A stretch of DNA of 64,000 nt from Hyaloraphidium curvatum (taxonomy: Eukaryota > Monoblepharomycota > Hyaloraphidiomycetes > Hyaloraphidiales > Hyaloraphidiaceae), in assembly GCA_025558095.1 (NCBI GenBank), contig JAIVFI010000021.1, positions 124,001 through 188,000 of the forward strand, given 5' to 3'. Of the stretch, positions 1 to 64,000 are shown one piece after another. The notes beneath the pieces were generated by a model. That model saw only the letters and a program-made list of their open reading frames with translations. It did no database searches and was not told the origin of the DNA. Within the stretch, counting starts at the first letter, position 1; each line of letters opens with the position of its first letter. The position numbers and the translations under genes are program-made.

Positions 1-569
1 CCGGCCATGACACCCGTGGCGCTGCAGTGGTACGGGTGACGCAGGTGCCCGACAAGAGGTTCGATAAAGGCCGCGACCTCCATCTCTCCTCCCTGGCCGT
101 CCTCGATCGCGTAGACGAGCTTGGACATGACGCGGTGCTCCGCCGTGTCCCTCGTCCACAGCGGCTCCATCGCCTCTGTCCGCGGAACGTAAACCGGCCC
201 CTCCAACCACGCGCTCAGGTTCCACGATGCTCCGCCGGGCATCCTCCGCCCCACGAACTCGGCCGCTTGCCGCGCTTTGGCCATCTCGCGCGGTCTCCGC
301 ATCCTCGCGCAAACGTGCAGCCCGTCCGGCTCGATTCTCATTAGCCGCACGAACTCGTCCGAATTGGCCCACGCGGTCCATTCGCGCTCCCACGCCGACG
401 GGATGTAGCGCACGAACCGCCATTGCGGCGCGCGGGGGATGATGTCCGCCGGGCGGGCGCACGAAGCGGCGGGCGCCGGAGCGTCCGCGGGGGCCCGCAG
501 CACCGAACAGGTGGAGAGCAGCACGAAGAGCGCCGCCCCGAGAGCCGGGAGAGTGCCGTGGCGCCACAT
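1..569 (-). CDS. Partial gene: N-terminal part of an anchored or secreted protein of unknown function
   Basis: An uninterrupted minus-strand frame runs from an ATG at 569 off the left edge of the window, so only the first ~189 residues are visible. It begins MWRHGTLPALGAALFVLL, a short basic start and then a hydrophobic stretch (residues ~7-20), which fits a signal peptide or signal anchor. The mature part has acidic and aromatic residues and the stretch AFIEPLVGHLRHPYHC near the edge. I have seen similar 'EPLxGxLRHP' wording in fungal proteins annotated as FkbM-type methyltransferases, but the catalytic part is outside the window, so this is only a weak hint. The frame has no stop and good codon structure, which supports a real gene. 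It is divergent from the MAP kinase gene. Confidence 0.65.
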   Translation of the reverse strand, partial: MWRHGTLPALGAALFVLLSTCSVLRAPADAPAPAASCARPADIIPRAPQWRFVRYIPSAWEREWTAWANSDEFVRLMRIEPDGLHVCARMRRPREMAKARQAAEFVGRRMPGGASWNLSAWLEGPVYVPRTEAMEPLWTRDTAEHRVMSKLVYAIEDGQGGEMEVAAFIEPLVGHLRHPYHCSATGVMA

Positions 570-1516
570 GGCCGCTTTCCGGCGCGATGCTGGCCGTTGG
601 TCCGATGGGGCAATCGGGGGTCGCCACGGTGGTCCCACGGGCGGCCTACTGACTGGCGGCGGATTATGCGCTCACCCCGCACAACGCCCAATGCAGAGCA
701 GGCGGGCTTCAAGGCGGGCATTTCAGTAGCTGCGATGTACAACGGGATTCTTCTGGACGCACTGGACAGGACGCAGCCGATGGGTCCACTTTTCCAGACC
801 AACGGCGCCAATGTCCAATTAACTAGGAGCTCACACTTTGCTCTTGAGAGAATCCTGGCCTCAAACGAGCAGAAAGGGAGAGAAGCGCGATTCGACGGCC
901 GCATCCGGGGAAGCATGGACCTTGCCTGGGTCCTCGGGCCAGAATTTGAACTCGGGTTTCTCCCGCAGGATGGCGAGAAACTTGGCGGCGCGAGAAGGGT
1001 GATGACGGCCCGGTATCGGCACGAGGATCTGAAACGTTGGCACGTCGGCCTCTAACGGCCTCTATCGCTTGGGAGGCGAGCTTCGTGCGGCGATGTTTGA
1101 TCTCTCGGACGGGACGTGAGCGACGTACAACCCGACGATCGGGAGCGAGCACCGGACGAAATGCTCCTGGCCTTGGGCTTGGACACTGGAGTAGCGGCGA
1201 TCGGTTCCGCGGAAACGATTGTGCTTGGGGCGCGGTGAAGAGTTCAGCGGAAAGACACGTCAGAGCTCGCGGTGATGATTAGGGTCCCGTTCTATCCATC
1301 GAGGTCGCAAATCACATGGGATCAATCAATGTGAAATCCATAGTTATCTGTATCCGCATTGGAACTGCTTCTCGCTCAGGAGCGCGAGTGGCTGCGGAGT
1401 TTCCAAAGGGGCTCGGGCCACCCGCGCCGCCTCCGTCGGCCACAACAACAGACCACGCGGCCCGAATCCCAAACACCTCTCCGCCCCATCTCCGACCGCC
1501 GGCCGCACCGGGCACC
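570..1516. other. Intergenic region between divergent genes
   Basis: About 950 bases separate the start of the leftward partial gene from the start of the MAP kinase. Short overlapping frames occur on both strands, for example 423-1055 on plus and 861-1043 on minus. None has a recognisable domain or a credible exon chain. The region probably contains both promoters. I see no repeat or RNA gene. Confidence 0.5.
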
Positions 1517-3150
1517 ATGCCCGCCCCGCCGCTCCAGTCGGCGCCGGGCGGCGAGCCCAACCCGCTCCCCCCCTTCCTCCGCGCCCGCTACGAGTGGTCC
1601 GAGACGCTCGGCAACGGCGCCTACGGTACCGTCTTCAAGGCGCGCCAGGTGTCGACGGGCCGCAGCGTGGCTATTAAGCACCTCAGCAACATCTTTGTGG
1701 ACCGCATTCGGGCGCGGAGGGCGCTCCGGGAGATTGTCCTGCTCACGCACCTGCACGGGCACGACAATGTGGGTGGCCCGCGCACTTGGGGCATCCCGCC
1801 GAGCGCCCGGCCCAACCTCCTTCCAAACAGATTGTGCGCATTCTGGACGTCGAGCTGCCGCCCGGCCGGGCCTGGACGGACGTCTTCGTTGTGCTGGAGC
1901 TCATGGAGACGGACCTCCACGCCATTATCAAGTCGGGCCAGAACCTGAGCGACCAGCACCTGCAGTACTTCATCTACCAGACCGTGCGCGGGCTCAAGTA
2001 CATACATTCGGCGGGCATTATCCACCGCGACCTCAAAACGGGGAACCTGCTCGTCAACTCGGACTGCTCCGTCAAGATTTGCGATTTCGGGCTGGCGAGG
2101 CAGGCAAAGACCAGCAACTCGAGGTTCCACATGACCGAATACGTGGCAACGAGGTGGTTCAGGGCACCGGAGGTGATGATGACGGCGGGCGAGTACAACG
2201 AGGCCATGGACCTTTGGTTGGTGTGGCCGGTCGCTGTCTTGGCCTGTACCTTCTTGACTCGTCGTTCTCTTCCCTCTTCAGGAGCGTCGGCTGCATTCTT
2301 GCGGAGTTCCTCGGCGGGAAGCCCATTTTCAAGGGTCGTACCTGTGAGTGCGCGGCCCCGGCACCGAAACTCCGACTCGGCCTTACCTCTCTCCCTTCAG
2401 ACCTCGACACCCTCAACCAGATCATCTCCGTCCTCGGCACCCCCTCCGACGTCACCCTCCGCCGCGTTGTTTCGAACCCCGACGCCGGCAACCGCATCCT
2501 CTCGTACATGCGCACGCTCGAGTGGCAGCCAAAGACGGACCTCGCGGCGCGGTACCCCAAGGCCAACCCGCTCGCCGTGGACTTGCTGGAGAAGCTGCTG
2601 CGGTGGGATCCCTCGGAGCGGCTGACGGTGGACGGGGTGCTGGCGCACCCGTGGTTGGCGGCGTACCACGAGCTCGACGACGAGGTGGGCTTTCGGCCGT
2701 TAGGCCAATCAGGGGTGTCGAATGCTGATGATGGTCGGGTTCGGCAGCCGACGTGCCCGCAGAGAGTCAGCCTGCCTTTCGACGACGCATCGTACGACAA
2801 CCGGTCTCATTTTTCCGAGGATGAGAAGGACCAGCTCCGGAGGCGCATCATGGAGGCCGGCAAGACCGTGAGCGCCGGGCGCGTGGGCATCTCGCTCACC
2901 TCGCTCGATGCCGGGAGCATGGGGAGCCTCAATGGATTGCGCAAGCAGTGGGTCGTCGCCGGTTCAAAAGCCCACGCACCGAGGCGCTGATGTCCTACGC
3001 AGCAGGTCCTCGGCCGCAATCAGCCCGACGGCCATCACGCCCGTGCAGGGCAAGTTCGGAGAGGAGCCCGAGCCGGCGATGCGGTCCCTGACGGTGGAGC
3101 AGGAGCTCCGCGAAGCCGAGGCGAGGAGGGAAGGCGGGTACCACCAGTGA
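1517..3150 (+). CDS. ERK-type mitogen-activated protein kinase (TEY), Slt2/Mpk1-like
   Basis: A serine/threonine MAP kinase of about 443 residues in six exons. Introns are read at 1769-1830, 2217-2281, 2344-2400, 2685-2747 and about 2948-3002. The start ATG at 1517 precedes the glycine loop LGNGAYGTVFKA and the ATP-binding lysine in VAIKHL. The catalytic loop is HRDLKTGNLLVN, followed by KICDFGLAR. The activation segment contains TEY and then VATRWFRAPE, so it should be activated by dual phosphorylation by a MAPK kinase. The 'xGNLLVN' form recalls the cell-wall-integrity kinases (Slt2/Mpk1), but the usual proline of KPGN is threonine here. The C-terminal tail (about 100 residues) is acidic and serine-rich. 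The exact pathway is an inference; a diverged paralogue is possible. The acceptor of the last intron could also be at 3005. Confidence 0.9.
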
Positions 3151-3315
3151 ACGGCTGCGGTACTTGCAGACTAGCACGGGGCGGGACTGTGTCGGCCGAG
3201 ATAGAAGTTCCGTGCGCATCTATGGCATATGTACAGACTCAGCTGGCGGGATCATCAATTGACATGAACGAATCAGACGAGTGAGGTATCGCGAGCAGTT
3301 TCACTTGGGTGTGGA

Positions 3316-5548
3316 TCAGTCGTCCGTCGAGTTCGCGGCGTCGACCGCGGTGGCCTTGTGCCTGGTGTGAGCAAGTCCCAGCTCCTCCAGGGCGCCGGGC
3401 AGCGTGGCCTCTTCCTCCTCGGCGAGCGCCATCACCTCCTCCGCCAGCCGCTGGGCTAGGCCGGCGAGGAAAAAGGGCAGGTCACTGTAGTCGCGGCCGT
3501 AGACGATGGCAACGAGGAGCTCCCGCGCCGGCACCTCGCGGCCGAGCGAGTCGAGGAAGACAAAGTTCATGATGCTGTCGACCTCTGATTCCATGACGAG
3601 GACGTAATGCTTGATGCGGCTCAGGCCGTTGTGGTGCCTGCGGGGTTGTAAGCTGACACACGCTGAGGAGCCGTCCAGAAACGTACAAGAAAATGTTGTG
3701 CTGAAAGTGAATGTGAGATGGAGACCAGTATAGGGCCATCTACGACACCAACCTCTTGGAGGGCCGCAAATAGACTGGTGAAGTGAACGTCTTGCAGCGT
3801 GCCGCCCACGCCGATGAAGATCATGGACCTGTGGAAGGCGATCGACGGCCCCGTGCCGACACCCGGCCCGCCGGGCTGCGGAGGTGTGACGGGGCTGGGA
3901 GTCGGCGGCCCCGGCGCCGGCACGGGCAGGGTCGAAAACGCCGCGGCCTGCATCTCGGGGAACAGCAATTCGCTCGGCCTGACCGTCGACGAGCCCGCCG
4001 TCCGCGCGACGCTGGGGGAGTTTGGCCGCCTGGGCAGCGTGGAGGCGAACTGGAACACGTCAAGCTCGAGACCGTTACCCCGCATGGCCGGGCTCCCCGG
4101 GCCCGGACCGAGGGAGCTGCTGCGCGCGCTCGAGCGGCGCTCCTTCTTTGTGCGGGGGTGGTCGTGCTGGTGCGGGTTGTGGGCGACCGCAGGGCGGAAA
4201 CGCGGGCTCCCCAGCGTCCCGCTGGCCCCGTTTTGGGAGAGCGGGGAGACCTCCTCGACAACGCCGTTCTCCGTCGTCGAGTAGACAGAGAGACGCGAGC
4301 GCGGCCGTCCGGCTGTGTTCAAGGAGCCCGACCACGACGCCGAGGTAGGCATTCCGTTGGGTTCCGGCGGCGAGCCCTGGTGGACGCTCGACGGGTTGGT
4401 GGAGGGGCTCGAAACAGAGGGAATGTTGATTGAGGAGCGAACGATGGCCCCGGGGATGCCGCCGGACTCGGCATCGATGAGCACGGGTTTCAAGGCGATC
4501 GTAAAGTCGTCAATGGTCACCTGTCGGAGGCGGTAAGAAGGACGAGAGGTGAACGGCTCGCCAGCCGACCCACCGCGTACTCTCGCGACGTCAGCACAAA
4601 CTTCCTGTCAGGATCGTCGTAGTAGAGCCCGTGGAGGTGGAAGCAGTATTGGTGGTGGTGGTCAAGGGGATTCGGGTGCGCTGCGGGATCCACGCGGTGC
4701 CACCGCTGCGCCTTCAACAGGTCGTCGATAGACAGCGTAAATCTCCCCGTGCTATCTTCCAGCAAGACGTCGTAGTTTGTGGTCTGATCAAGGTGAACGA
4801 GACCGAAGGGCAAAGACGAGGAGAATCATGATGAGGCTTAGCCAGTCCAGTCACGAGCCATCTAACCAACCATGATAGGCGAATCGCCGAGTTTCCCGAG
4901 CATGTCGAGGCTCTTTGCCAGAATGGAGTTCTCCTCGGCCCCTGCGCGAGACCAGGTGTCACGCCAGACTCTGATATGGCCCGGAGCTGGGCTCCAATAC
5001 CCACTGAGCCCGTGGAGAATCTTGAAAACAAGGTGGTTGTACCGCATGAACGGGTCCTTTGCCGCGCATTTCTCGGCAATGAGCTCGGCTGCCACTTGGA
5101 GGTCCGGCGCCGGAGACGGTCCCGTCGAAGCGCGCGACAAATGCTCCCGGATCTGGTCCAGCCAAGACTGCGGCAGCGACAGCAGGTGCGCGACCGTCTC
5201 GGCGAGCTTGTCCAGGAAGCCCCTCCACGTGACGAGCCGCTTGTGCTCGGGACCGGCGGCGAGCGCGACCGAGACCCCGGCGCCGACGATCAGGCAGCCC
5301 GAGCGCGCCTTCAGCAGCTCTATCAGCTCGTCTGGGTGGCCAATTCGCACAGCCGGCTCCGACTCGGCGGGCTGGGGCGACCGCGGTGGTAGTCCGGGGA
5401 GCAGCGCGGCGTGGTCGTCGGAACGCTCCGACGCGGCGGACACGGGACGCGGCAGCGAGTCCTCGTCGGGCGGCGGGTCGACGTCAAAGGCAACCGCAAG
5501 CGGCGAGTGGAAACTCCGGCCCTGCCGCGCGAGGACCGTCGCTGCCAT
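3316..5548 (-). CDS. SIR2-like domain protein
   Basis: A five-exon gene of about 663 residues on the minus strand: 5548-4871, 4783-4574, 4520-3753, a 14-nt microexon at 3700-3687, and 3637-3316. The order of motifs is that of the SIR2-like (SIR2_2-type) NAD-binding fold: GCLIVGAGVSVALA (~residue 100), WRGFLDKLAE, PIM joined to TTNYDVLLE across the first intron, HLHGLYYDDPD, FVLTSREYA, and later MIFIGVGGTLQD. A proline- and serine-rich insert of about 200 residues separates the last two motifs. Classical sirtuin zinc-finger cysteines are not visible. Proteins with this fold bind or hydrolyse NAD, and bacterial relatives act in anti-phage defence. The role in fungi is not established. The ATG lies 12 codons before RSFHSPLAV. 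It is convergent with the MAP kinase. Confidence 0.8.
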
Positions 5549-5908
5549 CGCGGTGAAGCGCAGGATCCGGGACACGGAGGTGGTGCGCCCAGCGCGTGAC
5601 CGGCACGGTCCGATCTCCGACCCCTCACAAAAAGGACACCAGGCAGACCCAGTCAAGTATCCTTTCGAAGCTAGAACTGCTAGCCGGCTCTTTCCGGGCG
5701 AGGAATTGGTTGGATCGTGGCACCCGGTGCGGGTTAACCCGTGAGGCGATCAAGAGGTGTGCAATGGGAGCGGACCCCCTCCAAAAGGAGGAACCTGCTG
5801 TATTGAACGACTGAAGATTGTCGAATGCAGAAGATCGGCGCTGGCGCCCTGTCCGTCCGATGACGAGCGTGATGAGTCCGCAGGACAACAATCAAAACAA
5901 AGCAGGCT

Positions 5909-7023
5909 ATGGCCAAGCGGAAGCGGGAAGACGGCCTCGCGGCCGCCGGCCATACAATGTCGCGCTCCGAGTCGTTTGCGGAGGCGCAGCTCCGCAAGTT
6001 TGGGTGGAAGAAGGGCTCGGGCCTGGGGAAGCACGGGCACGGCATCGCCAAGGCGATAAAGGTCGGGCACAAGCAGGACACCTTCGGCCTGGGGAAGGAC
6101 GCGGACCAATGGACCGCTCAGGTCGGTGGCGACGCTGCAGGAGCGGTGAATGGTGTTGGCTGACGCTTCCCGCGCCCGCAAAGTGGTGGGACTTTGTCTT
6201 CAACAAGACGTCTGCCTCCATCGAGGTCGGCCGCTCCGAGGACGGCCAGGTGGTCTTTGCCAGCAAGAAGCTGACGAAGGAGGAGCGCCATTCGGCCCAG
6301 CTCTCGCTGCTGTACCGCAACTTCGTGCCGGCGAAGCAGACGGGCTTCGACCCGTCCCGGTTGACGACCGACCTGGCGTACCAGCTCGCGGACGAGGACG
6401 ATCACGAGCGATACCGGTCCAAAGTCACGGACAAGGAGCTCTTTGAGGCCTGCGGCGGCCTGACGGCGCACAAGGGCGCGCGGGCTGAGGTCGTCGGGAA
6501 GCTGTCGCGGGTGGACCCGGCGAAGCTGCTCGGCGGGCGGGCAAACGAGGGCGATGCTTCGAGCTCGGAGGACGAGTTCGAGGTCCGCGCGCGGATCATT
6601 GCCGAGGAGATGTCGGGCAAGGCGGCCCGGAAGGCGCCGAAGCCGGATGTGCCTCCGCGGACGGCTTCGCCGGCGGTCTCGGCTTCATCGGCTGGAAGCT
6701 CGTCAACGGAACAGGTCATTCCGGAACGATGGGCTCGAAATCGGACACAAATCTCTGGAGACGCCAGAGACTTTGAGGATGGGGCAAACGACGAGGAAGG
6801 CGAGGCCGTGGCAGCGTCCAAGGGGCGCCGGTCCAAGCGCAACGAAACTGCGGAGGAGAGGGCCGAGAGGAAACGGCTTCGGAAAGAGGCCAAGCGGGAG
6901 AAGAAGAGGAGTGCCGATCTCGAGCACGGGTTCAGAGCTGACGGCGCCGACGAGGCGCAGGAGGCAACAAAGGCGGAGGAAAAGAGAGAGAAGCGCAGAA
7001 AGAAGAAGGAGCGTCGCGAGTAG
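5909..7023 (+). CDS. G-patch domain protein, GPATCH4-like
   Basis: A two-exon gene (intron 6122-6183) of about 350 residues. The N-terminal G-patch reads FGWKKGSGLGKHGHGIAKAI, followed by the GLGKDADQ and WWDFVFNK blocks that GPATCH4-family proteins carry; WTAQ is joined to WWDF across the intron. The C-terminal half is highly charged, with lysine/arginine/glutamate blocks ending KREKRRKKKERRE, typical of nucleolar proteins. G-patch domains usually recruit and stimulate DEAH-box RNA helicases, so a nucleolar role in rRNA or snRNA maturation is likely by family membership. The ATG at 5909 is followed by KRKRED and gives the family's usual length before the G-patch. The gene is divergent from the SIR2-like gene, with about 360 bases between the starts. 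Confidence 0.85.
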
Positions 7024-7130
7024 AGGTTGAATAGACGCTTCACGGACTTGAATCAGAACGGCCGCATTTCGTTGCCGCCCGGCCGCACCCGCCGCGGCGA
7101 GTGATCGGACCAGTTTCGACGAGCTACAGC

Positions 7131-7979
7131 ATGAGGACTTCGCCGTCGTTCGGCCTCTACCTGCTCGCGGTAGCGCAGTCTGGAGCTCGCTCATCTGCGC
7201 TTCCGCCGGCGTTTGCTTCGGCGTGCCTGCGGCCATGCCCCGCCCGAGCCCCGTCGACGCCTGTCGAGGGCCGGAGGACAATCGTGAACTGGAAACGGAA
7301 GCGTTCTTGGGATCCGTATGAGACGCTGGCTGTGAGCCGAAACGCCAGTCCGGACGACATCAAAAAGGCGTTCTACGAGGCAGGTGGCCCCGCTCCGATT
7401 CGAAGTCCGCGGCAGCTCACCTCTGCCCTTCCGCACGTTCCGGGACTCCAGATGGCCAAAAAGTACCATCCTGATACCAATCGCGATCCTGCGGCCCAGG
7501 CAAAGTTCCTGAAGATCAAGGAAGCCTTCGAGCTGCTGAAGTCGCCGAGCCGGAGGGCGGAATGGGACCGGGACGGGGAAGTGGGCGAGGAGATGATGGC
7601 CCCGCTGGATCCGCAGATCAGATGGCGCAAGGAAAAGTATGGACCCAATGCGGAAGACGACGCGTCGGCGGCGGAGAGCGCGGCGCTGGCCCAGCGCCGC
7701 AAGATCGGGGGCTACGTCGCGATCGTCGTCGGCATCTACATCACCGCAACGCTGCTGTTTTCCGGCTATGGGCCCCAGCCGGAAAGAGGGATGATCGATC
7801 GGGCTCCATACGGCAAGAAGCTGCCCCGGGACGACTTCCGCATCGATCCGCACGACGCCGCGTCGGTCAAGGCGTACAACGAGGCCAGGCTGCCGCGGCG
7901 GGCGTTCGTCGTCAAGGACCCCATGATTTACGACGAGGAGCAGGGGACGTTCAAGAGGATGAAGGCGGACGAGAGATAG
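7131..7979 (+). CDS. J-domain (DnaJ-type) protein with one membrane segment, probably mitochondrial
   Basis: About 258 residues. The N-terminus (MRTSPSFGLYLLAVAQ, then arginine- and alanine-rich sequence) looks like a mitochondrial presequence. The J-domain starts at DPYETLAVSRNASPDDIKKAFYE and continues in the next exon as MAKKYHPDT, with the HPD motif that stimulates Hsp70 ATPase. A hydrophobic helix (GGYVAIVVGIYITATLLF) follows near residue 185, leaving a short charged tail. The two halves join only if the intron is 7380-7451, with a GC donor (GAG|GCAGGT) and a CAG acceptor. A GT donor at 7384 would break the frame. The role, a membrane-tethered co-chaperone, is inferred from domain order. 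The frame opens upstream at a GTG, so I chose the first ATG. Confidence 0.85.
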   Translation: MRTSPSFGLYLLAVAQSGARSSALPPAFASACLRPCPARAPSTPVEGRRTIVNWKRKRSWDPYETLAVSRNASPDDIKKAFYEAGGPAPIRSPRQLTSALPHVPGLQMAKKYHPDTNRDPAAQAKFLKIKEAFELLKSPSRRAEWDRDGEVGEEMMAPLDPQIRWRKEKYGPNAEDDASAAESAALAQRRKIGGYVAIVVGIYITATLLFSGYGPQPERGMIDRAPYGKKLPRDDFRIDPHDAASVKAYNEARLPRRAFVVKDPMIYDEEQGTFKRMKADER

Positions 7980-8190
7980 ATGGCGAGGAATGTGTTTCCG
8001 TATCGTTGTCGGCACATGCCGTAGACCGGATCACTCGGACCCACATGTATCATCAATGGCTTGCAGTTAGCTGCGGAACTAGAGCCGTGATGTCTCGATG
8101 CCCGTTGGCGACCGACGATGATGACCGATCGTCGGGGTGCGGGCGGCGGGCGCTTTAGCAGCCGTGCAACAAAACCACAAGGCCGAAACA

Positions 8191-8622
8191 ATGGTCGCCC
8201 TCGAGCTGAAACCGGCCCACTCTGCCGTCGTCGGCGTTCTTATTGCCTCCAACTTTGTTCTCCAATGGATGGGGTTCCAAGTCGGCGGCGCGCGGCGGCG
8301 GTTCGGCATCAAGTACCCCAAGCTCTACGCAGAGAGCTCGGATTCCAACGCCGATGCCTTCAACTGCTACCAGAGGGGCCACCAGAACACTCTTGAGACG
8401 TGGCCGACATACCTCACTCTGCAGGTCCTTTCTGCATATGAATATCCCCTCATTTCGACCGGAGCCGGTGTTGTCTTCCTTCTGGGAAGGATCTCCTACT
8501 TCCGCGGCTACGCGACGGGGGATCCCAAGAACAGGGCGAAAGGCAACTTCGGTTACCTGGGCATCTTCACTATGTTGGGCCTCTCGATCAAATTTGCCTA
8601 CACTTTGGCCACTTCGGGATGA
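8191..8622 (+). CDS. MAPEG-family protein, microsomal glutathione S-transferase 3-like
   Basis: A single-exon gene of 143 residues, the usual MAPEG size. It has the MGST3-type signature FNCYQRGHQNTLE near residue 70 and four predicted membrane helices: VVGVLIASNFVLQWMGF, the TWPTYLTLQVLSA region, TGAGVVFLLGRI, and LGIFTMLGLSIKFAYTL. MGST3-type enzymes are trimeric integral membrane proteins of the ER or outer mitochondrial membrane. They conjugate glutathione to lipid hydroperoxides or related electrophiles. The ATG at 8191 puts the first helix at the correct distance; an upstream in-frame GTG is ignored. No intron is needed. Confidence 0.9.
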   Translation: MVALELKPAHSAVVGVLIASNFVLQWMGFQVGGARRRFGIKYPKLYAESSDSNADAFNCYQRGHQNTLETWPTYLTLQVLSAYEYPLISTGAGVVFLLGRISYFRGYATGDPKNRAKGNFGYLGIFTMLGLSIKFAYTLATSG

Positions 8623-8890
8623 TCCTGTGAGTTTCGTCGTCCATTGAGGCACCGGAAGGCGGAAGACGACAACACATCTCTTGGCTGGCTTAGCCTTTTG
8701 GCGCTGCTGATTGAGAAGTGGTTTCGCGACTATGTGACTGACGCCTGGGCACTCTGCCGGTCTCACTTCCGGCTGGATCTCGATCGCGGTTCTCATTCAT
8801 CTTTCCCGCGACAGGTCATCTCGAAGACTCCATTGGACACCGCCAGGTTACATCTGGCACGAAAACAGCAATAAAGCTCTTCTTCATCGA

Positions 8891-9546
8891 TCACTGAGCC
8901 TGCGTCTTGGGCCTGTGTCCACTGGCGTCAGTCTTAATGAAGGACACCAACAAGGAACGATCGTACTTCAAATTCTTGATGAGATTGGTCAGAAGGGTCG
9001 GGTTCGCTCCCTTGAGCGTGTACTGCCGTCGACGTGAGAAGCGAGAAACAAGATGGGAAACCACGTTTCTTTTCCGTACCGTGTTTGCCTCATTCAGGTA
9101 GAACTTAAGGAGGCGAGGAAGAAAGGGGGAGGGGGAAACAGCGGGTCAGCAAGGTGCACGTCCGCGCGCAGCTCTAATCGCGCCTGCTCGAGCCTCCCTC
9201 CTACGCTTTACCTTGAATGTAGGCATGGCTTCAATATCCTCCTGCTTGGCCACCTCCTCCTGCTCGTCAACATCGGCTTGGAGGAAGAGCACATCCGGGT
9301 TCTCGGCCGCAAGCTTGGTAAACACTGGCGCAATCTGCTTGCACGGTCCGCACCAGACAGCTTTGAAATCGCACTGACGACGAGACGGAGGTCGAAGTGT
9401 GCCACAATGATGTCGGGAGTGAGGTCGCGTCGGTTTCCGTGGGAGGCAGCCGCGACGAGAAAACGAACCACAATAAGCTTGTCCTTCGTAGACGATAGGA
9501 GAGAATTGAACTGTTCCCTTGAGTCTATGCGGACGACCTCGCCCAT
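8891..9546 (-). CDS. Thioredoxin
   Basis: A small disulfide oxidoreductase in at least four exons on the minus strand. The first exon starts MGEVVRIDSREQFNSLL and ends at KLIV. The second carries the redox site AVWCGPCK and continues to EAMPTFK. A 24-nt exon encodes FYLNEANT. The last exon supplies YTLKGANPTLLTNLIKNLK. This reproduces the complete thioredoxin fold, including the cis-proline in MPTF and the LKGANP block. A C-terminal extension of about 22 residues (KYDRSLLVSF onward to PKTQAQ) goes beyond the usual ~105-residue length. No targeting peptide is visible, so it is probably cytosolic. Its expected partners are thioredoxin reductase, peroxiredoxins and ribonucleotide reductase. Donor and acceptor positions may be off by a few bases. 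Confidence 0.88.
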
Positions 9547-9695
9547 CTTGTCGTGTGCGCGGGACGGCGTCTGGGCGACTGTTCGGGCGGCGTTTCGATC
9601 ACACCTTCCCCACCCTCTCCCTTGCTGTTTGCTAATCGCGTGCATCAATTTCAAGACAAAGATCAAGATGGAAGCTACGGATGAGCGGCTGCAGC

Positions 9696-10889
9696 TCAAG
9701 CAATGTCTAGGCCATAGCAAGCTTTCGAGTTCCGCAGGGCATGTTCGTAGACCTCGTCGACGCTCACGTCCTTGATGTAGGCGATCCTTTCAGCTATGTA
9801 GGGTATCAGGCCAGGGTGTCCGACTTTGCCTCGGAACGGTTCGGGGGGGATATCTGGTTGGCGGGGATCGACCGGGATCAGGACCAGCAACGCAAATGAG
9901 CCCGCACACGAGGTTAGTCACTCACGCGGCGACAGGCTCTCGAACACAATTCGCTGCAGCGGGATGTACTTGACGATGTCATCGCGCTTCTCGGCCGCGC
10001 CAGCGTAGGTCGCCAAGCCGGCGATCCCGAAGAAGGCGTTGCCGAAACGATCCATCACTTCCTTCGCCAGGTCCAGCGAGCCCGTGTAGCACTGCATGTG
10101 TATCCGATGTGAATCCGGCAGCGTCCTCGTCAGCACCTCGAGCGTGTCCTTCTCGGCCCCCCGCATGTGGACCGAGACCGCCTTGTCAAGCTTCTTTGCC
10201 AGTTCCAGCTGGCGAGCAAACACCATCTTCTGCACGAACTTTGCAGGGCCCGCGTTTGCGCTGTCGATTTTGGCAAAGTCCAGCCCGGTCTCCCCGACGG
10301 CAACGGATTTCGGCGAGGCCATCAGCGCCTCGATCTTCTTCTCCACGTCGTCGTCGTAAAGACTCGCCCGCAACGGGTGCACGCCCCACGTCGAGTACAC
10401 AATGTCGCTGAATCCTTCAATCACGCGGCCCGCCGAAAAGGTAGAAGGATCAGAGTTCACGTTGATAATGGCGGCCAGGTTCTGCGAGTCAGGGTGTTGC
10501 GTCGAGCTGAACAGGTACGCGCTGCTCAACGCCGTCCACGATGCCGACGATACCAGAAGCCTCTTGCGACGTAGGACCTGGTCCAAATGGGCGTGCGTGT
10601 CGATGAAGCGTCTCGCCGGGTTTGGCGGCAGGACGTTCGGGTCGCCGTTCCGTTGCCGGCTCAAAGTCTGGCTATGGAAGCATCGGATGCCGCTTCCCGG
10701 TGCGCGGAGACACGGAGATGGAGATGCGGAGCGCGTCGTCTCCGCCGGGGCCGGCCGAGCTGAACTTGCCGCCCGGCGTCCTTCCGAAACACGCCCGCCG
10801 ATGACGCGAGAAGCAACGCAGGTGGAAGCATCGAAGAAAGGAGCTCTTCCGGCCGCGCTCATTGGTCTGGACGCGAGACTGGCTGCCAT
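9696..10889 (-). CDS. TatD-family metal-dependent hydrolase (DNase-like)
   Basis: Two exons, 10889-9926 and 9853-9696, give about 373 residues. The amidohydrolase-type TIM barrel begins near residue 95 with FIDTHAHLDQVL (the metal-binding DxHxH). It continues with WGVHPLRA, VGETGLDF, SVHMRGAEKD, IHMQC, and in the second exon PPEPFRGKVGHPG. The usual ETDxP motif near the C-terminus reads ESLSP, so the conserved aspartate is absent. The ~90-residue N-terminal extension is rich in A, R and S, which would suit mitochondrial import. TatD proteins are 3'-5' exonucleases or deoxyribonucleases involved in DNA repair and apoptosis-like DNA breakdown; activity here is uncertain because of the lost aspartate. 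It is divergent from the EF-P gene, with 103 bases between starts. Confidence 0.85.
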
Positions 10890-10992
10890 TGCTCCAAATC
10901 TCGAGTGGCGTCGATCCGCGCGTCATCGCCGCCGGCGTCGGCTTGTTTACACTCGGCGTCCCCGCCTCAAACGGACCTTCTAACACGGCATC

Positions 10993-11715
10993 ATGGCCTC
11001 ATCGGCACGATTTTTGTTTGCGAGAGGCACTAGAGCCGTGCCATCCCGCGTGCCGTTCCTCGGACGTGTTCCAGCACGCGGGATCGTCACTTCCATGAAC
11101 AATGTCGAGGCGAAGCAGACCATTCGGCGAGATGGGAAATTCTACACTGTCCTCAACATAGTTTCACAGTCCCAAGGCCGCGGCGGTGCTACGTTGAAGG
11201 CAAGGATCGAGGAACTCTCCAGCGGGAAGGTTGGGCTTGAGCTCGCTGGCGAGGGGATCGCGAAGTGACCTATCTCTCGACAGATCCTGTCTGATGTCTC
11301 GTTCCGACCAAATGAGAACGTGGAGGTGGTGGAACCTATTCAGCGGACCGCCAGTCTGCTCTATAGCACCAGGGACTCTGTGCATTTGATTGATCCAGAA
11401 GCGGGAGAGGAGCTGGAGGTTCCCATGAGATCCTTCGTCGGTGGAGAGGCAGCAATCGCCTTCTACGATGAGACGACTCCAATCACCCTGCTCGTCGTGG
11501 AGGACAATGTGATTCGGGCCCAGGGCCCCCAGTTCGTGACGGCAACCATCAAGAACCTTGATGAATCAAAGGGCAGCTCCGGATCGGACCACCGGCAGCA
11601 GACACGCAACGCTGTCCTTGCCAGCGGAGCGTCGGTCGTGGTTCCTACGTTCCTCAAAGTGGGCGACCAGATTCGTGTCTCTGTGCTTGAGCGGACCTTC
11701 ATCTCTCGTGTCTAA
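10993..11715 (+). CDS. Mitochondrial elongation factor P (EF-P)
   Basis: Two exons (intron 11230-11283) give about 222 residues. A presequence rich in arginine and serine (MASSARFLFARGTRAVPSR) is followed by the three small beta-barrel domains of EF-P. Domain I contains the tip loop QGRGGATLKARIEEL, joined across the intron to ILSDVSFRPNENVEVVEP. Domain II holds LIDPEAGEELEVP. Domain III contains the TFLKVGDQIRV block near the end. EF-P binds between the P and E sites of the bacterial-type ribosome and relieves stalling at polyproline; here it should act on mitoribosomes. The tip residue is arginine, as in the arginine-type EF-P group, but modification cannot be judged. The ATG at 10993 fits the presequence. 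Confidence 0.88.
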
Positions 11716-12046
11716 GGAGCACCGATGATGGATCGCGGTGCGGCCCAAGCCTCGCTCCAACGAGGTCGACGATATCAACGGGCTCCATACCAGCTCACTC
11801 CCTGGATTGGTTGGCGACTGGCGGTTGACCGGATGGCTTTCACATCTGGCCGGCGCCGCAGCGTTGACCGACGCCTTCTAGCTAGCTCGATTAGCTCGCT
11901 GTAGTTTTGGCGACTAGATTTCTTCCCCTGGAAAGCCAAAAAGGTTGCGGTTCGAGTGGCCGCGTGGGCGCGATTGGGCGCGATCGTCGTGCTGGTGGCC
12001 CAGCGCGAGCGGTGCGGTCGGCCACCAAGCCCTCCTTTCCCGCACC
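11716..12046. other. Intergenic region upstream of a Zn2Cys6 gene
   Basis: About 330 bases between the EF-P stop and the ATG of the transcription factor. Both flanking genes are on plus, so this holds the EF-P 3' end and the next promoter. I see no repeat, RNA gene or credible short gene here. Confidence 0.5.
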
Positions 12047-14586
12047 ATGGCGACCTTTGACTTCGACGACGACGGCTCCGTTGCAAACTTTGGCCTGGAC
12101 GCGGCCGGCGCCGAGAAGCGGACGAGGGTCGAGACTGCTTGTGACTTGTTGGTGTCCCCCGCCGCGGTTCCGCTCCAGCGCGGCCCTGACGTGCCTTTTC
12201 CGTCAGCTGCATCGTTCGCAAGATAAAGTGCGATGCTGGACAGCCGTGCAACCAGTGCTCGAAGCGCAACCGCCCCGAATGCCTCTACACGAAGCAGCGC
12301 AAGGCCAAAGGACCCGGCCGGCGGAGGACGTCGAAAAACACCGTGCAGCAGCTCGAGGCCAAGATCAAGGTGCTCGAGACGTTGGTCGGAGCGCGCCCCC
12401 TGGAGGAGGAAGCGACAATTCTGCTCAACGGCGCCGCTGGACTGGAGCTTAGCGACCCGGCTCATCTCCCCGCCTCTCTTCCCGGAACGTTCCCCTTTCC
12501 CGCTGCGACGAGCTCTTTCTCTGCGTCCAGCTCTTTCTCTTCGATCTTGGGGATCGTCGACTCTGGTCTGAATCAACCGGGGCACGGCGCCTTCTGGCCG
12601 CCGCCAGCGGCCGTTCCGCGGATCGCCAACCCAGATCCGGCCACCGCCGCGGCCTTCATGCTGAACGCTACCCCGCGGGTTCACCGCCCCTTGTCGCTCT
12701 TCGAGTCCGATCTCCCGGATTCCAACGTCATGAACTCCCTTTTCCGCGTCTACCGCGATACTTTGGCCAACCTGATCCTCTATTCTCCTCAAGCCTTGCG
12801 ATACTCGGAGGCATCCCCCCTGCTCCGATTGGCGATGTCTGCCGTGGCGGCGCGCTATATTCCGGAATGCGCGTCGTTCGGCGAGGAGCTGTTCGCGCGG
12901 GGCCGCGCCCTCTTGCAGCCGACGTTGTCTGGCGACGTGGCACCCACGATCGACGTCATGCAGGGCCTTATCAATATGGTCATGTACGCCGGCGTCTCTA
13001 ACGACGAGGGGGAATTGCTCTGGTCCCACAGGATGTTGCGCCAGCTCACGAGCTACGCGAAGGAGCTTGGGCTCGACGACGAAAGAAAGGTCGCGGTCAC
13101 CAGGAACTGGAGCGGGGAGACTGTCCAGGAACGGGACCTGAATCTGCGAAGGGCACTCTTTTGGACCGTCTTCTGCTTCGAACAGCACTTCGTTCTTATG
13201 GACACTTTCCGCGGAGCGTTCCGGGACAGCGACGTCAATGTGGGGCTCCCGTGGGCCTACGAGACCGAGTGGATCCATTCCTCTCAGCCTCCGATCCGTT
13301 TGACAAAGTTCGACAGCGGCATCGGGGAGCTCGCATACTCGCCGTACGCGAGGACCATTTTCCTCCACCACATCATCAGGCGGCTCACGGATGTCGTGAT
13401 GGAATCTCACGACCATGTGCTCAAGACCAACGATTTCTCCATACCCCCGGACCTCGTCCAGAAGCGCACGTGGATTCGCGATAAGCTCAAGGAGTACTAC
13501 AATGCCGAGGTCCAGTACGCGCATCAGGAGGCTCACCAGTTCTCGGACGTTCTCGTCCCCCAGTCACCTGGCGGTGAGGCGGCGGACGCGGAGGAAGCTG
13601 GAAGCGGAATGTTCACCGCGCCGCTCGTCGACCGCAACGGAACGCTGATCGACGAGCCCGCCGGAGGGAGCCGTGTCTTCTTCACGAAGCTTCAAGCGCG
13701 GAACTCTCTGTCGGGCAAAGCCATTGTTTACCACGGATTGAGTGCCTTCGTCGGCTGCCCTCGTGAAGATCTCGAGGCCTTCTTTGACATAACGTGAACA
13801 TTCGAACGTTGTTCCGTGTCAACAAGTTGCTGACCTTTCCGTCCTAGAAACGTGGGTATTGAACCCATTTCCAAGTTTGAACGCCAGCAGGCCAAGGAGC
13901 GCTTGACGCGGTGGATCAATCTTCCCGTGGTTCACGCTGCCCGCAAAGCTGCTGCCGGACCCGACGCTCCCGTGGATCTCCTCGAAGAGGAAGCCGCGCG
14001 AAACGTGCTGGAGTGTTTCGAGCACGTCGCCGGCCTAACCACTCAGCTCCAGCATCTCATGAACGTCAACCCTTCGATCAGCTTCGTACATCCGCTCACC
14101 CTCTGGTGCATTTGGGTCTGTGGGATCATCGACCTGGCGCGCTTCGTGCTCAGCACGGCCATGCCCGATCCCGCCCTGGACGCTCGGATTCCTTTCATGC
14201 TGCAGGTCCTGCGGCACGTGACCGTAAAGCACTCGTGGCCGTTTGCAGCCAGCTTCATCGAAGGGTTCTCGCGGATGTTCGAGTGGGCCATGCGGTCAAA
14301 GGCCAACCAGGTGGTCGCGACCCTGACATCGCAGCCCGTTGATGACCGCATGCTGGACAACGGTCTGCGATTCACGCCTTGCAGCGTTTCTAGCGAAGCC
14401 GGCGGCAACCGGTCGACACCATCCAGCGGTCCTGCTCGCCGCAGCCCTGCGGATTCGGTATCCCCGCCGCCGGACGCCTTTGACTCGGGACCCACGATGC
14501 GAACCATCGGGGACCTGCAAAACACTCTCTCCTCGGCCCTTCTGGTCAGCAACTTCGACGACCTTGATGCTGTTTTGAATTCTTAA
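12047..14586 (+). CDS. Zn2Cys6 fungal transcription factor (808 aa)
   Basis: Three exons: 12047-12147, 12207-13793 and 13848-14586. The first intron lies inside the zinc cluster. Once removed, the motif reads ACDFCIVRKIKCDAGQPCNQC then SKRNRPECLY, a canonical C-x2-C-x6-C-x5-C-x2-C-x6-C binuclear cluster. It is followed by a basic linker (KAKGPGRRRTSK) and a short coiled coil (VQQLEAKIKVLETLV). The middle region, with RRALFWTVFCFEQHFVLMD, matches the fungal-specific regulatory domain found in this family. The C-terminal third is helical and ends in a serine/proline-rich tail. Such proteins bind CGG-type half-sites as dimers in the nucleus. Target genes cannot be told from the sequence. All junctions keep the frame open. 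Confidence 0.9.
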
Positions 14587-14655
14587 AGTGTGTCTGAATT
14601 GATCAAGTGTACACAGGGTTGCCATGTCGAAATCATCAAAGACAGAGCTTGACCA

Positions 14656-16360
14656 TCAAGAACAACATCCAGATCCTCCGCCCGTGCCGCAGGCGCAGCC
14701 GCCCGCGCAGGCTGCGCACCCGTCCACAGCGCCGTCGCCACAGGCGCACGACGTCCCACCCCCGCAGCACGACGAGACGGCCCCGCAGCAGCCTCCATCC
14801 TCGCCATGCGACTCCTCGAGCGGATCCTTATCATGCTCGCAATGTCCCGCGCAGCTATCGCATATGCCGGTTGCCGTGTAGCAGCCGCAGGCGCACAACT
14901 GCAGCTGCCCGAGGCCGACCGCCGTTGTCGGTGGAGCCGACTGCACGTCCTTGGAAGAGCAGCACGACGAAGTGGTCCGCGCCTCAGCAGCCTGGACCCC
15001 GGCAGAGTGAGCTGCGCTTGAGCCGACCAGACCAGCAATTCCGCGGTCAACATTGACCGAAGCAGATATCGCCTGTGCGGGCTGGAATACACCGGGGTGA
15101 AGAGAACCGGGGGGCACTCCAGCAGCGGGAATGGAACCAAAGGCTGCGCTGCTCCCCGTAGCGACGTGGTGCCACGGCCCCAAATCACCGCCGTGTATGG
15201 AGGGGAAAGGAGACGTGCCAACGCCGTTGTAGGGCAGTCCGTGCATCATCATCGATGGGTCGTAGAAGAGCTGCTGCTGTTGGGGAACAGAGACCGCATG
15301 CGGAAGGCCGCCTTGAGCCTGGGTCCAGCCCATTGTCGGCAAGATCCCTTGGTGAAAGGGCGAACCTGCGTCGGCGGCAAACAGACCATCTCCCTGCGGC
15401 ATCTGCCAGTCTGGAGCGCCTGCCATTCCGTAGCCCGAGCCACTGGCCAGACCATCGTCGACAATGAACCAGTTCCGGTCCGCTTCGTGCGGAACATGTC
15501 CCAAACCCGCCGGATCCGGATCGAAGGATGATTGTCCGGGATCGCGCGACTTCTTAGCCGAGCGTCTCGGCTCCGCGGCCGCCAAAGGGACGCCGAACTC
15601 GCCCCCGGCTCCGGCCGCCGTCATCTCGCCTCCTTTGGCTCCGCGCGATTTCGCGCTTCGGGGCAATTTGGAGCAGATGCACGTGCCGCCGAGCTTGCAA
15701 GAGCAGGGATTCTCTAGCGGCGGGATCAGAAAGGACCGCGCAGGTGTGCCAAGGATCCCACCTATCGCCATCTGCCATTCCTTGTCGTTCTGCACGTCGG
15801 TGAGTCGGATCTCCCGGAAAGCAACCCGCACTTCGTAGGATTCGGTGTTCGAGGCGGAAACCGAATCCAGCGAAGCTGTCCCGTCGTCGCCGGCAGCGCT
15901 CGCAGCGTCGCTCGCATCGCTCCTTGCCCCCTTCTCCTTCTTCGCGTTCTTGCTGGGAACGACCACCAGCAGATTGACGTTCGAGTCCGCCTCGAGGCGC
16001 GCCTTGACCGCACCGGCCACGCCGGGGTCGTCGGGCGTGAAGCTGAGCGACAAGCCCGCTTCCTCGAACAGAACTTTGCGCCGGGTCAGCGCGAGACCAT
16101 GCTTCCACGTCAGAAAGAGACGCACTTTCGATATTTTTGCGCAGCTCGCCCCTCATGACCTGTCCTGCGATGCCGCAGACGCACTTGACGTGGCTCCCGC
16201 ACTTCTCGCTCCGCCTCGACTTGCAGTGGTCGCACTGCGTCGACGGACGACCCTTGTTCCGGATCTCCTTCAGCGGCCGGTCCACATGCTTGCAGGTGGC
16301 CGGGCGATGGCCTCCGATACACTTCTCGCAGGCGAATCGGAACCCGCCGTACGTGATCAT
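14656..16360 (-). CDS. Copper-fist transcription factor (CUF1/ACE1/MAC1 type)
   Basis: Two exons (16360-16126 and 16073-14656) give about 550 residues. The protein opens with the copper-fist DNA-binding domain: FACEKCIGGHRPATCKHVDR supplies the CysCysCysHis zinc site, and NKGRPSTQCDHCK holds the KGRP minor-groove arm; HVKCVCG completes it. Two cysteine clusters follow: PCSCKLGGTCICSK near residue 215 and a long CxC/CC-rich tail in the last ~120 residues, for example GGCCGAVSSCC. Clusters of this kind bind Cu(I) and control activity in ACE1, MAC1 and CUF1. Whether this one activates copper uptake or detoxification cannot be decided. It is divergent from the MFS transporter with 225 bases between starts. 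I did not find a TTTGCTC-type copper element there. Confidence 0.9.
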
Positions 16361-16585
16361 GGCGAGCCGGCAACCGGCCCCTCGGCGGGCTCCGTGTCAG
16401 GAACGATGCAGTCTTCGGCTTCCCGTGCCGGAAATGAGACCAGGACGGTCGGGAAGGGCGTGCGGTAAGGAAAGGCTGGGACAGACGATGAGCGCTTTTC
16501 GCCGCGCGCCGCGCGGCCCTCGACGCCCCGCCACTGCCTCCGTCGTGTCGAACACTCCGGCGTCCGATTTCATGGTCGGTTTTCT

Positions 16586-18160
16586 ATGTCCAATGAGCCG
16601 GAGACTCGCTTGGATTCCTTGACATTAGCTGGCAACGAGAATCTGGAGGGAATTCGCACGCTCGACGGGGATGGGAAGGACATCGGCTCCGCCCTCGACG
16701 GAAAGACGAGCGGAACGGTCGAAAAGAACAAAATAGCGGCGGGAATTGACGAAAAGAACGAAACTGCACCAGGGACGGAGGATTGGGACAGAAGGACGAG
16801 CGACGGCGGCACCAGTCCCGAAAGGGAGACAAAGGCCGTGTATCCTCTGGAGACATCAGCTTACTCGGATGGCGCCCTCGGCAACACTCCTGAGTCGGAG
16901 AAAGATTTGGACCCCCTGGATCCAGCTGCATACCCCGAGGGCGGTCTGCGAGCGTGGCTCGTCGTCTTTTCGTCGTTCCTGATCCAATTCATCCTCATCG
17001 GCTTTCGGGACAGCTTCGGAGTTTTGCAGCGTTACTGGGTTTTCAATGAGACGTTTCCCGGGAGCAACAACGTCTCAATATCGTTTATCGGTACTGTCGG
17101 GGCCTGCGGCTTCGCCCTGTTCGGACCTCCTGCTGGCCGGATTGCAGATCGCTGGGGTTACCAAAAGACTGCTGCTTTAGGAGGACTCGTCGTCGCCGCC
17201 GGATTCATTATCGGCTCCTTCGGCACCGAACTGTACCAATTGTACTTGTCGCTTTCCCTTTTTTTCATGGTTGGGCTCCCGCTGGCCTACTATCCCGCCG
17301 TCTCCGCTCCACAGACGTACTTTCTTCGCAGGCGGAGCCTGGCGTTTGGAATCTCGGTCGCCGGGTCAGGCTTGGGCGGATTCGCGATCACAAACATCCT
17401 GCAGAAGCTCATCGATTCCGTCGGGTGGAGGAACGCACTCAGGATCATTGGCGCCGTCGGTGGCGTTTGCGTGATCCTCGTCGCGCTGCTTCTCAAGCCC
17501 CGGCTCGTCGCCAGCAAACGGGGCGCGCCCTACCAGTGGCATTTCTTCCGGGACCCCAACTTCCTGAAGCTGTTCTTCTTACAATTTTTTGCGGGATTGG
17601 GATTCTACATTCCCGCGTACTACGTCCCTTCTTTCGGTTCCAACATCGGCGTGCCCCCCGCAACGTCATCGTTCATCCTGTCGATTCAGTCGATATCGAG
17701 CTTCTGCGGACGCCTGTCAATACCAATGATTGGGAACTTCACCGGCCAGTTCAACATCTTCCTCTTTGCGCTTGCAATCCAGGGGATCGCTGTCGTCGGG
17801 ATACTGGCCCCTGCCCAGACTGCAGCCCAGATGTACGGTTTTGTTGTAGTCTACGGATACTTTTCTGGCGGCTACACCTCGACCGGTACCATGGTCATCG
17901 CCGACGTACTAGGAATCTCCGATCTTTCGACGAAGCTCGGACATGTTTTCTTGGCCATCTTGCCGGGGCAGCTTGCCGGGCCGTCGATCGCGGGAGCCTT
18001 GATTGATCGGACAACTGTGATACTTCCCGACGGGACACGGCAATCGAGCTACTGGGGAGCGTTCATTTTCGCCGCAGTCATGTTGTTTCCAATGTCGTGG
18101 CTCTTTGTGTTGTGGCTGCGAATGGACCGGGCAAAGGGGAAGATCGTCGCACGGGTTTGA
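16586..18160 (+). CDS. MFS transporter, monocarboxylate (MCT) type
   Basis: A single-exon gene of 524 residues. A hydrophilic N-terminal part of about 110 residues ends in YPEGGLRAWLVVFSSF, the start of the first helix and a hallmark of fungal monocarboxylate-porter homologues. About twelve hydrophobic helices follow, with the MFS loop-2 motif GRIADRWGY and the helix-8/9 segment FCGRLSIPMIGNF. The C-terminus is short (RMDRAKGKIVARV). It should sit in the plasma membrane and move a small carboxylate or related metabolite with protons; the substrate is unknown. The ATG at 16586 is the first in a long open frame. A shared promoter with the copper-fist gene is suggested by the head-to-head layout. 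Confidence 0.88.
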   Translation: MSNEPETRLDSLTLAGNENLEGIRTLDGDGKDIGSALDGKTSGTVEKNKIAAGIDEKNETAPGTEDWDRRTSDGGTSPERETKAVYPLETSAYSDGALGNTPESEKDLDPLDPAAYPEGGLRAWLVVFSSFLIQFILIGFRDSFGVLQRYWVFNETFPGSNNVSISFIGTVGACGFALFGPPAGRIADRWGYQKTAALGGLVVAAGFIIGSFGTELYQLYLSLSLFFMVGLPLAYYPAVSAPQTYFLRRRSLAFGISVAGSGLGGFAITNILQKLIDSVGWRNALRIIGAVGGVCVILVALLLKPRLVASKRGAPYQWHFFRDPNFLKLFFLQFFAGLGFYIPAYYVPSFGSNIGVPPATSSFILSIQSISSFCGRLSIPMIGNFTGQFNIFLFALAIQGIAVVGILAPAQTAAQMYGFVVVYGYFSGGYTSTGTMVIADVLGISDLSTKLGHVFLAILPGQLAGPSIAGALIDRTTVILPDGTRQSSYWGAFIFAAVMLFPMSWLFVLWLRMDRAKGKIVARV

Positions 18161-18290
18161 GAGTGACTCTGGCATGGCGGCCAAGGGGGAAGCAATGGAG
18201 TGGAGAGTGAATATGGCGTGGCGGCCAAGAAAGAAGGTCGTCGCACGGGGTTGAGAGGAGAGTGACTCTGGCATGGTGTGAAGTGGTCGT
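18155..18290 (+). repeat. Degenerate ~47-50-bp tandem repeat, three units
   Basis: Directly after the transporter stop codon, a unit beginning GAGAGTGACTCTGGCATGG recurs near 18160, 18205 and 18256. The second copy has diverged (gaatatggcgtgg). The last coding bases of the transporter (gtcgtcgcacggg) also recur about 95 bases downstream. This suggests local slippage that copied the gene's 3' end. Confidence 0.7.
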
Positions 18291-18351
18291 GAACGGGACT
18301 AGAGGGTGTGCACTTCCGTTTGTTCCCGATTCCAGAAGTCCAGCTGTCAAG

Positions 18352-19818
18352 CTAACTCGAAGGGCCAAAGACGACGACGTCGCCGACCCTGGCCTGGAAC
18401 CTCCATCCGTTTCTCTTCAGGTGGTTGCAGATGGCGGGGTGGAGTTTCGAGCGGTTCGAAGAAGAGTGGAGGCCGCGACCGGTGATGATCCGGAACTGGC
18501 GGCGCGTGTCCCTCGCCTGGCCGTAGCTCCAACCAAAATAGAACGCGTTCAGCGCGTCATCGACGGCCTCCAGTGCCTCCTTTATGAAGAGGCCATGGAG
18601 GTCGAGCTGATTGCCGTCGGAGCGCGCCACGAGGGTCTCGGCAGCGAGCCTGTTGAAACGCTCCATCTGCTCCCGCGCCTCCCTTCCCAGCGAGGCGTAG
18701 TACTGTGCGGATCCCTGGCCGGTCAGGTTCCTGCGTGCACTGGCGTCGCTGGCCCGTCTGAACAGCTCCACGGACCGGTTGTGCATGTCGAGCGCCTTCA
18801 GGCGGTACTCTTTCCACGGTTCCGCGCCGGAAACGCGCGGGCGAGACGGGCTTCCGAATCGTTCCCTGCTAGCCATGGCGCTCTCGGGCTGCAACCCGAT
18901 GGCAGCAGCCTCCAGCTTGGTTCCAAGGGAGGCTCCGATCGGCGTCCGTACGCCTCTCCGTCCTTTCTTCTTGAGCTTTCTCAAGGCACTGTCCGTCCCA
19001 TGTAACAGGCAGCCGGCCTCGCCTCCCTTCCGGCTCCGACACTGGTAGTCGCACAAGCCAGCGTCGATGACGTCGAGCACATCGTTAGGCAGTCCGGTAT
19101 GCTGCGCGTAGTCCTGCATCGCCACGATCCAATCAAAGAGCTCGGGCCCGTCGAGCTCCGGAAACCTTGCGCAGAGCTCCTGCAGCCGCGATCGCGGGAC
19201 CTGGGGAAACACATCGACCAGAAACTCCAGCGCTGATGCTTCCGCCATCATGGCGCCCAGCTCCCGTTCAAAATCGGAATCCTCCGACTCCGTGGCACTA
19301 CGTTCCTCATCGTAGCTCATGGTAGAGGTCCCATCGTCCTCGCGGATGTCTTCGTCTGCCACAAATACCTCTGTGGCCGACGGCGTTGGCGCCGCTCTAG
19401 TGAGAGCATCGAGGGCGGCGTCCAGGTCCATGTCGTGGTCCAACAGCGCCGACTGGGCGAGCGTCAGATCGATGTCCGGCAAGACAGACAATAGTTGGGC
19501 GATGCCCAGGTCCAGAGCGTGTTCATCGTAGCCCCGTGGGCCGGGCGGCCGATCCTGCGGCTTCCCCGCCGATGCTGTCCGTGCCGGTGTGGAATCGCTC
19601 CTCCGAGCCCCGGCACGCAAAGCACCCGACCCCTGCAGGCGCATTGCCGTTGTGGAACGTGTTCGTTGAGGGCTCGGCGATGCCGAGGCAGCCCTCGCAA
19701 GATCCGGGTTCCCCGGTGGCGGACGGCCGCGGTTTCCATTGTCAGGGCCCTCCTCCGCGTCCAGAACGGCAAAATAGGAGGGCACTACAGTTCCCTGACG
19801 CCCACTCGGCCGATCCAT
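18352..19818 (-). CDS. CUE and Smr domain protein, Cue2-like (no-go decay endonuclease family)
   Basis: A single-exon gene of about 488 residues. Helical segments LDLGIAQLLSVLPDIDLTLA (~residues 100-120) and LEFLVDVFPQVPRSRLQELC (~200-220) look like two CUE or CUE-like ubiquitin-binding units. The C-terminal third has the DUF1771 segment YASLGREAREQMERFN, followed at once by an Smr domain with LDLHGLFIKEALEAV and the ITGRGLHSSSNRSKLHPA block. This domain order matches yeast Cue2, which cleaves mRNA at stalled ribosomes. The Smr motifs LDLHG and GRGxHS are both present, so nuclease function is plausible. I used the ATG at 19818; an upstream in-frame GTG is ignored. It is divergent from the jacalin-like gene. 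Confidence 0.85.
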   Translation of the reverse strand: MDRPSGRQGTVVPSYFAVLDAEEGPDNGNRGRPPPGNPDLARAASASPSPQRTRSTTAMRLQGSGALRAGARRSDSTPARTASAGKPQDRPPGPRGYDEHALDLGIAQLLSVLPDIDLTLAQSALLDHDMDLDAALDALTRAAPTPSATEVFVADEDIREDDGTSTMSYDEERSATESEDSDFERELGAMMAEASALEFLVDVFPQVPRSRLQELCARFPELDGPELFDWIVAMQDYAQHTGLPNDVLDVIDAGLCDYQCRSRKGGEAGCLLHGTDSALRKLKKKGRRGVRTPIGASLGTKLEAAAIGLQPESAMASRERFGSPSRPRVSGAEPWKEYRLKALDMHNRSVELFRRASDASARRNLTGQGSAQYYASLGREAREQMERFNRLAAETLVARSDGNQLDLHGLFIKEALEAVDDALNAFYFGWSYGQARDTRRQFRIITGRGLHSSSNRSKLHPAICNHLKRNGWRFQARVGDVVVFGPSS

Positions 19819-20019
19819 GCCAGATTTACGCAAGTCGGGCACAACAGTGCGCGGTTCGCCGTACGCGTCTCATCAGCAGGCGAAACTCGTCGCATCGAGC
19901 AGGTCGCGGAATCGAGCAGGCCGTGGAATCGATCGTTTCTGCGGTCATTCTGCAACCGAAGATTGCTTTCGAACATTGAAGGTCGCTCTGCGCGGCGGAC
20001 TGCAGACGCACGAGGCGCG

Positions 20020-21335
20020 ATGGCGGACGCAGCGCGACCGGCGGCGAAGGACCCCATCTATCGTCTCCTGGACATTCTCATACCCCTCCTTCAGTACTAT
20101 GGCTTCTATCTGCTCATCATCGGCGGCTCCATTTGGTACCTGTGGCCGCGGGTGGTCGGGGAGAGGCTCTCCCGCGTCGTCTCTCCCCCCGAGGACCCCG
20201 AAGTCCAGGAGCGAAAGCGTCGCGAAGCTTGGCTCCGCAGGCAGGAGGAGATGGAGCAGGCGGCTGCGGAGAGAAGGCGGCAGCGGGAACAGGAACTTGC
20301 CGAAGCGAGTGCGGCTTCGCAGGCGGAGCCGAAGCCCGTGCCGATCCCGCCGCCTGAACCTCCGGCGCCCCGATTGCCTCCTGTCGAAGCGGTGCGCGAG
20401 GCATGGGGTCGGGTGTCATCCGTGACTGCGTCTGGAGCTTCTTCGAACTCGGAATCGCCCGCCTCCCCCGTCTTGGGTTCCGCGGAACGGGTTAGCGAGC
20501 CCGTGCCAGAACCGACCGCTGCCGAAGTCGTTGGGACTGGACCGATCATGGATAGGACCTCATCCGAGGACACAACTTCTTCTACTGAGGACACGGAAGC
20601 CGAGAGCGTGCCCCGATCGGCCGCCGAGGAAACACCTGCTACCTCGCCGCCGAACAACCCGCCGAGTGCTGCTGTTCAGCTCCCCTCGGCTCCCGAACCG
20701 CACCTGAACGCCTACAATCCCAACCCCTACGCCGACCGGCCCCCGCCCCCCATCTTCGTCGACCTCGACCCCGAAGCCGAGGCCGAGCTCGTGCGCTCGC
20801 CCCTGTACGGCAGCGACACCTCGCCCTCCCCTCGGGGCAACGACTTCTCCCACCCCTTCCGGATCCTCTGGACCCCCGGCGCCCACCGCACCCCCCATCC
20901 CTCCTTCCGCGCCCCCACGCTGCTTCGGATCGTCGTTTTCGCGGGGCTGTACCTGGACGGCCTCGAGTTCCAGTTCCGGGACGCCGACACGGTCCGGGTG
21001 GGCAGGACCTCGGGCACGGTGGCGGGGCAGATCGAGATCCGGCACGGGGACTACATCAGGCGGGTGCACGTTCGGAGCGGGGAATGGGTGGACGCGCTCG
21101 CGGCCGTCATCTCGGGCGGGAGAGAGGTGGGTTCTTTGCAGTCCAACAGGCGGCGTGGCGGGATGCTGATCCGATTCGCGCGCAGCTTCCGTGGTGCGGG
21201 GGCACGGGGGGCGAGATGCACGAGTTCGAGCCGCCGATCAACACGAGGATCGTCGGGTTCTGGGGATATGCGGGGTATGAACAGGGGATTGACGGGTTTG
21301 GCGTGGTCTGCGCGCCCGTGTCCATCAAGGAGTGA
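20020..21335 (+). CDS. Single-pass membrane protein with charged coiled coil and C-terminal jacalin-like lectin domain
   Basis: Two exons (intron 21127-21185) give about 418 residues. Residues ~25-45 form one membrane helix (YYGFYLLIIGGSIWYLW). An arginine/glutamate-rich helix follows (ERKRREAWLRRQEEMEQAAA), recalling the helix and VCP-binding region of selenoprotein S. Then comes a ~170-residue proline/serine-rich linker. The C-terminal ~120 residues show jacalin features: IEIRHGDYIRRVHVRSGEWV, then across the intron PWCGGTGGEMHEFEPP and GYEQGIDGFGVVCAP. The jacalin fold binds mannose or galactose glycans. The combination suggests a glycan-recognising membrane adaptor, perhaps at the ER. That role is inferred, and the similarity to selenoprotein S rests on helix layout only. 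Confidence 0.75.
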
Positions 21336-21614
21336 AGGACCGTAGGAAATGTCCGCGCACTGCTATTGTTCTCGGTCAGCTTGTGGGCGATTTCCTCATT
21401 CAGATGTAGAAAAGTTTCGAATTGCTAGCAGGAGGGTAGATGCTTCATTTTGATTAGAGAAATTAAAAAATGAATCCGAGGTGATAAATGCCTCGGTCCG
21501 ACGATTTTGTGGCGATTCGAAGTGCTCACCGAGCCACGTCACCGTCCATCGCGCCGATTCCCATCCCCTCTCTCCGCCGCCGTTTCCGCCTTTCCGCGCC
21601 ACGTAAACGACATC

Positions 21615-22256
21615 ATGGCCTCCGCCAAGAACCCCACCGAGGCGCAGAAGGCGGGCCCGCGCGGACGCGCGCCGCCGGCCTCCCACTGACCCTGGCGTAC
21701 GACTACGATGGCCCGCAGGTGAAGGACCTCGAAAACAAGACCGGCGCCCGCTCCGGCGAGCAGCAGGCCGAATCCTCCTCTGAAGCGGACGAGATGGCCA
21801 AGCTCAAGGGGTACAAGGAACCCGAGTGCGTCTCCTTGACTTCCCGTCCGCCGGGTTTCCAGCCGCTCACAATCGGACAGGGGCGGCATTGTGCCCAAGA
21901 CGCAGGACGAGGCGGTCGCTGCCGTCCACGCCGCGCACTCGGGTGGGGAACCGGGGAAGCTGCAGAAGCTGCATGCAGAACGCCCCGAGTTCGCGGATGT
22001 GGGTCCCGTGGACTTCCCGGCGATCGGGAGAGAAGAGATGACCGTTGTTCGCACCGCAGGACTGGGGCCTCGACGCCGAGTCGCAGCGCGAGGCCGGGGT
22101 TAGGTACTCGGGGCGGGACGACGCGCCGGCGCCGCCCACCCTGATCCCGAGGGCAAGTTGGAGCGGATCGCGGAGCAGAGGACCAAGGAAGGCAAGGGGC
22201 CGGAGGCGGTGAAGAAGGAGGTGGAGAAGCAGGAGGGGGGCAAGGGGAAGCTTTGA
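21615..22256 (+). CDS. Small hydrophilic protein, intron-rich, unknown function
   Basis: An intron-dense gene of roughly 130 residues. Exon pieces that join in frame encode VKDLENKTGARSGEQQAE..., then GGIVPKTQDEAVAAVHAAHS..., then DWGLDAESQREAG, and finally KLERIAEQRTKEGKGPEAVK with a lysine/glycine-rich end. Most donors are GTGGGT or GTGCGT, with CAG or GAG acceptors. The first exon starts MASAKNPTEAQK. Its intron has no good GT donor, so a GC donor or a different first exon (another ATG at 21488) must be considered. The product is very polar with no membrane segment; it could be a stress-related disordered protein, but I recognise no family. It is convergent with SOD1. Confidence 0.55.
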
Positions 22257-22442
22257 GGGGCGGTCTTGCGGGACGGTTGGATGACCGAGAAGGGAGATGG
22301 ATCGGCAAAGATCTCCATTCTCCCAAAGCAAAGAACACGCGCTGCTGTTCCATCCCTTAGATCTTGGGCGGAGGAGCCTTGAATCCTGTCGATCCGAATA
22401 ACAACCACGTCCACGGATTGCGGGGGAGGCGGGGAACGGCGG

Positions 22443-23442
22443 TTACTTCGTGATGCCTTTGGGGAGGGAGCCCACGGGGGACCGGCCATGAATACACGGG
22501 TTCCGTGGCCAATCACCCCGGCGCGGCGCAGGGGGGGGACCCACCGATGACGCCGCAGGCGAGGCGGCCGCCGGCGTTGCCCGTGGTCTTGGAGAGCTCG
22601 TGGCCGCCCTTGCCGAGGTCGTCTTGGCCCTCGTGCACGACGATGGTGCGGCTGCAAAGCCGGACAACGGATGAGGTATAAAAGGGTGGCCGCGATGGAG
22701 TCGGGTTGCCGGGGAGATTGCCGATTAGTAAAGTTCGAGCAACGTTCGATGCCCCGCACGCACCCGATGACGGAGTGGTGCCCGAACAGGGTGATGTGCT
22801 TGTCCGTAATGGTCCCCGTGATCGTGCCGTCCGCGCCGGCGGTGACGTTGCCGAGGTCACCTGCGCCGGAGGGTGGAGATCAGCGAAGGCCGGCCGGCAC
22901 TTCTGAGCGCCCGAAACCCACCGACGTGGCGCTCCTCGTCGGTGGGGGCGCCATGGGTCTTGCCGTGGGGGTTGTAGTGCCCGCCGGCGGAGGTGCATCC
23001 GTTGGTGTTGTCGCCGAACTCGCTGGGAGACGCGTGGGGAATGGGAGGGTTCCCGGTCAGCATCCGGGGTCGGACGGGATTAGCTGCCGCGCCACGCACT
23101 GGATGTGGAAGCCGTGGTCGCCGGGCTTGAGGCCCTTGAGGTCGTAGGTGATCTGGATGTGCTTGCCCTCCTCCTGCTCGAGGGTGATGGTGCCCGTGAC
23201 GGGCGAGTCGCCGCGGACGACGCAGACGGCCTTGACCTGCGCATCCGGCGGGAAGGCGATCGGGTACCGATCAGCGACGTGCCGCAGGGTGCACCGGGCC
23301 GGCTGCGCACGGCGCGGCGCCGATGCGGGAGCGGCTTCCCGCGGGCCGGCCGGACTGTCTCCGCGGCCCCACGGCGCGCCGCCCCGCCTCGGCGCGCGTT
23401 TCCCCGCCGAATGAGCCGCGAATGACGGCGGATGCGTACCAT
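22443..23442 (-). CDS. SOD1: Cu/Zn superoxide dismutase
   Basis: The assembled protein is about 152 residues, the usual SOD1 size. After the initiator methionine it begins [20 protein letters not shown]. Copper and zinc ligands are all seen: H45 and H47 in GFHIHEFGDN, H62 in GGHYNPHG, H70, H79, D82 in HVGDLGN, and H119 in VVHEG. The disulfide cysteines are C56 and C145, and the end is ACGVIGITK. It dismutates superoxide in the cytosol and mitochondrial intermembrane space. Coding is split by at least five introns; the first exon appears to contribute only the ATG at 23442-23440, followed by a ~203-nt intron to 23237. The final exon encodes only the last few residues. The GGTGGGTCC donor before it was chosen by frame. 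Confidence 0.92.
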
Positions 23443-24193
23443 TTTGGCGTGGAGGTCGCGGAGGGCGGGCGGGGAAGGTGGTGGAAGCGAGTGCGGGACG
23501 TTTGCCGATCCGCGGGCGCGGGCCGAGGAGAGATCGGCGGCCCTCCGGACACGACCACACGCGTTCGGCGCTGTTCTAGAGGTGCTGGACTCGTAGGTTC
23601 GCTATGTAGTTGGCGCTGCTTCGCAGCCCCGGCCTTCGGCTTGATGATCGCGCACCGTTGCATGTATCCTGGCACATTCTCGCGCACCTCTTCCTCTAGC
23701 TCAACGCCATCACCCGAACAATGCGCTGCACCGGATCAGCCCCTAGCCAGGCGGACAGTACAACTCCACTACTCCAGCACCATGCGCACGCCAAACCCCA
23801 AGCTGCTGGTGGACGATCGCCCGGAACGGCCCCGTCCCGTTGCGTTCCAGCATGTCGCGGTGGCGCCGGAGGAAAGATCGCAGGGGTGCGGATGGCGCGC
23901 CATGAGTGATCCTGCCGACGAAGGTCGTGCTCGCTGGCGGGCCGCTTAGGACGAGATACGGCGCGAACCCTGTAGCTCAGAGAACGTGCGCTTACTAGGC
24001 CAAGAGGGCAACCAGGCACAGTACACTAACGATGAAGTGTTTAGAGGCTTCGATCCGTGTCGTGCGCCGCACTACGGTACTTATAGTCCACTCTCTGGCT
24101 GTAATTTGGTGATGGGACCGAGATCCCGGCGCTGTTCGGCCAACTTCGATTCCTCATCCCGGTCACCGCCTGCTACCGCTATCGACCGCCGCG
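23443..24193. other. Intergenic region between divergent SOD1 and F-box genes
   Basis: About 750 bases with lower GC than the flanks. Short frames on both strands have no domain or exon logic. A stretch near 24,040-24,070 contains a TTCGATCC sequence like a tRNA T-loop, but no matching stems were found. I see only likely promoter sequence. Confidence 0.45.
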
Positions 24194-25723
24194 ATGACGT
24201 CCGTCCTCGGCGACACGTGCCACGCGCAGCTGAAGCGCGCCCTGGTGGCCAACGGCCTCGCCGTCCGCGGCGACTCGCGCGTCGCCTCGAGCTTCGCCGC
24301 GGGCGCCGACTCGCCGTACTCGCTCGCCGAGGCCGTGCGGCTCATCAAGCGCGGCCACCTGCTGCACGAGCACTCGCCGTTCGCGCGCATGGCGGCCGCC
24401 GTGCGGGCGCAGTACGACCCGCGGTTCGCGAAGCTGCGCAACGGGCTCGGGTACGAGGGGAGGGGATGGTACTCGCGCGGGGAGCGGAGCGACATGCGGC
24501 GCGAGCGGGAGGACCTCGTGGACGCGCAGGCGATGGACTTGGCCCGGGCGGAGTCGGACGCGCTGGCTCTCTGGGCCGCCGCGGTCCGCGATCCGGCCAA
24601 CGCCGCCAACGTCTGCCCCTGCGCAGAGTGCGGCGAGCCCAAGCTCACGGACCCCGAAGCGGTGTGGGCAGGCGACGCCGGACAACTAGCTGCCCGGCTG
24701 CCTCCCGGGTCCGGCGTGCCTGCGATCAGGATCCGCCTGCCGCCGCCCAGCATGGGTGAAGCCGGCTCCTTCGGGCAGCTCGACGTGCCGACCGTGCTTT
24801 GGGGCGACGGCGACAACGTGCGCCTCCTCGGCCGAGACAAAGCCGGCGACCAAGATGCGGAAGGCGTGGCAGAGGATCCCCAAGAAGGAGCGGCAAGCTG
24901 GTCGGATGTGCCTCCCGAGATAGCCGAGCGCGTCCTCCTCTTCTGCAGCATGGGCACCCTCCGCACCCTCCGCAACGCATGCCTCGCACTCCGCGCGGCC
25001 GTCGACGACGTTGCTTTCCTGCGCAAGTGGCTGCTCGCGCCCCCGGACGAGCGCCGCGTTGCGCTGTACGACCGCACCGAGGCCATGCTCGCGAAGCATC
25101 ACCTGACCGCGAAGGCCGTGCCCGTCGCCGAGGTCCTGCAGCAGCTGGGCGCCGCCGACCCCGGCGCGTGCCATGGATGCAAGCGCTCGCCGGAGGAGCT
25201 CCCCCCCCGCGCCGACGGCGGTGCCGCACCGCCCGACTTCCTCGCCATGGGATCGAGCACCTTTCTCTGCCCCCCCTGCCGGCGCCGCCACTTCCCGACC
25301 TCCTCCGAGCTCCCGTGGGGCCTCGCCGCGTCGGACGTCTCGGGTCTCGCCGGCATCCGCCTTCCGGGGAGCTACGTGACCTACTACCCTTTGACCAAGT
25401 TGGCCCCCGTTGCCCGCCGCAAGTTCCCCTCGCTCCCCCCCGACGCCAACCCCTCGCAGCTCGACGCGGCGTGGGCGGAGCGCCTGGCCCGTGCCGCGCG
25501 CAGGAGGAAGGAGGCGCTCTCGGCGCGGCTGCGTGAGGACGAGAAGGGCGAGATCGAGGCGGCGCTCAAGGATGCCAAGCTGCTGAGCTACCGCGGGCAG
25601 TTCACGACGAGGTACAGGGCGAACCTCAAGGCGGGGGAGGGGGACGAGGGGACGAGGGAGGCCGAGGCGTTCGCGGAGGCGATGGCGTACGTGAAAGGCA
25701 AGAAGGCGGCCAAGGCCGGGTAG
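24194..25723 (+). CDS. F-box-like protein with cysteine-pair motifs
   Basis: A single-exon gene of 509 residues. The segment SWSDVPPEIAERVLLFCSMG followed by TLRTLRNACLALRAAVDD (~residues 236-275) has the spacing of an F-box, which would bind Skp1 in an SCF ubiquitin ligase. Two cysteine-rich spots, CPCAECGEPK (~140) and CHGCKRSPEE paired with CPPCRRRHFP (~325-360), could bind zinc. The C-terminal part is basic and helical, ending AMAYVKGKKAAKAG. Substrate-binding repeats (LRR or WD40) are not visible. The ATG at 24194 is the first in the frame. GC content rises clearly from here rightwards. Confidence 0.75.
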   Translation: MTSVLGDTCHAQLKRALVANGLAVRGDSRVASSFAAGADSPYSLAEAVRLIKRGHLLHEHSPFARMAAAVRAQYDPRFAKLRNGLGYEGRGWYSRGERSDMRREREDLVDAQAMDLARAESDALALWAAAVRDPANAANVCPCAECGEPKLTDPEAVWAGDAGQLAARLPPGSGVPAIRIRLPPPSMGEAGSFGQLDVPTVLWGDGDNVRLLGRDKAGDQDAEGVAEDPQEGAASWSDVPPEIAERVLLFCSMGTLRTLRNACLALRAAVDDVAFLRKWLLAPPDERRVALYDRTEAMLAKHHLTAKAVPVAEVLQQLGAADPGACHGCKRSPEELPPRADGGAAPPDFLAMGSSTFLCPPCRRRHFPTSSELPWGLAASDVSGLAGIRLPGSYVTYYPLTKLAPVARRKFPSLPPDANPSQLDAAWAERLARAARRRKEALSARLREDEKGEIEAALKDAKLLSYRGQFTTRYRANLKAGEGDEGTREAEAFAEAMAYVKGKKAAKAG

Positions 25724-25877
25724 CGCCCGAAATGACGACAGACAACCCGCCAAACGCAACTCGCGCCCCGACCTCCACACCAGGCGTTTCCCGTCCGCTT
25801 CCCCCTTCCTGACGCGTCTCTCGAATCATTCCTTCCACCGGCACCCGCCAGCCTCCTCGCCTGCCCGCCGGACCGCC

Positions 25878-26354
25878 ATGGACGCGCCTTCCCCGGCCTC
25901 CGACGTTTCTCCCCCTCCGGACGCTTCCCTCCCCACGGCGCAGCCGGTGACGATGGAATCCCTCCTTTCCTTCCTCCCGGCATCTTTATTGCCCCCCGCG
26001 CTCTTCCTCCTCTCCGGCTTCTCCGCCTGGGTCCCCTCGTTGCTCTCCCTCCTGGACCACGTCACGCACATGGGCCCCGCCCGGCAGTTCGGGTACTTTT
26101 TCGCCGCCTGGATCTCCCTGCGGATGTTCCACCTCGCTTCCCCCTCCGGCTTCGCGCGCGCGAGGATCTGGCTGCAGGCCGCGCTCGTGGCGCTGGTAAT
26201 CGCGGGGCTGGCGGGCGGGTTCGCGGCAAAGGGCGTGGAGTGGTACCACGCTCCCCCGGCGCCGCGCAGGAACGCCACGCTGTTCAACGCGACGTTTGCC
26301 AACGCGACCGGGAACGGGACGGCGGGGGAGGAGGAGGGGTTCGAGGAGCTGTAG
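25878..26354 (+). CDS. Small multi-pass membrane protein, unknown function
   Basis: A single-exon gene of 158 residues. A polar N-terminus (MDAPSPASDVSPPPDA) is followed by three hydrophobic stretches: LLPPALFLLSGFSAWVPSLL, FGYFFAAWISLRMFHLA, and LWLQ-like ALVALVIAGLAGGFAA. The C-terminal ~45 residues contain repeated NAT/NGT sequons (NATLFNATFANATGNGT), so this tail may be N-glycosylated on the luminal or outer side. The acidic end is EEEGFEEL. No family is recognised. The downstream neighbour on the same strand is also a membrane protein. Confidence 0.65.
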   Translation: MDAPSPASDVSPPPDASLPTAQPVTMESLLSFLPASLLPPALFLLSGFSAWVPSLLSLLDHVTHMGPARQFGYFFAAWISLRMFHLASPSGFARARIWLQAALVALVIAGLAGGFAAKGVEWYHAPPAPRRNATLFNATFANATGNGTAGEEEGFEEL

Positions 26355-26634
26355 GTCGCCGGACGGGGACGCGCTCATTCGACTGGAGGGGCCCGTGCAG
26401 GATGGATACCCTCCTAACTACATGTAGGACGGCCGATACCCGTAAATTTCCTGCCTGCTTCGGCTGAGGAACGCGTCCGGAACGCCGGTGATTATCGGGC
26501 CAGTCACGCGGCCTTCGCCACCCCTTTCCGCCGACGCGGGTTCGTCCTCCAGCGGCGGCAGCGAGCCAGCCCGACGACCCCCGCGGGCAATCCTCACAAC
26601 TTCCTCGCGTCCGGGAACCGCGCGGCAGCCGAAG

Positions 26635-27482
26635 ATGCCCGTCTTCTCCGACCCCGCCTCGCGCCGCGTGGACCTCGCCCTCCTCCTCTTCTTCACCCTC
26701 TCCCTCGCCCTCTCCGTCGTCTCGGCCGCGGTCCCCCGCTGGCTCGTGGCGGAGCCCTCGCAGCCGTACCTCCCCGCCACGCTGTTCGGCCTGTTCCGCT
26801 CCTGCGCCGCCTTCGGGGACGACGTCACGTGCACCAACTTCCCCTCGGCGCGGCTGTGCGAGGAGCGCGGGGACTTTTGCGCCGCGTGGCTGTCGGCAAG
26901 GTTCGGGGTGGTCCTTGCCTGCGCCGGCGGGGCGGTGGCGGCGGTCGGGGGGGTGCTGGGGCTGGCGGCGGAGGAGGGGATGAAGGCGATGGCGGGTGGG
27001 TTCCTTTCGCCTGCTTTGGCATCGGCGGGAGGGTTCTGAATTGTCGCGTCTTTGCCGGGTGCGGCCGCGTCGCTTCGCTTCGCTTTTGGCGCGCCGATAG
27101 GCAAAATGGCCGTCGCCGGCGTCCTCGTGCACCTCCTCGGCCAGGTGGTCGCCATGTCGGTCATGATCAACGTGGAGGCCAATGCGGACGGGGCGGTGCC
27201 GCTGCCCGTGTTCCGGACGGCGTGGGTCACCGCGGTGCGCCGCGGGGATCGATGGACGGGGGCTGACGCGCCGCGCGGGGCGACAGGTTCGGCGCGAGCT
27301 TCGTGCTCTGCATCGTGAGCTGGGTCGCGGACGTGTTCATCGTGGCGGTGGGTCGCTCCGCTTCCAACCTGCCGGCACGGGGCTTTGATGTTGATTCGGA
27401 CCGTTCGGTTCCCGCGTGGCAGATCAAGCTCGTCGCCATCGGCCTCTCCAAGCGGTCCGCGTACACCGAGATCGCGAGCTGA
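26635..27482 (+). CDS. SUR7/PalI-like (claudin-type) four-helix membrane protein
   Basis: Three exons (introns 26996-27100 and 27222-27286) give about 225 residues. Four membrane helices are visible: VDLALLLFFTLSLALSVVSA, the ARFGVVLACAGGAVAAVGG region, KMAVAGVLVHLLGQVVAMSV, and FGASFVLCIVSWVADVFIV. The loop after the first helix has GLFRSCAAFGDDVTC, the paired-cysteine claudin-like signature of SUR7/PalI proteins. This family organises eisosomes, furrows or pH sensing at the fungal plasma membrane. The second donor (GTGGGT at 27222) was chosen because it alone joins RTA to FGASFVL in frame. The start is the first ATG after an upstream alternative-codon frame. Confidence 0.8.
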
Positions 27483-28003
27483 GTTTCCCCCGCCCGGCCA
27501 AATTGGGCCCTGCTGGCGAGGGGACGGAGTTGATCAGTGGCTTCTTGGCTGGGCGATTCCCGGGGGTGATCAGGTTGCGGGGGGCCGGGGGGGGGGGGGG
27601 GGCATGTGGGGTGTATTTGGATTGCTGCGGCCCGGACATAGATTGCTGCTGAATGCCAACGAGGAGGGATTGGGACGGGGAGGTCACGGGGGTGTATGGA
27701 AGGCGGCGTCCCAATCGAGGGTCGCCAAATTCAGGTTGCGGCAGAGGAGCTGCCGGACCGTGCCGCCGCTCGGACGCGGCGGGAAAATTAGGCCGAGTTG
27801 CAAGGCAGCATGCTGCAGGGGATGCAGTGTTCCCGGGGGTCCCGAATCGGGGTCGAGGGGATACCGCAGCTTTGGTTCGCGGGGACCCGGCGCGAACCAA
27901 GTCGAGGAATCTCCCCGACACCCCCAAACACCGGGCAGTCCCCGTACGGAGGCGACAGCCGACCCCGCTCCGCCGCCTCGGGACCCCGCGCGCACGCGCC
28001 GCC
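27483..28003. other. Intergenic region with a 16-base G run
   Basis: About 520 G-rich bases between the SUR7-like stop and the next F-box gene. Positions 27587-27602 are an uninterrupted run of sixteen G on the plus strand. Overlapping frames in several phases reflect base composition. This probably holds the promoter of the F-box/LRR gene. Confidence 0.6.
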
Positions 28004-30556
28004 ATGCCCTTCGAAGGCGGCCCGTCGCGCGCCGCGCCCTCCGCCGGCCCGTCGCCCCCGCGCCCGCCGCCCCCGCTGCCCTCTCAGCCGCGCACGCCGC
28101 ACGCCGCCGCCCCTCAGCCGCACCGGAAGCACCCGCGCGACTCGCCGGCCGCATTCTCGGCGCACGGCGCGCGCGGGGGCATGGCCGGGGCGGGCGGCCC
28201 GCAGCCGCACCCCGTGCCGGCCCCGCCCGACGCCGCCCCCGCTGCGCACGGCTCCCCCGCGGCAAAGGCAAACAAGAAGCGCCGTGCGGACCCGCCGCCG
28301 CTGCCCGTCGCCGCCCCGCGCGGCACGCACTGGCCCGCAATGCCCGCGCCCAGCCTCGCCGCGTTCCCGGCAAAGCACCCCTCGCCGCCCTCGCTCCACG
28401 CGCAGTCGCCCTTCGGCATGCAATTCGGGCACCCCGCCTCGCAAGGCGCCCGCATGCCCGGCCCGCCCTTCGGCCCGCCCGCCGCGCTCACCCCCGCGCT
28501 GCACCGCGCGCCCCTCGCCGACCCCGGCTCCCCGCACAAGCGGCACTCGCTGCCCGCGAACCCCTTCTCCGCGCACGCGGGGGGGCCCCGTCCGCACGCG
28601 GGCGCCTTCGCCTCGCCCCGCGCGGACGTGCGCTTCCCGCAGGTCGGCGCCGGCGCGCACGGCGCGGCAGCCGGCAGCCCCGCCTTCTTCCGCGAGACCC
28701 CCGGCCGCCCGAAGCCGGTCCTCGACCAGGCGTCCCCCTTCTTTGCCCCCCCGTCGCATACCGCCCCCCCGCCCTCCCAGTTCCACCCCGCGTCGTCGCA
28801 GGCCGCGGCTTCTTCCCAGGCCACGCTCCGCGGGACCGGGAAGCAGGCGTCGACCTGGCCCACCCCCGCGCGGCCGACGAGCAACGTCATGAGCCCGCAC
28901 GAGCAGCGGGACGCGATAATGAGCAGCCCCGAGGCCAGGGATGAGAAGGAGGTGCGTTCTCGCTTCCCGCGCACCGCAACGGCCAGCTCACCAGGCTCCG
29001 CGTTCCAGTTCTGGGCCTCGCCCCCGGCAAAGACCCCCCGGACCGAACGGCACCAGCTGCTCACGCCCGTCAAGAGCGGCAAGAAGCAGCCCGATGACTG
29101 GTGGCTCAAGTCGCCCTTCAAGTCCGAAAAGGGCGGCCGCCACGGAAAGTTCCACGAAAAGGTCGACTTCCGGAGCCCCGGCGGGTTCGGCAAGCTCGCG
29201 AGCAGGTTCGGGGACATACAGATGCTCGAGCACGATGCCGCGCCAACGGCGGCGGTGGCCGGGCCGGCGTCGCCCGCGCGGAGGGGCAACCTGCTCTTTT
29301 CGGACTTTCTCCCCGCGCCGAGCTCCCCCGCAAACCACGGCCAGCAAGCGCATCAGCCCGGCGACTTTGTCGCCCTGCTCATGTTCCCCGAGGCCGCTGC
29401 CCAGGACCAGCCCCTCCCCTTCGAGCTCCTCTGCCGCGTGCTCGCGTACCTCCCACCCCCCGACCTCGTGCGCTGCATGGTCCTCAGCAAGTCGTGGTGC
29501 AACGCCGCCGCCCCCGCGCTGTGGAGCGAGATTCGTGTGCGCAGCACGGTCGGCTGGTCCAAGATCTTTGGCGTGCTCAAGGGCAAGTCGACCCCCGCCT
29601 CGGACGCCTCGTTGTTCGAGGACCCCCCCGGCAGCCCGCGCCGCTCCTCCCGCCTTGCCTCTCCCGCGCGCCCCGCGATGCCCTTTGGCGCGCACCGCCG
29701 CTCCGGCCCCCGCGCTGCGGTGTACCGCTCCCTCGTCCGCGCATGGAGCTACTCCTCCATCGACGCCGACGGCAAGCGGCTGCCCACCACGCGGGGCGCC
29801 ACCCTGTCCATCCTCCGCGGCCTGCTCACCTCGCGGGTGTACATGCCGAACCTGCGGCGTGTGTCGCTCGCCGGGGGCGCGGAGTGGGCCGACGACGGGT
29901 TCCTGAGGATGCTGGCGGCGGGGTTCGGCGGGGTTCTGGAGCACCTCTCCCTGTCGGGGTGCAGGAACGTCACCCGCGCCGCGCTGCTCGCCAGCCTGCC
30001 CGAGTTCCGTGCGCTCAGATCGGTCAGGATCGAGTACTCCTCCGAGGTGGACGCCGCCGTCGTCTCGCGCATCGCCGCCCTCGGGGTGCCTTGCGTGGCG
30101 GTGGTGTACTGCGGCTCGCTCGACGACGCCGCCGTCGCCCTCCTATCGGGGTGCAGGGAGCTCGAGGTGACTTTCTGCCCCGGAGTGACCTTTGGCGCCG
30201 GCATCCGCGGGCTGCTCGCGCGCGCCGAGGGGCTCGAGGTGCTCAGGGCGGGGTACATCACCTGGAGCGAGCCGCCCAGGGGGCAGACGGCCAGGTTCCC
30301 GCGGGGGATGAGGGAGCTGGATCTCTCGGGCTTGCCGGTGCTCGATGCGCGGGTGTCGCTACCGGCGTCGCTGCGGAGGCTGGTGCTGAGGGAGCTCCCG
30401 CAGGCCGCGACGGCGGCGGCGCTGGCGAGGCTGCTGAAACGGTGCACATCCTTGGAGGTGCTGGACGTGGGCGGGACGCCGTTCGCGCCGGGGGAGAGGG
30501 AGGAGGCGGGGCGGTGGTGCGCGGGGAGGGGGGTGCGGATGGTGGCGGACGACTGA
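28004..30556 (+). CDS. F-box/LRR protein with long disordered N-terminus
   Basis: A single-exon gene of 850 residues. The first ~460 residues are low complexity, rich in proline, alanine, serine and histidine. The F-box follows: PFELLCRVLAYLPPPDLVRC, then MVLSKSWCNAAAPALWSEI (~residues 472-510). Leucine-rich repeats come after it, for example MPNLRRVSLAGGAEWADDGF, LEHLSLSGCRNVTRAALLAS and later CTSLEVLDVGGTPF. This is the usual layout of an SCF substrate adaptor. Charged segments KNRTP-like and SPFKSEKGGRHGKFHEKVDF suggest phospho-regulation but prove nothing. The ATG at 28004 (MPFEGGPSRAAP) is preferred over an earlier in-frame start that would add only low-complexity sequence. Confidence 0.8.
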   Translation: MPFEGGPSRAAPSAGPSPPRPPPPLPSQPRTPHAAAPQPHRKHPRDSPAAFSAHGARGGMAGAGGPQPHPVPAPPDAAPAAHGSPAAKANKKRRADPPPLPVAAPRGTHWPAMPAPSLAAFPAKHPSPPSLHAQSPFGMQFGHPASQGARMPGPPFGPPAALTPALHRAPLADPGSPHKRHSLPANPFSAHAGGPRPHAGAFASPRADVRFPQVGAGAHGAAAGSPAFFRETPGRPKPVLDQASPFFAPPSHTAPPPSQFHPASSQAAASSQATLRGTGKQASTWPTPARPTSNVMSPHEQRDAIMSSPEARDEKEVRSRFPRTATASSPGSAFQFWASPPAKTPRTERHQLLTPVKSGKKQPDDWWLKSPFKSEKGGRHGKFHEKVDFRSPGGFGKLASRFGDIQMLEHDAAPTAAVAGPASPARRGNLLFSDFLPAPSSPANHGQQAHQPGDFVALLMFPEAAAQDQPLPFELLCRVLAYLPPPDLVRCMVLSKSWCNAAAPALWSEIRVRSTVGWSKIFGVLKGKSTPASDASLFEDPPGSPRRSSRLASPARPAMPFGAHRRSGPRAAVYRSLVRAWSYSSIDADGKRLPTTRGATLSILRGLLTSRVYMPNLRRVSLAGGAEWADDGFLRMLAAGFGGVLEHLSLSGCRNVTRAALLASLPEFRALRSVRIEYSSEVDAAVVSRIAALGVPCVAVVYCGSLDDAAVALLSGCRELEVTFCPGVTFGAGIRGLLARAEGLEVLRAGYITWSEPPRGQTARFPRGMRELDLSGLPVLDARVSLPASLRRLVLRELPQAATAAALARLLKRCTSLEVLDVGGTPFAPGEREEAGRWCAGRGVRMVADD

Positions 30557-30783
30557 TGCGGTGGTGGTGGTGGTGTGGGGCGGGGGCTCGCGCGCGCGGC
30601 GCATGCATCTCTTTCGGCTCGAATCATCTCTTTCGCTTCTCTTTCTCTGTTTCTGTATCTGTTGTAGAGGCGCGTGCGTGCGGGAACATGATTATGGAAT
30701 CCCAAAGCTCGGACCGGGGAGTGACTGGATTTCGTCCGCGTCTGTGCATCACAGTGAGCTTTGTGGTGATGTACATGGAGTAG

Positions 30784-32487
30784 CTACCTCCCCGGCATGA
30801 ACGACCCCCGCTCCGCCAACGGCCACCCCTCCAGCCCCCCATCCCAGTCCCTCGGATCCTCCACCGCCCTCGCCAGCGCCTCCATCCCCGGCACGCACCC
30901 CGCGCTCCCCCTCAGCGCGCGGAGGCCCCCGTCCAGCCGCTTCCTTACGAACCCGCGGAGTTCGGGCTGGTCGGGCGGCAGGTCGCGGAGGAGCATGGAG
31001 AGGAGGAGGGAGAGCTTGGCGGTGCTGGTCCAGACGGTGCAGGGGAGGTGGTCCAGGGCGGTGGGGGAGGAAGCGAGGAGGGAGGAGAGGCGGTCGCATG
31101 CGGCGAGGGCGGCGTCGAGCGCGGGGACGAAGGATTCGGAGGAGAGCCACGGGTGCAGGGCGGCGGCATCGGCGACCCTTGCAGGGCACAGGCAGAGGGC
31201 GCGGAGGGTGTGCAGGTGCAGGAGGAGGTGTTCCGGCTGGGCGTGGCGGAACCGGGAGGGGGCGTCGGGGAGGAGGGTCCATGCCGGTGGGGAGGCAGGG
31301 GTGGGGCGGGCGGCGAGGAGGTCCAGGGCCGAGGCGGCGGCGTCCATGAGGTCCGGCGCGGGGGAGGAGCGGAAGGTGTGGAGGTACGCGAGCATGGCGA
31401 TGCCGTCGAGGTGGGGGAAGAGGACGGGGATGGCTCCAGGGGCAGAGAGCATCGAGGCGGTGACGGCGGGGGCGGCGGGTGCGCCGTAGGGGCGGGGGAG
31501 GGGAACATCGGCGACCAGCTCATCGGGGACGATCCAGGTGCCCGTGGACGAGCGCAGGATGCCAGAGCGGTCGTAGGCGTAGACGAACCAGCGCAGACGC
31601 CGCGCGAGCTCGCCGTCGTGGCCCTCGGCCGCGGGGTCCGTGGACGCGGCCGCGGCGGCAGCCAGGCGGAAAAGGTGCTCGGCCGGTCTCCGGTCCGGGT
31701 TGTAGAAGGTTGCGATGAAGGCAAGGTGCACAAGGGCCACGGCATCCCAGAGCAGGCTCCGCCCGTCGAGCGGGGCGGCGTGGAGGGAGGGAACGGGCAC
31801 GAGGGAGCTTTGCACGAGCTCCGTGGCCGTGGCCGTACAGGCAGCCCCCCATTTCATGCACTCTGCCGCGCTCAGGCTGCCCGGGGCCGCGTCCAAGGTG
31901 CGCTGCGAGGTCCCACTTCCCGTGCCAACCGAGGAACCGCGCGCATCGTCGTTGCCCACCCCGTCCTCTCCAATCTCATCGGCAAGATAGAAGAGCGCCA
32001 GCGCCAGCACGGCGTTCGCGGCAGCCGCGGGCATATAACCGGCGTCTCCCACCAAACGCAAGTCCACGAGAGGGAGGGTCGCATAGGCCGAAGCGGAGTA
32101 CACCTCCATCGTGCGCTGCCGCAAATCGTCGGGCACGTCTACAACGCGTCCGGTCGCGGAGCTTCGAGAGGGCGCCGGGCTCGGCAGCGGCGGCGGCGAA
32201 CGCGTCTTCCCGGCCACCGGCCCGGGCGGCACGCACGCATGCCGCTTCCTGGGCGTGCCCCGCAGCGCCGCTTCGCCGAGCGCCAGCAATTTCGCGAGAT
32301 CCGCGGCATCGGGCGCCTCGTACTCGCATTCGCCGCCGCGGGAGGCGCACCGCCCGCACCGCAGGCCCGCGAACCGGTCCGCGGGATCCCCCTCACGCCA
32401 GCCCTCGGCCGCGGCGAGGATGAGTAGCTCGATGTCGCAGACGCGACGTCGTTGCCGGCAGTACGCGCAGATCAGTCGGGGGCGCAT
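30784..32487 (-). CDS. Zn2Cys6-type transcription factor with extended zinc-cluster loop
   Basis: A single-exon gene of 567 residues. The N-terminus MRPRLICAYCRQRRRVCD gives C-x2-C-x6-C. The second half, CGRCASRGGECEYEAP, gives C-x2-C-x6-C about 27 residues later, whereas 5-12 residues is normal; no GT-AG intron fits inside the gap. The middle region has helices like the fungal transcription-factor regulatory domain (LLWDAVALVHLAFIATFYNP, LARRLRWFVYAYDRSGILRS). It should be a nuclear DNA-binding regulator of unknown targets. Its ATG at 32487 lies only 51 bases from the left end of the Crypton array, so its native promoter has been moved ~16.3 kb away. Expression may depend on element sequence. 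Confidence 0.8.
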   Translation of the reverse strand: MRPRLICAYCRQRRRVCDIELLILAAAEGWREGDPADRFAGLRCGRCASRGGECEYEAPDAADLAKLLALGEAALRGTPRKRHACVPPGPVAGKTRSPPPLPSPAPSRSSATGRVVDVPDDLRQRTMEVYSASAYATLPLVDLRLVGDAGYMPAAAANAVLALALFYLADEIGEDGVGNDDARGSSVGTGSGTSQRTLDAAPGSLSAAECMKWGAACTATATELVQSSLVPVPSLHAAPLDGRSLLWDAVALVHLAFIATFYNPDRRPAEHLFRLAAAAAASTDPAAEGHDGELARRLRWFVYAYDRSGILRSSTGTWIVPDELVADVPLPRPYGAPAAPAVTASMLSAPGAIPVLFPHLDGIAMLAYLHTFRSSPAPDLMDAAASALDLLAARPTPASPPAWTLLPDAPSRFRHAQPEHLLLHLHTLRALCLCPARVADAAALHPWLSSESFVPALDAALAACDRLSSLLASSPTALDHLPCTVWTSTAKLSLLLSMLLRDLPPDQPELRGFVRKRLDGGLRALRGSAGCVPGMEALARAVEDPRDWDGGLEGWPLAERGSFMPGR

Positions 32488-32819
32488 TTTTGTCTGCCAA
32501 CGAGCGTGTATGGTTCATTTCCGCAAGGAAGACAATATACAGAGCATAATAATCACGGGCTTAGGCGGACGGTCAGGTCCGCGGCCAGGCTAACCGGGCG
32601 GGCGGCCAGCTCTAACGCGCTGACCGCACAAACGCTACCCCGAAGCAACCGCCCGAACGCGGGCAAACACCCCCGCGCGGGCCCCGCCGACAGCGCAGAG
32701 CCGGACAGCTGTCGCGCGCCGAGCTCCCCGGGCCGGCGCTTCGCGCCGCGGAGGCCCGGTGCGCGAGCGGCGCCGCATCGCCCGCGGGCAAACGCTGACA
32801 GGTCGCGCGCGCGGGTTCC

Positions 32820-32890
32820 CCCGCGGTCCTCCCGCGCCGCGGTCCTCCCGCGCCGCGGACCCCATAGATTCGGCGGACCCCATAGATTCG
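32820..32890 (+). repeat. Two short tandem duplications just upstream of the recombinase start (copy 1)
   Basis: A 16-bp unit (CCGCGGTCCTCCCGCG) is repeated at 32821-32836 and 32837-32852. An 18-bp period unit (CGGACCCCATAGATTCG) is repeated at about 32856 and 32874. They end four bases before the ATG at 32894 and recur in all three copies, so they may be part of the element's promoter or 5' leader. Confidence 0.75.
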
Positions 32891-32893
32891 CGC

Positions 32894-35800
32894 ATGGACA
32901 CCCTCGCCGCCGCGGCGGCCGCGCTGGAGCCCGTCGCGGGCCCAGGTGCCGGCGGTGACGTCGACTCGACCCCCGCCCCGCGCGCCGCGCCCAAGCCGCG
33001 CAGGCCCGCCGCCGGAGCCGCCCCCGCCCGGGAGACGGGAGAAAGGAAGCGGAAGAGCGCGGGGGAGGGCGAGGGCGGCGCCGCTGCGGGCCCCGTCGCC
33101 TCCGCCGGCGGCCTGCAGGGCCCACCGAAGCGTCGGATCGCCGCGACCAAGCCCCCGTCGGCCAAGGCGCCCGGCGAACCGGGGCGCAAGCAGCCGGCAG
33201 GCATACGCAAGAAGGATCTGGCATCGGCCGGTGCTCCGGCAGCCCGCGGAGGTGCGGCGGGCGCCCCGGACGCGGCGGGCTCGGGAGGCAGCGGAGCGAC
33301 GCGCAGGAGCAAGGTTGGCGACGCCGTCGTCCTGCACGAGGCGTCCCCGGGCGGGAATGATGCCGCTGCATCCGGTGCCGGGGCTCGCGCTCGCGGAGGA
33401 GGTGCTGGGGGCGACGGCGACGGCGCGCGGACCGGAGCTCCGGCTGGAGGGACGCCGGTCAAGGCAGGAACCCCTCCCGGCGGTCAGGAAGCGCAGAATC
33501 CTGGCGGCCAGGGATCAGATGGATCCGCTCCCGCGGCAACGGCTGCCTCGGTCCCTCCGGCGGAGGCTCCGGCTCGACCGACGGCGCGGAAGCCAAAGAG
33601 GAAGCGCGCCGCCGAAGACGACGGGGATGCGGAGCGAGCCGGTGCCGAGCCCGGTGCAGACGGCGCGGACGGAGGCTTGGGCCCCGCCGAGCGCAGCGAG
33701 CTCGAGGAGGCGCTCCGTTCCGGCCCCGCCGTGTCGGACGACCTGGAGCGCCGGGCCGCCCTCGCCGCGGACGAGGCCTGGAAGAACAGGGAGAACAGCG
33801 GGACCACGGACAGCATCTACGCCTCGCACTTTGAGCACTACAAGCTCTGGTGCGGCGGGAACGGCGTGGAGCCCTTCCCCGTCCTGCCGGCCAAGGCGGT
33901 GCTGTTCGCCGACTGGACGATGAAGCGGCCGCGCCTCAAGTCCGGCGTGAGGAAGGGCTCGAAGAAGGGGCGCACGGCGGACCAGGGCCCAGCAACCCTG
34001 GCGGCTTTGGAAGAGCTGTTCGTCACGGGCACTCGGATTGGGCCGGGTGTGGTCGGGGGCGTTCTCAACGCCCTCGAGTTCTTGCGCAAGGCCACGGCCA
34101 TCGACTTCCCCGAGGCCGATTTCCCGCAGGCCCACCGCCCGCTCCGAAGCGATCCTCGGGTGACGCGGATCGAGAAGCTCTCGAAGCAGAACAGCGCGTC
34201 GCGGCAGGCAAACTCGGAGGAGATCAAGTCGGCCGGCGGCGCGTCCAAGACCTACAACCAGCAGCAGTACCGCGACGTCGCGGACTACCATCTGCTGCGA
34301 GCGGCGAACGGCAAGAAGGCTGCCGTCACGCCGCAGGAGGCCGCCGCGGGGGTGCGCAACCGGGCACTGCACTTGATCTCGGGATCCTTGGCGGATCGGT
34401 CGTCGGACGTGCGCCCGACCGCGCTCTCGGACGTGCAGTTGCGCGAGGTGACTCTCCCAAAGACTGATCGCATTGTGGAGGTGGGCAGTCAATCTCCGTG
34501 GGTCGCGTGAAGCTTCCTAACGCTTGTTTGCCCGCCCAGCTCGGCGTCATCCTCGACAACAGCTCGAAAACAAACAAGGAAGGGGAGATCTTCGAGAAGG
34601 CGATGTTGCGGAACCCGGACGTCCGGATCTGCCCCATCAACTCGCTCGCCCTGCACAGCTATGCAACGTACCACATCCTACAGGAGCGGCCCTCGGAGCT
34701 TGCCCCCGTTTTTGACGCCAAGAGCCCGCCGTACGGCCGCAGGGACTGGTACAAGATCCCGCTGTTTCCTGGGAACGGAGAGAAGGGGGAGATCGCGTAC
34801 AAGAGTGGGTGGCCGCGGACTTCCCGCCTCTCCGTGAACTCACGGGCCCTTCTCCGCCGCAGCGCACTGGAAAGCAGTCACGGGAGCACACACGGCGCTC
34901 GGGCTCTTCGACGTCACGAAGAAGACCCACGCTGGGCGCTCGTACGCTCCGCGTCGCGCGCATGCCAAGGACTGTCCCGACGAGGACATGATGGCCCTGG
35001 GGCGGTGGAGCAACGGCAAGATCTTCCGGGAGCGATACTTGACGTCGATGCCGTGGCCGGCGGTCATCGCGACCGCCGACTCCGACGCCTCCAACCCGGC
35101 GGCCTACTACGTCCCGCGTGCGCAGCTCGGTGGGTGCCGTCGAATTGACACCTGGCGAGGCGCCACTGACGCAGCACGATCGATCGCGTCGATCCTGCAG
35201 AGCCGCCTGCGGAGCTCCAGCAACGCATCATGCCTTGGGCAGACGCCTCGCTCGCTGCGTACAAGGAGCGCCTCGAACTGGACCCGTCCAAGTACCGCGA
35301 CCCGTGCTGTGAGATGACCTGCAAGAGGTTCATTTTGGAGCGGAAGGTGCGGGGCGTCCCTTTTCCTCGGTCGTGCGTGCATGCGGGCGGTTGCTGACCA
35401 CCCTGCTTTACTCTTGCAGATCCTCCTTCAAGACGCCCCGGAGCTCATCAACCATTTCGCCCCCGAGTTCAGCAAGGACGGCTACGATGCGCACGCGGAC
35501 GACGGCCTCCCCTTCGTCTTCAAGACCGAGCTCTTCCTCTCCACCGAGTACCTGGTATGGCACCGCGAAGCGCTCGCCAAGATCGGCGAGCTGCGCGAGG
35601 CCGTGCGCCACGTGGCTGGGCCGAAGGAGTTTGTGAACGCATCGTGCCGCTCTTTCAGCAGCAGAACCTACTCTTCGGGCGCCTCGAGGAGGCTGTCTCG
35701 CGCAAGCCGGACGGGGCGTCGGCAGACCTGCGCACCGCGGTGCGCGAGGACGTGCGCGAGGACATGACCGTCCTCTACAACACGCTCGTGGAGACCCTCG

Positions 35801-36717
35801 ACTCCACCATGGAGCAGGCCATGGAGCATCTGACCGAGACGGTCACGGACGTGGTGCAGGACGTGTTCCGCAAGGCTGTGCCTTCCTTGGCGGCGGCCCT
35901 GCAGGCCCAGGTGCCGGCCGTCTCGGCCGGAAGCCCGGGCGTCTCCACCTCCTCCCCTTCGGCCCCGGCCCTCGCCAATCCATCGGCAACGGAGCTCCCG
36001 GTGCTCCTTCCCCGCCCGCAGCCCGTTTCCCAGGACGGTGGCGCCGGCCTGGGTGTTCCCCGCCCCCTGCTTTGCTTCCCCCGGCCTCCGAGCTTTCCCC
36101 CCTCCGGAAGCCCGGTCTCCGCCCTTGCTCCGCAGCCCAGCACCTCTGCAGCTCCCTCAGAACCTGCCCAGGGACCGGCAGCTGCCCCCTCGGCCGGCGC
36201 TGCGGCGGCAACGGGCCTCGACGCCGCCCAGGCGGAGAAGCGGGCGCTGGAGGCGTCGCGGCTGCGGCAAAAGTACGGAGCCAAGCTCCAGGGCATCGAC
36301 ATTGTTTTCCACAACGGGCAGATGGTACCGGCGTACGAGCTTGCCGCCGGGAAGCTGTCGATCGAGGACGCCTACAACGAGATCTACGTCGGGCGCGATG
36401 GCAAGATCTCGGTGGAGGAGCTGGACAGGGACTTTGGGCCCAAGTGGCGGCGGAACAACAACCGCATCCAAACCGAATACGGAAGGCGGAAAGCGATCAA
36501 GGAGGAGCTGGAGAAGATCCGGCGCGGCCCGCCCGCAAAGTCGCCGACGGCGGCGCTCCGGGCCCTCAAGGACAGGTTCACGGACAATGGGGCGGAGCTG
36601 ACGGCGCGGCAGGTGAGCGACCGGCTCCAGAAGGCGGCGCGGGACGCCGCCAAGGCTGCGAAGGAGGCGGCGGGCGGGGCGGGGACGGGTGCGGCCGCGC
36701 AGGGGGCTGCGGCGTGA
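32894..36717 (+). CDS. Crypton-type tyrosine recombinase with GCR1_C-like domain, copy 1
   Basis: Six exons (32894-34480, 34540-34804, 34863-35129, 35201-35346, 35420-35611, 35659-36717) give about 1,171 residues; every junction keeps frame. Residues 1-300 are low complexity. The core has all tyrosine-recombinase residues by my count: R502 in LADRSSDVRPTALSD, H640 and R643 in KKTHAGRS, W666 in LGRWS, Y676 in RERYLTSMP. The R643-W666 distance (23) equals that in Cre. The C-terminus has a GCR1_C-like DNA-binding module: KLSIEDAYNEIYVGRDGKIS and FGPKWRRNNNRIQTEYGRRK. The enzyme should cut and join DNA through a covalent 3'-phosphotyrosine link and mobilise the element. An in-frame ATG at 32759-side upstream extension exists, but MDTLAAAAAALEP is the more natural start. 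Related host proteins include Ndc10, but repetition and mobility signs favour a Crypton. Confidence 0.85.
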
Positions 36718-37012
36718 CGGAAGGCGGGTCTTCTTGGGACATGGGGCAGTAGCGAGGTAGCGGAGGATCTTTTCGTTCTTTTCCCTGTGTTTGGTTCGGT
36801 TCAAGAATTGTAGGCCTCAGAAATCCGGTCAATCCAGTCCAGTCTGCCAGCGGGCGGCGCCCGCGGGCTCGCAAAACCTCCAGGAGGCCGGCAAGGCCGC
36901 CAGTCGCGGGCACCCTGCGCTGGCAAGAGCCGCGCTGGGCTCGTTGTCCGATTTTGCGGTCCGTTGCCGCGCTGTATCGCGGGGGTAGAGGGGTGGCGGC
37001 GAACCCACGGCA

Positions 37013-37350
37013 CTGCCCCCCCACATCCCCCTCCCGCCGGCGGGAACCCCCGGAAAATCCGAACGGCCAGCGAGTTCAATACCGCGGGCACCTCGAACGG
37101 GGATTTGTCCGGCCCTTCGACCCATCCATCCCGTGTTTCGCCTCCGGAAGAACCGGCGCCCGACCGACGGTCCCCCACATCCCCCCTCCCGCCGGCGACA
37201 GCTCCCGGAAAACCCCAACGGCCAGCGAGCCCAATGCCGTGGGCACCTCGAACGGCGATTTGTCGAGGCTTCGACCCGTCCGCCCGGTGTTTCGCCTCGA
37301 AGAGCCGGCTTCCGCCAGACGGCCCTCCCCATCCCCCCTCCCGCCGCCCT
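37013..37350 (+). repeat. Degenerate ~153-bp tandem repeat inside the element (copy 1)
   Basis: Two full units and the start of a third begin near 37015, 37169 and 37321, each opening with cccacatcccccctcccgcc. Shared blocks include ACGGCCAGCGAG, GGCACCTCGAACGG, GATTTGTC and GTGTTTCGCCTC. The same block occurs 5,428 and 10,852 bases further on in copies 2 and 3. Confidence 0.75.
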
Positions 37351-37847
37351 CCGGTCCCTCTGGGAGCTGGTCCAAACCGGTGCAGCAACGGTGCCCGGCC
37401 TCGGCGCGACGCACGCCGGCCGGCGGACCCGGCGGCGCCGCGGGAACACGGCACCTCCCGCGGGGGGTTCCCGCCCGCGGCCGCAATTGCGGGCTCCCCC
37501 ACCGCCACGCCCGCCGCCGCGGGCCCGCACGCCGGGGCGCCGCACGGCCCGACCGGTGCCGGAGTCGCAGCGCCGCGCGGCGGCCCGGGGGGAGCGGCGG
37601 TGCGGCGCGCGGGAGCGCGGCCGGCTTCGCCCCTCCGCGGTCGGGGCCAAACACCGCCGCCGCCGCGGCCGCCGCCGACCACGGCGCCGCGCAGGCGGAT
37701 CCCGCGGCCGCGCTGCAGGCCGGGCGGGCGGGGGGCGGCGGCCGTGGGGCAGCGGGGGAAAGGCGGTCCGGCTCCGGGGGAATGTTACACGCCCTGGGTG
37801 GGTTCGAGTCTGGCGGGGCCAATTAGAGCTGACCGCGGAACTGGCCG

Positions 37848-37873
37848 GGGAATGTTATGCGCATAACATTCCC
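37848..37873. repeat. Perfect 26-bp palindrome near the right end of copy 1
   Basis: GGGAATGTTATGC is followed directly by its reverse complement. A half-copy (GGGGAATGTTACACGCCC) lies ~60 bases upstream. The dyad is ~90 bases from the element end, between GGTCAG motifs, where a dimeric recombinase or accessory factor could bind. This function is inferred. Confidence 0.9.
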
Positions 37874-38317
37874 TGCGGTCAGGGCGGCTAACGATCGGGC
37901 GGTCAGGTCTAGTTCAATTAGGCGGCGGTCAGGGGTTTGGGGGCTGACCACGGTGCACACACACAGAGCATAATAATCACGGGCTTAGGCGGACGGTCAG
38001 GTCCGCGGCCAGGCTAACCGGGCGGGCGGCCAGCTCTAACGCGCTGACCGCACAAACGCTACCCCGAAGCAACCGCCCGAACGCGGGCAAACACCCCCGC
38101 GCGGGCCCCGCCGACAGCGCAGAGCCGGACAGCTGTCGCGCGCCGAGCTCCCCGGGCCGGCGCTTCGCGCCGCGGAGGCCCGGTGCGCGAGCGGCGCCGC
38201 ATCGCCCGCGGGCAAACGCTGACAGGTCGCGCGCGCGGGTTCCCCCGCGGTCCTCCCGCGCCGCGGTCCTCCCGCGCCGCGGACCCCATAGATTCGGCGG
38301 ACCCCATAGATTCGCGC

Positions 38318-41300
38318 ATGGACACCCTCGCCGCCGCGGCGGCCGCGCTGGAGCCCGTCGCGGGCCCAGGTGCCGGCGGTGACGTCGACTCGACCCCCCG
38401 CCCCGCGCGCCGCGCCCAAGCCGCGCAGGCCCGCCGCCGGAGCCGCCCCCGCCCGGGAGACGGGAGAAAGGAAGCGGAAGAGCGCGGGGGAGGGCGAGGG
38501 CGGCGCCGCTGCGGGCCCCGTCGCCTCCGCCGGCGGCCTGCAGGGCCCACCGAAGCGTCGGATCGCCGCGACCAAGCCCCCGTCGGCCAAGGCGCCCGGC
38601 GAACCGGGGCGCAAGCAGCCGGCAGGCATACGCAAGAAGGATCTGGCATCGGCCGGTGCTCCGGCAGCCCGCGGAGGTGCGGCGGGCGCCCCGGACGCGG
38701 CGGGCTCGGGAGGCAGCGGAGCGACGCGCAGGAGCAAGGTTGGCGACGCCGTCGTCCTGCACGAGGCGTCCCCGGGCGGGAATGATGCCGCTGCATCCGG
38801 TGCCGGGGCTCGCGCTCGCGGAGGAGGTGCTGGGGGCGACGGCGACGGCGCGCGGACCGGAGCTCCGGCTGGAGGGGCGCCGGTCAAGGCAGGAACCCCT
38901 CCCGGCGGTCAGGAAGCGCAGAATCCTGGCGGCCAGGGATCAGATGGATCCGCTCCCGCGGCAACGGCTGCCTCGGTCCCTCCGGCGGAGGCTCCGGCTC
39001 GACCGACGGCGCGGAAGCCAAAGAGGAAGCGCGCCGCCGAAGACGACGGGGATGCGGAGCGAGCCGGTGCCGAGCCCGGTGCAGACGGCGCGGACGGAGG
39101 CTTGGGCCCCGCCGAGCGCAGCGAGCTCGAGGAGGCGCTCCGTTCCGGCCCCGCCGTGTCGGACGACCTGGAGCGCCGGGCCGCCCTCGCCGCGGACGAG
39201 GCCTGGAAGAACAGGGAGAACAGCGGGACCACGGACAGCATCTACGCCTCGCACTTTGAGCACTACAAGCTCTGGTGCGGCGGGAACGGCGTGGAGCCCT
39301 TCCCCGTCCTGCCGGCCAAGGCGGTGCTGTTCGCCGACTGGACGATGAAGCGGCCGCGCCTCAAGTCCGGCGTGAGGAAGGGCTCGAAGAAGGGGCGCAC
39401 GGCGGACCAGGGCCCAGCAACCCTGGCGGCTTTGGAAGAGCTGTTCGTCACGGGCACTCGGATTGGGCCGGGTGTGGTCGGGGGCGTTCTCAACGCCCTC
39501 GAGTTCTTGCGCAAGGCCACGGCCATCGACTTCCCCGAGGCCGATTTCCCGCAGGCCCACCGCCCGCTCCGAAGCGATCCTCGGGTGACGCGGATCGAGA
39601 AGCTCTCGAAGCAGAACAGCGCGTCGCGGCAGGCAAACTCGGAGGAGATCAAGTCGGCCGGCGGCGCGTCCAAGACCTACAACCAGCAGCAGTACCGCGA
39701 CGTCGCGGACTACCATCTGCTGCGAGCGGCGAACGGCAAGAAGGCTGCCGTCACGCCGCAGGAGGCCGCCGCGGGGGTGCGCAACCGGGCACTGCACTTG
39801 ATCTCGGGATCCTTGGCGGATCGGTCGTCGGACGTGCGCCCGACCGCGCTCTCGGACGTGCAGTTGCGCGAGGTGACTCTCCCAAAGACTGATCGCATTG
39901 TGGAGGTGGCAGTCAATCTCCGTGGGTCGCGTGAAGCTTCCTAACGCTTGTTTGCCCGCCCAGCTCGGCGTCATCCTCGACAACAGCTCGAAAACAAACA
40001 AGGAAGGGGAGATCTTCGAGAAGGCGATGTTGCGGAACCCGGACGTCCGGATCTGCCCCATCAACTCGCTCGCCCTGCACAGCTATGCAACGTACCACAT
40101 CCTACAGGAGCGGCCCTCGGAGCTTGCCCCCGTTTTGACGCCAAGAGCCCGCCGTACGGCCGCAGGGACTGGTACAAGATCCCGCTGTTTCCTGGGAACG
40201 GAGAGAAGGGGGAGATCGCGTACAAGAGTGGGTGGCCGCGGACTTCCCGCCTCTCCGTGAACTCACGGGCCCTTCTCCGCCGCAGCGCACTGGAAAGCAG
40301 TCACGGGAGCACACACGGCGCTCGGGCTCTTCGACGTCACGAAGAAGACCCACGCTGGGCGCTCGTACGCTCCGCGTCGCGCGCATGCCAAGGACTGTCC
40401 CGACGAGGACATGATGGCCCTGGGGCGGTGGAGCAACGGCAAGATCTTCCGGGAGCGATACTTGACGTCGATGCCGTGGCCGGCGGTCATCGCGACCGCC
40501 GACTCCGACGCCTCCAACCCGGCGGCCTACTACGTCCCGCGTGCGCAGCTCGGTGGGTGCCGTCGAATTGACACCTGGCGAGGCGCCACTGACGCAGCAC
40601 GATCGATCGCGTCGATCCTGCAGAGCCGCCTGCGGAGCTCCAGCAACGCATCATGCCTTGGGCAGACGCCTCGCTCGCTGCGTACAAGGAGCGCCTCGAA
40701 CTGGACCCGTCCAAGTACCGCGACCCGTGCTGTGAGATGACCTGCAAGAGGTTCATTTTGGAGCGGAAGGTGCGGGGCGTCCCTTTTCCTCGGTCGTGCG
40801 TGCATGCGGGCGGTTGTGACCACCCTGCTTTACTCTTGCAGATCCTCCTTCAAGACGCCCCGGAGCTCATCAACCATTTCGCCCCCGAGTTCAGCAAGGA
40901 CGGCTACGATGCGCACGCGGACGACGGCCTCCCCTTCGTCTTCAAGACCGAGCTCTTCCTCTCCACCGAGTACCTGTTATGGCACCGCGAAGCGCTCGCC
41001 AAGATCGGCGAGCTGCGCGAGGCCGTGCGCCACGTGGCTGGGCCGAAGGAGTTTGTGAACGCATCGTGCCGCTCTTTCAGCACAGCAGAACCTACTCTTC
41101 GGGCGCCTCGAGGAGGCTGTCTCGCGCAAGCCGGACGGGGCGTCGGCAGACCTGCGCACCGCGGTGCGCGAGGACGTGCGCGAGGACATGACCGTCCTCT
41201 ACAACACGCTCGTGGAGACCCTCGACTCCACCATGGAGCAGGCCATGGAGCATCTGACCCGAGACGGTCACGGACGTGGTGCAGGACGTGTTCCGCAAGG

Positions 41301-42146
41301 CTGTGCCTTCCTTGGCGGCGGCCCTGCAGGCCAGGTGCCGGCCGTCTCGGCCGGAAGCCCGGGCGTCTCCACCTCCTCCCCTTCGGCCCCGGCCCCTCGC
41401 CAATCCATCGGCAACGGAGCTCCCGGTGCTCCTTCCCCGCCCGCCAGCCCGTTTCCCAGGACGGTGGCGCCGGCCTGGGTGTTCCCCGCCCCCTGCTTTG
41501 CTTCCCCCGGCCTCCGAGCTTTCCCCCCTCCGGAAGCCCGGTCTCCCGCCCTTGCTCCGCAGCCCAGCACCTCTGCAGCTCCCTCAGAACCTGCCCAGGG
41601 ACCGGCAGCCTGCCCCCTCGGCCGGCGCTGCGGCGGCAACGGGCCTCGACGCCGCCCAGGCGGAGAAGCGGGCGCTGGAGGCGTCGCGGCTGCGGCAAAG
41701 TACGGAGCCAAGCTCCAGGGCATCGACATTGTTTTCCACAACGGGCAGATGGTACCGGCGTACGAGCTTGCCGCCGGGAAGCTGTCGATCGAGGACGCCT
41801 ACAACGAGATCTACGTCGGGCGCGATGGCAAGATCTCGGTGGAGGAGCTGGACAGGGACTTTGGGCCCAAGTGGCGGCGGAACAACAACCGCATCCAAAC
41901 CGAATACGGAAGGCGGAAAGCGATCAAGGAGGAGCTGGAGAAGATCCGGCGCGGCCCGCCCGCAAAGTCGCCGACGGCGGCGCTCCGGGCCCTCAAGGAC
42001 AGGTTCACGGACAATGGGGCGGAGCTGACGGCGCGGCAGGTGAGCGACCGGCTCCAGAAGGCGGCGCGGGACGCCGCCAAGGCCTGCGAAGGAGGCGGCG
42101 GGCGGGGCGGGGACGGGTGCGGGCCGCGCAGGGGGCTGCGGCGTGA
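38318..42146 (+). pseudogene. Tyrosine recombinase gene of copy 2, broken by many 1-2-base indels
   Basis: Compared with copies 1 and 3: an extra C at about 38,396 shifts the frame soon after the start; a G is lost at the first donor (~39,907); a T is lost at ~40,135; CA is added at ~41,080; and single bases are gained or lost at about 41,260, 41,332, 41,394, 41,442, 41,546, 41,610, 41,698, 42,084, 42,128 and 42,172. The net change is +4, equal to the difference in unit length. The catalytic exon with THAGR and RWSNGKIFRERY is unchanged. No functional full-length protein could be made. Such dense indels without substitutions look like residual consensus errors in a repeat that could not be polished, so true inactivation is not proven. 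Confidence 0.7.
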
Positions 42147-43275
42147 CGGAAGGCGGGTCTTCTTGGGACATGGGCAGTAGCGAGGTAGCGGAGGATCTTT
42201 TCGTTCTTTTCCCTGTGTTTGGTTCGGTTCAAGAATTGTAGGCCTCAGAAATCCGGTCAATCCAGTCCAGTCTGCCAGCGGGCGGCGCCCGCGGGCTCGC
42301 AAAACCTCCAGGAGGCCGGCAAGGCCGCCAGTCGCGGGCACCCTGCGCTGGCAAGAGCCGCGCTGGGCTCGTTGTCCGATTTTGCGGTCCGTTGCCGCGC
42401 TGTATCGCGGGGGTAGAGGGGTGGCGGCGAACCCACGGCACTGCCCCCCCACATCCCCCTCCCGCCGGCGGGAACCCCCGGAAAATCCGAACGGCCAGCG
42501 AGTTCAATACCGCGGGCACCTCGAACGGGGATTTGTCCGGCCCTTCGACCCATCCATCCCGTGTTTCGCCTCCGGAAGAACCGGCGCCCGACCGACGGTC
42601 CCCCACATCCCCCCTCCCGCCGGCGACAGCTCCCGGAAAACCCCAACGGCCAGCGAGCCCAATGCCGTGGGCACCTCGAACGGCGATTTGTCGAGGCTTC
42701 GACCCGTCCGCCCGGTGTTTCGCCTCGAAGAGCCGGCTTCCGCCAGACGGCCCTCCCCATCCCCCCTCCCGCCGCCCTCCGGTCCCTCTGGGAGCTGGTC
42801 CAAACCGGTGCAGCAACGGTGCCCGGCCTCGGCGCGACGCACGCCGGCCGGCGGACCCGGCGGCGCCGCGGGAACACGGCACCTCCCGCGGGGGGTTCCC
42901 GCCCGCGGCCGCAATTGCGGGCTCCCCCACCGCCACGCCCGCCGCCGCGGGCCCGCACGCCGGGGCGCCGCACGGCCCGACCGGTGCCGGAGTCGCAGCG
43001 CCGCGCGGCGGCCCGGGGGGAGCGGCGGTGCGGCGCGCGGGAGCGCGGCCGGCTTCGCCCCTCCGCGGTCGGGGCCAAACACCGCCGCCGCCGCGGCCGC
43101 CGCCGACCACGGCGCCGCGCAGGCGGATCCCGCGGCCGCGCTGCAGGCCGGGCGGGCGGGGGGCGGCGGCCGTGGGGCAGCGGGGGAAAGGCGGTCCGGC
43201 TCCGGGGGAATGTTACACGCCCTGGGTGGGTTCGAGTCTGGCGGGGCCAATTAGAGCTGACCGCGGAACTGGCCG

Positions 43276-43301
43276 GGGAATGTTATGCGCATAACATTCC
43301 C
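43276..43301. repeat. 26-bp palindrome near the right end of copy 2
   Basis: Identical to the palindrome of copy 1, displaced by 5,428 bases. It lies about 90 bases before the copy 2/copy 3 junction. Confidence 0.9.
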
Positions 43302-43745
43302 TGCGGTCAGGGCGGCTAACGATCGGGCGGTCAGGTCTAGTTCAATTAGGCGGCGGTCAGGGGTTTGGGGGCTGACCACGGTGCACACACACAGAGCATA
43401 ATAATCACGGGCTTAGGCGGACGGTCAGGTCCGCGGCCAGGCTAACCGGGCGGGCGGCCAGCTCTAACGCGCTGACCGCACAAACGCTACCCCGAAGCAA
43501 CCGCCCGAACGCGGGCAAACACCCCCGCGCGGGCCCCGCCGACAGCGCAGAGCCGGACAGCTGTCGCGCGCCGAGCTCCCCGGGCCGGCGCTTCGCGCCG
43601 CGGAGGCCCGGTGCGCGAGCGGCGCCGCATCGCCCGCGGGCAAACGCTGACAGGTCGCGCGCGCGGGTTCCCCCGCGGTCCTCCCGCGCCGCGGTCCTCC
43701 CGCGCCGCGGACCCCATAGATTCGGCGGACCCCATAGATTCGCGC

Positions 43746-46700
43746 ATGGACACCCTCGCCGCCGCGGCGGCCGCGCTGGAGCCCGTCGCGGGCCCAGGTG
43801 CCGGCGGTGACGTCGACTCGACCCCCGCCCCGCGCGCCGCGCCCAAGCCGCGCAGGCCCGCCGCCGGAGCCGCCCCCGCCCGGGAGACGGGAGAAAGGAA
43901 GCGGAAGAGCGCGGGGGAGGGCGAGGGCGGCGCCGCTGCGGGCCCCGTCGCCTCCGCCGGCGGCCTGCAGGGCCCACCGAAGCGTCGGATCGCCGCGACC
44001 AAGCCCCCGTCGGCCAAGGCGCCCGGCGAACCGGGGCGCAAGCAGCCGGCAGGCATACGCAAGAAGGATCTGGCATCGGCCGGTGCTCCGGCAGCCCGCG
44101 GAGGTGCGGCGGGCGCCCCGGACGCGGCGGGCTCGGGAGGCAGCGGAGCGACGCGCAGGAGCAAGGTTGGCGACGCCGTCGTCCTGCACGAGGCGTCCCC
44201 GGGCGGGAATGATGCCGCTGCATCCGGTGCCGGGGCTCGCGCTCGCGGAGGAGGTGCTGGGGGCGACGGCGACGGCGCGCGGACCGGAGCTCCGGCTGGA
44301 GGGGCGCCGGTCAAGGCAGGAACCCCTCCCGGCGGTCAGGAAGCGCAGAATCCTGGCGGCCAGGGATCAGATGGATCCGCTCCCGCGGCAACGGCTGCCT
44401 CGGTCCCTCCGGCGGAGGCTCCGGCTCGACCGACGGCGCGGAAGCCAAAGAGGAAGCGCGCCGCCGAAGACGACGGGGATGCGGAGCGAGCCGGTGCCGA
44501 GCCCGGTGCAGACGGCGCGGACGGAGGCTTGGGCCCCGCCGAGCGCAGCGAGCTCGAGGAGGCGCTCCGTTCCGGCCCCGCCGTGTCGGACGACCTGGAG
44601 CGCCGGGCCGCCCTCGCCGCGGACGAGGCCTGGAAGAACAGGGAGAACAGCGGGACCACGGACAGCATCTACGCCTCGCACTTTGAGCACTACAAGCTCT
44701 GGTGCGGCGGGAACGGCGTGGAGCCCTTCCCCGTCCTGCCGGCCAAGGCGGTGCTGTTCGCCGACTGGACGATGAAGCGGCCGCGCCTCAAGTCCGGCGT
44801 GAGGAAGGGCTCGAAGAAGGGGCGCACGGCGGACCAGGGCCCAGCAACCCTGGCGGCTTTGGAAGAGCTGTTCGTCACGGGCACTCGGATTGGGCCGGGT
44901 GTGGTCGGGGGCGTTCTCAACGCCCTCGAGTTCTTGCGCAAGGCCACGGCCATCGACTTCCCCGAGGCCGATTTCCCGCAGGCCCACCGCCCGCTCCGAA
45001 GCGATCCTCGGGTGACGCGGATCGAGAAGCTCTCGAAGCAGAACAGCGCGTCGCGGCAGGCAAACTCGGAGGAGATCAAGTCGGCCGGCGGCGCGTCCAA
45101 GACCTACAACCAGCAGCAGTACCGCGACGTCGCGGACTACCATCTGCTGCGAGCGGCGAACGGCAAGAAGGCTGCCGTCACGCCGCAGGAGGCCGCCGCG
45201 GGGGTGCGCAACCGGGCACTGCACTTGATCTCGGGATCCTTGGCGGATCGGTCGTCGGACGTGCGCCCGACCGCGCTCTCGGACGTGCAGTTGCGCGAGG
45301 TGACTCTCCCAAAGACTGATCGCATTGTGGAGGTGGGCAGTCAATCTCCGTGGGTCGCGTGAAGCTTCCTAACGCTTGTTTGCCCGCCCAGCTCGGCGTC
45401 ATCCTCGACAACAGCTCGAAAACAAACAAGGAAGGGGAGATCTTCGAGAAGGCGATGTTGCGGAACCCGGACGTCCGGATCTGCCCCATCAACTCGCTCG
45501 CCCTGCACAGCTATGCAACGTACCACATCCTACAGGAGCGGCCCTCGGAGCTTGCCCCCGTTTTTGACGCCAAGAGCCCGCCGTACGGCCGCAGGGACTG
45601 GTACAAGATCCCGCTGTTTCCTGGGAACGGAGAGAAGGGGGAGATCGCGTACAAGAGTGGGTGGCCGCGGACTTCCCGCCTCTCCGTGAACTCACGGGCC
45701 CTTCTCCGCCGCAGCGCACTGGAAAGCAGTCACGGGAGCACACACGGCGCTCGGGCTCTTCGACGTCACGAAGAAGACCCACGCTGGGCGCTCGTACGCT
45801 CCGCGTCGCGCGCATGCCAAGGACTGTCCCGACGAGGACATGATGGCCCTGGGGCGGTGGAGCAACGGCAAGATCTTCCGGGAGCGATACTTGACGTCGA
45901 TGCCGTGGCCGGCGGTCATCGCGACCGCCGACTCCGACGCCTCCAACCCGGCGGCCTACTACGTCCCGCGTGCGCAGCTCGGTGGGTGCCGTCGAATTGA
46001 CACCTGGCGAGGCGCCACTGACGCAGCACGATCGATCGCGTCGATCCTGCAGAGCCGCCTGCGGAGCTCCAGCAACGCATCATGCCTTGGGCAGACGCCT
46101 CGCTCGCTGCGTACAAGGAGCGCCTCGAACTGGACCCGTCCAAGTACCGCGACCCGTGCTGTGAGATGACCTGCAAGAGGTTCATTTTGGAGCGGAAGGT
46201 GCGGGGCGTCCCTTTTCCTCGGTCGTGCGTGCATGCGGGCGGTTGCTGACCACCCTGCTTTACTCTTGCAGATCCTCCTTCAAGACGCCCCGGAGCTCAT
46301 CAACCATTTCGCCCCCGAGTTCAGCAAGGACGGCTACGATGCGCACGCGGACGACGGCCTCCCCTTCGTCTTCAAGACCGAGCTCTTCCTCTCCACCGAG
46401 TACCTGGTATGGCACCGCGAAGCGCTCGCCAAGATCGGCGAGCTGCGCGAGGCCGTGCGCCACGTGGCTGGGCCGAAGGAGTTTGTGAACGCATCGTGCC
46501 GCTCTTTCAGCAGCAGAACCTACTCTTCGGGCGCCTCGAGGAGGCTGTCTCGCGCAAGCCGGACGGGGCGTCGGCAGACCTGCGCACCGCGGTGCGCGAG
46601 GACGTGCGCGAGGACATGACCGTCCTCTACAACACGCTCGTGGAGACCCTCGACTCCACCATGGAGCAGGCCATGGAGCATCTGACCGAGACGGTCACGG

Positions 46701-47569
46701 ACGTGGTGCAGGACGTGTTCCGCAAGGCTGTGCCTTCCTTGGCGGCGGCCCTGCAGGCCCAGGTGCCGGCCGTCTCGGCCGGAAGCCCGGGCGTCTCCAC
46801 CTCCTCCCCTTCGGCCCCGGCCCTCGCCAATCCATCGGCAACGGAGCTCCCGGTGCTCCTTCCCCGCCCGCAGCCCGTTTCCCAGGACGGTGGCGCCGGC
46901 CTGGGTGTTCCCCGCCCCCTGCTTTGCTTCCCCCGGCCTCCGAGCTTTCCCCCCTCCGGAAGCCCGGTCTCCGCCCTTGCTCCGCAGCCCAGCACCTCTG
47001 CAGCTCCCTCAGAACCTGCCCAGGGACCGGCAGCTGCCCCCTCGGCCGGCGCTGCGGCGGCAACGGGCCTCGACGCCGCCCAGGCGGAGAAGCGGGCGCT
47101 GGAGGCGTCGCGGCTGCGGCAAAAGTACGGAGCCAAGCTCCAGGGCATCGACATTGTTTTCCACAACGGGCAGATGGTACCGGCGTACGAGCTTGCCGCC
47201 GGGAAGCTGTCGATCGAGGACGCCTACAACGAGATCTACGTCGGGCGCGATGGCAAGATCTCGGTGGAGGAGCTGGACAGGGACTTTGGGCCCAAGTGGC
47301 GGCGGAACAACAACCGCATCCAAACCGAATACGGAAGGCGGAAAGCGATCAAGGAGGAGCTGGAGAAGATCCGGCGCGGCCCGCCCGCAAAGTCGCCGAC
47401 GGCGGCGCTCCGGGCCCTCAAGGACAGGTTCACGGACAATGGGGCGGAGCTGACGGCGCGGCAGGTGAGCGACCGGCTCCAGAAGGCGGCGCGGGACGCC
47501 GCCAAGGCTGCGAAGGAGGCGGCGGGCGGGGCGGGGACGGGTGCGGCCGCGCAGGGGGCTGCGGCGTGA
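43746..47569 (+). CDS. Crypton-type tyrosine recombinase with GCR1_C-like domain, copy 3
   Basis: The same six-exon gene as in copy 1, displaced by 10,852 bases: 43746-45332, 45392-45656, 45715-45981, 46053-46198, 46272-46463 and 46511-47569. It encodes ~1,171 residues with the full R-H-x-x-R-W-Y set. One residue differs: GGAPV here against GGTPV in copy 1, near residue 187. It is a potentially active recombinase. With copy 1 it provides two intact sources that could mobilise all three units, including copy 2 in trans. Confidence 0.85.
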
Positions 47570-48699
47570 CGGAAGGCGGGTCTTCTTGGGACATGGGGCA
47601 GTAGCGAGGTAGCGGAGGATCTTTTCGTTCTTTTCCCTGTGTTTGGTTCGGTTCAAGAATTGTAGGCCTCAGAAATCCGGTCAATCCAGTCCAGTCTGCC
47701 AGCGGGCGGCGCCCGCGGGCTCGCAAAACCTCCAGGAGGCCGGCAAGGCCGCCAGTCGCGGGCACCCTGCGCTGGCAAGAGCCGCGCTGGGCTCGTTGTC
47801 CGATTTTGCGGTCCGTTGCCGCGCTGTATCGCGGGGGTAGAGGGGTGGCGGCGAACCCACGGCACTGCCCCCCCACATCCCCCTCCCGCCGGCGGGAACC
47901 CCCGGAAAATCCGAACGGCCAGCGAGTTCAATACCGCGGGCACCTCGAACGGGGATTTGTCCGGCCCTTCGACCCATCCATCCCGTGTTTCGCCTCCGGA
48001 AGAACCGGCGCCCGACCGACGGTCCCCCACATCCCCCCTCCCGCCGGCGACAGCTCCCGGAAAACCCCAACGGCCAGCGAGCCCAATGCCGTGGGCACCT
48101 CGAACGGCGATTTGTCGAGGCTTCGACCCGTCCGCCCGGTGTTTCGCCTCGAAGAGCCGGCTTCCGCCAGACGGCCCTCCCCATCCCCCCTCCCGCCGCC
48201 CTCCGGTCCCTCTGGGAGCTGGTCCAAACCGGTGCAGCAACGGTGCCCGGCCTCGGCGCGACGCACGCCGGCCGGCGGACCCGGCGGCGCCGCGGGAACA
48301 CGGCACCTCCCGCGGGGGGTTCCCGCCCGCGGCCGCAATTGCGGGCTCCCCCACCGCCACGCCCGCCGCCGCGGGCCCGCACGCCGGGGCGCCGCACGGC
48401 CCGACCGGTGCCGGAGTCGCAGCGCCGCGCGGCGGCCCGGGGGGAGCGGCGGTGCGGCGCGCGGGAGCGCGGCCGGCTTCGCCCCTCCGCGGTCGGGGCC
48501 AAACACCGCCGCCGCCGCGGCCGCCGCCGACCACGGCGCCGCGCAGGCGGATCCCGCGGCCGCGCTGCAGGCCGGGCGGGCGGGGGGCGGCGGCCGTGGG
48601 GCAGCGGGGGAAAGGCGGTCCGGCTCCGGGGGAATGTTACACGCCCTGGGTGGGTTCGAGTCTGGCGGGGCCAATTAGAGCTGACCGCGGAACTGGCCG

Positions 48700-48725
48700 G
48701 GGAATGTTATGCGCATAACATTCCC
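48700..48725. repeat. 26-bp palindrome near the right end of copy 3
   Basis: Identical to the dyads of copies 1 and 2, displaced by 10,852 bases from the first. It lies about 90 bases before the array's right boundary. Confidence 0.9.
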
Positions 48726-48817
48726 TGCGGTCAGGGCGGCTAACGATCGGGCGGTCAGGTCTAGTTCAATTAGGCGGCGGTCAGGGGTTTGGGGGCTGAC
48801 CACGGTGCACACACACA

Positions 48818-49174
48818 CGAAAAGCGAGTCGTTCATTTCGCCGCGCTCCCCTCGCCTCGACCCCCGAATCCCCGACGCGAAAAGGTAGCAATTGGTGGAC
48901 GTTGGACCGGCCAGGGCGCAGAGGAACTATCCTCGTCCGTGGACACGAACTAAAGCCAGGAAATACGCGTGCGGATTCAAAGACTCACGAAGGACAGATC
49001 GACTCGGTCGTGACCGTTATTCCCGCCCATCTCCCAGGCCTTCACGCTGCGTGCACACCATTTCGATAGCGAGCAACTAGACTTGTCGTGAAGGGGGTTC
49101 TCAATTGCATTGCCACTGACCCAAAATACACGGAGCTTCGGTCGGATTGCTCATCCGCAGTGAGGCACGTTTCG
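48818..49174. other. Right flank of the array, no gene seen
   Basis: About 350 bases of lower-GC sequence follow the array. Before insertion, this DNA would have joined the Zn2Cys6 gene's upstream region, so it may hold that gene's old promoter. A 62-codon frame at 48892-49080 has no support. Nothing else is recognised. Confidence 0.5.
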
Positions 49175-50098
49175 CTACAGATTGGACCTCCTCCGCCGCG
49201 GGATTCCGACGGCTCCGACGCGAGCCAGCCCAACGATCTCCTCCGATGCGAACCCGAGCTCGCCCAACACCTCCTCCGTGTGCTCGCCCAACCCCGGCGC
49301 ACGGGTCGGCGCCTTCCCCGTGCCCTCTTCCCCTTCGACGCGGAACGGGCACCGCACGGTGCTCCCTTTCCCGTCCTCAAACTCGGCAAAGAACCCGCAC
49401 TCCCTGGGCTGCGCGTCCGCCGCGACCGCCCCCGGTCCCGGCAGCCCCGGGCCCAACGAAGGCACACCCGACGGCTCCCCGTTCAGGTCCCCGTGGAGCG
49501 GCGCAGCGGCGGCCCATAGCCCGTTGGCGAGCAGCGCGGTGCTCACGTGCGAACCCTTGCCCGTGCGCTCCCGGTTGTACAGGGCGAGCAGGACGCCGGC
49601 GACGAGGGAGACGGCGGTGGGGTGGTCGCCCGTGCCCGGTATCGGGGAGGTGCGCAGGATGGAAAGCATCCCCGAGCGGGCCCAGTAGGCTTGCGGGTCG
49701 AACCCTGGCGCGTCGGCCTCGGGTCCTCGCTCGCCGTACGCCGAGACCGACGCGTAGATGAGCCGCGGGTTGAGCGCCGACAGCGACGCGTAGTCGATCC
49801 CCATCCGTTCGCGCGACGAGGGCAGCGCGTTGGTCACGAACACGTCCGCGCCCTTCACGAGCCTGCGGAGCACCTCGCGCGCCTCGGGCCGCTTCAGGTC
49901 CAGCGAAATGCAGCGCTTGTTCCTGTTGGTCGTGTCGTACGGGTACGCCCCACTTATGCCGAACGCGGCGCCGCGCCACGGGTCGCCCCAGGGGGGCTCG
50001 ATGCGCACGACCGACGCGCCAAAGTCGGCGAGGAGCGTCGAGGTGGAGGGGCCCGCAATGAAGGTCGCGCAGTCCACGACGCGCAGGTGCGAGAGCAT
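49175..50098 (-). CDS. CaiB/BaiF-type (class III) CoA-transferase, shortened
   Basis: A single frame of 307 residues starts at the ATG at 50098 (MLSHLRVVDCATFIAGPSTS). The class III CoA-transferase signatures follow: LLADFGASVVRIEPPWGDP, NRNKRCISLDLKRPEA, VFVTNALPSSRERMGIDY, NPRLIYASVSAYGERGP, and near the end GLGEHTEEVLGELGF. Family members are about 380-400 residues. Here the part between the ERTGKGSHVSTALLANGLW block and the C-terminal GEHTEEVL block is about 100 residues too short. The usual catalytic aspartate position in that block reads alanine. CoA transfer between carboxylates would be the family function. This copy may be inactive or a divergent subfamily. A longer in-frame N-terminus is possible but has no family match. 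Confidence 0.75.
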   Translation of the reverse strand: MLSHLRVVDCATFIAGPSTSTLLADFGASVVRIEPPWGDPWRGAAFGISGAYPYDTTNRNKRCISLDLKRPEAREVLRRLVKGADVFVTNALPSSRERMGIDYASLSALNPRLIYASVSAYGERGPEADAPGFDPQAYWARSGMLSILRTSPIPGTGDHPTAVSLVAGVLLALYNRERTGKGSHVSTALLANGLWAAAAPLHGDLNGEPSGVPSLGPGLPGPGAVAADAQPRECGFFAEFEDGKGSTVRCPFRVEGEEGTGKAPTRAPGLGEHTEEVLGELGFASEEIVGLARVGAVGIPRRRRSNL

Positions 50099-50437
50099 CG
50101 AGACGGAAGGCGACTGCAGATTCGTTGGAAGCTCAGAAACACGCGTTTCGCTCGCTTTCGGCGCGACGCGGCCGAGGTAGTGGACGATGCGTTTCGGGGG
50201 AGACAATGCACGAGTCGATCGCGAAAGCGCGATAGTGCCGGCCCCTCGTTCTCGAAGGAATCTCCCGTCTCCCTGGCCGCGTCCTTCCAGGAAACATCGG
50301 GCGAAAAGATGGCCGCAGCCAACAATTTCGTCGGTGGCCCCGTCAGAGTGGCCTACTGGTGCGCGTCGCGCCTTCCATGACGTGTCTTGTGACAGTCTCC
50401 CGTCCTCACCTCTGTTCCATTCCCTGCCAACCGTACC
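50099..50437. other. Short intergenic region between divergent CoA-transferase and transferase-like genes
   Basis: About 340 bases. The first exon of the glutathione-transferase-like gene may lie here, but I could not identify a convincing start. No repeat or RNA gene is seen. Confidence 0.35.
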
Positions 50438-51270
50438 TTGCGGTCGCGCTTTCGCCTCCCGGCTACCACGGCGGAACGCAGGGACTATCCCATCGCCCGC
50501 GGGAACAATATCCGCCTCGTGCTCGCGGACCTCGGCGGACCTCGGAATCCCGTTCGAAGACGTCGTCCCGGGGACGATCGAGGAGTGGCCCGCGGAAAAG
50601 AAGCGCATCCTCGAAAACAAGATCAACCTCGGCACGCTGCCCTGGGTCGAGCTGCCCGATGGGAGGGTGATCGGGGAGCACCTCGCTTTTCTCCGGTACG
50701 TAGCGAGGAAGGCGGGCGGCGAACTGTACCCCGTTGAGGACCCCGAGAAAGCTTTGGTTGTGGATGAGGTAGCATTTCGCGTTCTTGACGGATCGGAGAA
50801 CGGACCGCCGACCTCCACTGCAGATGCTGGACCTCAACTAGGACTGGAGGCTCAACCGCCGCGAACGCCCTTTCGTTCTCCCTCATCTCCATCGGCTCCC
50901 TCCATGTCATCTCACCCCGTTCTCCTGCAGCTACGAGCGATCCCGCCTCGCCATCCTCGACGTGATCGAGCACCGCTACGCCACGAACCCGTTCCACGGC
51001 CCAGGCCCGATCACCATCGCGGACCACTTCACCTACCAGACCCTCGTCGAATGGCCTCCTGCTATACTTCCAGGGGCGGATGCGAGGTTTCCGGAGCTGG
51101 TCAAGCTCAGGGAGGCGATGAAGCAGAGGCCTGGGATCAAGGCGCTGGAGGAGAGCCAGAAGGGGAGGAGCGAGGCGGTGCCGGAGATGGTCGCCCAAAG
51201 CCAGCCTCATTTGGCGGAGATGTACCGCCGGGTGGTGGGCGAAGACGAAGTCAAGGCACGCGAAGAATAG
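50438..51270 (+). pseudogene. Glutathione S-transferase-like gene with frame lesions
   Basis: N-terminal thioredoxin-fold pieces YPIARGNNIRLVLADLG and IPFEDVVPGTIEEW lie in different frames. They are separated by an exact 10-bp tandem duplication (GCGGACCTCG at 50525-50534 and 50535-50544). Removing one unit would join them in frame. The sequence then runs NLGTLPWVELPDGRVIGEHL to ALVVDE, an apparent intron, and MLDLN-TAG-DWRL, where the family expects no stop. The C-terminal domain resumes at 50932 with YERSRLAILDVIEHRYATNP, in a phase that simple splicing does not restore, and ends at 51270. The family conjugates glutathione to electrophiles or has Ure2-like roles. The gene looks inactivated; sequencing error is the alternative. 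Confidence 0.65.
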
Positions 51271-51357
51271 AAGAAAGGTGGAGGCGATACAGGGCACGGC
51301 GCGGGTGGTGCTGAGTCACCGTTTTCCGGACAGCACGAAACCATCGTTCAAGCAAGC

Positions 51358-52473
51358 ATGTCGACCCCTTCCTCCATGCCGTCCGAAGCCGAAACGGTTG
51401 CGGTGGAGGACTCGGAAAGCGGTTCGCGGCTCCCCCCGGAGCTCTATCTCCACGTCTCCTCCTTCTTCAACCCGGGGACACAGAGCCTCCTGAAAATGAT
51501 GCTTGCCTGCCGGGACCTGTACGAGCTGCTGCTGCCGCGCTTTATGGAGACATTCTGCTTGGAATGGCTTCCAGAGGAGACCGCGGAAGAGACGGTCGAG
51601 GAGCTCGGCCCCCGAGGCGCGCTGGGCTTTATCAAGACCATGGACCTCCGCCTCCGGAGCGACCGCCAGTCGGAGCCAGACAGCGGTGACCTTGTTTTCC
51701 CGGACGCCCACGCCTTCGTGCTGCGGCAGAGGTTACCTTCGCTCTCCCGCCTCTCGCTCATTCTGTCCACGGAAGAGCTCGTCAAGGCATTTGCCGTGGC
51801 AGATCTGACGACCGTCGGTTTTCTGGACCTCGACATCGACTCTGGCCCGTTCCTGGACTTCGAACATATAAGGTTTCCATCCCTTCCCGCTCTCCGGGAG
51901 CTCAAGCTCGCCTTGTGGTACGACGCACGTGTCCTTGCGATTTCGGAAGCCGCATGCCCCAACGTCGCAGCAGCCTTCATGAACGTCATGCTCCACCCGC
52001 GCGTGCATCACGCCGCGTCCTTTCCAAATTTCCTCTTGGAACGGACGTCGATTGGACAGCGCATAACGCGGATCTGCTCGGCGATTTCTCCTCGCTCCCG
52101 CACTTTCGTCCGAGAACCCTCCGCTATCGCTTCGGATCCTATGCCCGCGGTGACCTGCACCAGGAGCTCTGGGTTCTGATGCCGATGTGGCAGTGTGGAG
52201 GAGTTGATTGTACCAGTGGAAGAGGGCTGGGGCGACCAGTTCGACATCCTTCTCGCATTCGAATCTGCAGACGGCGTCGGCGGCGGCTTCCCACCCAACC
52301 TCAAAGTGCTGGTCATTGAGCAGCTCAGAGTCTTATTTATCCCATCTGACCTACTTGCCTTCTCCTCCACTTTCTCGGCAAACTCCCCGAGAGTCGAGGC
52401 TTCTAGCCAGAGAGAGAGGTTTCTCGTGTCCTCAATCGTTTTGGCAGCATTGAGGGAATCCTTCATGACGTGA
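51358..52473 (+). pseudogene. F-box-type gene with two frame breaks
   Basis: The frame from the ATG at 51358 encodes an F-box-like start, SRLPPELYLHVSSFFNPGTQ, then LLKMMLACRDLYELLLPRF, and helical or leucine-rich sequence (LPALRELKLALWYDARVLAI). Around 52,000 coding moves to a second frame (KFPLGTDVDWTAHNADLLGD ... ELWVLMPMW). Near 52,190 it returns to the first (VEELIVPVEEGWGDQFDILL ... LAALRESFMT). No intron of the needed length with GT-AG ends was found for either step. The shifts cancel, which suggests two single-base errors or mutations. If intact, it would be an SCF adaptor of ~370 residues. Alternatively the gene simply ends at 52179. Confidence 0.5.
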
Positions 52474-52851
52474 GCCGCGGCAGCCCTGACGAGTTGGGTG
52501 ATCTTTTTCTTTGGCAGCGCAGTGTCGGCATCGCAAGGGTGCCCAGTAACCTCGGTCGCGCCGGCGATGATCCCGTCGGTAAGCCACGACGGCGGCGACA
52601 TTTCGTTGCCGGAAGAGACGGTACGGGGGTTGACCATGTCAGTCAGGTCGAAGGGCGAGCACACGCCGCGATCTCACGGCGTGCAGAACGCGGTCGAGTG
52701 ACGATAGGGAAGGAGTCGCGGAGGCGCGGGACGGGCCAGGCAGGCCGTGGGCAGGGAACCATCACTTTTGGGGGTCGCGCCGGGGCATATAGCCGGCGGC
52801 TGGGGGCTATCCCTAATCAGCCCCGTTTCCGAGTCAGCGTCCCCGACGGCC
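52474..52851. other. Intergenic region upstream of an FAD oxidoreductase gene
   Basis: About 380 bases. A minus-strand frame of 218 codons (52008-52664) overlaps this and the F-box region, but it has no recognisable domain. The part next to 52852 should be the oxidoreductase promoter. Confidence 0.4.
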
Positions 52852-54012
52852 ATGAGCGCCGACGCGGGGCCGCTCCGCGTGGCGGTGATCGGCGGCGGCT
52901 GGTACGGCTGCCACATCGCGGCGGCGCTGCTTGCGCTGGGCCACACGGCGGTGGTGCTCGAGCGCGGCCCGCGCCTCTTCTCCGGCTCCTCGGGCGCCAA
53001 CCAGTTCCGGCTGCACGCGGGCTTCCACTACCCGCGCTGCGCGCGCACGCGGCGGCAGGTTGCGGCGGCGCTGGGCCGCTTCCTCGCGGCGTACCCGCGG
53101 CTCGTCGCCCCGCTCGCCGCCAACATCTACGCCGTGGCCGCGCGCAGCTCGCTGCTCGACTTTGAGACGTACGCGACCGTGCTGCGCCACGACGGCGGCG
53201 GCGCGCCGTTCGACGTGATCGACCCGGCCGCCGCGGGCCTCGCCGGCGTCGAGGGCGCGCTGCTGTGCCGCGAGCCGGCGCTGCTCGCCGACGCGCCGCG
53301 CGCGCACTTCGAGCGCGTGCTGGGCGGGGCGGTGCAGTGCGGCCGCTCCGTCGCCTGCGTGGCGTCGCTGCGGGCCCCCGGCGGGGAGGCCGTCGGCGCC
53401 GCGGTCGACGGCGAGCGCTTCGACTGGGTCGTCGACGCCACGTACGGGCAGCTGGACGTGCCCGTGCCCCGGCCGGCCCACTTTTTCGAGGTCTGTCTGA
53501 CGCTGGTCTACCGCCGTCTGGCAGAGGGCCCCGCGGTGGCCCGCGCATTCACCATCATGGACGGCGACTTCTGCTCCCTCTTCCCATATTTTTCCGACAG
53601 CGAGGACGCCGAGCTCGACCGGCGCAGGCTGCACACGCTGACCCACGTGCGGCACACGCACCTCGCCCGCTTCGGACGCTTCGAGGACGCCGCGGCGTTC
53701 GCCGCCTCCTTCGGCGAGGCGGACGCCCTGCGGTCGGTGCCCCTGTTCGAGGACGCCATCGTACGGTTCCTCCCGGCCTTCAGGGAGGAGTACCGGTACC
53801 ACTCGTACTTTCTGTCGTTCAAGACCAAGATCCCGGGGCGGACGGACGGCCGCGAGACCGTCTGCACGCACGAGGGCAGGGTCATCTCGGTCATGTCCGG
53901 CAAGGTGAGCACGGTCTTTGTCGCCGAGGACTATGTGCTGGACGTCATGGGGCTCGCGGGCAAGCGCGAACCCGGGAAGGAGGCGGTGGCAGGGGTTGCA
54001 AAGGCGAGCTGA
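52852..54012 (+). CDS. FAD-dependent oxidoreductase (DAO superfamily), bacterial polysaccharide-cluster type
   Basis: A single-exon gene of 386 residues. The FAD-binding Rossmann motif is at the N-terminus: VAVIGGGWYGCHIAAALLAL, then an acidic strand end VVLERG. The block SSGANQFRLHAGFHYPRCAR follows. This wording, and the end block MSGKVSTVFVAEDYVLD, I associate with bacterial surface-polysaccharide gene clusters. The WVVDATYGQLDVP strand fits the second part of the FAD fold. It should oxidise or reduce a sugar or sugar-amine intermediate; the substrate is unknown. The ATG at 52852 is eight codons before the Rossmann strand. Introns are absent, in contrast to most genes here. It is convergent with the sugar-enzyme fusion gene. 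Confidence 0.8.
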   Translation: MSADAGPLRVAVIGGGWYGCHIAAALLALGHTAVVLERGPRLFSGSSGANQFRLHAGFHYPRCARTRRQVAAALGRFLAAYPRLVAPLAANIYAVAARSSLLDFETYATVLRHDGGGAPFDVIDPAAAGLAGVEGALLCREPALLADAPRAHFERVLGGAVQCGRSVACVASLRAPGGEAVGAAVDGERFDWVVDATYGQLDVPVPRPAHFFEVCLTLVYRRLAEGPAVARAFTIMDGDFCSLFPYFSDSEDAELDRRRLHTLTHVRHTHLARFGRFEDAAAFAASFGEADALRSVPLFEDAIVRFLPAFREEYRYHSYFLSFKTKIPGRTDGRETVCTHEGRVISVMSGKVSTVFVAEDYVLDVMGLAGKREPGKEAVAGVAKAS

Positions 54013-54162
54013 GGGGAGCGGAAGGGACGTCACCACAACCGATGCAATGTATTTGCGGTAAAGCAAACGTCGCTTGCCGCACCATCGCGACGCACGGATC
54101 GCACCGCACGGCCTCCGCCGCGCACGCAACGTCAACCGGTCGGCGACCCCGATCCGCCGCAG

Positions 54163-55854
54163 TCACCCAAACAGGCACTGGTAGGTTGCCTCGTAAAACT
54201 CCAGCGACGCCTCCAGCTCCCGCACCTCCCTGCATACCATCTCCAGCGCCACGCATGCCCCGTACTTCGCATCCTTCAGCGCCCGCGCTACCCCGGCGTG
54301 GTCCACCTTGGGGCCCACGTACGGCGCCAGCATCGGCTCCGAGACGTGGAAGTGCGCGGGCTGCCCCTCCTCCGCGGCGCGCGAAACCGCCGACGCCACG
54401 TCCTCCCCCGCCATGGCCATGCACGCCGCGTCGAGGTGCACCTGCAGCCCCGGGTGTCCGACCCGCCGCACCAGGGACAGGGCGTGGGCCGAGGTGGTGG
54501 CAAAGTTGCACCCGTACTGCGGGGCGTTGGGTTCCAGGCACAGGGCGCAGCCCCTGGAATGGGCGTACTCGGCGAGCGGGCCGAAGAGGGCGCAGAAGAT
54601 GCGGTCGGCTTCCTCGTGGGACATGCCGTCCGGGATCCGGCGGTTCTTGGGCGCGCCAAAGACGATGGGGAACGGGCCCGGGGAGGGGCGCCAGAGCTCG
54701 CGGAGGGAGGCGGCAAAGTCGACGACCACGCGGAGGTGCCGGGCGAGCCTGCCCCTCGCCTCCTCGGTGCCGAAGAGGACGAGGTCGGGTTTGCCGAAGA
54801 GGACGGCCTGGAGGGAGGAGATCCCGAGCCCGCGGGCCGCGAGGTCCGCCGCAAACCCCGCGACGAGCCCGTCGAGAACCCCGCCGGCGACGGCCCGCTC
54901 GATGGCGTCCCATGCAAAGAACCTGGTGGGGGCGACCTCAATGTACCGGTACCCGCGGGTCCTCAGCAGGGAAACCGCGGCGTCGTGGGACGGCTCGTCC
55001 CACGCGATGCACGAGACAGAGGTACGCCGGAACATGTTCCATTCCCCGAGGAACCGCGAAAAGGAGGCCAGGACTTGCGCGGCGGTGCAGATGTACGGCA
55101 GCCCCGCTGGGGCGCCGAACGCCTGACCGTGCTTCGTCAGGCAGTCGTAGCGCAGCGGCGGGCCGCCGTGGCCGACGTCGCGGGGCTCGACGTCTCCCGC
55201 CAGGAGGCCGGCATCCGAGATGAGCCGGATCAGTTCGGCGGTGGGCACGGGTTCGGGGAACAGGTTGGCCTCGCGGAGCCCGAGCTCCAGGGCGCGCTGC
55301 ATGTCCGCGGACAGCCGCGAAACGTCGTACCATTGGAACGCCGAGTTCATGTTGATGGCGGGGAGGTTGTTGCCCACTAGCAGGTCGTAGACGTAGTTCT
55401 TCTTAAGGTGGATGCCGAACAGCGCGGGGAGGCGGAGGACCAGGTGGTCGGGGAACCGGTCCCGCACGAAGCGCTCGAGCAGCGCGCGGTGCCTGCCGTA
55501 GGGGTGGAGGTCGGGCATGTCGGCGGCTCCACCCAGGCCGTCTTCGTCCCTTCGGCCGTCCGCCGGGTTGTAGACGTCGATGGTGGAAATGAGCACGAAG
55601 CGGTCGCATTCGACGCCCGCCAGCACGGCCTCCAGCTTCCGCAGGTTCGCCAGGTCGGCGTCCGGGTCCTTGTTTGCCAGCCATTTGGCGGCCGGGAGGG
55701 CGGCGCACACGACGGTGGAGAATCGGCGGCCGCGGGCGGCGCCGGCGTCGGTCGAGCGGAACGCGTGGTCGAACCTGAGTGCGCGCCGCAGAGACGTGCC
55801 GACGAACCCGGTGCTGCCGAAAAGCGCCGAGTTTGGCGGCGGGAAGCTCTCCAT
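54163..55854 (-). CDS. Fusion of NAD-dependent epimerase/dehydratase (SDR) and TIM-barrel sugar isomerase
   Basis: A single-exon gene of about 563 residues. Residues 1-~265 are an extended SDR: SALFGSTGFVGTSLRRAL (GxxGxxG), RFVLISTIDVYNPADG, and the active-site tyrosine in HPYGRHRALLERF, where YxxxR replaces the usual YxxxK. Residues ~285-563 are a xylose-isomerase-like TIM barrel: GYRYIEVAPTRFF, with likely metal ligands E441 in CLEPNAPQYG, D475 in VHLDAACM, H503 in HFHVSEPML and E538 in VALEM. Together they could carry out successive steps on a nucleotide sugar or sugar phosphate. In bacteria such activities are usually separate genes. The in-frame TTG start four codons earlier is ignored. 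It is divergent from the exostosin gene with 118 bases between starts. Confidence 0.82.
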   Translation of the reverse strand: MESFPPPNSALFGSTGFVGTSLRRALRFDHAFRSTDAGAARGRRFSTVVCAALPAAKWLANKDPDADLANLRKLEAVLAGVECDRFVLISTIDVYNPADGRRDEDGLGGAADMPDLHPYGRHRALLERFVRDRFPDHLVLRLPALFGIHLKKNYVYDLLVGNNLPAINMNSAFQWYDVSRLSADMQRALELGLREANLFPEPVPTAELIRLISDAGLLAGDVEPRDVGHGGPPLRYDCLTKHGQAFGAPAGLPYICTAAQVLASFSRFLGEWNMFRRTSVSCIAWDEPSHDAAVSLLRTRGYRYIEVAPTRFFAWDAIERAVAGGVLDGLVAGFAADLAARGLGISSLQAVLFGKPDLVLFGTEEARGRLARHLRVVVDFAASLRELWRPSPGPFPIVFGAPKNRRIPDGMSHEEADRIFCALFGPLAEYAHSRGCALCLEPNAPQYGCNFATTSAHALSLVRRVGHPGLQVHLDAACMAMAGEDVASAVSRAAEEGQPAHFHVSEPMLAPYVGPKVDHAGVARALKDAKYGACVALEMVCREVRELEASLEFYEATYQCLFG

Positions 55855-55972
55855 CAGGGGAGTCAAGGCGCTTTTTGATTGGGGATCGATGATGATGGTG
55901 CCCTTATTCTACTAGCTTCATTGGGGCCCCACCTGGGACACCGACGGACGACTTGTGGGACGCCACTCCCCG

Positions 55973-57280
55973 ATGCAGATCTTTTGGCTGTGGCAAGGAT
56001 CGAGGCCGCTCTCGGCGGCAGCCGTGCTGCTCGCCTCCACGATGCTGCTCGCGTGGTCGTGGTCGTGGTCGCGGACTGGAGGCCGCGAAGGACCGCGTCG
56101 GTTCTCCGTGCTGGCGGACCCCTCGCTGGCGGCGTCCTACGCCGCGTTCGTGCGCACCGCCGACGAGGCCGACGGCACCACGATCAGCCAGTACTCGCTC
56201 AACATCGGCTTCGAGGATTCCGTGCGCCGCAGCACGGCCTTCGTCGCGGACCCGGCCGCGGCCGACGCCGTCGTCGTTGCCCTATATCCAATCGCTTTGG
56301 GCCTGCACAGGCACATGGAGGGCAATCTGATGCGGACAATGGAAACCGTCGCCAAGCGCTTGGTTCCCGCCATCCGAAGCCTGCCCTCCAGGACCGTGCT
56401 CATCTTTGTTATTACGCACGTCGACGAGCTGCCCGAAATCAACCGGTATATCCTGCGCCGGGTGCGCGAGGTCCACCCCCGCCGCATCCTGCTGATCCGC
56501 ACGGACGTCGGCGATACCTCGTGTTCCTGCTACGGCAGGCCGTACTACGTCCCGGGAATTGAGAACCTCATGGCGCCCTACGCCGTCGCCAAGCCGCGTG
56601 CTCTGGTCTCGGCCGCCGAGCGGGGCTCTCTGGACCGCCCGCGGAACCTCACCGTCTTTTTCCGCGGCCGCAGCCCCGGCGTGCGCCGCAAACTCGCGGA
56701 CAGCATTCGCGCCCTCAAACGGCCGGACGTGCTCTATGACCTCGTGTCGGACGCCGGCGCGGACCGCGCGCGCCACGCGGACTACCTGGACAAGGCGCTC
56801 TCTTCCAAATTCTGCCTCGTACCGGACGGCGACGTGTCGAGCTCGCTCAGGCTTTTCGAATCCATCGTGGCCAGGTGCGTCCCCGTCATCTTTTCCGACT
56901 GCCCGGACCTTCTCCCGTTCGACGGCACCCCCGAGGTCGGCAACTACTCGGCATTCTCGCTCATCGTGCCCCTCGCCTCGAGCGGGTCCGCGGTCATGTC
57001 CAGGATCGACGCCGCGGTCGCCTCGGGCGCGTACCAAAGGATGCTGGCGCGCCTCGACGAGGTCTGGATCCACTTTACGGCGCCCAGGGTGCCGATTCCT
57101 GGGCAGGCCGGCGCCCACGCGCTGCTGCTGCGGCTCGCGAGTGAGGCCATGGACCGGATGGACGCGGGGTTGCCGACCAAGTGGTCGCGGTACGACGAGA
57201 AGAGGCTTTCGAGGTGCGTCAACATGTACGGCGATGCGTGGTTGCGGGCCTGGCGGCGGGGAGAGGTCGGAGGAAAGTAA
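55973..57280 (+). CDS. Exostosin-family glycosyltransferase (GT47-like), type II membrane protein
   Basis: A single-exon gene of 435 residues. A short N-terminal tail and one membrane helix (LSAAAVLLASTMLLAWSWSW, residues ~12-32) indicate a Golgi type II enzyme. The exostosin domain is marked by NLTVFFRGRSPGVRRKL, LSSKFCLVPDGDVSSSLRLF and the following ESIVARCVPVIFSDCPDLLP, then PF. GT47 proteins add sugars such as glucuronic acid, xylose or arabinose to glycans; the donor here is unknown. The ATG at 55973 directly precedes the helix. The short divergent promoter shared with the sugar-enzyme fusion suggests joint expression in one glycan pathway. Confidence 0.85.
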   Translation: MQIFWLWQGSRPLSAAAVLLASTMLLAWSWSWSRTGGREGPRRFSVLADPSLAASYAAFVRTADEADGTTISQYSLNIGFEDSVRRSTAFVADPAAADAVVVALYPIALGLHRHMEGNLMRTMETVAKRLVPAIRSLPSRTVLIFVITHVDELPEINRYILRRVREVHPRRILLIRTDVGDTSCSCYGRPYYVPGIENLMAPYAVAKPRALVSAAERGSLDRPRNLTVFFRGRSPGVRRKLADSIRALKRPDVLYDLVSDAGADRARHADYLDKALSSKFCLVPDGDVSSSLRLFESIVARCVPVIFSDCPDLLPFDGTPEVGNYSAFSLIVPLASSGSAVMSRIDAAVASGAYQRMLARLDEVWIHFTAPRVPIPGQAGAHALLLRLASEAMDRMDAGLPTKWSRYDEKRLSRCVNMYGDAWLRAWRRGEVGGK

Positions 57281-57820
57281 GAGGCCGCAGAACAGCTCCG
57301 TGCCAACGTAGCGAAGCTTTTCTTCAACGAATTCGCCGCATTTCACGTACCCTCTCTCGGAGAGAAAGATCCATCGGCGGCAGGAACCATCACGGAACAA
57401 CGGGAAGGAAGGACGACACAGCATGTCCTGCACGTGGATTGTCACGTGCGCTATCCGCGGCAACAGCACTGGACACATGGTACACAATAGACCCAGCTTT
57501 CTCGTCACTCGACCCTCCAACCCAGCTTTCTCGTCACTCGACCCTCCAACAGACGACTCATCTCGATGTGCCAAACCGAGGATGCTCGTGTACAGTCCAT
57601 CCAGCGCAGGAGCTGGCAAAGACGTCTGTGCGGGACGCTGTCAGGCGGGACGCCTCCCGCGTGAACTACAACATTCGCGCTTCGTTGTTTAATAGGAGGA
57701 AGTCGCAGAAGATCGCATTCCATTCAATGTCAATCTCAATCTGAAGTTCTGAAAAGCAAAGAAACCCGCCACAGAGCAGAAACCCCGCGCCCGCAAACAA
57801 CCACCGAGTCCAAGCCGCCG
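57281..57820. other. Intergenic region between convergent genes, with a 29-bp direct repeat
   Basis: About 540 bases between the exostosin stop and the end of the PH-domain gene. The main feature is the perfect 29-bp tandem duplication at 57492-57549. Short frames across it are not supported. It should hold the 3' ends of both genes. Confidence 0.55.
57492..57549 (+). repeat. Perfect 29-bp tandem duplication
   Basis: The unit starts CCCAGCTTTCTCGTCACTCG and occupies 57492-57520 and 57521-57549 without mismatch. It lies in the non-coding space between convergent genes. Confidence 0.9.
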
Positions 57821-59683
57821 TCAAACCTTGCCCGTCCCCACGCTGACCTCCACCAGCTTCCCTCCCTCCACCTCCCTCAGCTGCACATCCACCTCCCTCC
57901 TCCCCTGGGCCCCCACCTGCCCCCCGCCCCTCTCCGCGGCCCTGCGCACCTCCATCACGGCCCTGTGCGCCTCCGCCAGCGCCCTGTACGCGCGCGCCAG
58001 CTCCCCGGGATCGTCCGCGGCGAGCGTCCACGCGCGCTTGGGGCAGACGATCTTGAGCGCGTGCGGGTGGGCTTTGGAGAGCCGGAGGGGATCGCCGCCG
58101 GGAGGCGGGAGGAACGAGAGGACGGTGGAAAGGGGGATGATGCGGAGGCACTGGTACTCCTGCCGTCCCCGACGTCAGCCTCATGACGGAGCCGAACGCG
58201 CACCGACGTACCTTCTCGTCCTTGTACGCCGCCACCTTGCCTCCCCTGACCACGAACCACCTCCTCTTCCACCCGCTCCCGGACTTGCCGAGCTTCCACA
58301 GCCACCCCGCGTACCGCACCCCGCCGTCGTCCTCGCCCGGAAGCGGGGGGCCGACGATGATGTCGTCCTCGGAGTCGGCGCGGCCCGGGGGGGATGGGCG
58401 GCCGGGGGATGGCCGGTCCTCGTCCGAGGCGATGTATTCCTCATCGCTGGAGAGGCCATGCGTGCGCGAGGGGAGTTCGGGGGAGGAGGGGACGGCGAGG
58501 AGCGGGGAGGGGGGCGAGCCGGCGCCGGGTTGTGAGGCGAGCGGCGGGGAGGGGAGCACCGAGAGGGAGACGGGGGACGACTGCGCTGCCGAGGATGATG
58601 GGGGAGAGGGGTGCAGGGAGAGGGTGGAGCCGACGGCCGAGGACCAGCTTTGCAGGGCGCCGAGGGCCTTTTGCAGGGGCTGCTCCGAGAAGGAGACTTT
58701 GCGCCCGCGGGCGTCGAGGGAGGAGGAGGAGGTGGCGCGGGTGGCGGCGTTGGCTTGCCACGGAGGGAGGTCGGAGCCCGGGAAGGCGGGTTCCGAGACG
58801 TGGGCGGGTTGCGCGTCAGGGGAGAGGTGCTCGTGTCCGCTGGGCGGGGTGACGGGGGAGACGGGCGCAGAAACGGCGCGCTGCACGGCGGGCAGACTGG
58901 AAGCGCCGAGCTGACTGCGGCGGATCTCGCGGCGCGCGACCTTGAGCGCCGTCAACCAGTCGTCCATCTCGGAGCGCGTGGCCGCCTGCAGGTAGTACGT
59001 CCGTTCCGGCGTGACAAGCCCGATCACGTTGGGTTTCTTGATCCGGACTTCGGCGATCGCGGTGAGCGCGCGCAGGTCGATGGAGCGGAGCAGCTGGTAT
59101 TCCTGGAACAGAATGCCGGGTGAGCACATTGTCGGCAACGTGCGAGGCACTACGGCACCTTGTCGTTCTCGTAGTATGCCAGCTTCGTCGAACGCAGGAC
59201 GAACCAGCGCTTTTTCCACGTCTGTGGGTGGAAGGATTGAACCACGGTGTCAAGACCAGACGAGACGCGGGCCCCGGCGCCACCCACGCGTCGCTGCTCC
59301 CCCTTCTTGAGCAGATACCCCGATCTGACCACCAGCTCGTTCTTGAGCCTCAGCTGCGCCTCGAGCGCCTCGGGCGACCGCAGCGCCGGGTCCGCGTCCT
59401 CGTCGTCCGTGTGCGCCCCCGCGCCCCACGGCCCCGGCGTGCCCCCCGACTCGGGCGACAGATCGTCGGCCGACGCCTCGAGCATCGCCACGTGCGCCTC
59501 GGGCGGATCGATATAGAGCACGGCATCGAACGTGTCGGACGCGAGGCTGTCCAGCGACGAGGTGTTTGCTACGCGGTTCGCGGGCGGAACGCGCGGCGCG
59601 TCGGCGGGGACGGGCGCGGACCGCAGCGAGGAGCCCCGCGGCGGGAGCACGATCGGCGGCGGCGGCTCGCCCGCGGACGACAT
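57821..59683 (-). CDS. Protein with two pleckstrin-homology domains
   Basis: At least four exons on the minus strand. The first starts MSSAGEPPPPIVLPPRGSS at 59683 and reaches SGYLLKKGEQRR (to 59288). The next encodes TWKKRWFVLRSTKLAYYEND. The third begins EYQLLRSIDLRALTAIAEVR and covers the end of PH domain 1 (SEMDDWLTALKVARRE), a long serine/proline-rich linker, and the start of PH domain 2 (YAGWLWKLGKSGSGWKRRW). The last encodes EYQCLRIIPLSTVLSFLPP and ends with VSVGTGKV. PH domains bind phosphoinositides, so membrane recruitment is expected. The tandem layout recalls yeast Opy1. Both PH domains are interrupted by introns at equivalent places, which suggests an internal duplication. Convergent with the exostosin gene. 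Confidence 0.82.
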
Positions 59684-59822
59684 GGGGGCGGAGTTGCGTC
59701 GTGTCCGTGGATTTTCCCTATCAACGAGGTTAGCCTCCGCCCCGGAGTCTGGTTTCCGGCCACCGTTGTTAGGCGAATCCTAACCGCGCTAGCTCCCACG
59801 CAACCGTCGTTCCCGCGGCGCC

Positions 59823-62028
59823 ATGCCGCTGCCCGTGTACGCGGGCCACCGGCCGCCTGGGTCGCCCAAGACGCGGCGGCCGCAGTACGCGCACCACCCG
59901 CGCAACCGCCGCCGCACGTACGCGCTGCTCGCGCTCGCCGTCGCCGCCGCGCTGCTGTACTACCACTGGGGGCGGCCGGCGAAACCGAAGCACGTTGAGA
60001 CACCTCCGGACTTTGCTCCTAAAGGCGATCTTAAAGACGGGGCGGGCGGCGTCGGGGAGGGCCCGCTGCAGCCCGGCGGCTCACTGCCGGAGGACCCCGG
60101 GCCCGCCGCCCCGCCGCCGTCCGCCCACGATCCCGGCGGCTGGCTGCCCGCAGGCGACGTGTCCAAGCTGCCGAGTGGGTCTTAATTCCGCCCCAATTGA
60201 ATCCCGGCCCTTAACCCCCGCCCGCCGCCAGACCCGCTCGCCGGCTTCACCTCGGCCTACCCGCCCTTCCTGCACTCGCTCCTCTCGCACCGCACCTCGC
60301 GCGCCTACCCGAAATTCATCACCGTCGTGTACGTCGACGACGGCGACCGCGACGTGCTCCTCAACTGGCTGTGCCACGTGCGCGCGACGGGCTTCAAGAA
60401 CTACGTCGTCGTGACGCGGGACGAGAAGCTCTTCTGGTGGCTGCGCTACCGCGCCTCGGAGCCCGCGGCGTACCTGGAGCTCCCAGAGGGCGAGGAGCAG
60501 TCCACGGAGCAGCTGCTCGCGCCGCCGGCGGCGTCGCGGAGCGCCTACAACTCGCGCTCGTTCAAGCTGCACATGCTGCACCGCACGCGCTTCGTGCTCA
60601 CGCTGCTGGAGAGGGGGTGGAACGTGCTCATCGCCGACGCGGACGCGGCGTGGTTCGAGGACCCGAGGCCGCAGCTGTGGAGAGCGGTGAAGCAGGGGAA
60701 CGATATCGTCGCGCAGGACGACGTGACGATGCTGTGCGGCGGGTTCATGCTGCTCATGAGCAACGGTGGGCCGTCGGGACGGGCGTTTGGCCTTCTTCTT
60801 TGGCTTGACGTCGGATTCCGAACTCGCCCACAGAGAAAGTGCTCAAGCTCTGGCGCGAGGTGCACCGCCAGTTCCAGGAGGACCACGTGCGCACCAACGA
60901 GCAGCTCATCCTCAAGCGGCTGCTGCAGGCGGGCACCTACGACGTCCGGGTGCAGAAGCTGCCCAAGCACTTGTTCCCGAGCGGCAAGCTGTTCTTCGAC
61001 GAGGGCGCGTGGAAGAACGTGGGGCAAAAGGGGTGGTGGGTTGTTCCCGTTGCGCCCCCGTAGCGCGTTGTGGGCTCACCCGCCGCATGTCCGGCAGGCC
61101 GATCGTGGTGCACAACAACTTCGTCGTCACCAAGGCCGACAAGCTCTCGCGCTTCAAGGCCCTGCACATGTGGCGCGCCCTCTCCGTGGACGACGGCACG
61201 TGCGAAGAGCACCCCCTCCCCTCGCACGCCGACACCGTCGCCGCCAACGCGGGCAAGTGGGAGCTCGCCGTCAAGCTGGTCGCCGGCTCCGTCGCCGACG
61301 CCGAAAACACCGCCGCGGATTTCGAGCGCGCGCCGTTCGCGGGCGGCAGGCTGGACCTGGACGCGCTGGTGCCCGACGCCGCGGAGCGCGACGTGGGGGA
61401 GCTCGCGCGCACGCCGTACTCCCGCGGGCAGCTCCGCGTGCGGGTGGGCACCCCGCACCGCGCGACGGACATCTGGGTGCCCCCCTCCGAGATCGGCCCG
61501 CAAATGGTGGTCCTGGTCTCGGACCGCATCGCGCTCCCGGAATCGTGGCACGCGACCCTCTCCGCCCTCCTGTCGCGGTACGCCGGGACCGACCCGCGGG
61601 ACTGGGACCCCCGCGTCTTCGGCATCGCCGTCGGGCGCCACCCGGGGGCCGAGCCGCCCACGCCGGACCAGGTGTTCCGGCACCAGACGCTCCCCCCGCT
61701 GTGCGCCGTGTTCCCGTGGCACTGGTCCCGCTTCGCCAGGGAAAACGCACGGTTCGATCCGGACCTCTTCGAGACCTTCACGCGGTGGGCGTCGCGCATG
61801 GGCTTCTACGCGATCCATGCACCGGGCGACGTGGTCGAGGCTGCGAAGTTGCCAGCGCTGGCCAAGCTTCGGACGTTCGACGGGCAGGGGGGCGAGGTGA
61901 AGCTGCCCGAGGCGCTGGCGGGCCGGGCGTGGCACTACGAAACGAACCCCGAGGAGGCGGAGGAAGTGGTCAAGAGGACGGCGGCGCCGGAGAAGAAGAA
62001 GGGGGCCAAGGGAGGGAAGGAGGGGTGA
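59823..62028 (+). CDS. Type II membrane glycosyltransferase, GT77-like (nucleotide-diphospho-sugar transferase)
   Basis: Four exons (59823-60174, 60232-60765, 60834-61035, 61098-62028) give about 672 residues with frame kept at each junction. One membrane helix is near residue 35 (TYALLALAVAAALLYYHW). The catalytic region has FVLTLLERGWNVLIADADAA with WF, containing the DxD-type metal/nucleotide-sugar motif, then MLCGGFMLL. The third and fourth exons join at KGW and PIVVHNNFVVTKADK, the histidine/asparagine block of PF03407-type transferases, followed by RFKALHMWRAL. The C-terminal ~250 residues are unassigned and end in a lysine/glycine tail. It should act in the Golgi lumen. Its closeness to the exostosin and sugar-modifying genes suggests a shared glycan pathway, but this is inferred. 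Confidence 0.82.
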
Positions 62029-62301
62029 TGCGCCCGGAATGGAGGGGGAGGTTGGGGATACCCGTGGATTATGTGCTTGCTGCAAGAGACCCGATACCCT
62101 GCAAGAAGCTGGTTGCAAGAAGCTGGTTGCAAGAAGCTCGTTGCACGTCTATTTCGCGGGAGGAAGTAGGATAACCGTGGCCGAGCGGCCCCAATCTCGA
62201 ATCGACCAAGCTAACTAATACAACAAATCACCTCGAAAGACCATAGTCAGCACGCGCCATGCTCCCCAGCACCACCACTCCGCGGTCCACCCCGCTCCCA
62301 G

Positions 62302-63435
62302 TCACTTTCCCTCCTCACCCCCCTCGACGGCCTCCAGCGCCCTCAACCGCCCCTGGACCGCCCCTCCCCCCCTCCGCTTGAGCATCCCCTTGATCTCCCC
62401 GATCAGCGACGTGCGCGAGCGGGTGAGGTGCACCTTCGGATCCGCGGGGCGGGCGGGCGGGTCCGAGGTGAGGGTGGGCGTGGTGTCCTCTCTCTGCGGG
62501 GATCCCGAGGCGCGGGACGCGGAGCGCAGCACGCGGCCGTCGAGCATGCCCGTCTCCGCGACCCCGGGTTTAGCGGGCTCGGGCGACGCGGCCCGCACGC
62601 TTTGCCGGCGGCGGTTGAACTCGACGGCGAGCGAGTGCACGAGGTACGCCGGGATCGGCGACGGCGCGTCGGGCGGGGTGCGCGGCTTCTTGCGCTGCTT
62701 GGGTTTGGCCGAGGGGTTGGCCTTCTTGGGCTTCTTCTTGCGGAGGGGGGGCTGTTCCGAGGGCGCGGGGAGCAGCGCGCGGCGGAGCTTCTTCCGCTTC
62801 TTGGGGTCCTTCTTGCCAGAGGGCTTGGCGGGGTCGGAGCGGCGGGCGGTCAGGGGCTTGCGACGCTTGACGGGGGGCCGATGCACGGTGCGGTCCGAAG
62901 GGTCGGCGTCCGAGGCGGGGCTGATGCGTCCGAGGGAAAAGGCGGGGGAATTGTCCGGCGAGTTCTCCGAGTCTTCGCCCTCGAGGAGCTCGTCGAGCCT
63001 GCGCTTGGCGCGGCGGGCGGTCTCGGGCGCGGTGGGGTCCATGGGCGGGTGCCTCGGTCCGCGCCGCGAGCCGTGCCCGCGCTCTGGCTCCGCATCGGAA
63101 TCGTCCTCGAACTCGAATTCCTCGTCGACGCCCTCTTCTTCTTCCGGGGGAGACGCCGCGCCGCCGAACCCCCCGTCCGCGCCGTCGAACTCGAACGACA
63201 GCGGTTCGCCGCACTCCTCGGCGTCGCACCATGCGGAGTCCCACGGCACTTCGTCTTCCGCTGCGTCTGTGTGAGAAGGGCCGCCGAGCAAAACGACGTC
63301 GTCGCAGCTCGAGATGTGCGCGGGGAGCGGGGTCCCGGCGCCAAAGAGGGACGAGAGCAACATGGCCGTCGGGTGGGCCGGCGCGGGGGGGAGGAGCGGT
63401 GCCGTCCGCGGCATCGGAGCGTCGGCGAGCTTCAT
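62302..63435 (-). CDS. Basic, low-complexity nuclear-type protein, unknown function
   Basis: A single frame of 377 residues beginning MKLADAPMPRTAPLLPP. The first ~130 residues are acidic (EEEEGVDEEFEFEDDSDAEP). The middle is strongly basic with several nuclear-localisation-like blocks, such as KKDPKKRKKLRR and RKKKPKKANPSAKPKQRKK. A possible short ordered segment is IPAYLVHSLAVEFNRRRQS near residue 260, and the end has LTRSRTSLIGEIKGMLKRR. No family is recognised. The acidic/basic layout is common in chromatin or ribosome-assembly proteins. Codon structure is good over the whole frame despite low complexity. Confidence 0.6.
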   Translation of the reverse strand: MKLADAPMPRTAPLLPPAPAHPTAMLLSSLFGAGTPLPAHISSCDDVVLLGGPSHTDAAEDEVPWDSAWCDAEECGEPLSFEFDGADGGFGGAASPPEEEEGVDEEFEFEDDSDAEPERGHGSRRGPRHPPMDPTAPETARRAKRRLDELLEGEDSENSPDNSPAFSLGRISPASDADPSDRTVHRPPVKRRKPLTARRSDPAKPSGKKDPKKRKKLRRALLPAPSEQPPLRKKKPKKANPSAKPKQRKKPRTPPDAPSPIPAYLVHSLAVEFNRRRQSVRAASPEPAKPGVAETGMLDGRVLRSASRASGSPQREDTTPTLTSDPPARPADPKVHLTRSRTSLIGEIKGMLKRRGGGAVQGRLRALEAVEGGEEGK

Positions 63436-63765
63436 TCCCGGGCGGCCGAAGGCGCGCGGTGCGGCGGTTGGCGCGGTGCGCGCCGGGGAGTCGACGCGGA
63501 TCGCCGGGGCGCGCGGGGCCGCGGGCGTCCACAGACGGCTGCCAACCGCGGATGCGCGCCGCCTTCGTGCAGCGGACTGTTGCCGCCGCCCGCGGAGGGC
63601 CGTCCGGCACGCGCGCTGGTCGCGGGAAGGTGACGGTTGCTCAGATCCAAGAGTGTCCCGAAAAATGAGTGAACGCTCTCAGAGCCCCAGGGGCTTTCTT
63701 TGTCACTCCTATTGCACGCTTCACACGCTTCCACCGCCGCATCTACCTCCGATTCGCCCTCTAAA
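63436..63765. other. Intergenic region between divergent genes
   Basis: About 330 bases between the start of the basic protein and the start of the dehydrogenase gene. It should contain both promoters. The half near 63,690-63,760 is CT-rich, as often seen before fungal start codons. No other feature is seen. Confidence 0.45.
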
Positions 63766-64000
63766 ATGCCCGTTCCCGACTCTGGCTTCCCCCAGCCCCC
63801 CAAGGACCACACCCAGAAGGACAAGCACACGGGAATCCAGTCGGAGATGGAGACCCAACCCCTTTCGGACAAGCTCGAGGCCCCCGGCGGAAAGGGCCTG
63901 GAGGACTACAAAGCCGCCGGCAAGCTGCAAGGAAGGCGCGCGGTCATCACCGGTGCGAGCTGCTCCGCCCGCCGGGTGCCCGCGACGGAGTTCGGAAACG
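63766..64000 (+). CDS. Partial gene: short-chain dehydrogenase/reductase (N-terminal part)
   Basis: From the ATG at 63766 the frame encodes MPVPDSGFPQPPKDHTQKDK and continues to LEDYKAAGKLQGRRAVITG, the start of an SDR Rossmann fold. The hydrophilic N-terminal leader with 'PPQ/K' segments is typical of the YghA-like group of oxidoreductases found in fungi and bacteria. A donor (ITG|GTGCGAG at about 63953) follows at once, so the glycine-rich loop is probably completed in the next exon, outside the window. It likely reduces an aldehyde or ketone with NAD(P)H; the substrate cannot be judged. Confidence 0.7.
   Translation, partial: MPVPDSGFPQPPKDHTQKDKHTGIQSEMETQPLSDKLEAPGGKGLEDYKAAGKLQGRRAVITGASCSARRVPATEFGN

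Follow-up and report, generated by a model that had tools for sequence, protein, structure and literature searches.

A spacer-free tandem array of CryptonF-type elements in the aquatic fungus Hyaloraphidium curvatum, with exact junctions and proposed attachment sites

A 64,000-nucleotide stretch of contig JAIVFI010000021.1 (C21) of Hyaloraphidium curvatum, hereafter the window (window coordinates equal C21 coordinates minus 124000), harbours three abutting copies of one element on the forward strand. Repeat comparison and reading of the junctions placed the whole array of three units, both of whose outer ends carry ACA, at 32539..48817. Unit 1 (5424 bases) occupies 32539..37962, unit 2 (5428 bases) 37963..43390 and unit 3 (5424 bases) 43391..48814; the unit starts lie 5424 and 5428 bases apart, in direct orientation and with a spacer of zero. 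Coordinates and spacing bear out the preliminary description of three head-to-tail, abutting units of about 5.42 kb, and its bounds, 32539-48817 with ACA at both ends, proved exact from the junction and outer-end sequences. As compared to unit 1, unit 3 carries 1 substitution, and unit 2 carries 2 substitutions and 15 indel events, an indel load that looks like unpolished long-read sequence. No inverted repeats of at least 60 bases were found in 30000-52000, and comparison by eye of the first and last 300 bases of the unit revealed no terminal inverted match. The unit shares with CryptonF elements the lack of terminal inverted repeats and of long terminal repeats. No RNA family reached the gathering score within the 64-kb window.

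The recombinase gene of the element is intact in a copy on another contig (C22), where five exons encode a 1187-aa protein. A Pfam search of this protein at E 0.1 returned two domains only, NDC10_II (tyrosine recombinase; PF16787, E 7.6e-17, residues 505-768) and GCR1_C (PF12550, E 2.2e-08, residues 1069-1124). PF16787 is the Pfam family that takes in Crypton recombinases. R507, H640, R643 and Y676, assigned by eye from fitting motifs, are candidate R-H-R-Y catalytic residues. A profile search of the genome at E 0.01 gave 8 NDC10_II matches, every one of them in a copy of this element family; the matches in units 1 and 3 lie at 34540..34797 and 45392-45649 (forward strand), and one of the 8, a weaker match in unit 2 (39964-40113), fell under the cut-off. 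The GCR1_C DNA-binding domain was matched outside the main frame at 36358..36528, 41785-41955 and 47210-47380 (forward strand). Judged by the two domains of the intact C22 copy, the array unit is a CryptonF-type element, in agreement with the Crypton type assigned earlier; such elements are a little-studied form of mobile DNA. The two recombinase genes then called intact are, however, truncated by a frameshift. The gene models of unit 1 (32894..35767, forward strand; exons 32894-34480, 34540-34804, 34863-35129, 35201-35346 and 35420-35767) and of unit 3 (43746..46619, forward strand, same exon structure), with introns set by eye from GT..AG and reading frame, each encode 870 aa. A break in the frame at unit position 3102, at which both have one G fewer than the C22 copy and two copies on contig C2, leaves the recombinase domain open and puts the GCR1_C part in a different frame. 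Unit 2 lacks the same G and has further indels. The full reading frame is thus absent from every array unit. Two other ORFs of unit 1 contained no Pfam domain, and the ORFs examined held neither reverse transcriptase nor DDE transposase, as is usual for CryptonF; among the matches listed, no reverse transcriptase lay inside the element copies. With residues 300-860 as query, none of 8000 candidates proved to be a relative at E 0.001, and a 594-aa part of the protein gave 0 PDB matches at E 10.

A search of the genome for the 5.42-kb unit, as the preliminary description had proposed, revealed copies on C22, C2 and C49. The C22 and C2 copies are single units and not tandem, C2 bearing one full copy (spliced model of 1182 aa) and one truncated copy; since these extra copies exist, the contrary case named earlier, a fixed single-copy host gene, does not apply. 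The C22 copy differs from unit 1 by 7 substitutions over 5.4 kb, a closeness that may be counted as a sign of recent activity. All five array units (three on C21, two on C49) lack both the G at 3102 and 5 bases at 2638, which are present in the C22 copy and in the full and truncated C2 copies. Because both losses are common to all five, the array units must descend from one founder.

At the left end of the array (attL, 32529..32541, forward strand) the target half AAGACAATAT is followed by ACA, and at the right end (attR, 48808..48827, forward strand) (CA)5 is followed by the target half CGAAAAGCGA. The junction between units 1 and 2 (37952..37978, forward strand) reads GGTG(CA)5GAGCATAATAATC and is identical in sequence to that between units 2 and 3 (43380..43406, forward strand); where both internal junctions read GGTG(CA)5GAGCATAATAAT, the right outer end has GGTG(CA)5CGAAAAGCGA. 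The two ends of the element are joined at all three internal junctions seen, two on C21 and one on C49. We reconstructed the att sites by help of the C22 and C2 copies, the internal junction representing attP, and they support the earlier observation that the units join exactly, as would be expected of recombinase products. One ACA per end stands beside the CA run at 3 of the 3 insertion sites with both ends. Strand exchange of the attP sequence with targets of the form T-ACA would span 3 bases of overlap. In the C22 insertion the CA run is split, one CA lying to the left of the element and four to its right, which fits exchange inside the run. The target on C2 reads TGATTT-ACA-TATG, and the left end of the copy there has GAACAT in place of GAGCAT. 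Candidate recombinase binding sites lie near the ends. A 26-bp perfect palindrome, GGGAATGTTATGCGCATAACATTCCC, is present in the right-end region of unit 1 (37848..37873) and again at 43276-43301 and 48700-48725, these being the sole perfect palindromes of at least 18 bp within the window. A candidate half-site, GCATAATAATCACGG (32544..32558, forward strand), adjoins the left crossover and matches the palindrome arm at 11 of 15 bases. The element ends also bear CGGTCAG clusters.

The 28-kb contig C49 carries its two units between C21 flanks on both sides, which rules out a separate locus; it is the same locus as C21, and copy number differs inside the assembly, owing either to the culture or to assembly error. 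In three long flank alignments blastn gave 2 mismatches and 42 gap openings between the two contigs; MAFFT counted 37 indel events and 14 mismatches, most of the latter next to indels, with zero differences in the array-adjacent 4.9 kb on the left and 3.7 kb on the right. The proposal that the array could expand or contract is thereby supported at the level of the assembly, but an assembly fault may explain the difference. Either the third unit or the contig with two units would then be artefactual and the true number fixed, a reading which concerns the unit count only, is compatible with the origin proposed below, and which we take seriously without favouring it. It draws on the scattered indels of the C49 flank copies (one of them a 38-base C run) with mismatches beside them, and on the unpolished look of unit 2. 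Since position 914 is G in units 2 and 3 alike, their collapse would imitate C49, and the short contig C51 shares a gene match with the long C10, so duplicate contigs are not confined to the array locus. On the other hand, C21 and C49 each hold at least two units, and the contigs agree both in the exact junction and in the A/G difference at 914, so that a tandem of two has support from either contig; the C22 and C2 copies, moreover, stand singly.

The sequence AAGACAATATACACGA is common to two of the three targets (C21 and C22), whose insertions hit the same motif base, give or take one CA. A 15-mer query, AAGACAATATACACGA minus its first A, gave 9 exact occurrences in the 31.9-Mb genome and 6 more with a single mismatch, and 13 of these 15 were at a fixed end of one dispersed repeat. 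In two of three targets the element sits at one and the same point of the tail of this retroposon-like repeat. The sequence GTTCATTTC at 32513..32521 (forward strand), with a second copy at 48831-48839, was noticed by eye and may be a target duplication made by the short retroposon whose tail hosts the element; target duplications of the repeat are weak, 2 of 14 loci having p <= 0.06 against a chance expectation of about 1. The idea that the target repeat is a LINE encoding a reverse transcriptase of its own found no support: among the matches listed, one reverse transcriptase was seen by eye some 4 kb away from a copy (C41), a proximity taken as coincidence since equal-scoring matches occur elsewhere with no repeat tail nearby.

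Bacterial integrative elements and phages with tyrosine integrases integrate in tandem beside a resident copy. The array resembles them in its attP x attB logic, short overlap, exact tandem junctions and candidate binding sites near the ends, but its recombinase is eukaryotic, of the NDC10_II kind, and Pfam search of the C22 protein and two unit 1 ORFs found no transfer genes in the array unit. Goodwin et al. reportedly dealt in 2003 with CryptonF elements of fungi and oomycetes. Starships of Pezizomycotina, as portrayed in the accessible part of the literature, are likewise fungal tyrosine-recombinase elements but are giant and carry cargo genes, whereas the array unit measures 5.4 kb and has no further domain in the ORFs examined. 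In the accessible sections of Kojima and Jurka (2011, PMC3212892), terminal repeats are 4 or 6 bp long, and 6 bp in most fungal CryptonF elements, movement as a circle is put forward by analogy with prokaryotic elements, and the fungal hosts given are Basidiomycota, Ascomycota and Zygomycota; the word 'tandem' appears once in that paper, within the reference list. Set against those sections, the array unit is alike in combining a recombinase domain with GCR1_C, in what appear to be short direct repeats at its ends and in the circle proposed by analogy. It differs in its host, an aquatic fungus of Monoblepharomycota, in its direct repeat of 3 bp (ACA), shorter than the published 4-6 bp, in its spacer-free tandem, and in that two of three targets are one site in a retroposon-like tail.

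We consider it probable that this CryptonF-type tandem array was built by recombinase-mediated integration or att x att exchange. A short retroposon-like repeat would first have received the element in its tail, through strand exchange between attP (the joined ends) and attB (the target) over the 3-base ACA overlap. Growth from that single copy would have followed by a circle, monomer or multimer, integrating beside the resident copy, or alternatively by attR x attL exchange between sister chromatids; from two units on, unequal homologous recombination could also alter the number. The anatomy of the array, its exact junctions, the private changes common to the units and the target sites are direct observations; we infer the recombinase as the agent, a circle as the intermediate and, since the array genes have lost the GCR1_C part, intact copies such as that on C22 as a source that may now provide recombinase in trans. 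Several findings count against this origin: every array gene is frameshifted, the overlap is 3 bases as against 6-bp terminal repeats in most published fungal CryptonF elements in the accessible part of PMC3212892, and the C2 target is devoid of the retroposon motif, the copy there also having the deviant GAACAT left end. A bolder version is doubtful: Crypton homing to retroposon tails would be site-specific and the array live, intact copies in trans would drive att x att gain and loss of units within one culture, the two- and three-unit contigs would both be real, and the units would be ready-made circles.

Microhomology in the CA run could in principle allow tandem duplication without a recombinase. 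A single Crypton insertion would then have been amplified by slippage or microhomology-mediated duplication at the CA run and later by unequal homologous recombination, the recombinase being uninvolved in the amplification. The CA-rich ends do offer short microhomology, homologous exchange is easy between near-identical units, and the array genes carry frameshifts. We nevertheless regard this as unlikely: in all 3 internal junctions seen, the break falls at both ends of the element, a precision that a chance duplication would not need, and the three bases ACA are all that the left outer end of the C21 array has in common with the right end. It is similarly improbable that the common target motif has some other cause, such as open chromatin, or that the C21 and C22 loci are mutual duplicates; although only three insertion sites are known, one of them without the motif, the 1-kb flanks of C21 and C22 align nowhere over more than 20 bases, and both entries are at the same motif base. 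Three independent insertions are ruled out by the two private changes in all five units together with the A/G difference in both contigs.

New here are the two-unit C49 contig, the reconstructed att sites, the retroposon-tail targets, and the half-sites, palindrome and CGGTCAG clusters at the ends. Recombinase-mediated origin of the array being the preferred reading, the locus provides proposed attP, attB, attL and attR sites and candidate binding sites, together with a donor copy that is intact and what is probably a copy-number variant; the movement of Cryptons as circles is thereby open to direct test. The three sites also suggest that, in eukaryotes, a recombinase transposon can insert preferentially into the tail of a different mobile element.

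The three CryptonF-type units lie at 32539-37962 (unit 1, 5424 bases), 37963-43390 (unit 2, 5428 bases) and 43391-48814 (unit 3, 5424 bases), all in direct orientation and with zero bases between them, as the preliminary description had proposed for three exactly joined 5.42-kb units. Units 1 and 3 differ by a single base, at unit position 914 (A/G), while units 1 and 2 are separated by 2 substitutions and 15 indel events, for the most part in short base runs. At such length, a three-fold repetition by chance is out of the question. Each unit also carries in its right part (37018-37346 in unit 1) a stretch of about 177 bases present twice, 154 bases apart, with 83% identity. The suggested search for the unit in the rest of the genome, carried out with a 3-kb query, gave eight matches: the three units of the array contig (C21), two on C49, one on C22, and two on C2, namely a full copy (98.7%) and a truncated one (93.7% over 3.9 kb). 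At E 0.01 the NDC10_II model matched the genome eight times, always inside Crypton copies. The GCR1_C model matched ten times, two of them outside Crypton copies (C22:420878 and C2:639258); these two, which come without an NDC10_II match, may be regulators of the host or relics of other Cryptons.

A five-exon model from the C22 copy encodes a protein of 1187 aa. Its residues 505-768 match NDC10_II (E 7.6e-17), and residues 1069-1124 match GCR1_C (E 2.2e-08). In this protein we take R507, H640, R643 and Y676, assigned by eye, to be the candidate catalytic tetrad. The reading frame of units 1 and 3 breaks at unit position 3102, leaving 870 aa devoid of GCR1_C, the match to which is still present in a different frame; the C22 copy and both C2 copies have an extra G at this position. 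Thus, of the two intact recombinase genes claimed earlier, two open recombinase domains stand, but the genes themselves are not intact.

The same sequence, GGTG(CA)5GAGCATAATAAT, stands at each of the three internal junctions seen, two of which are on C21 and one on C49. The outer ends, with the element boundary marked by a slash, are AAGACAATATACA/GAGC on the left and GGTG(CA)5/CGAAAAGCGA on the right at C21, AAAGACAATATACACA/GAGC and GGTG(CA)4/CGACTC at C22, and TGATTTACA/GAACAT and GGTG(CA)5/TATG at C2, the CA run at C22 being split one repeat earlier than at C21 and C2. All three pairs fit one target ACA and an exchange inside the CA run, the reconstructed targets being AAGACAATAT-ACA-CGAAAAGCGA, AAAGACAATAT-ACA-CGACTC and TGATTT-ACA-TATG, respectively. 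The C2 insertion (~568462, ~573843) has an imperfect flanking repeat of about 25 bases, TCCCGTTTGCCCTGCCTGATTTACA and TCCCGCTTGCCCGCACTGTCTGATTTACA, read by eye.

The only perfect palindrome of at least 18 bp in the window is the 26-bp GGGAATGTTATGCGCATAACATTCCC, present once per unit near the right end. The left-end sequence from unit base 6, beside the left crossover, resembles the palindrome arm in 11 of 15 bases; at the frequency of such matches in the remainder of the window (4 in 47.7 kb), 0.0008 would be expected in the first 20 unit positions. A second 11/15 match lies at unit position 5238 on the minus strand, and five weaker ones (10/15) occur within the unit. CGGTCAG occurs 8 times per unit on either strand, 6 of these falling in the outermost 200 bases at either end (binomial 4e-6, uncorrected for a motif chosen after the fact). 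The palindrome, the arm-like sequences and CGGTCAG are candidate core and arm sites for the recombinase.

The target motif AGACAATATACACGA was found at 30 sites in the genome (9 exact, 6 with one mismatch and 15 with two, one of the latter being the occupied C22 site itself), as against 8 for the same pattern read backwards. Among the best 15 sites, 13 extend into one common repeat, the exceptions being L041, which departs after about 24 bases, and L048, which does so soon past the motif. With a 911-base query this repeat gave 35 matches, of which 26 start within the first 20 bases while the opposite end varies widely. One fixed and one variable end are the pattern of a truncated retroposon; target duplications of the repeat are weak, and no reverse transcriptase among the matches listed was clearly linked to it. 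Two of the three known insertions lie at the same base of a AGACAATATACACGA-type motif, which suggests a target preference; the third site lacks the motif, so the preference is not absolute.

The 28,112-base contig C49 carries the left and right flanks of the array but two units only, identical letter for letter to units 1 and 3 of C21. The flanks agree completely for 4.9 kb to the left and 3.7 kb to the right. Beyond these stretches the two contigs show 37 indel events, among them a C run of 38 bases, together with 14 mismatches that mostly adjoin indels. A protein whose gene lies to the right of the array is on record from two contigs. Either the culture holds both two-unit and three-unit molecules, or one version was made by the assembler. 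For the latter, units 2 and 3 share the G at 914, so that a collapse would look like C49, and a gene match is common to C10 and a second short contig, C51. This match (C51:19557-20729 and C10:51379-52551) has equal score and the same 697-aa frame on the short and the long contig; C49 may therefore not be the sole short contig duplicating a long one.

In the vicinity of the array, a flanking CoA-transferase ORF matches a protein of H. curvatum, a member of Monoblepharomycota; this protein is encoded on C7 of the same assembly, in two pieces (100% and 99% identity). The beginning of the ORF at 30784-32487 (-) resembles a zinc cluster (Zn_clus E 0.35, below cut-off). This ORF starts 51 bases away from the array's left end and hence has 16 kb of Crypton DNA directly upstream. 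Among the matches listed, same-orientation reverse transcriptase matches about 11.1 kb apart (G000:C11:506118, 517197, 528275 and 539435) possibly mark a tandem retroelement array, and regular series occur at C37:308710-313541, C12:482837-491294 and C36:187941-190709 (periods ~2.0, ~2.0 and ~1.2 kb). Tandem mobile-DNA arrays may be widespread in the genome, or in its assembly.

All five array units, on C21 and C49, lack the G at 3102 and 5 bases at 2638. These two changes are private to them, the other Crypton copies having neither, so the array descends from a single founder. Exact end-to-end joints would be expected from a circle integrating beside a resident copy, but also from attR x attL exchange, between the outer ends of inserted elements on sister chromatids. 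Later changes in unit number by homologous recombination would be easy, and indistinguishable from the recombinase route.

In PMC3212892, CryptonF elements are described as a recombinase with GCR1_C, and their terminal repeats as 4-6 bp, whereas the H. curvatum element has a shorter one of 3 bp; 'tandem' appears in that paper once, in the reference list. Among papers judged by title or abstract start, none described tandem Crypton arrays, and none, by title, a Crypton-type element in Hyaloraphidium or chytrids. From the domains found, we judge that the array element would work like a CryptonF, and the H. curvatum tandem array to be a variation on these already known elements. Since the array genes are frameshifted, the data suggest that any present activity would come from intact copies elsewhere in the genome or from the truncated protein.
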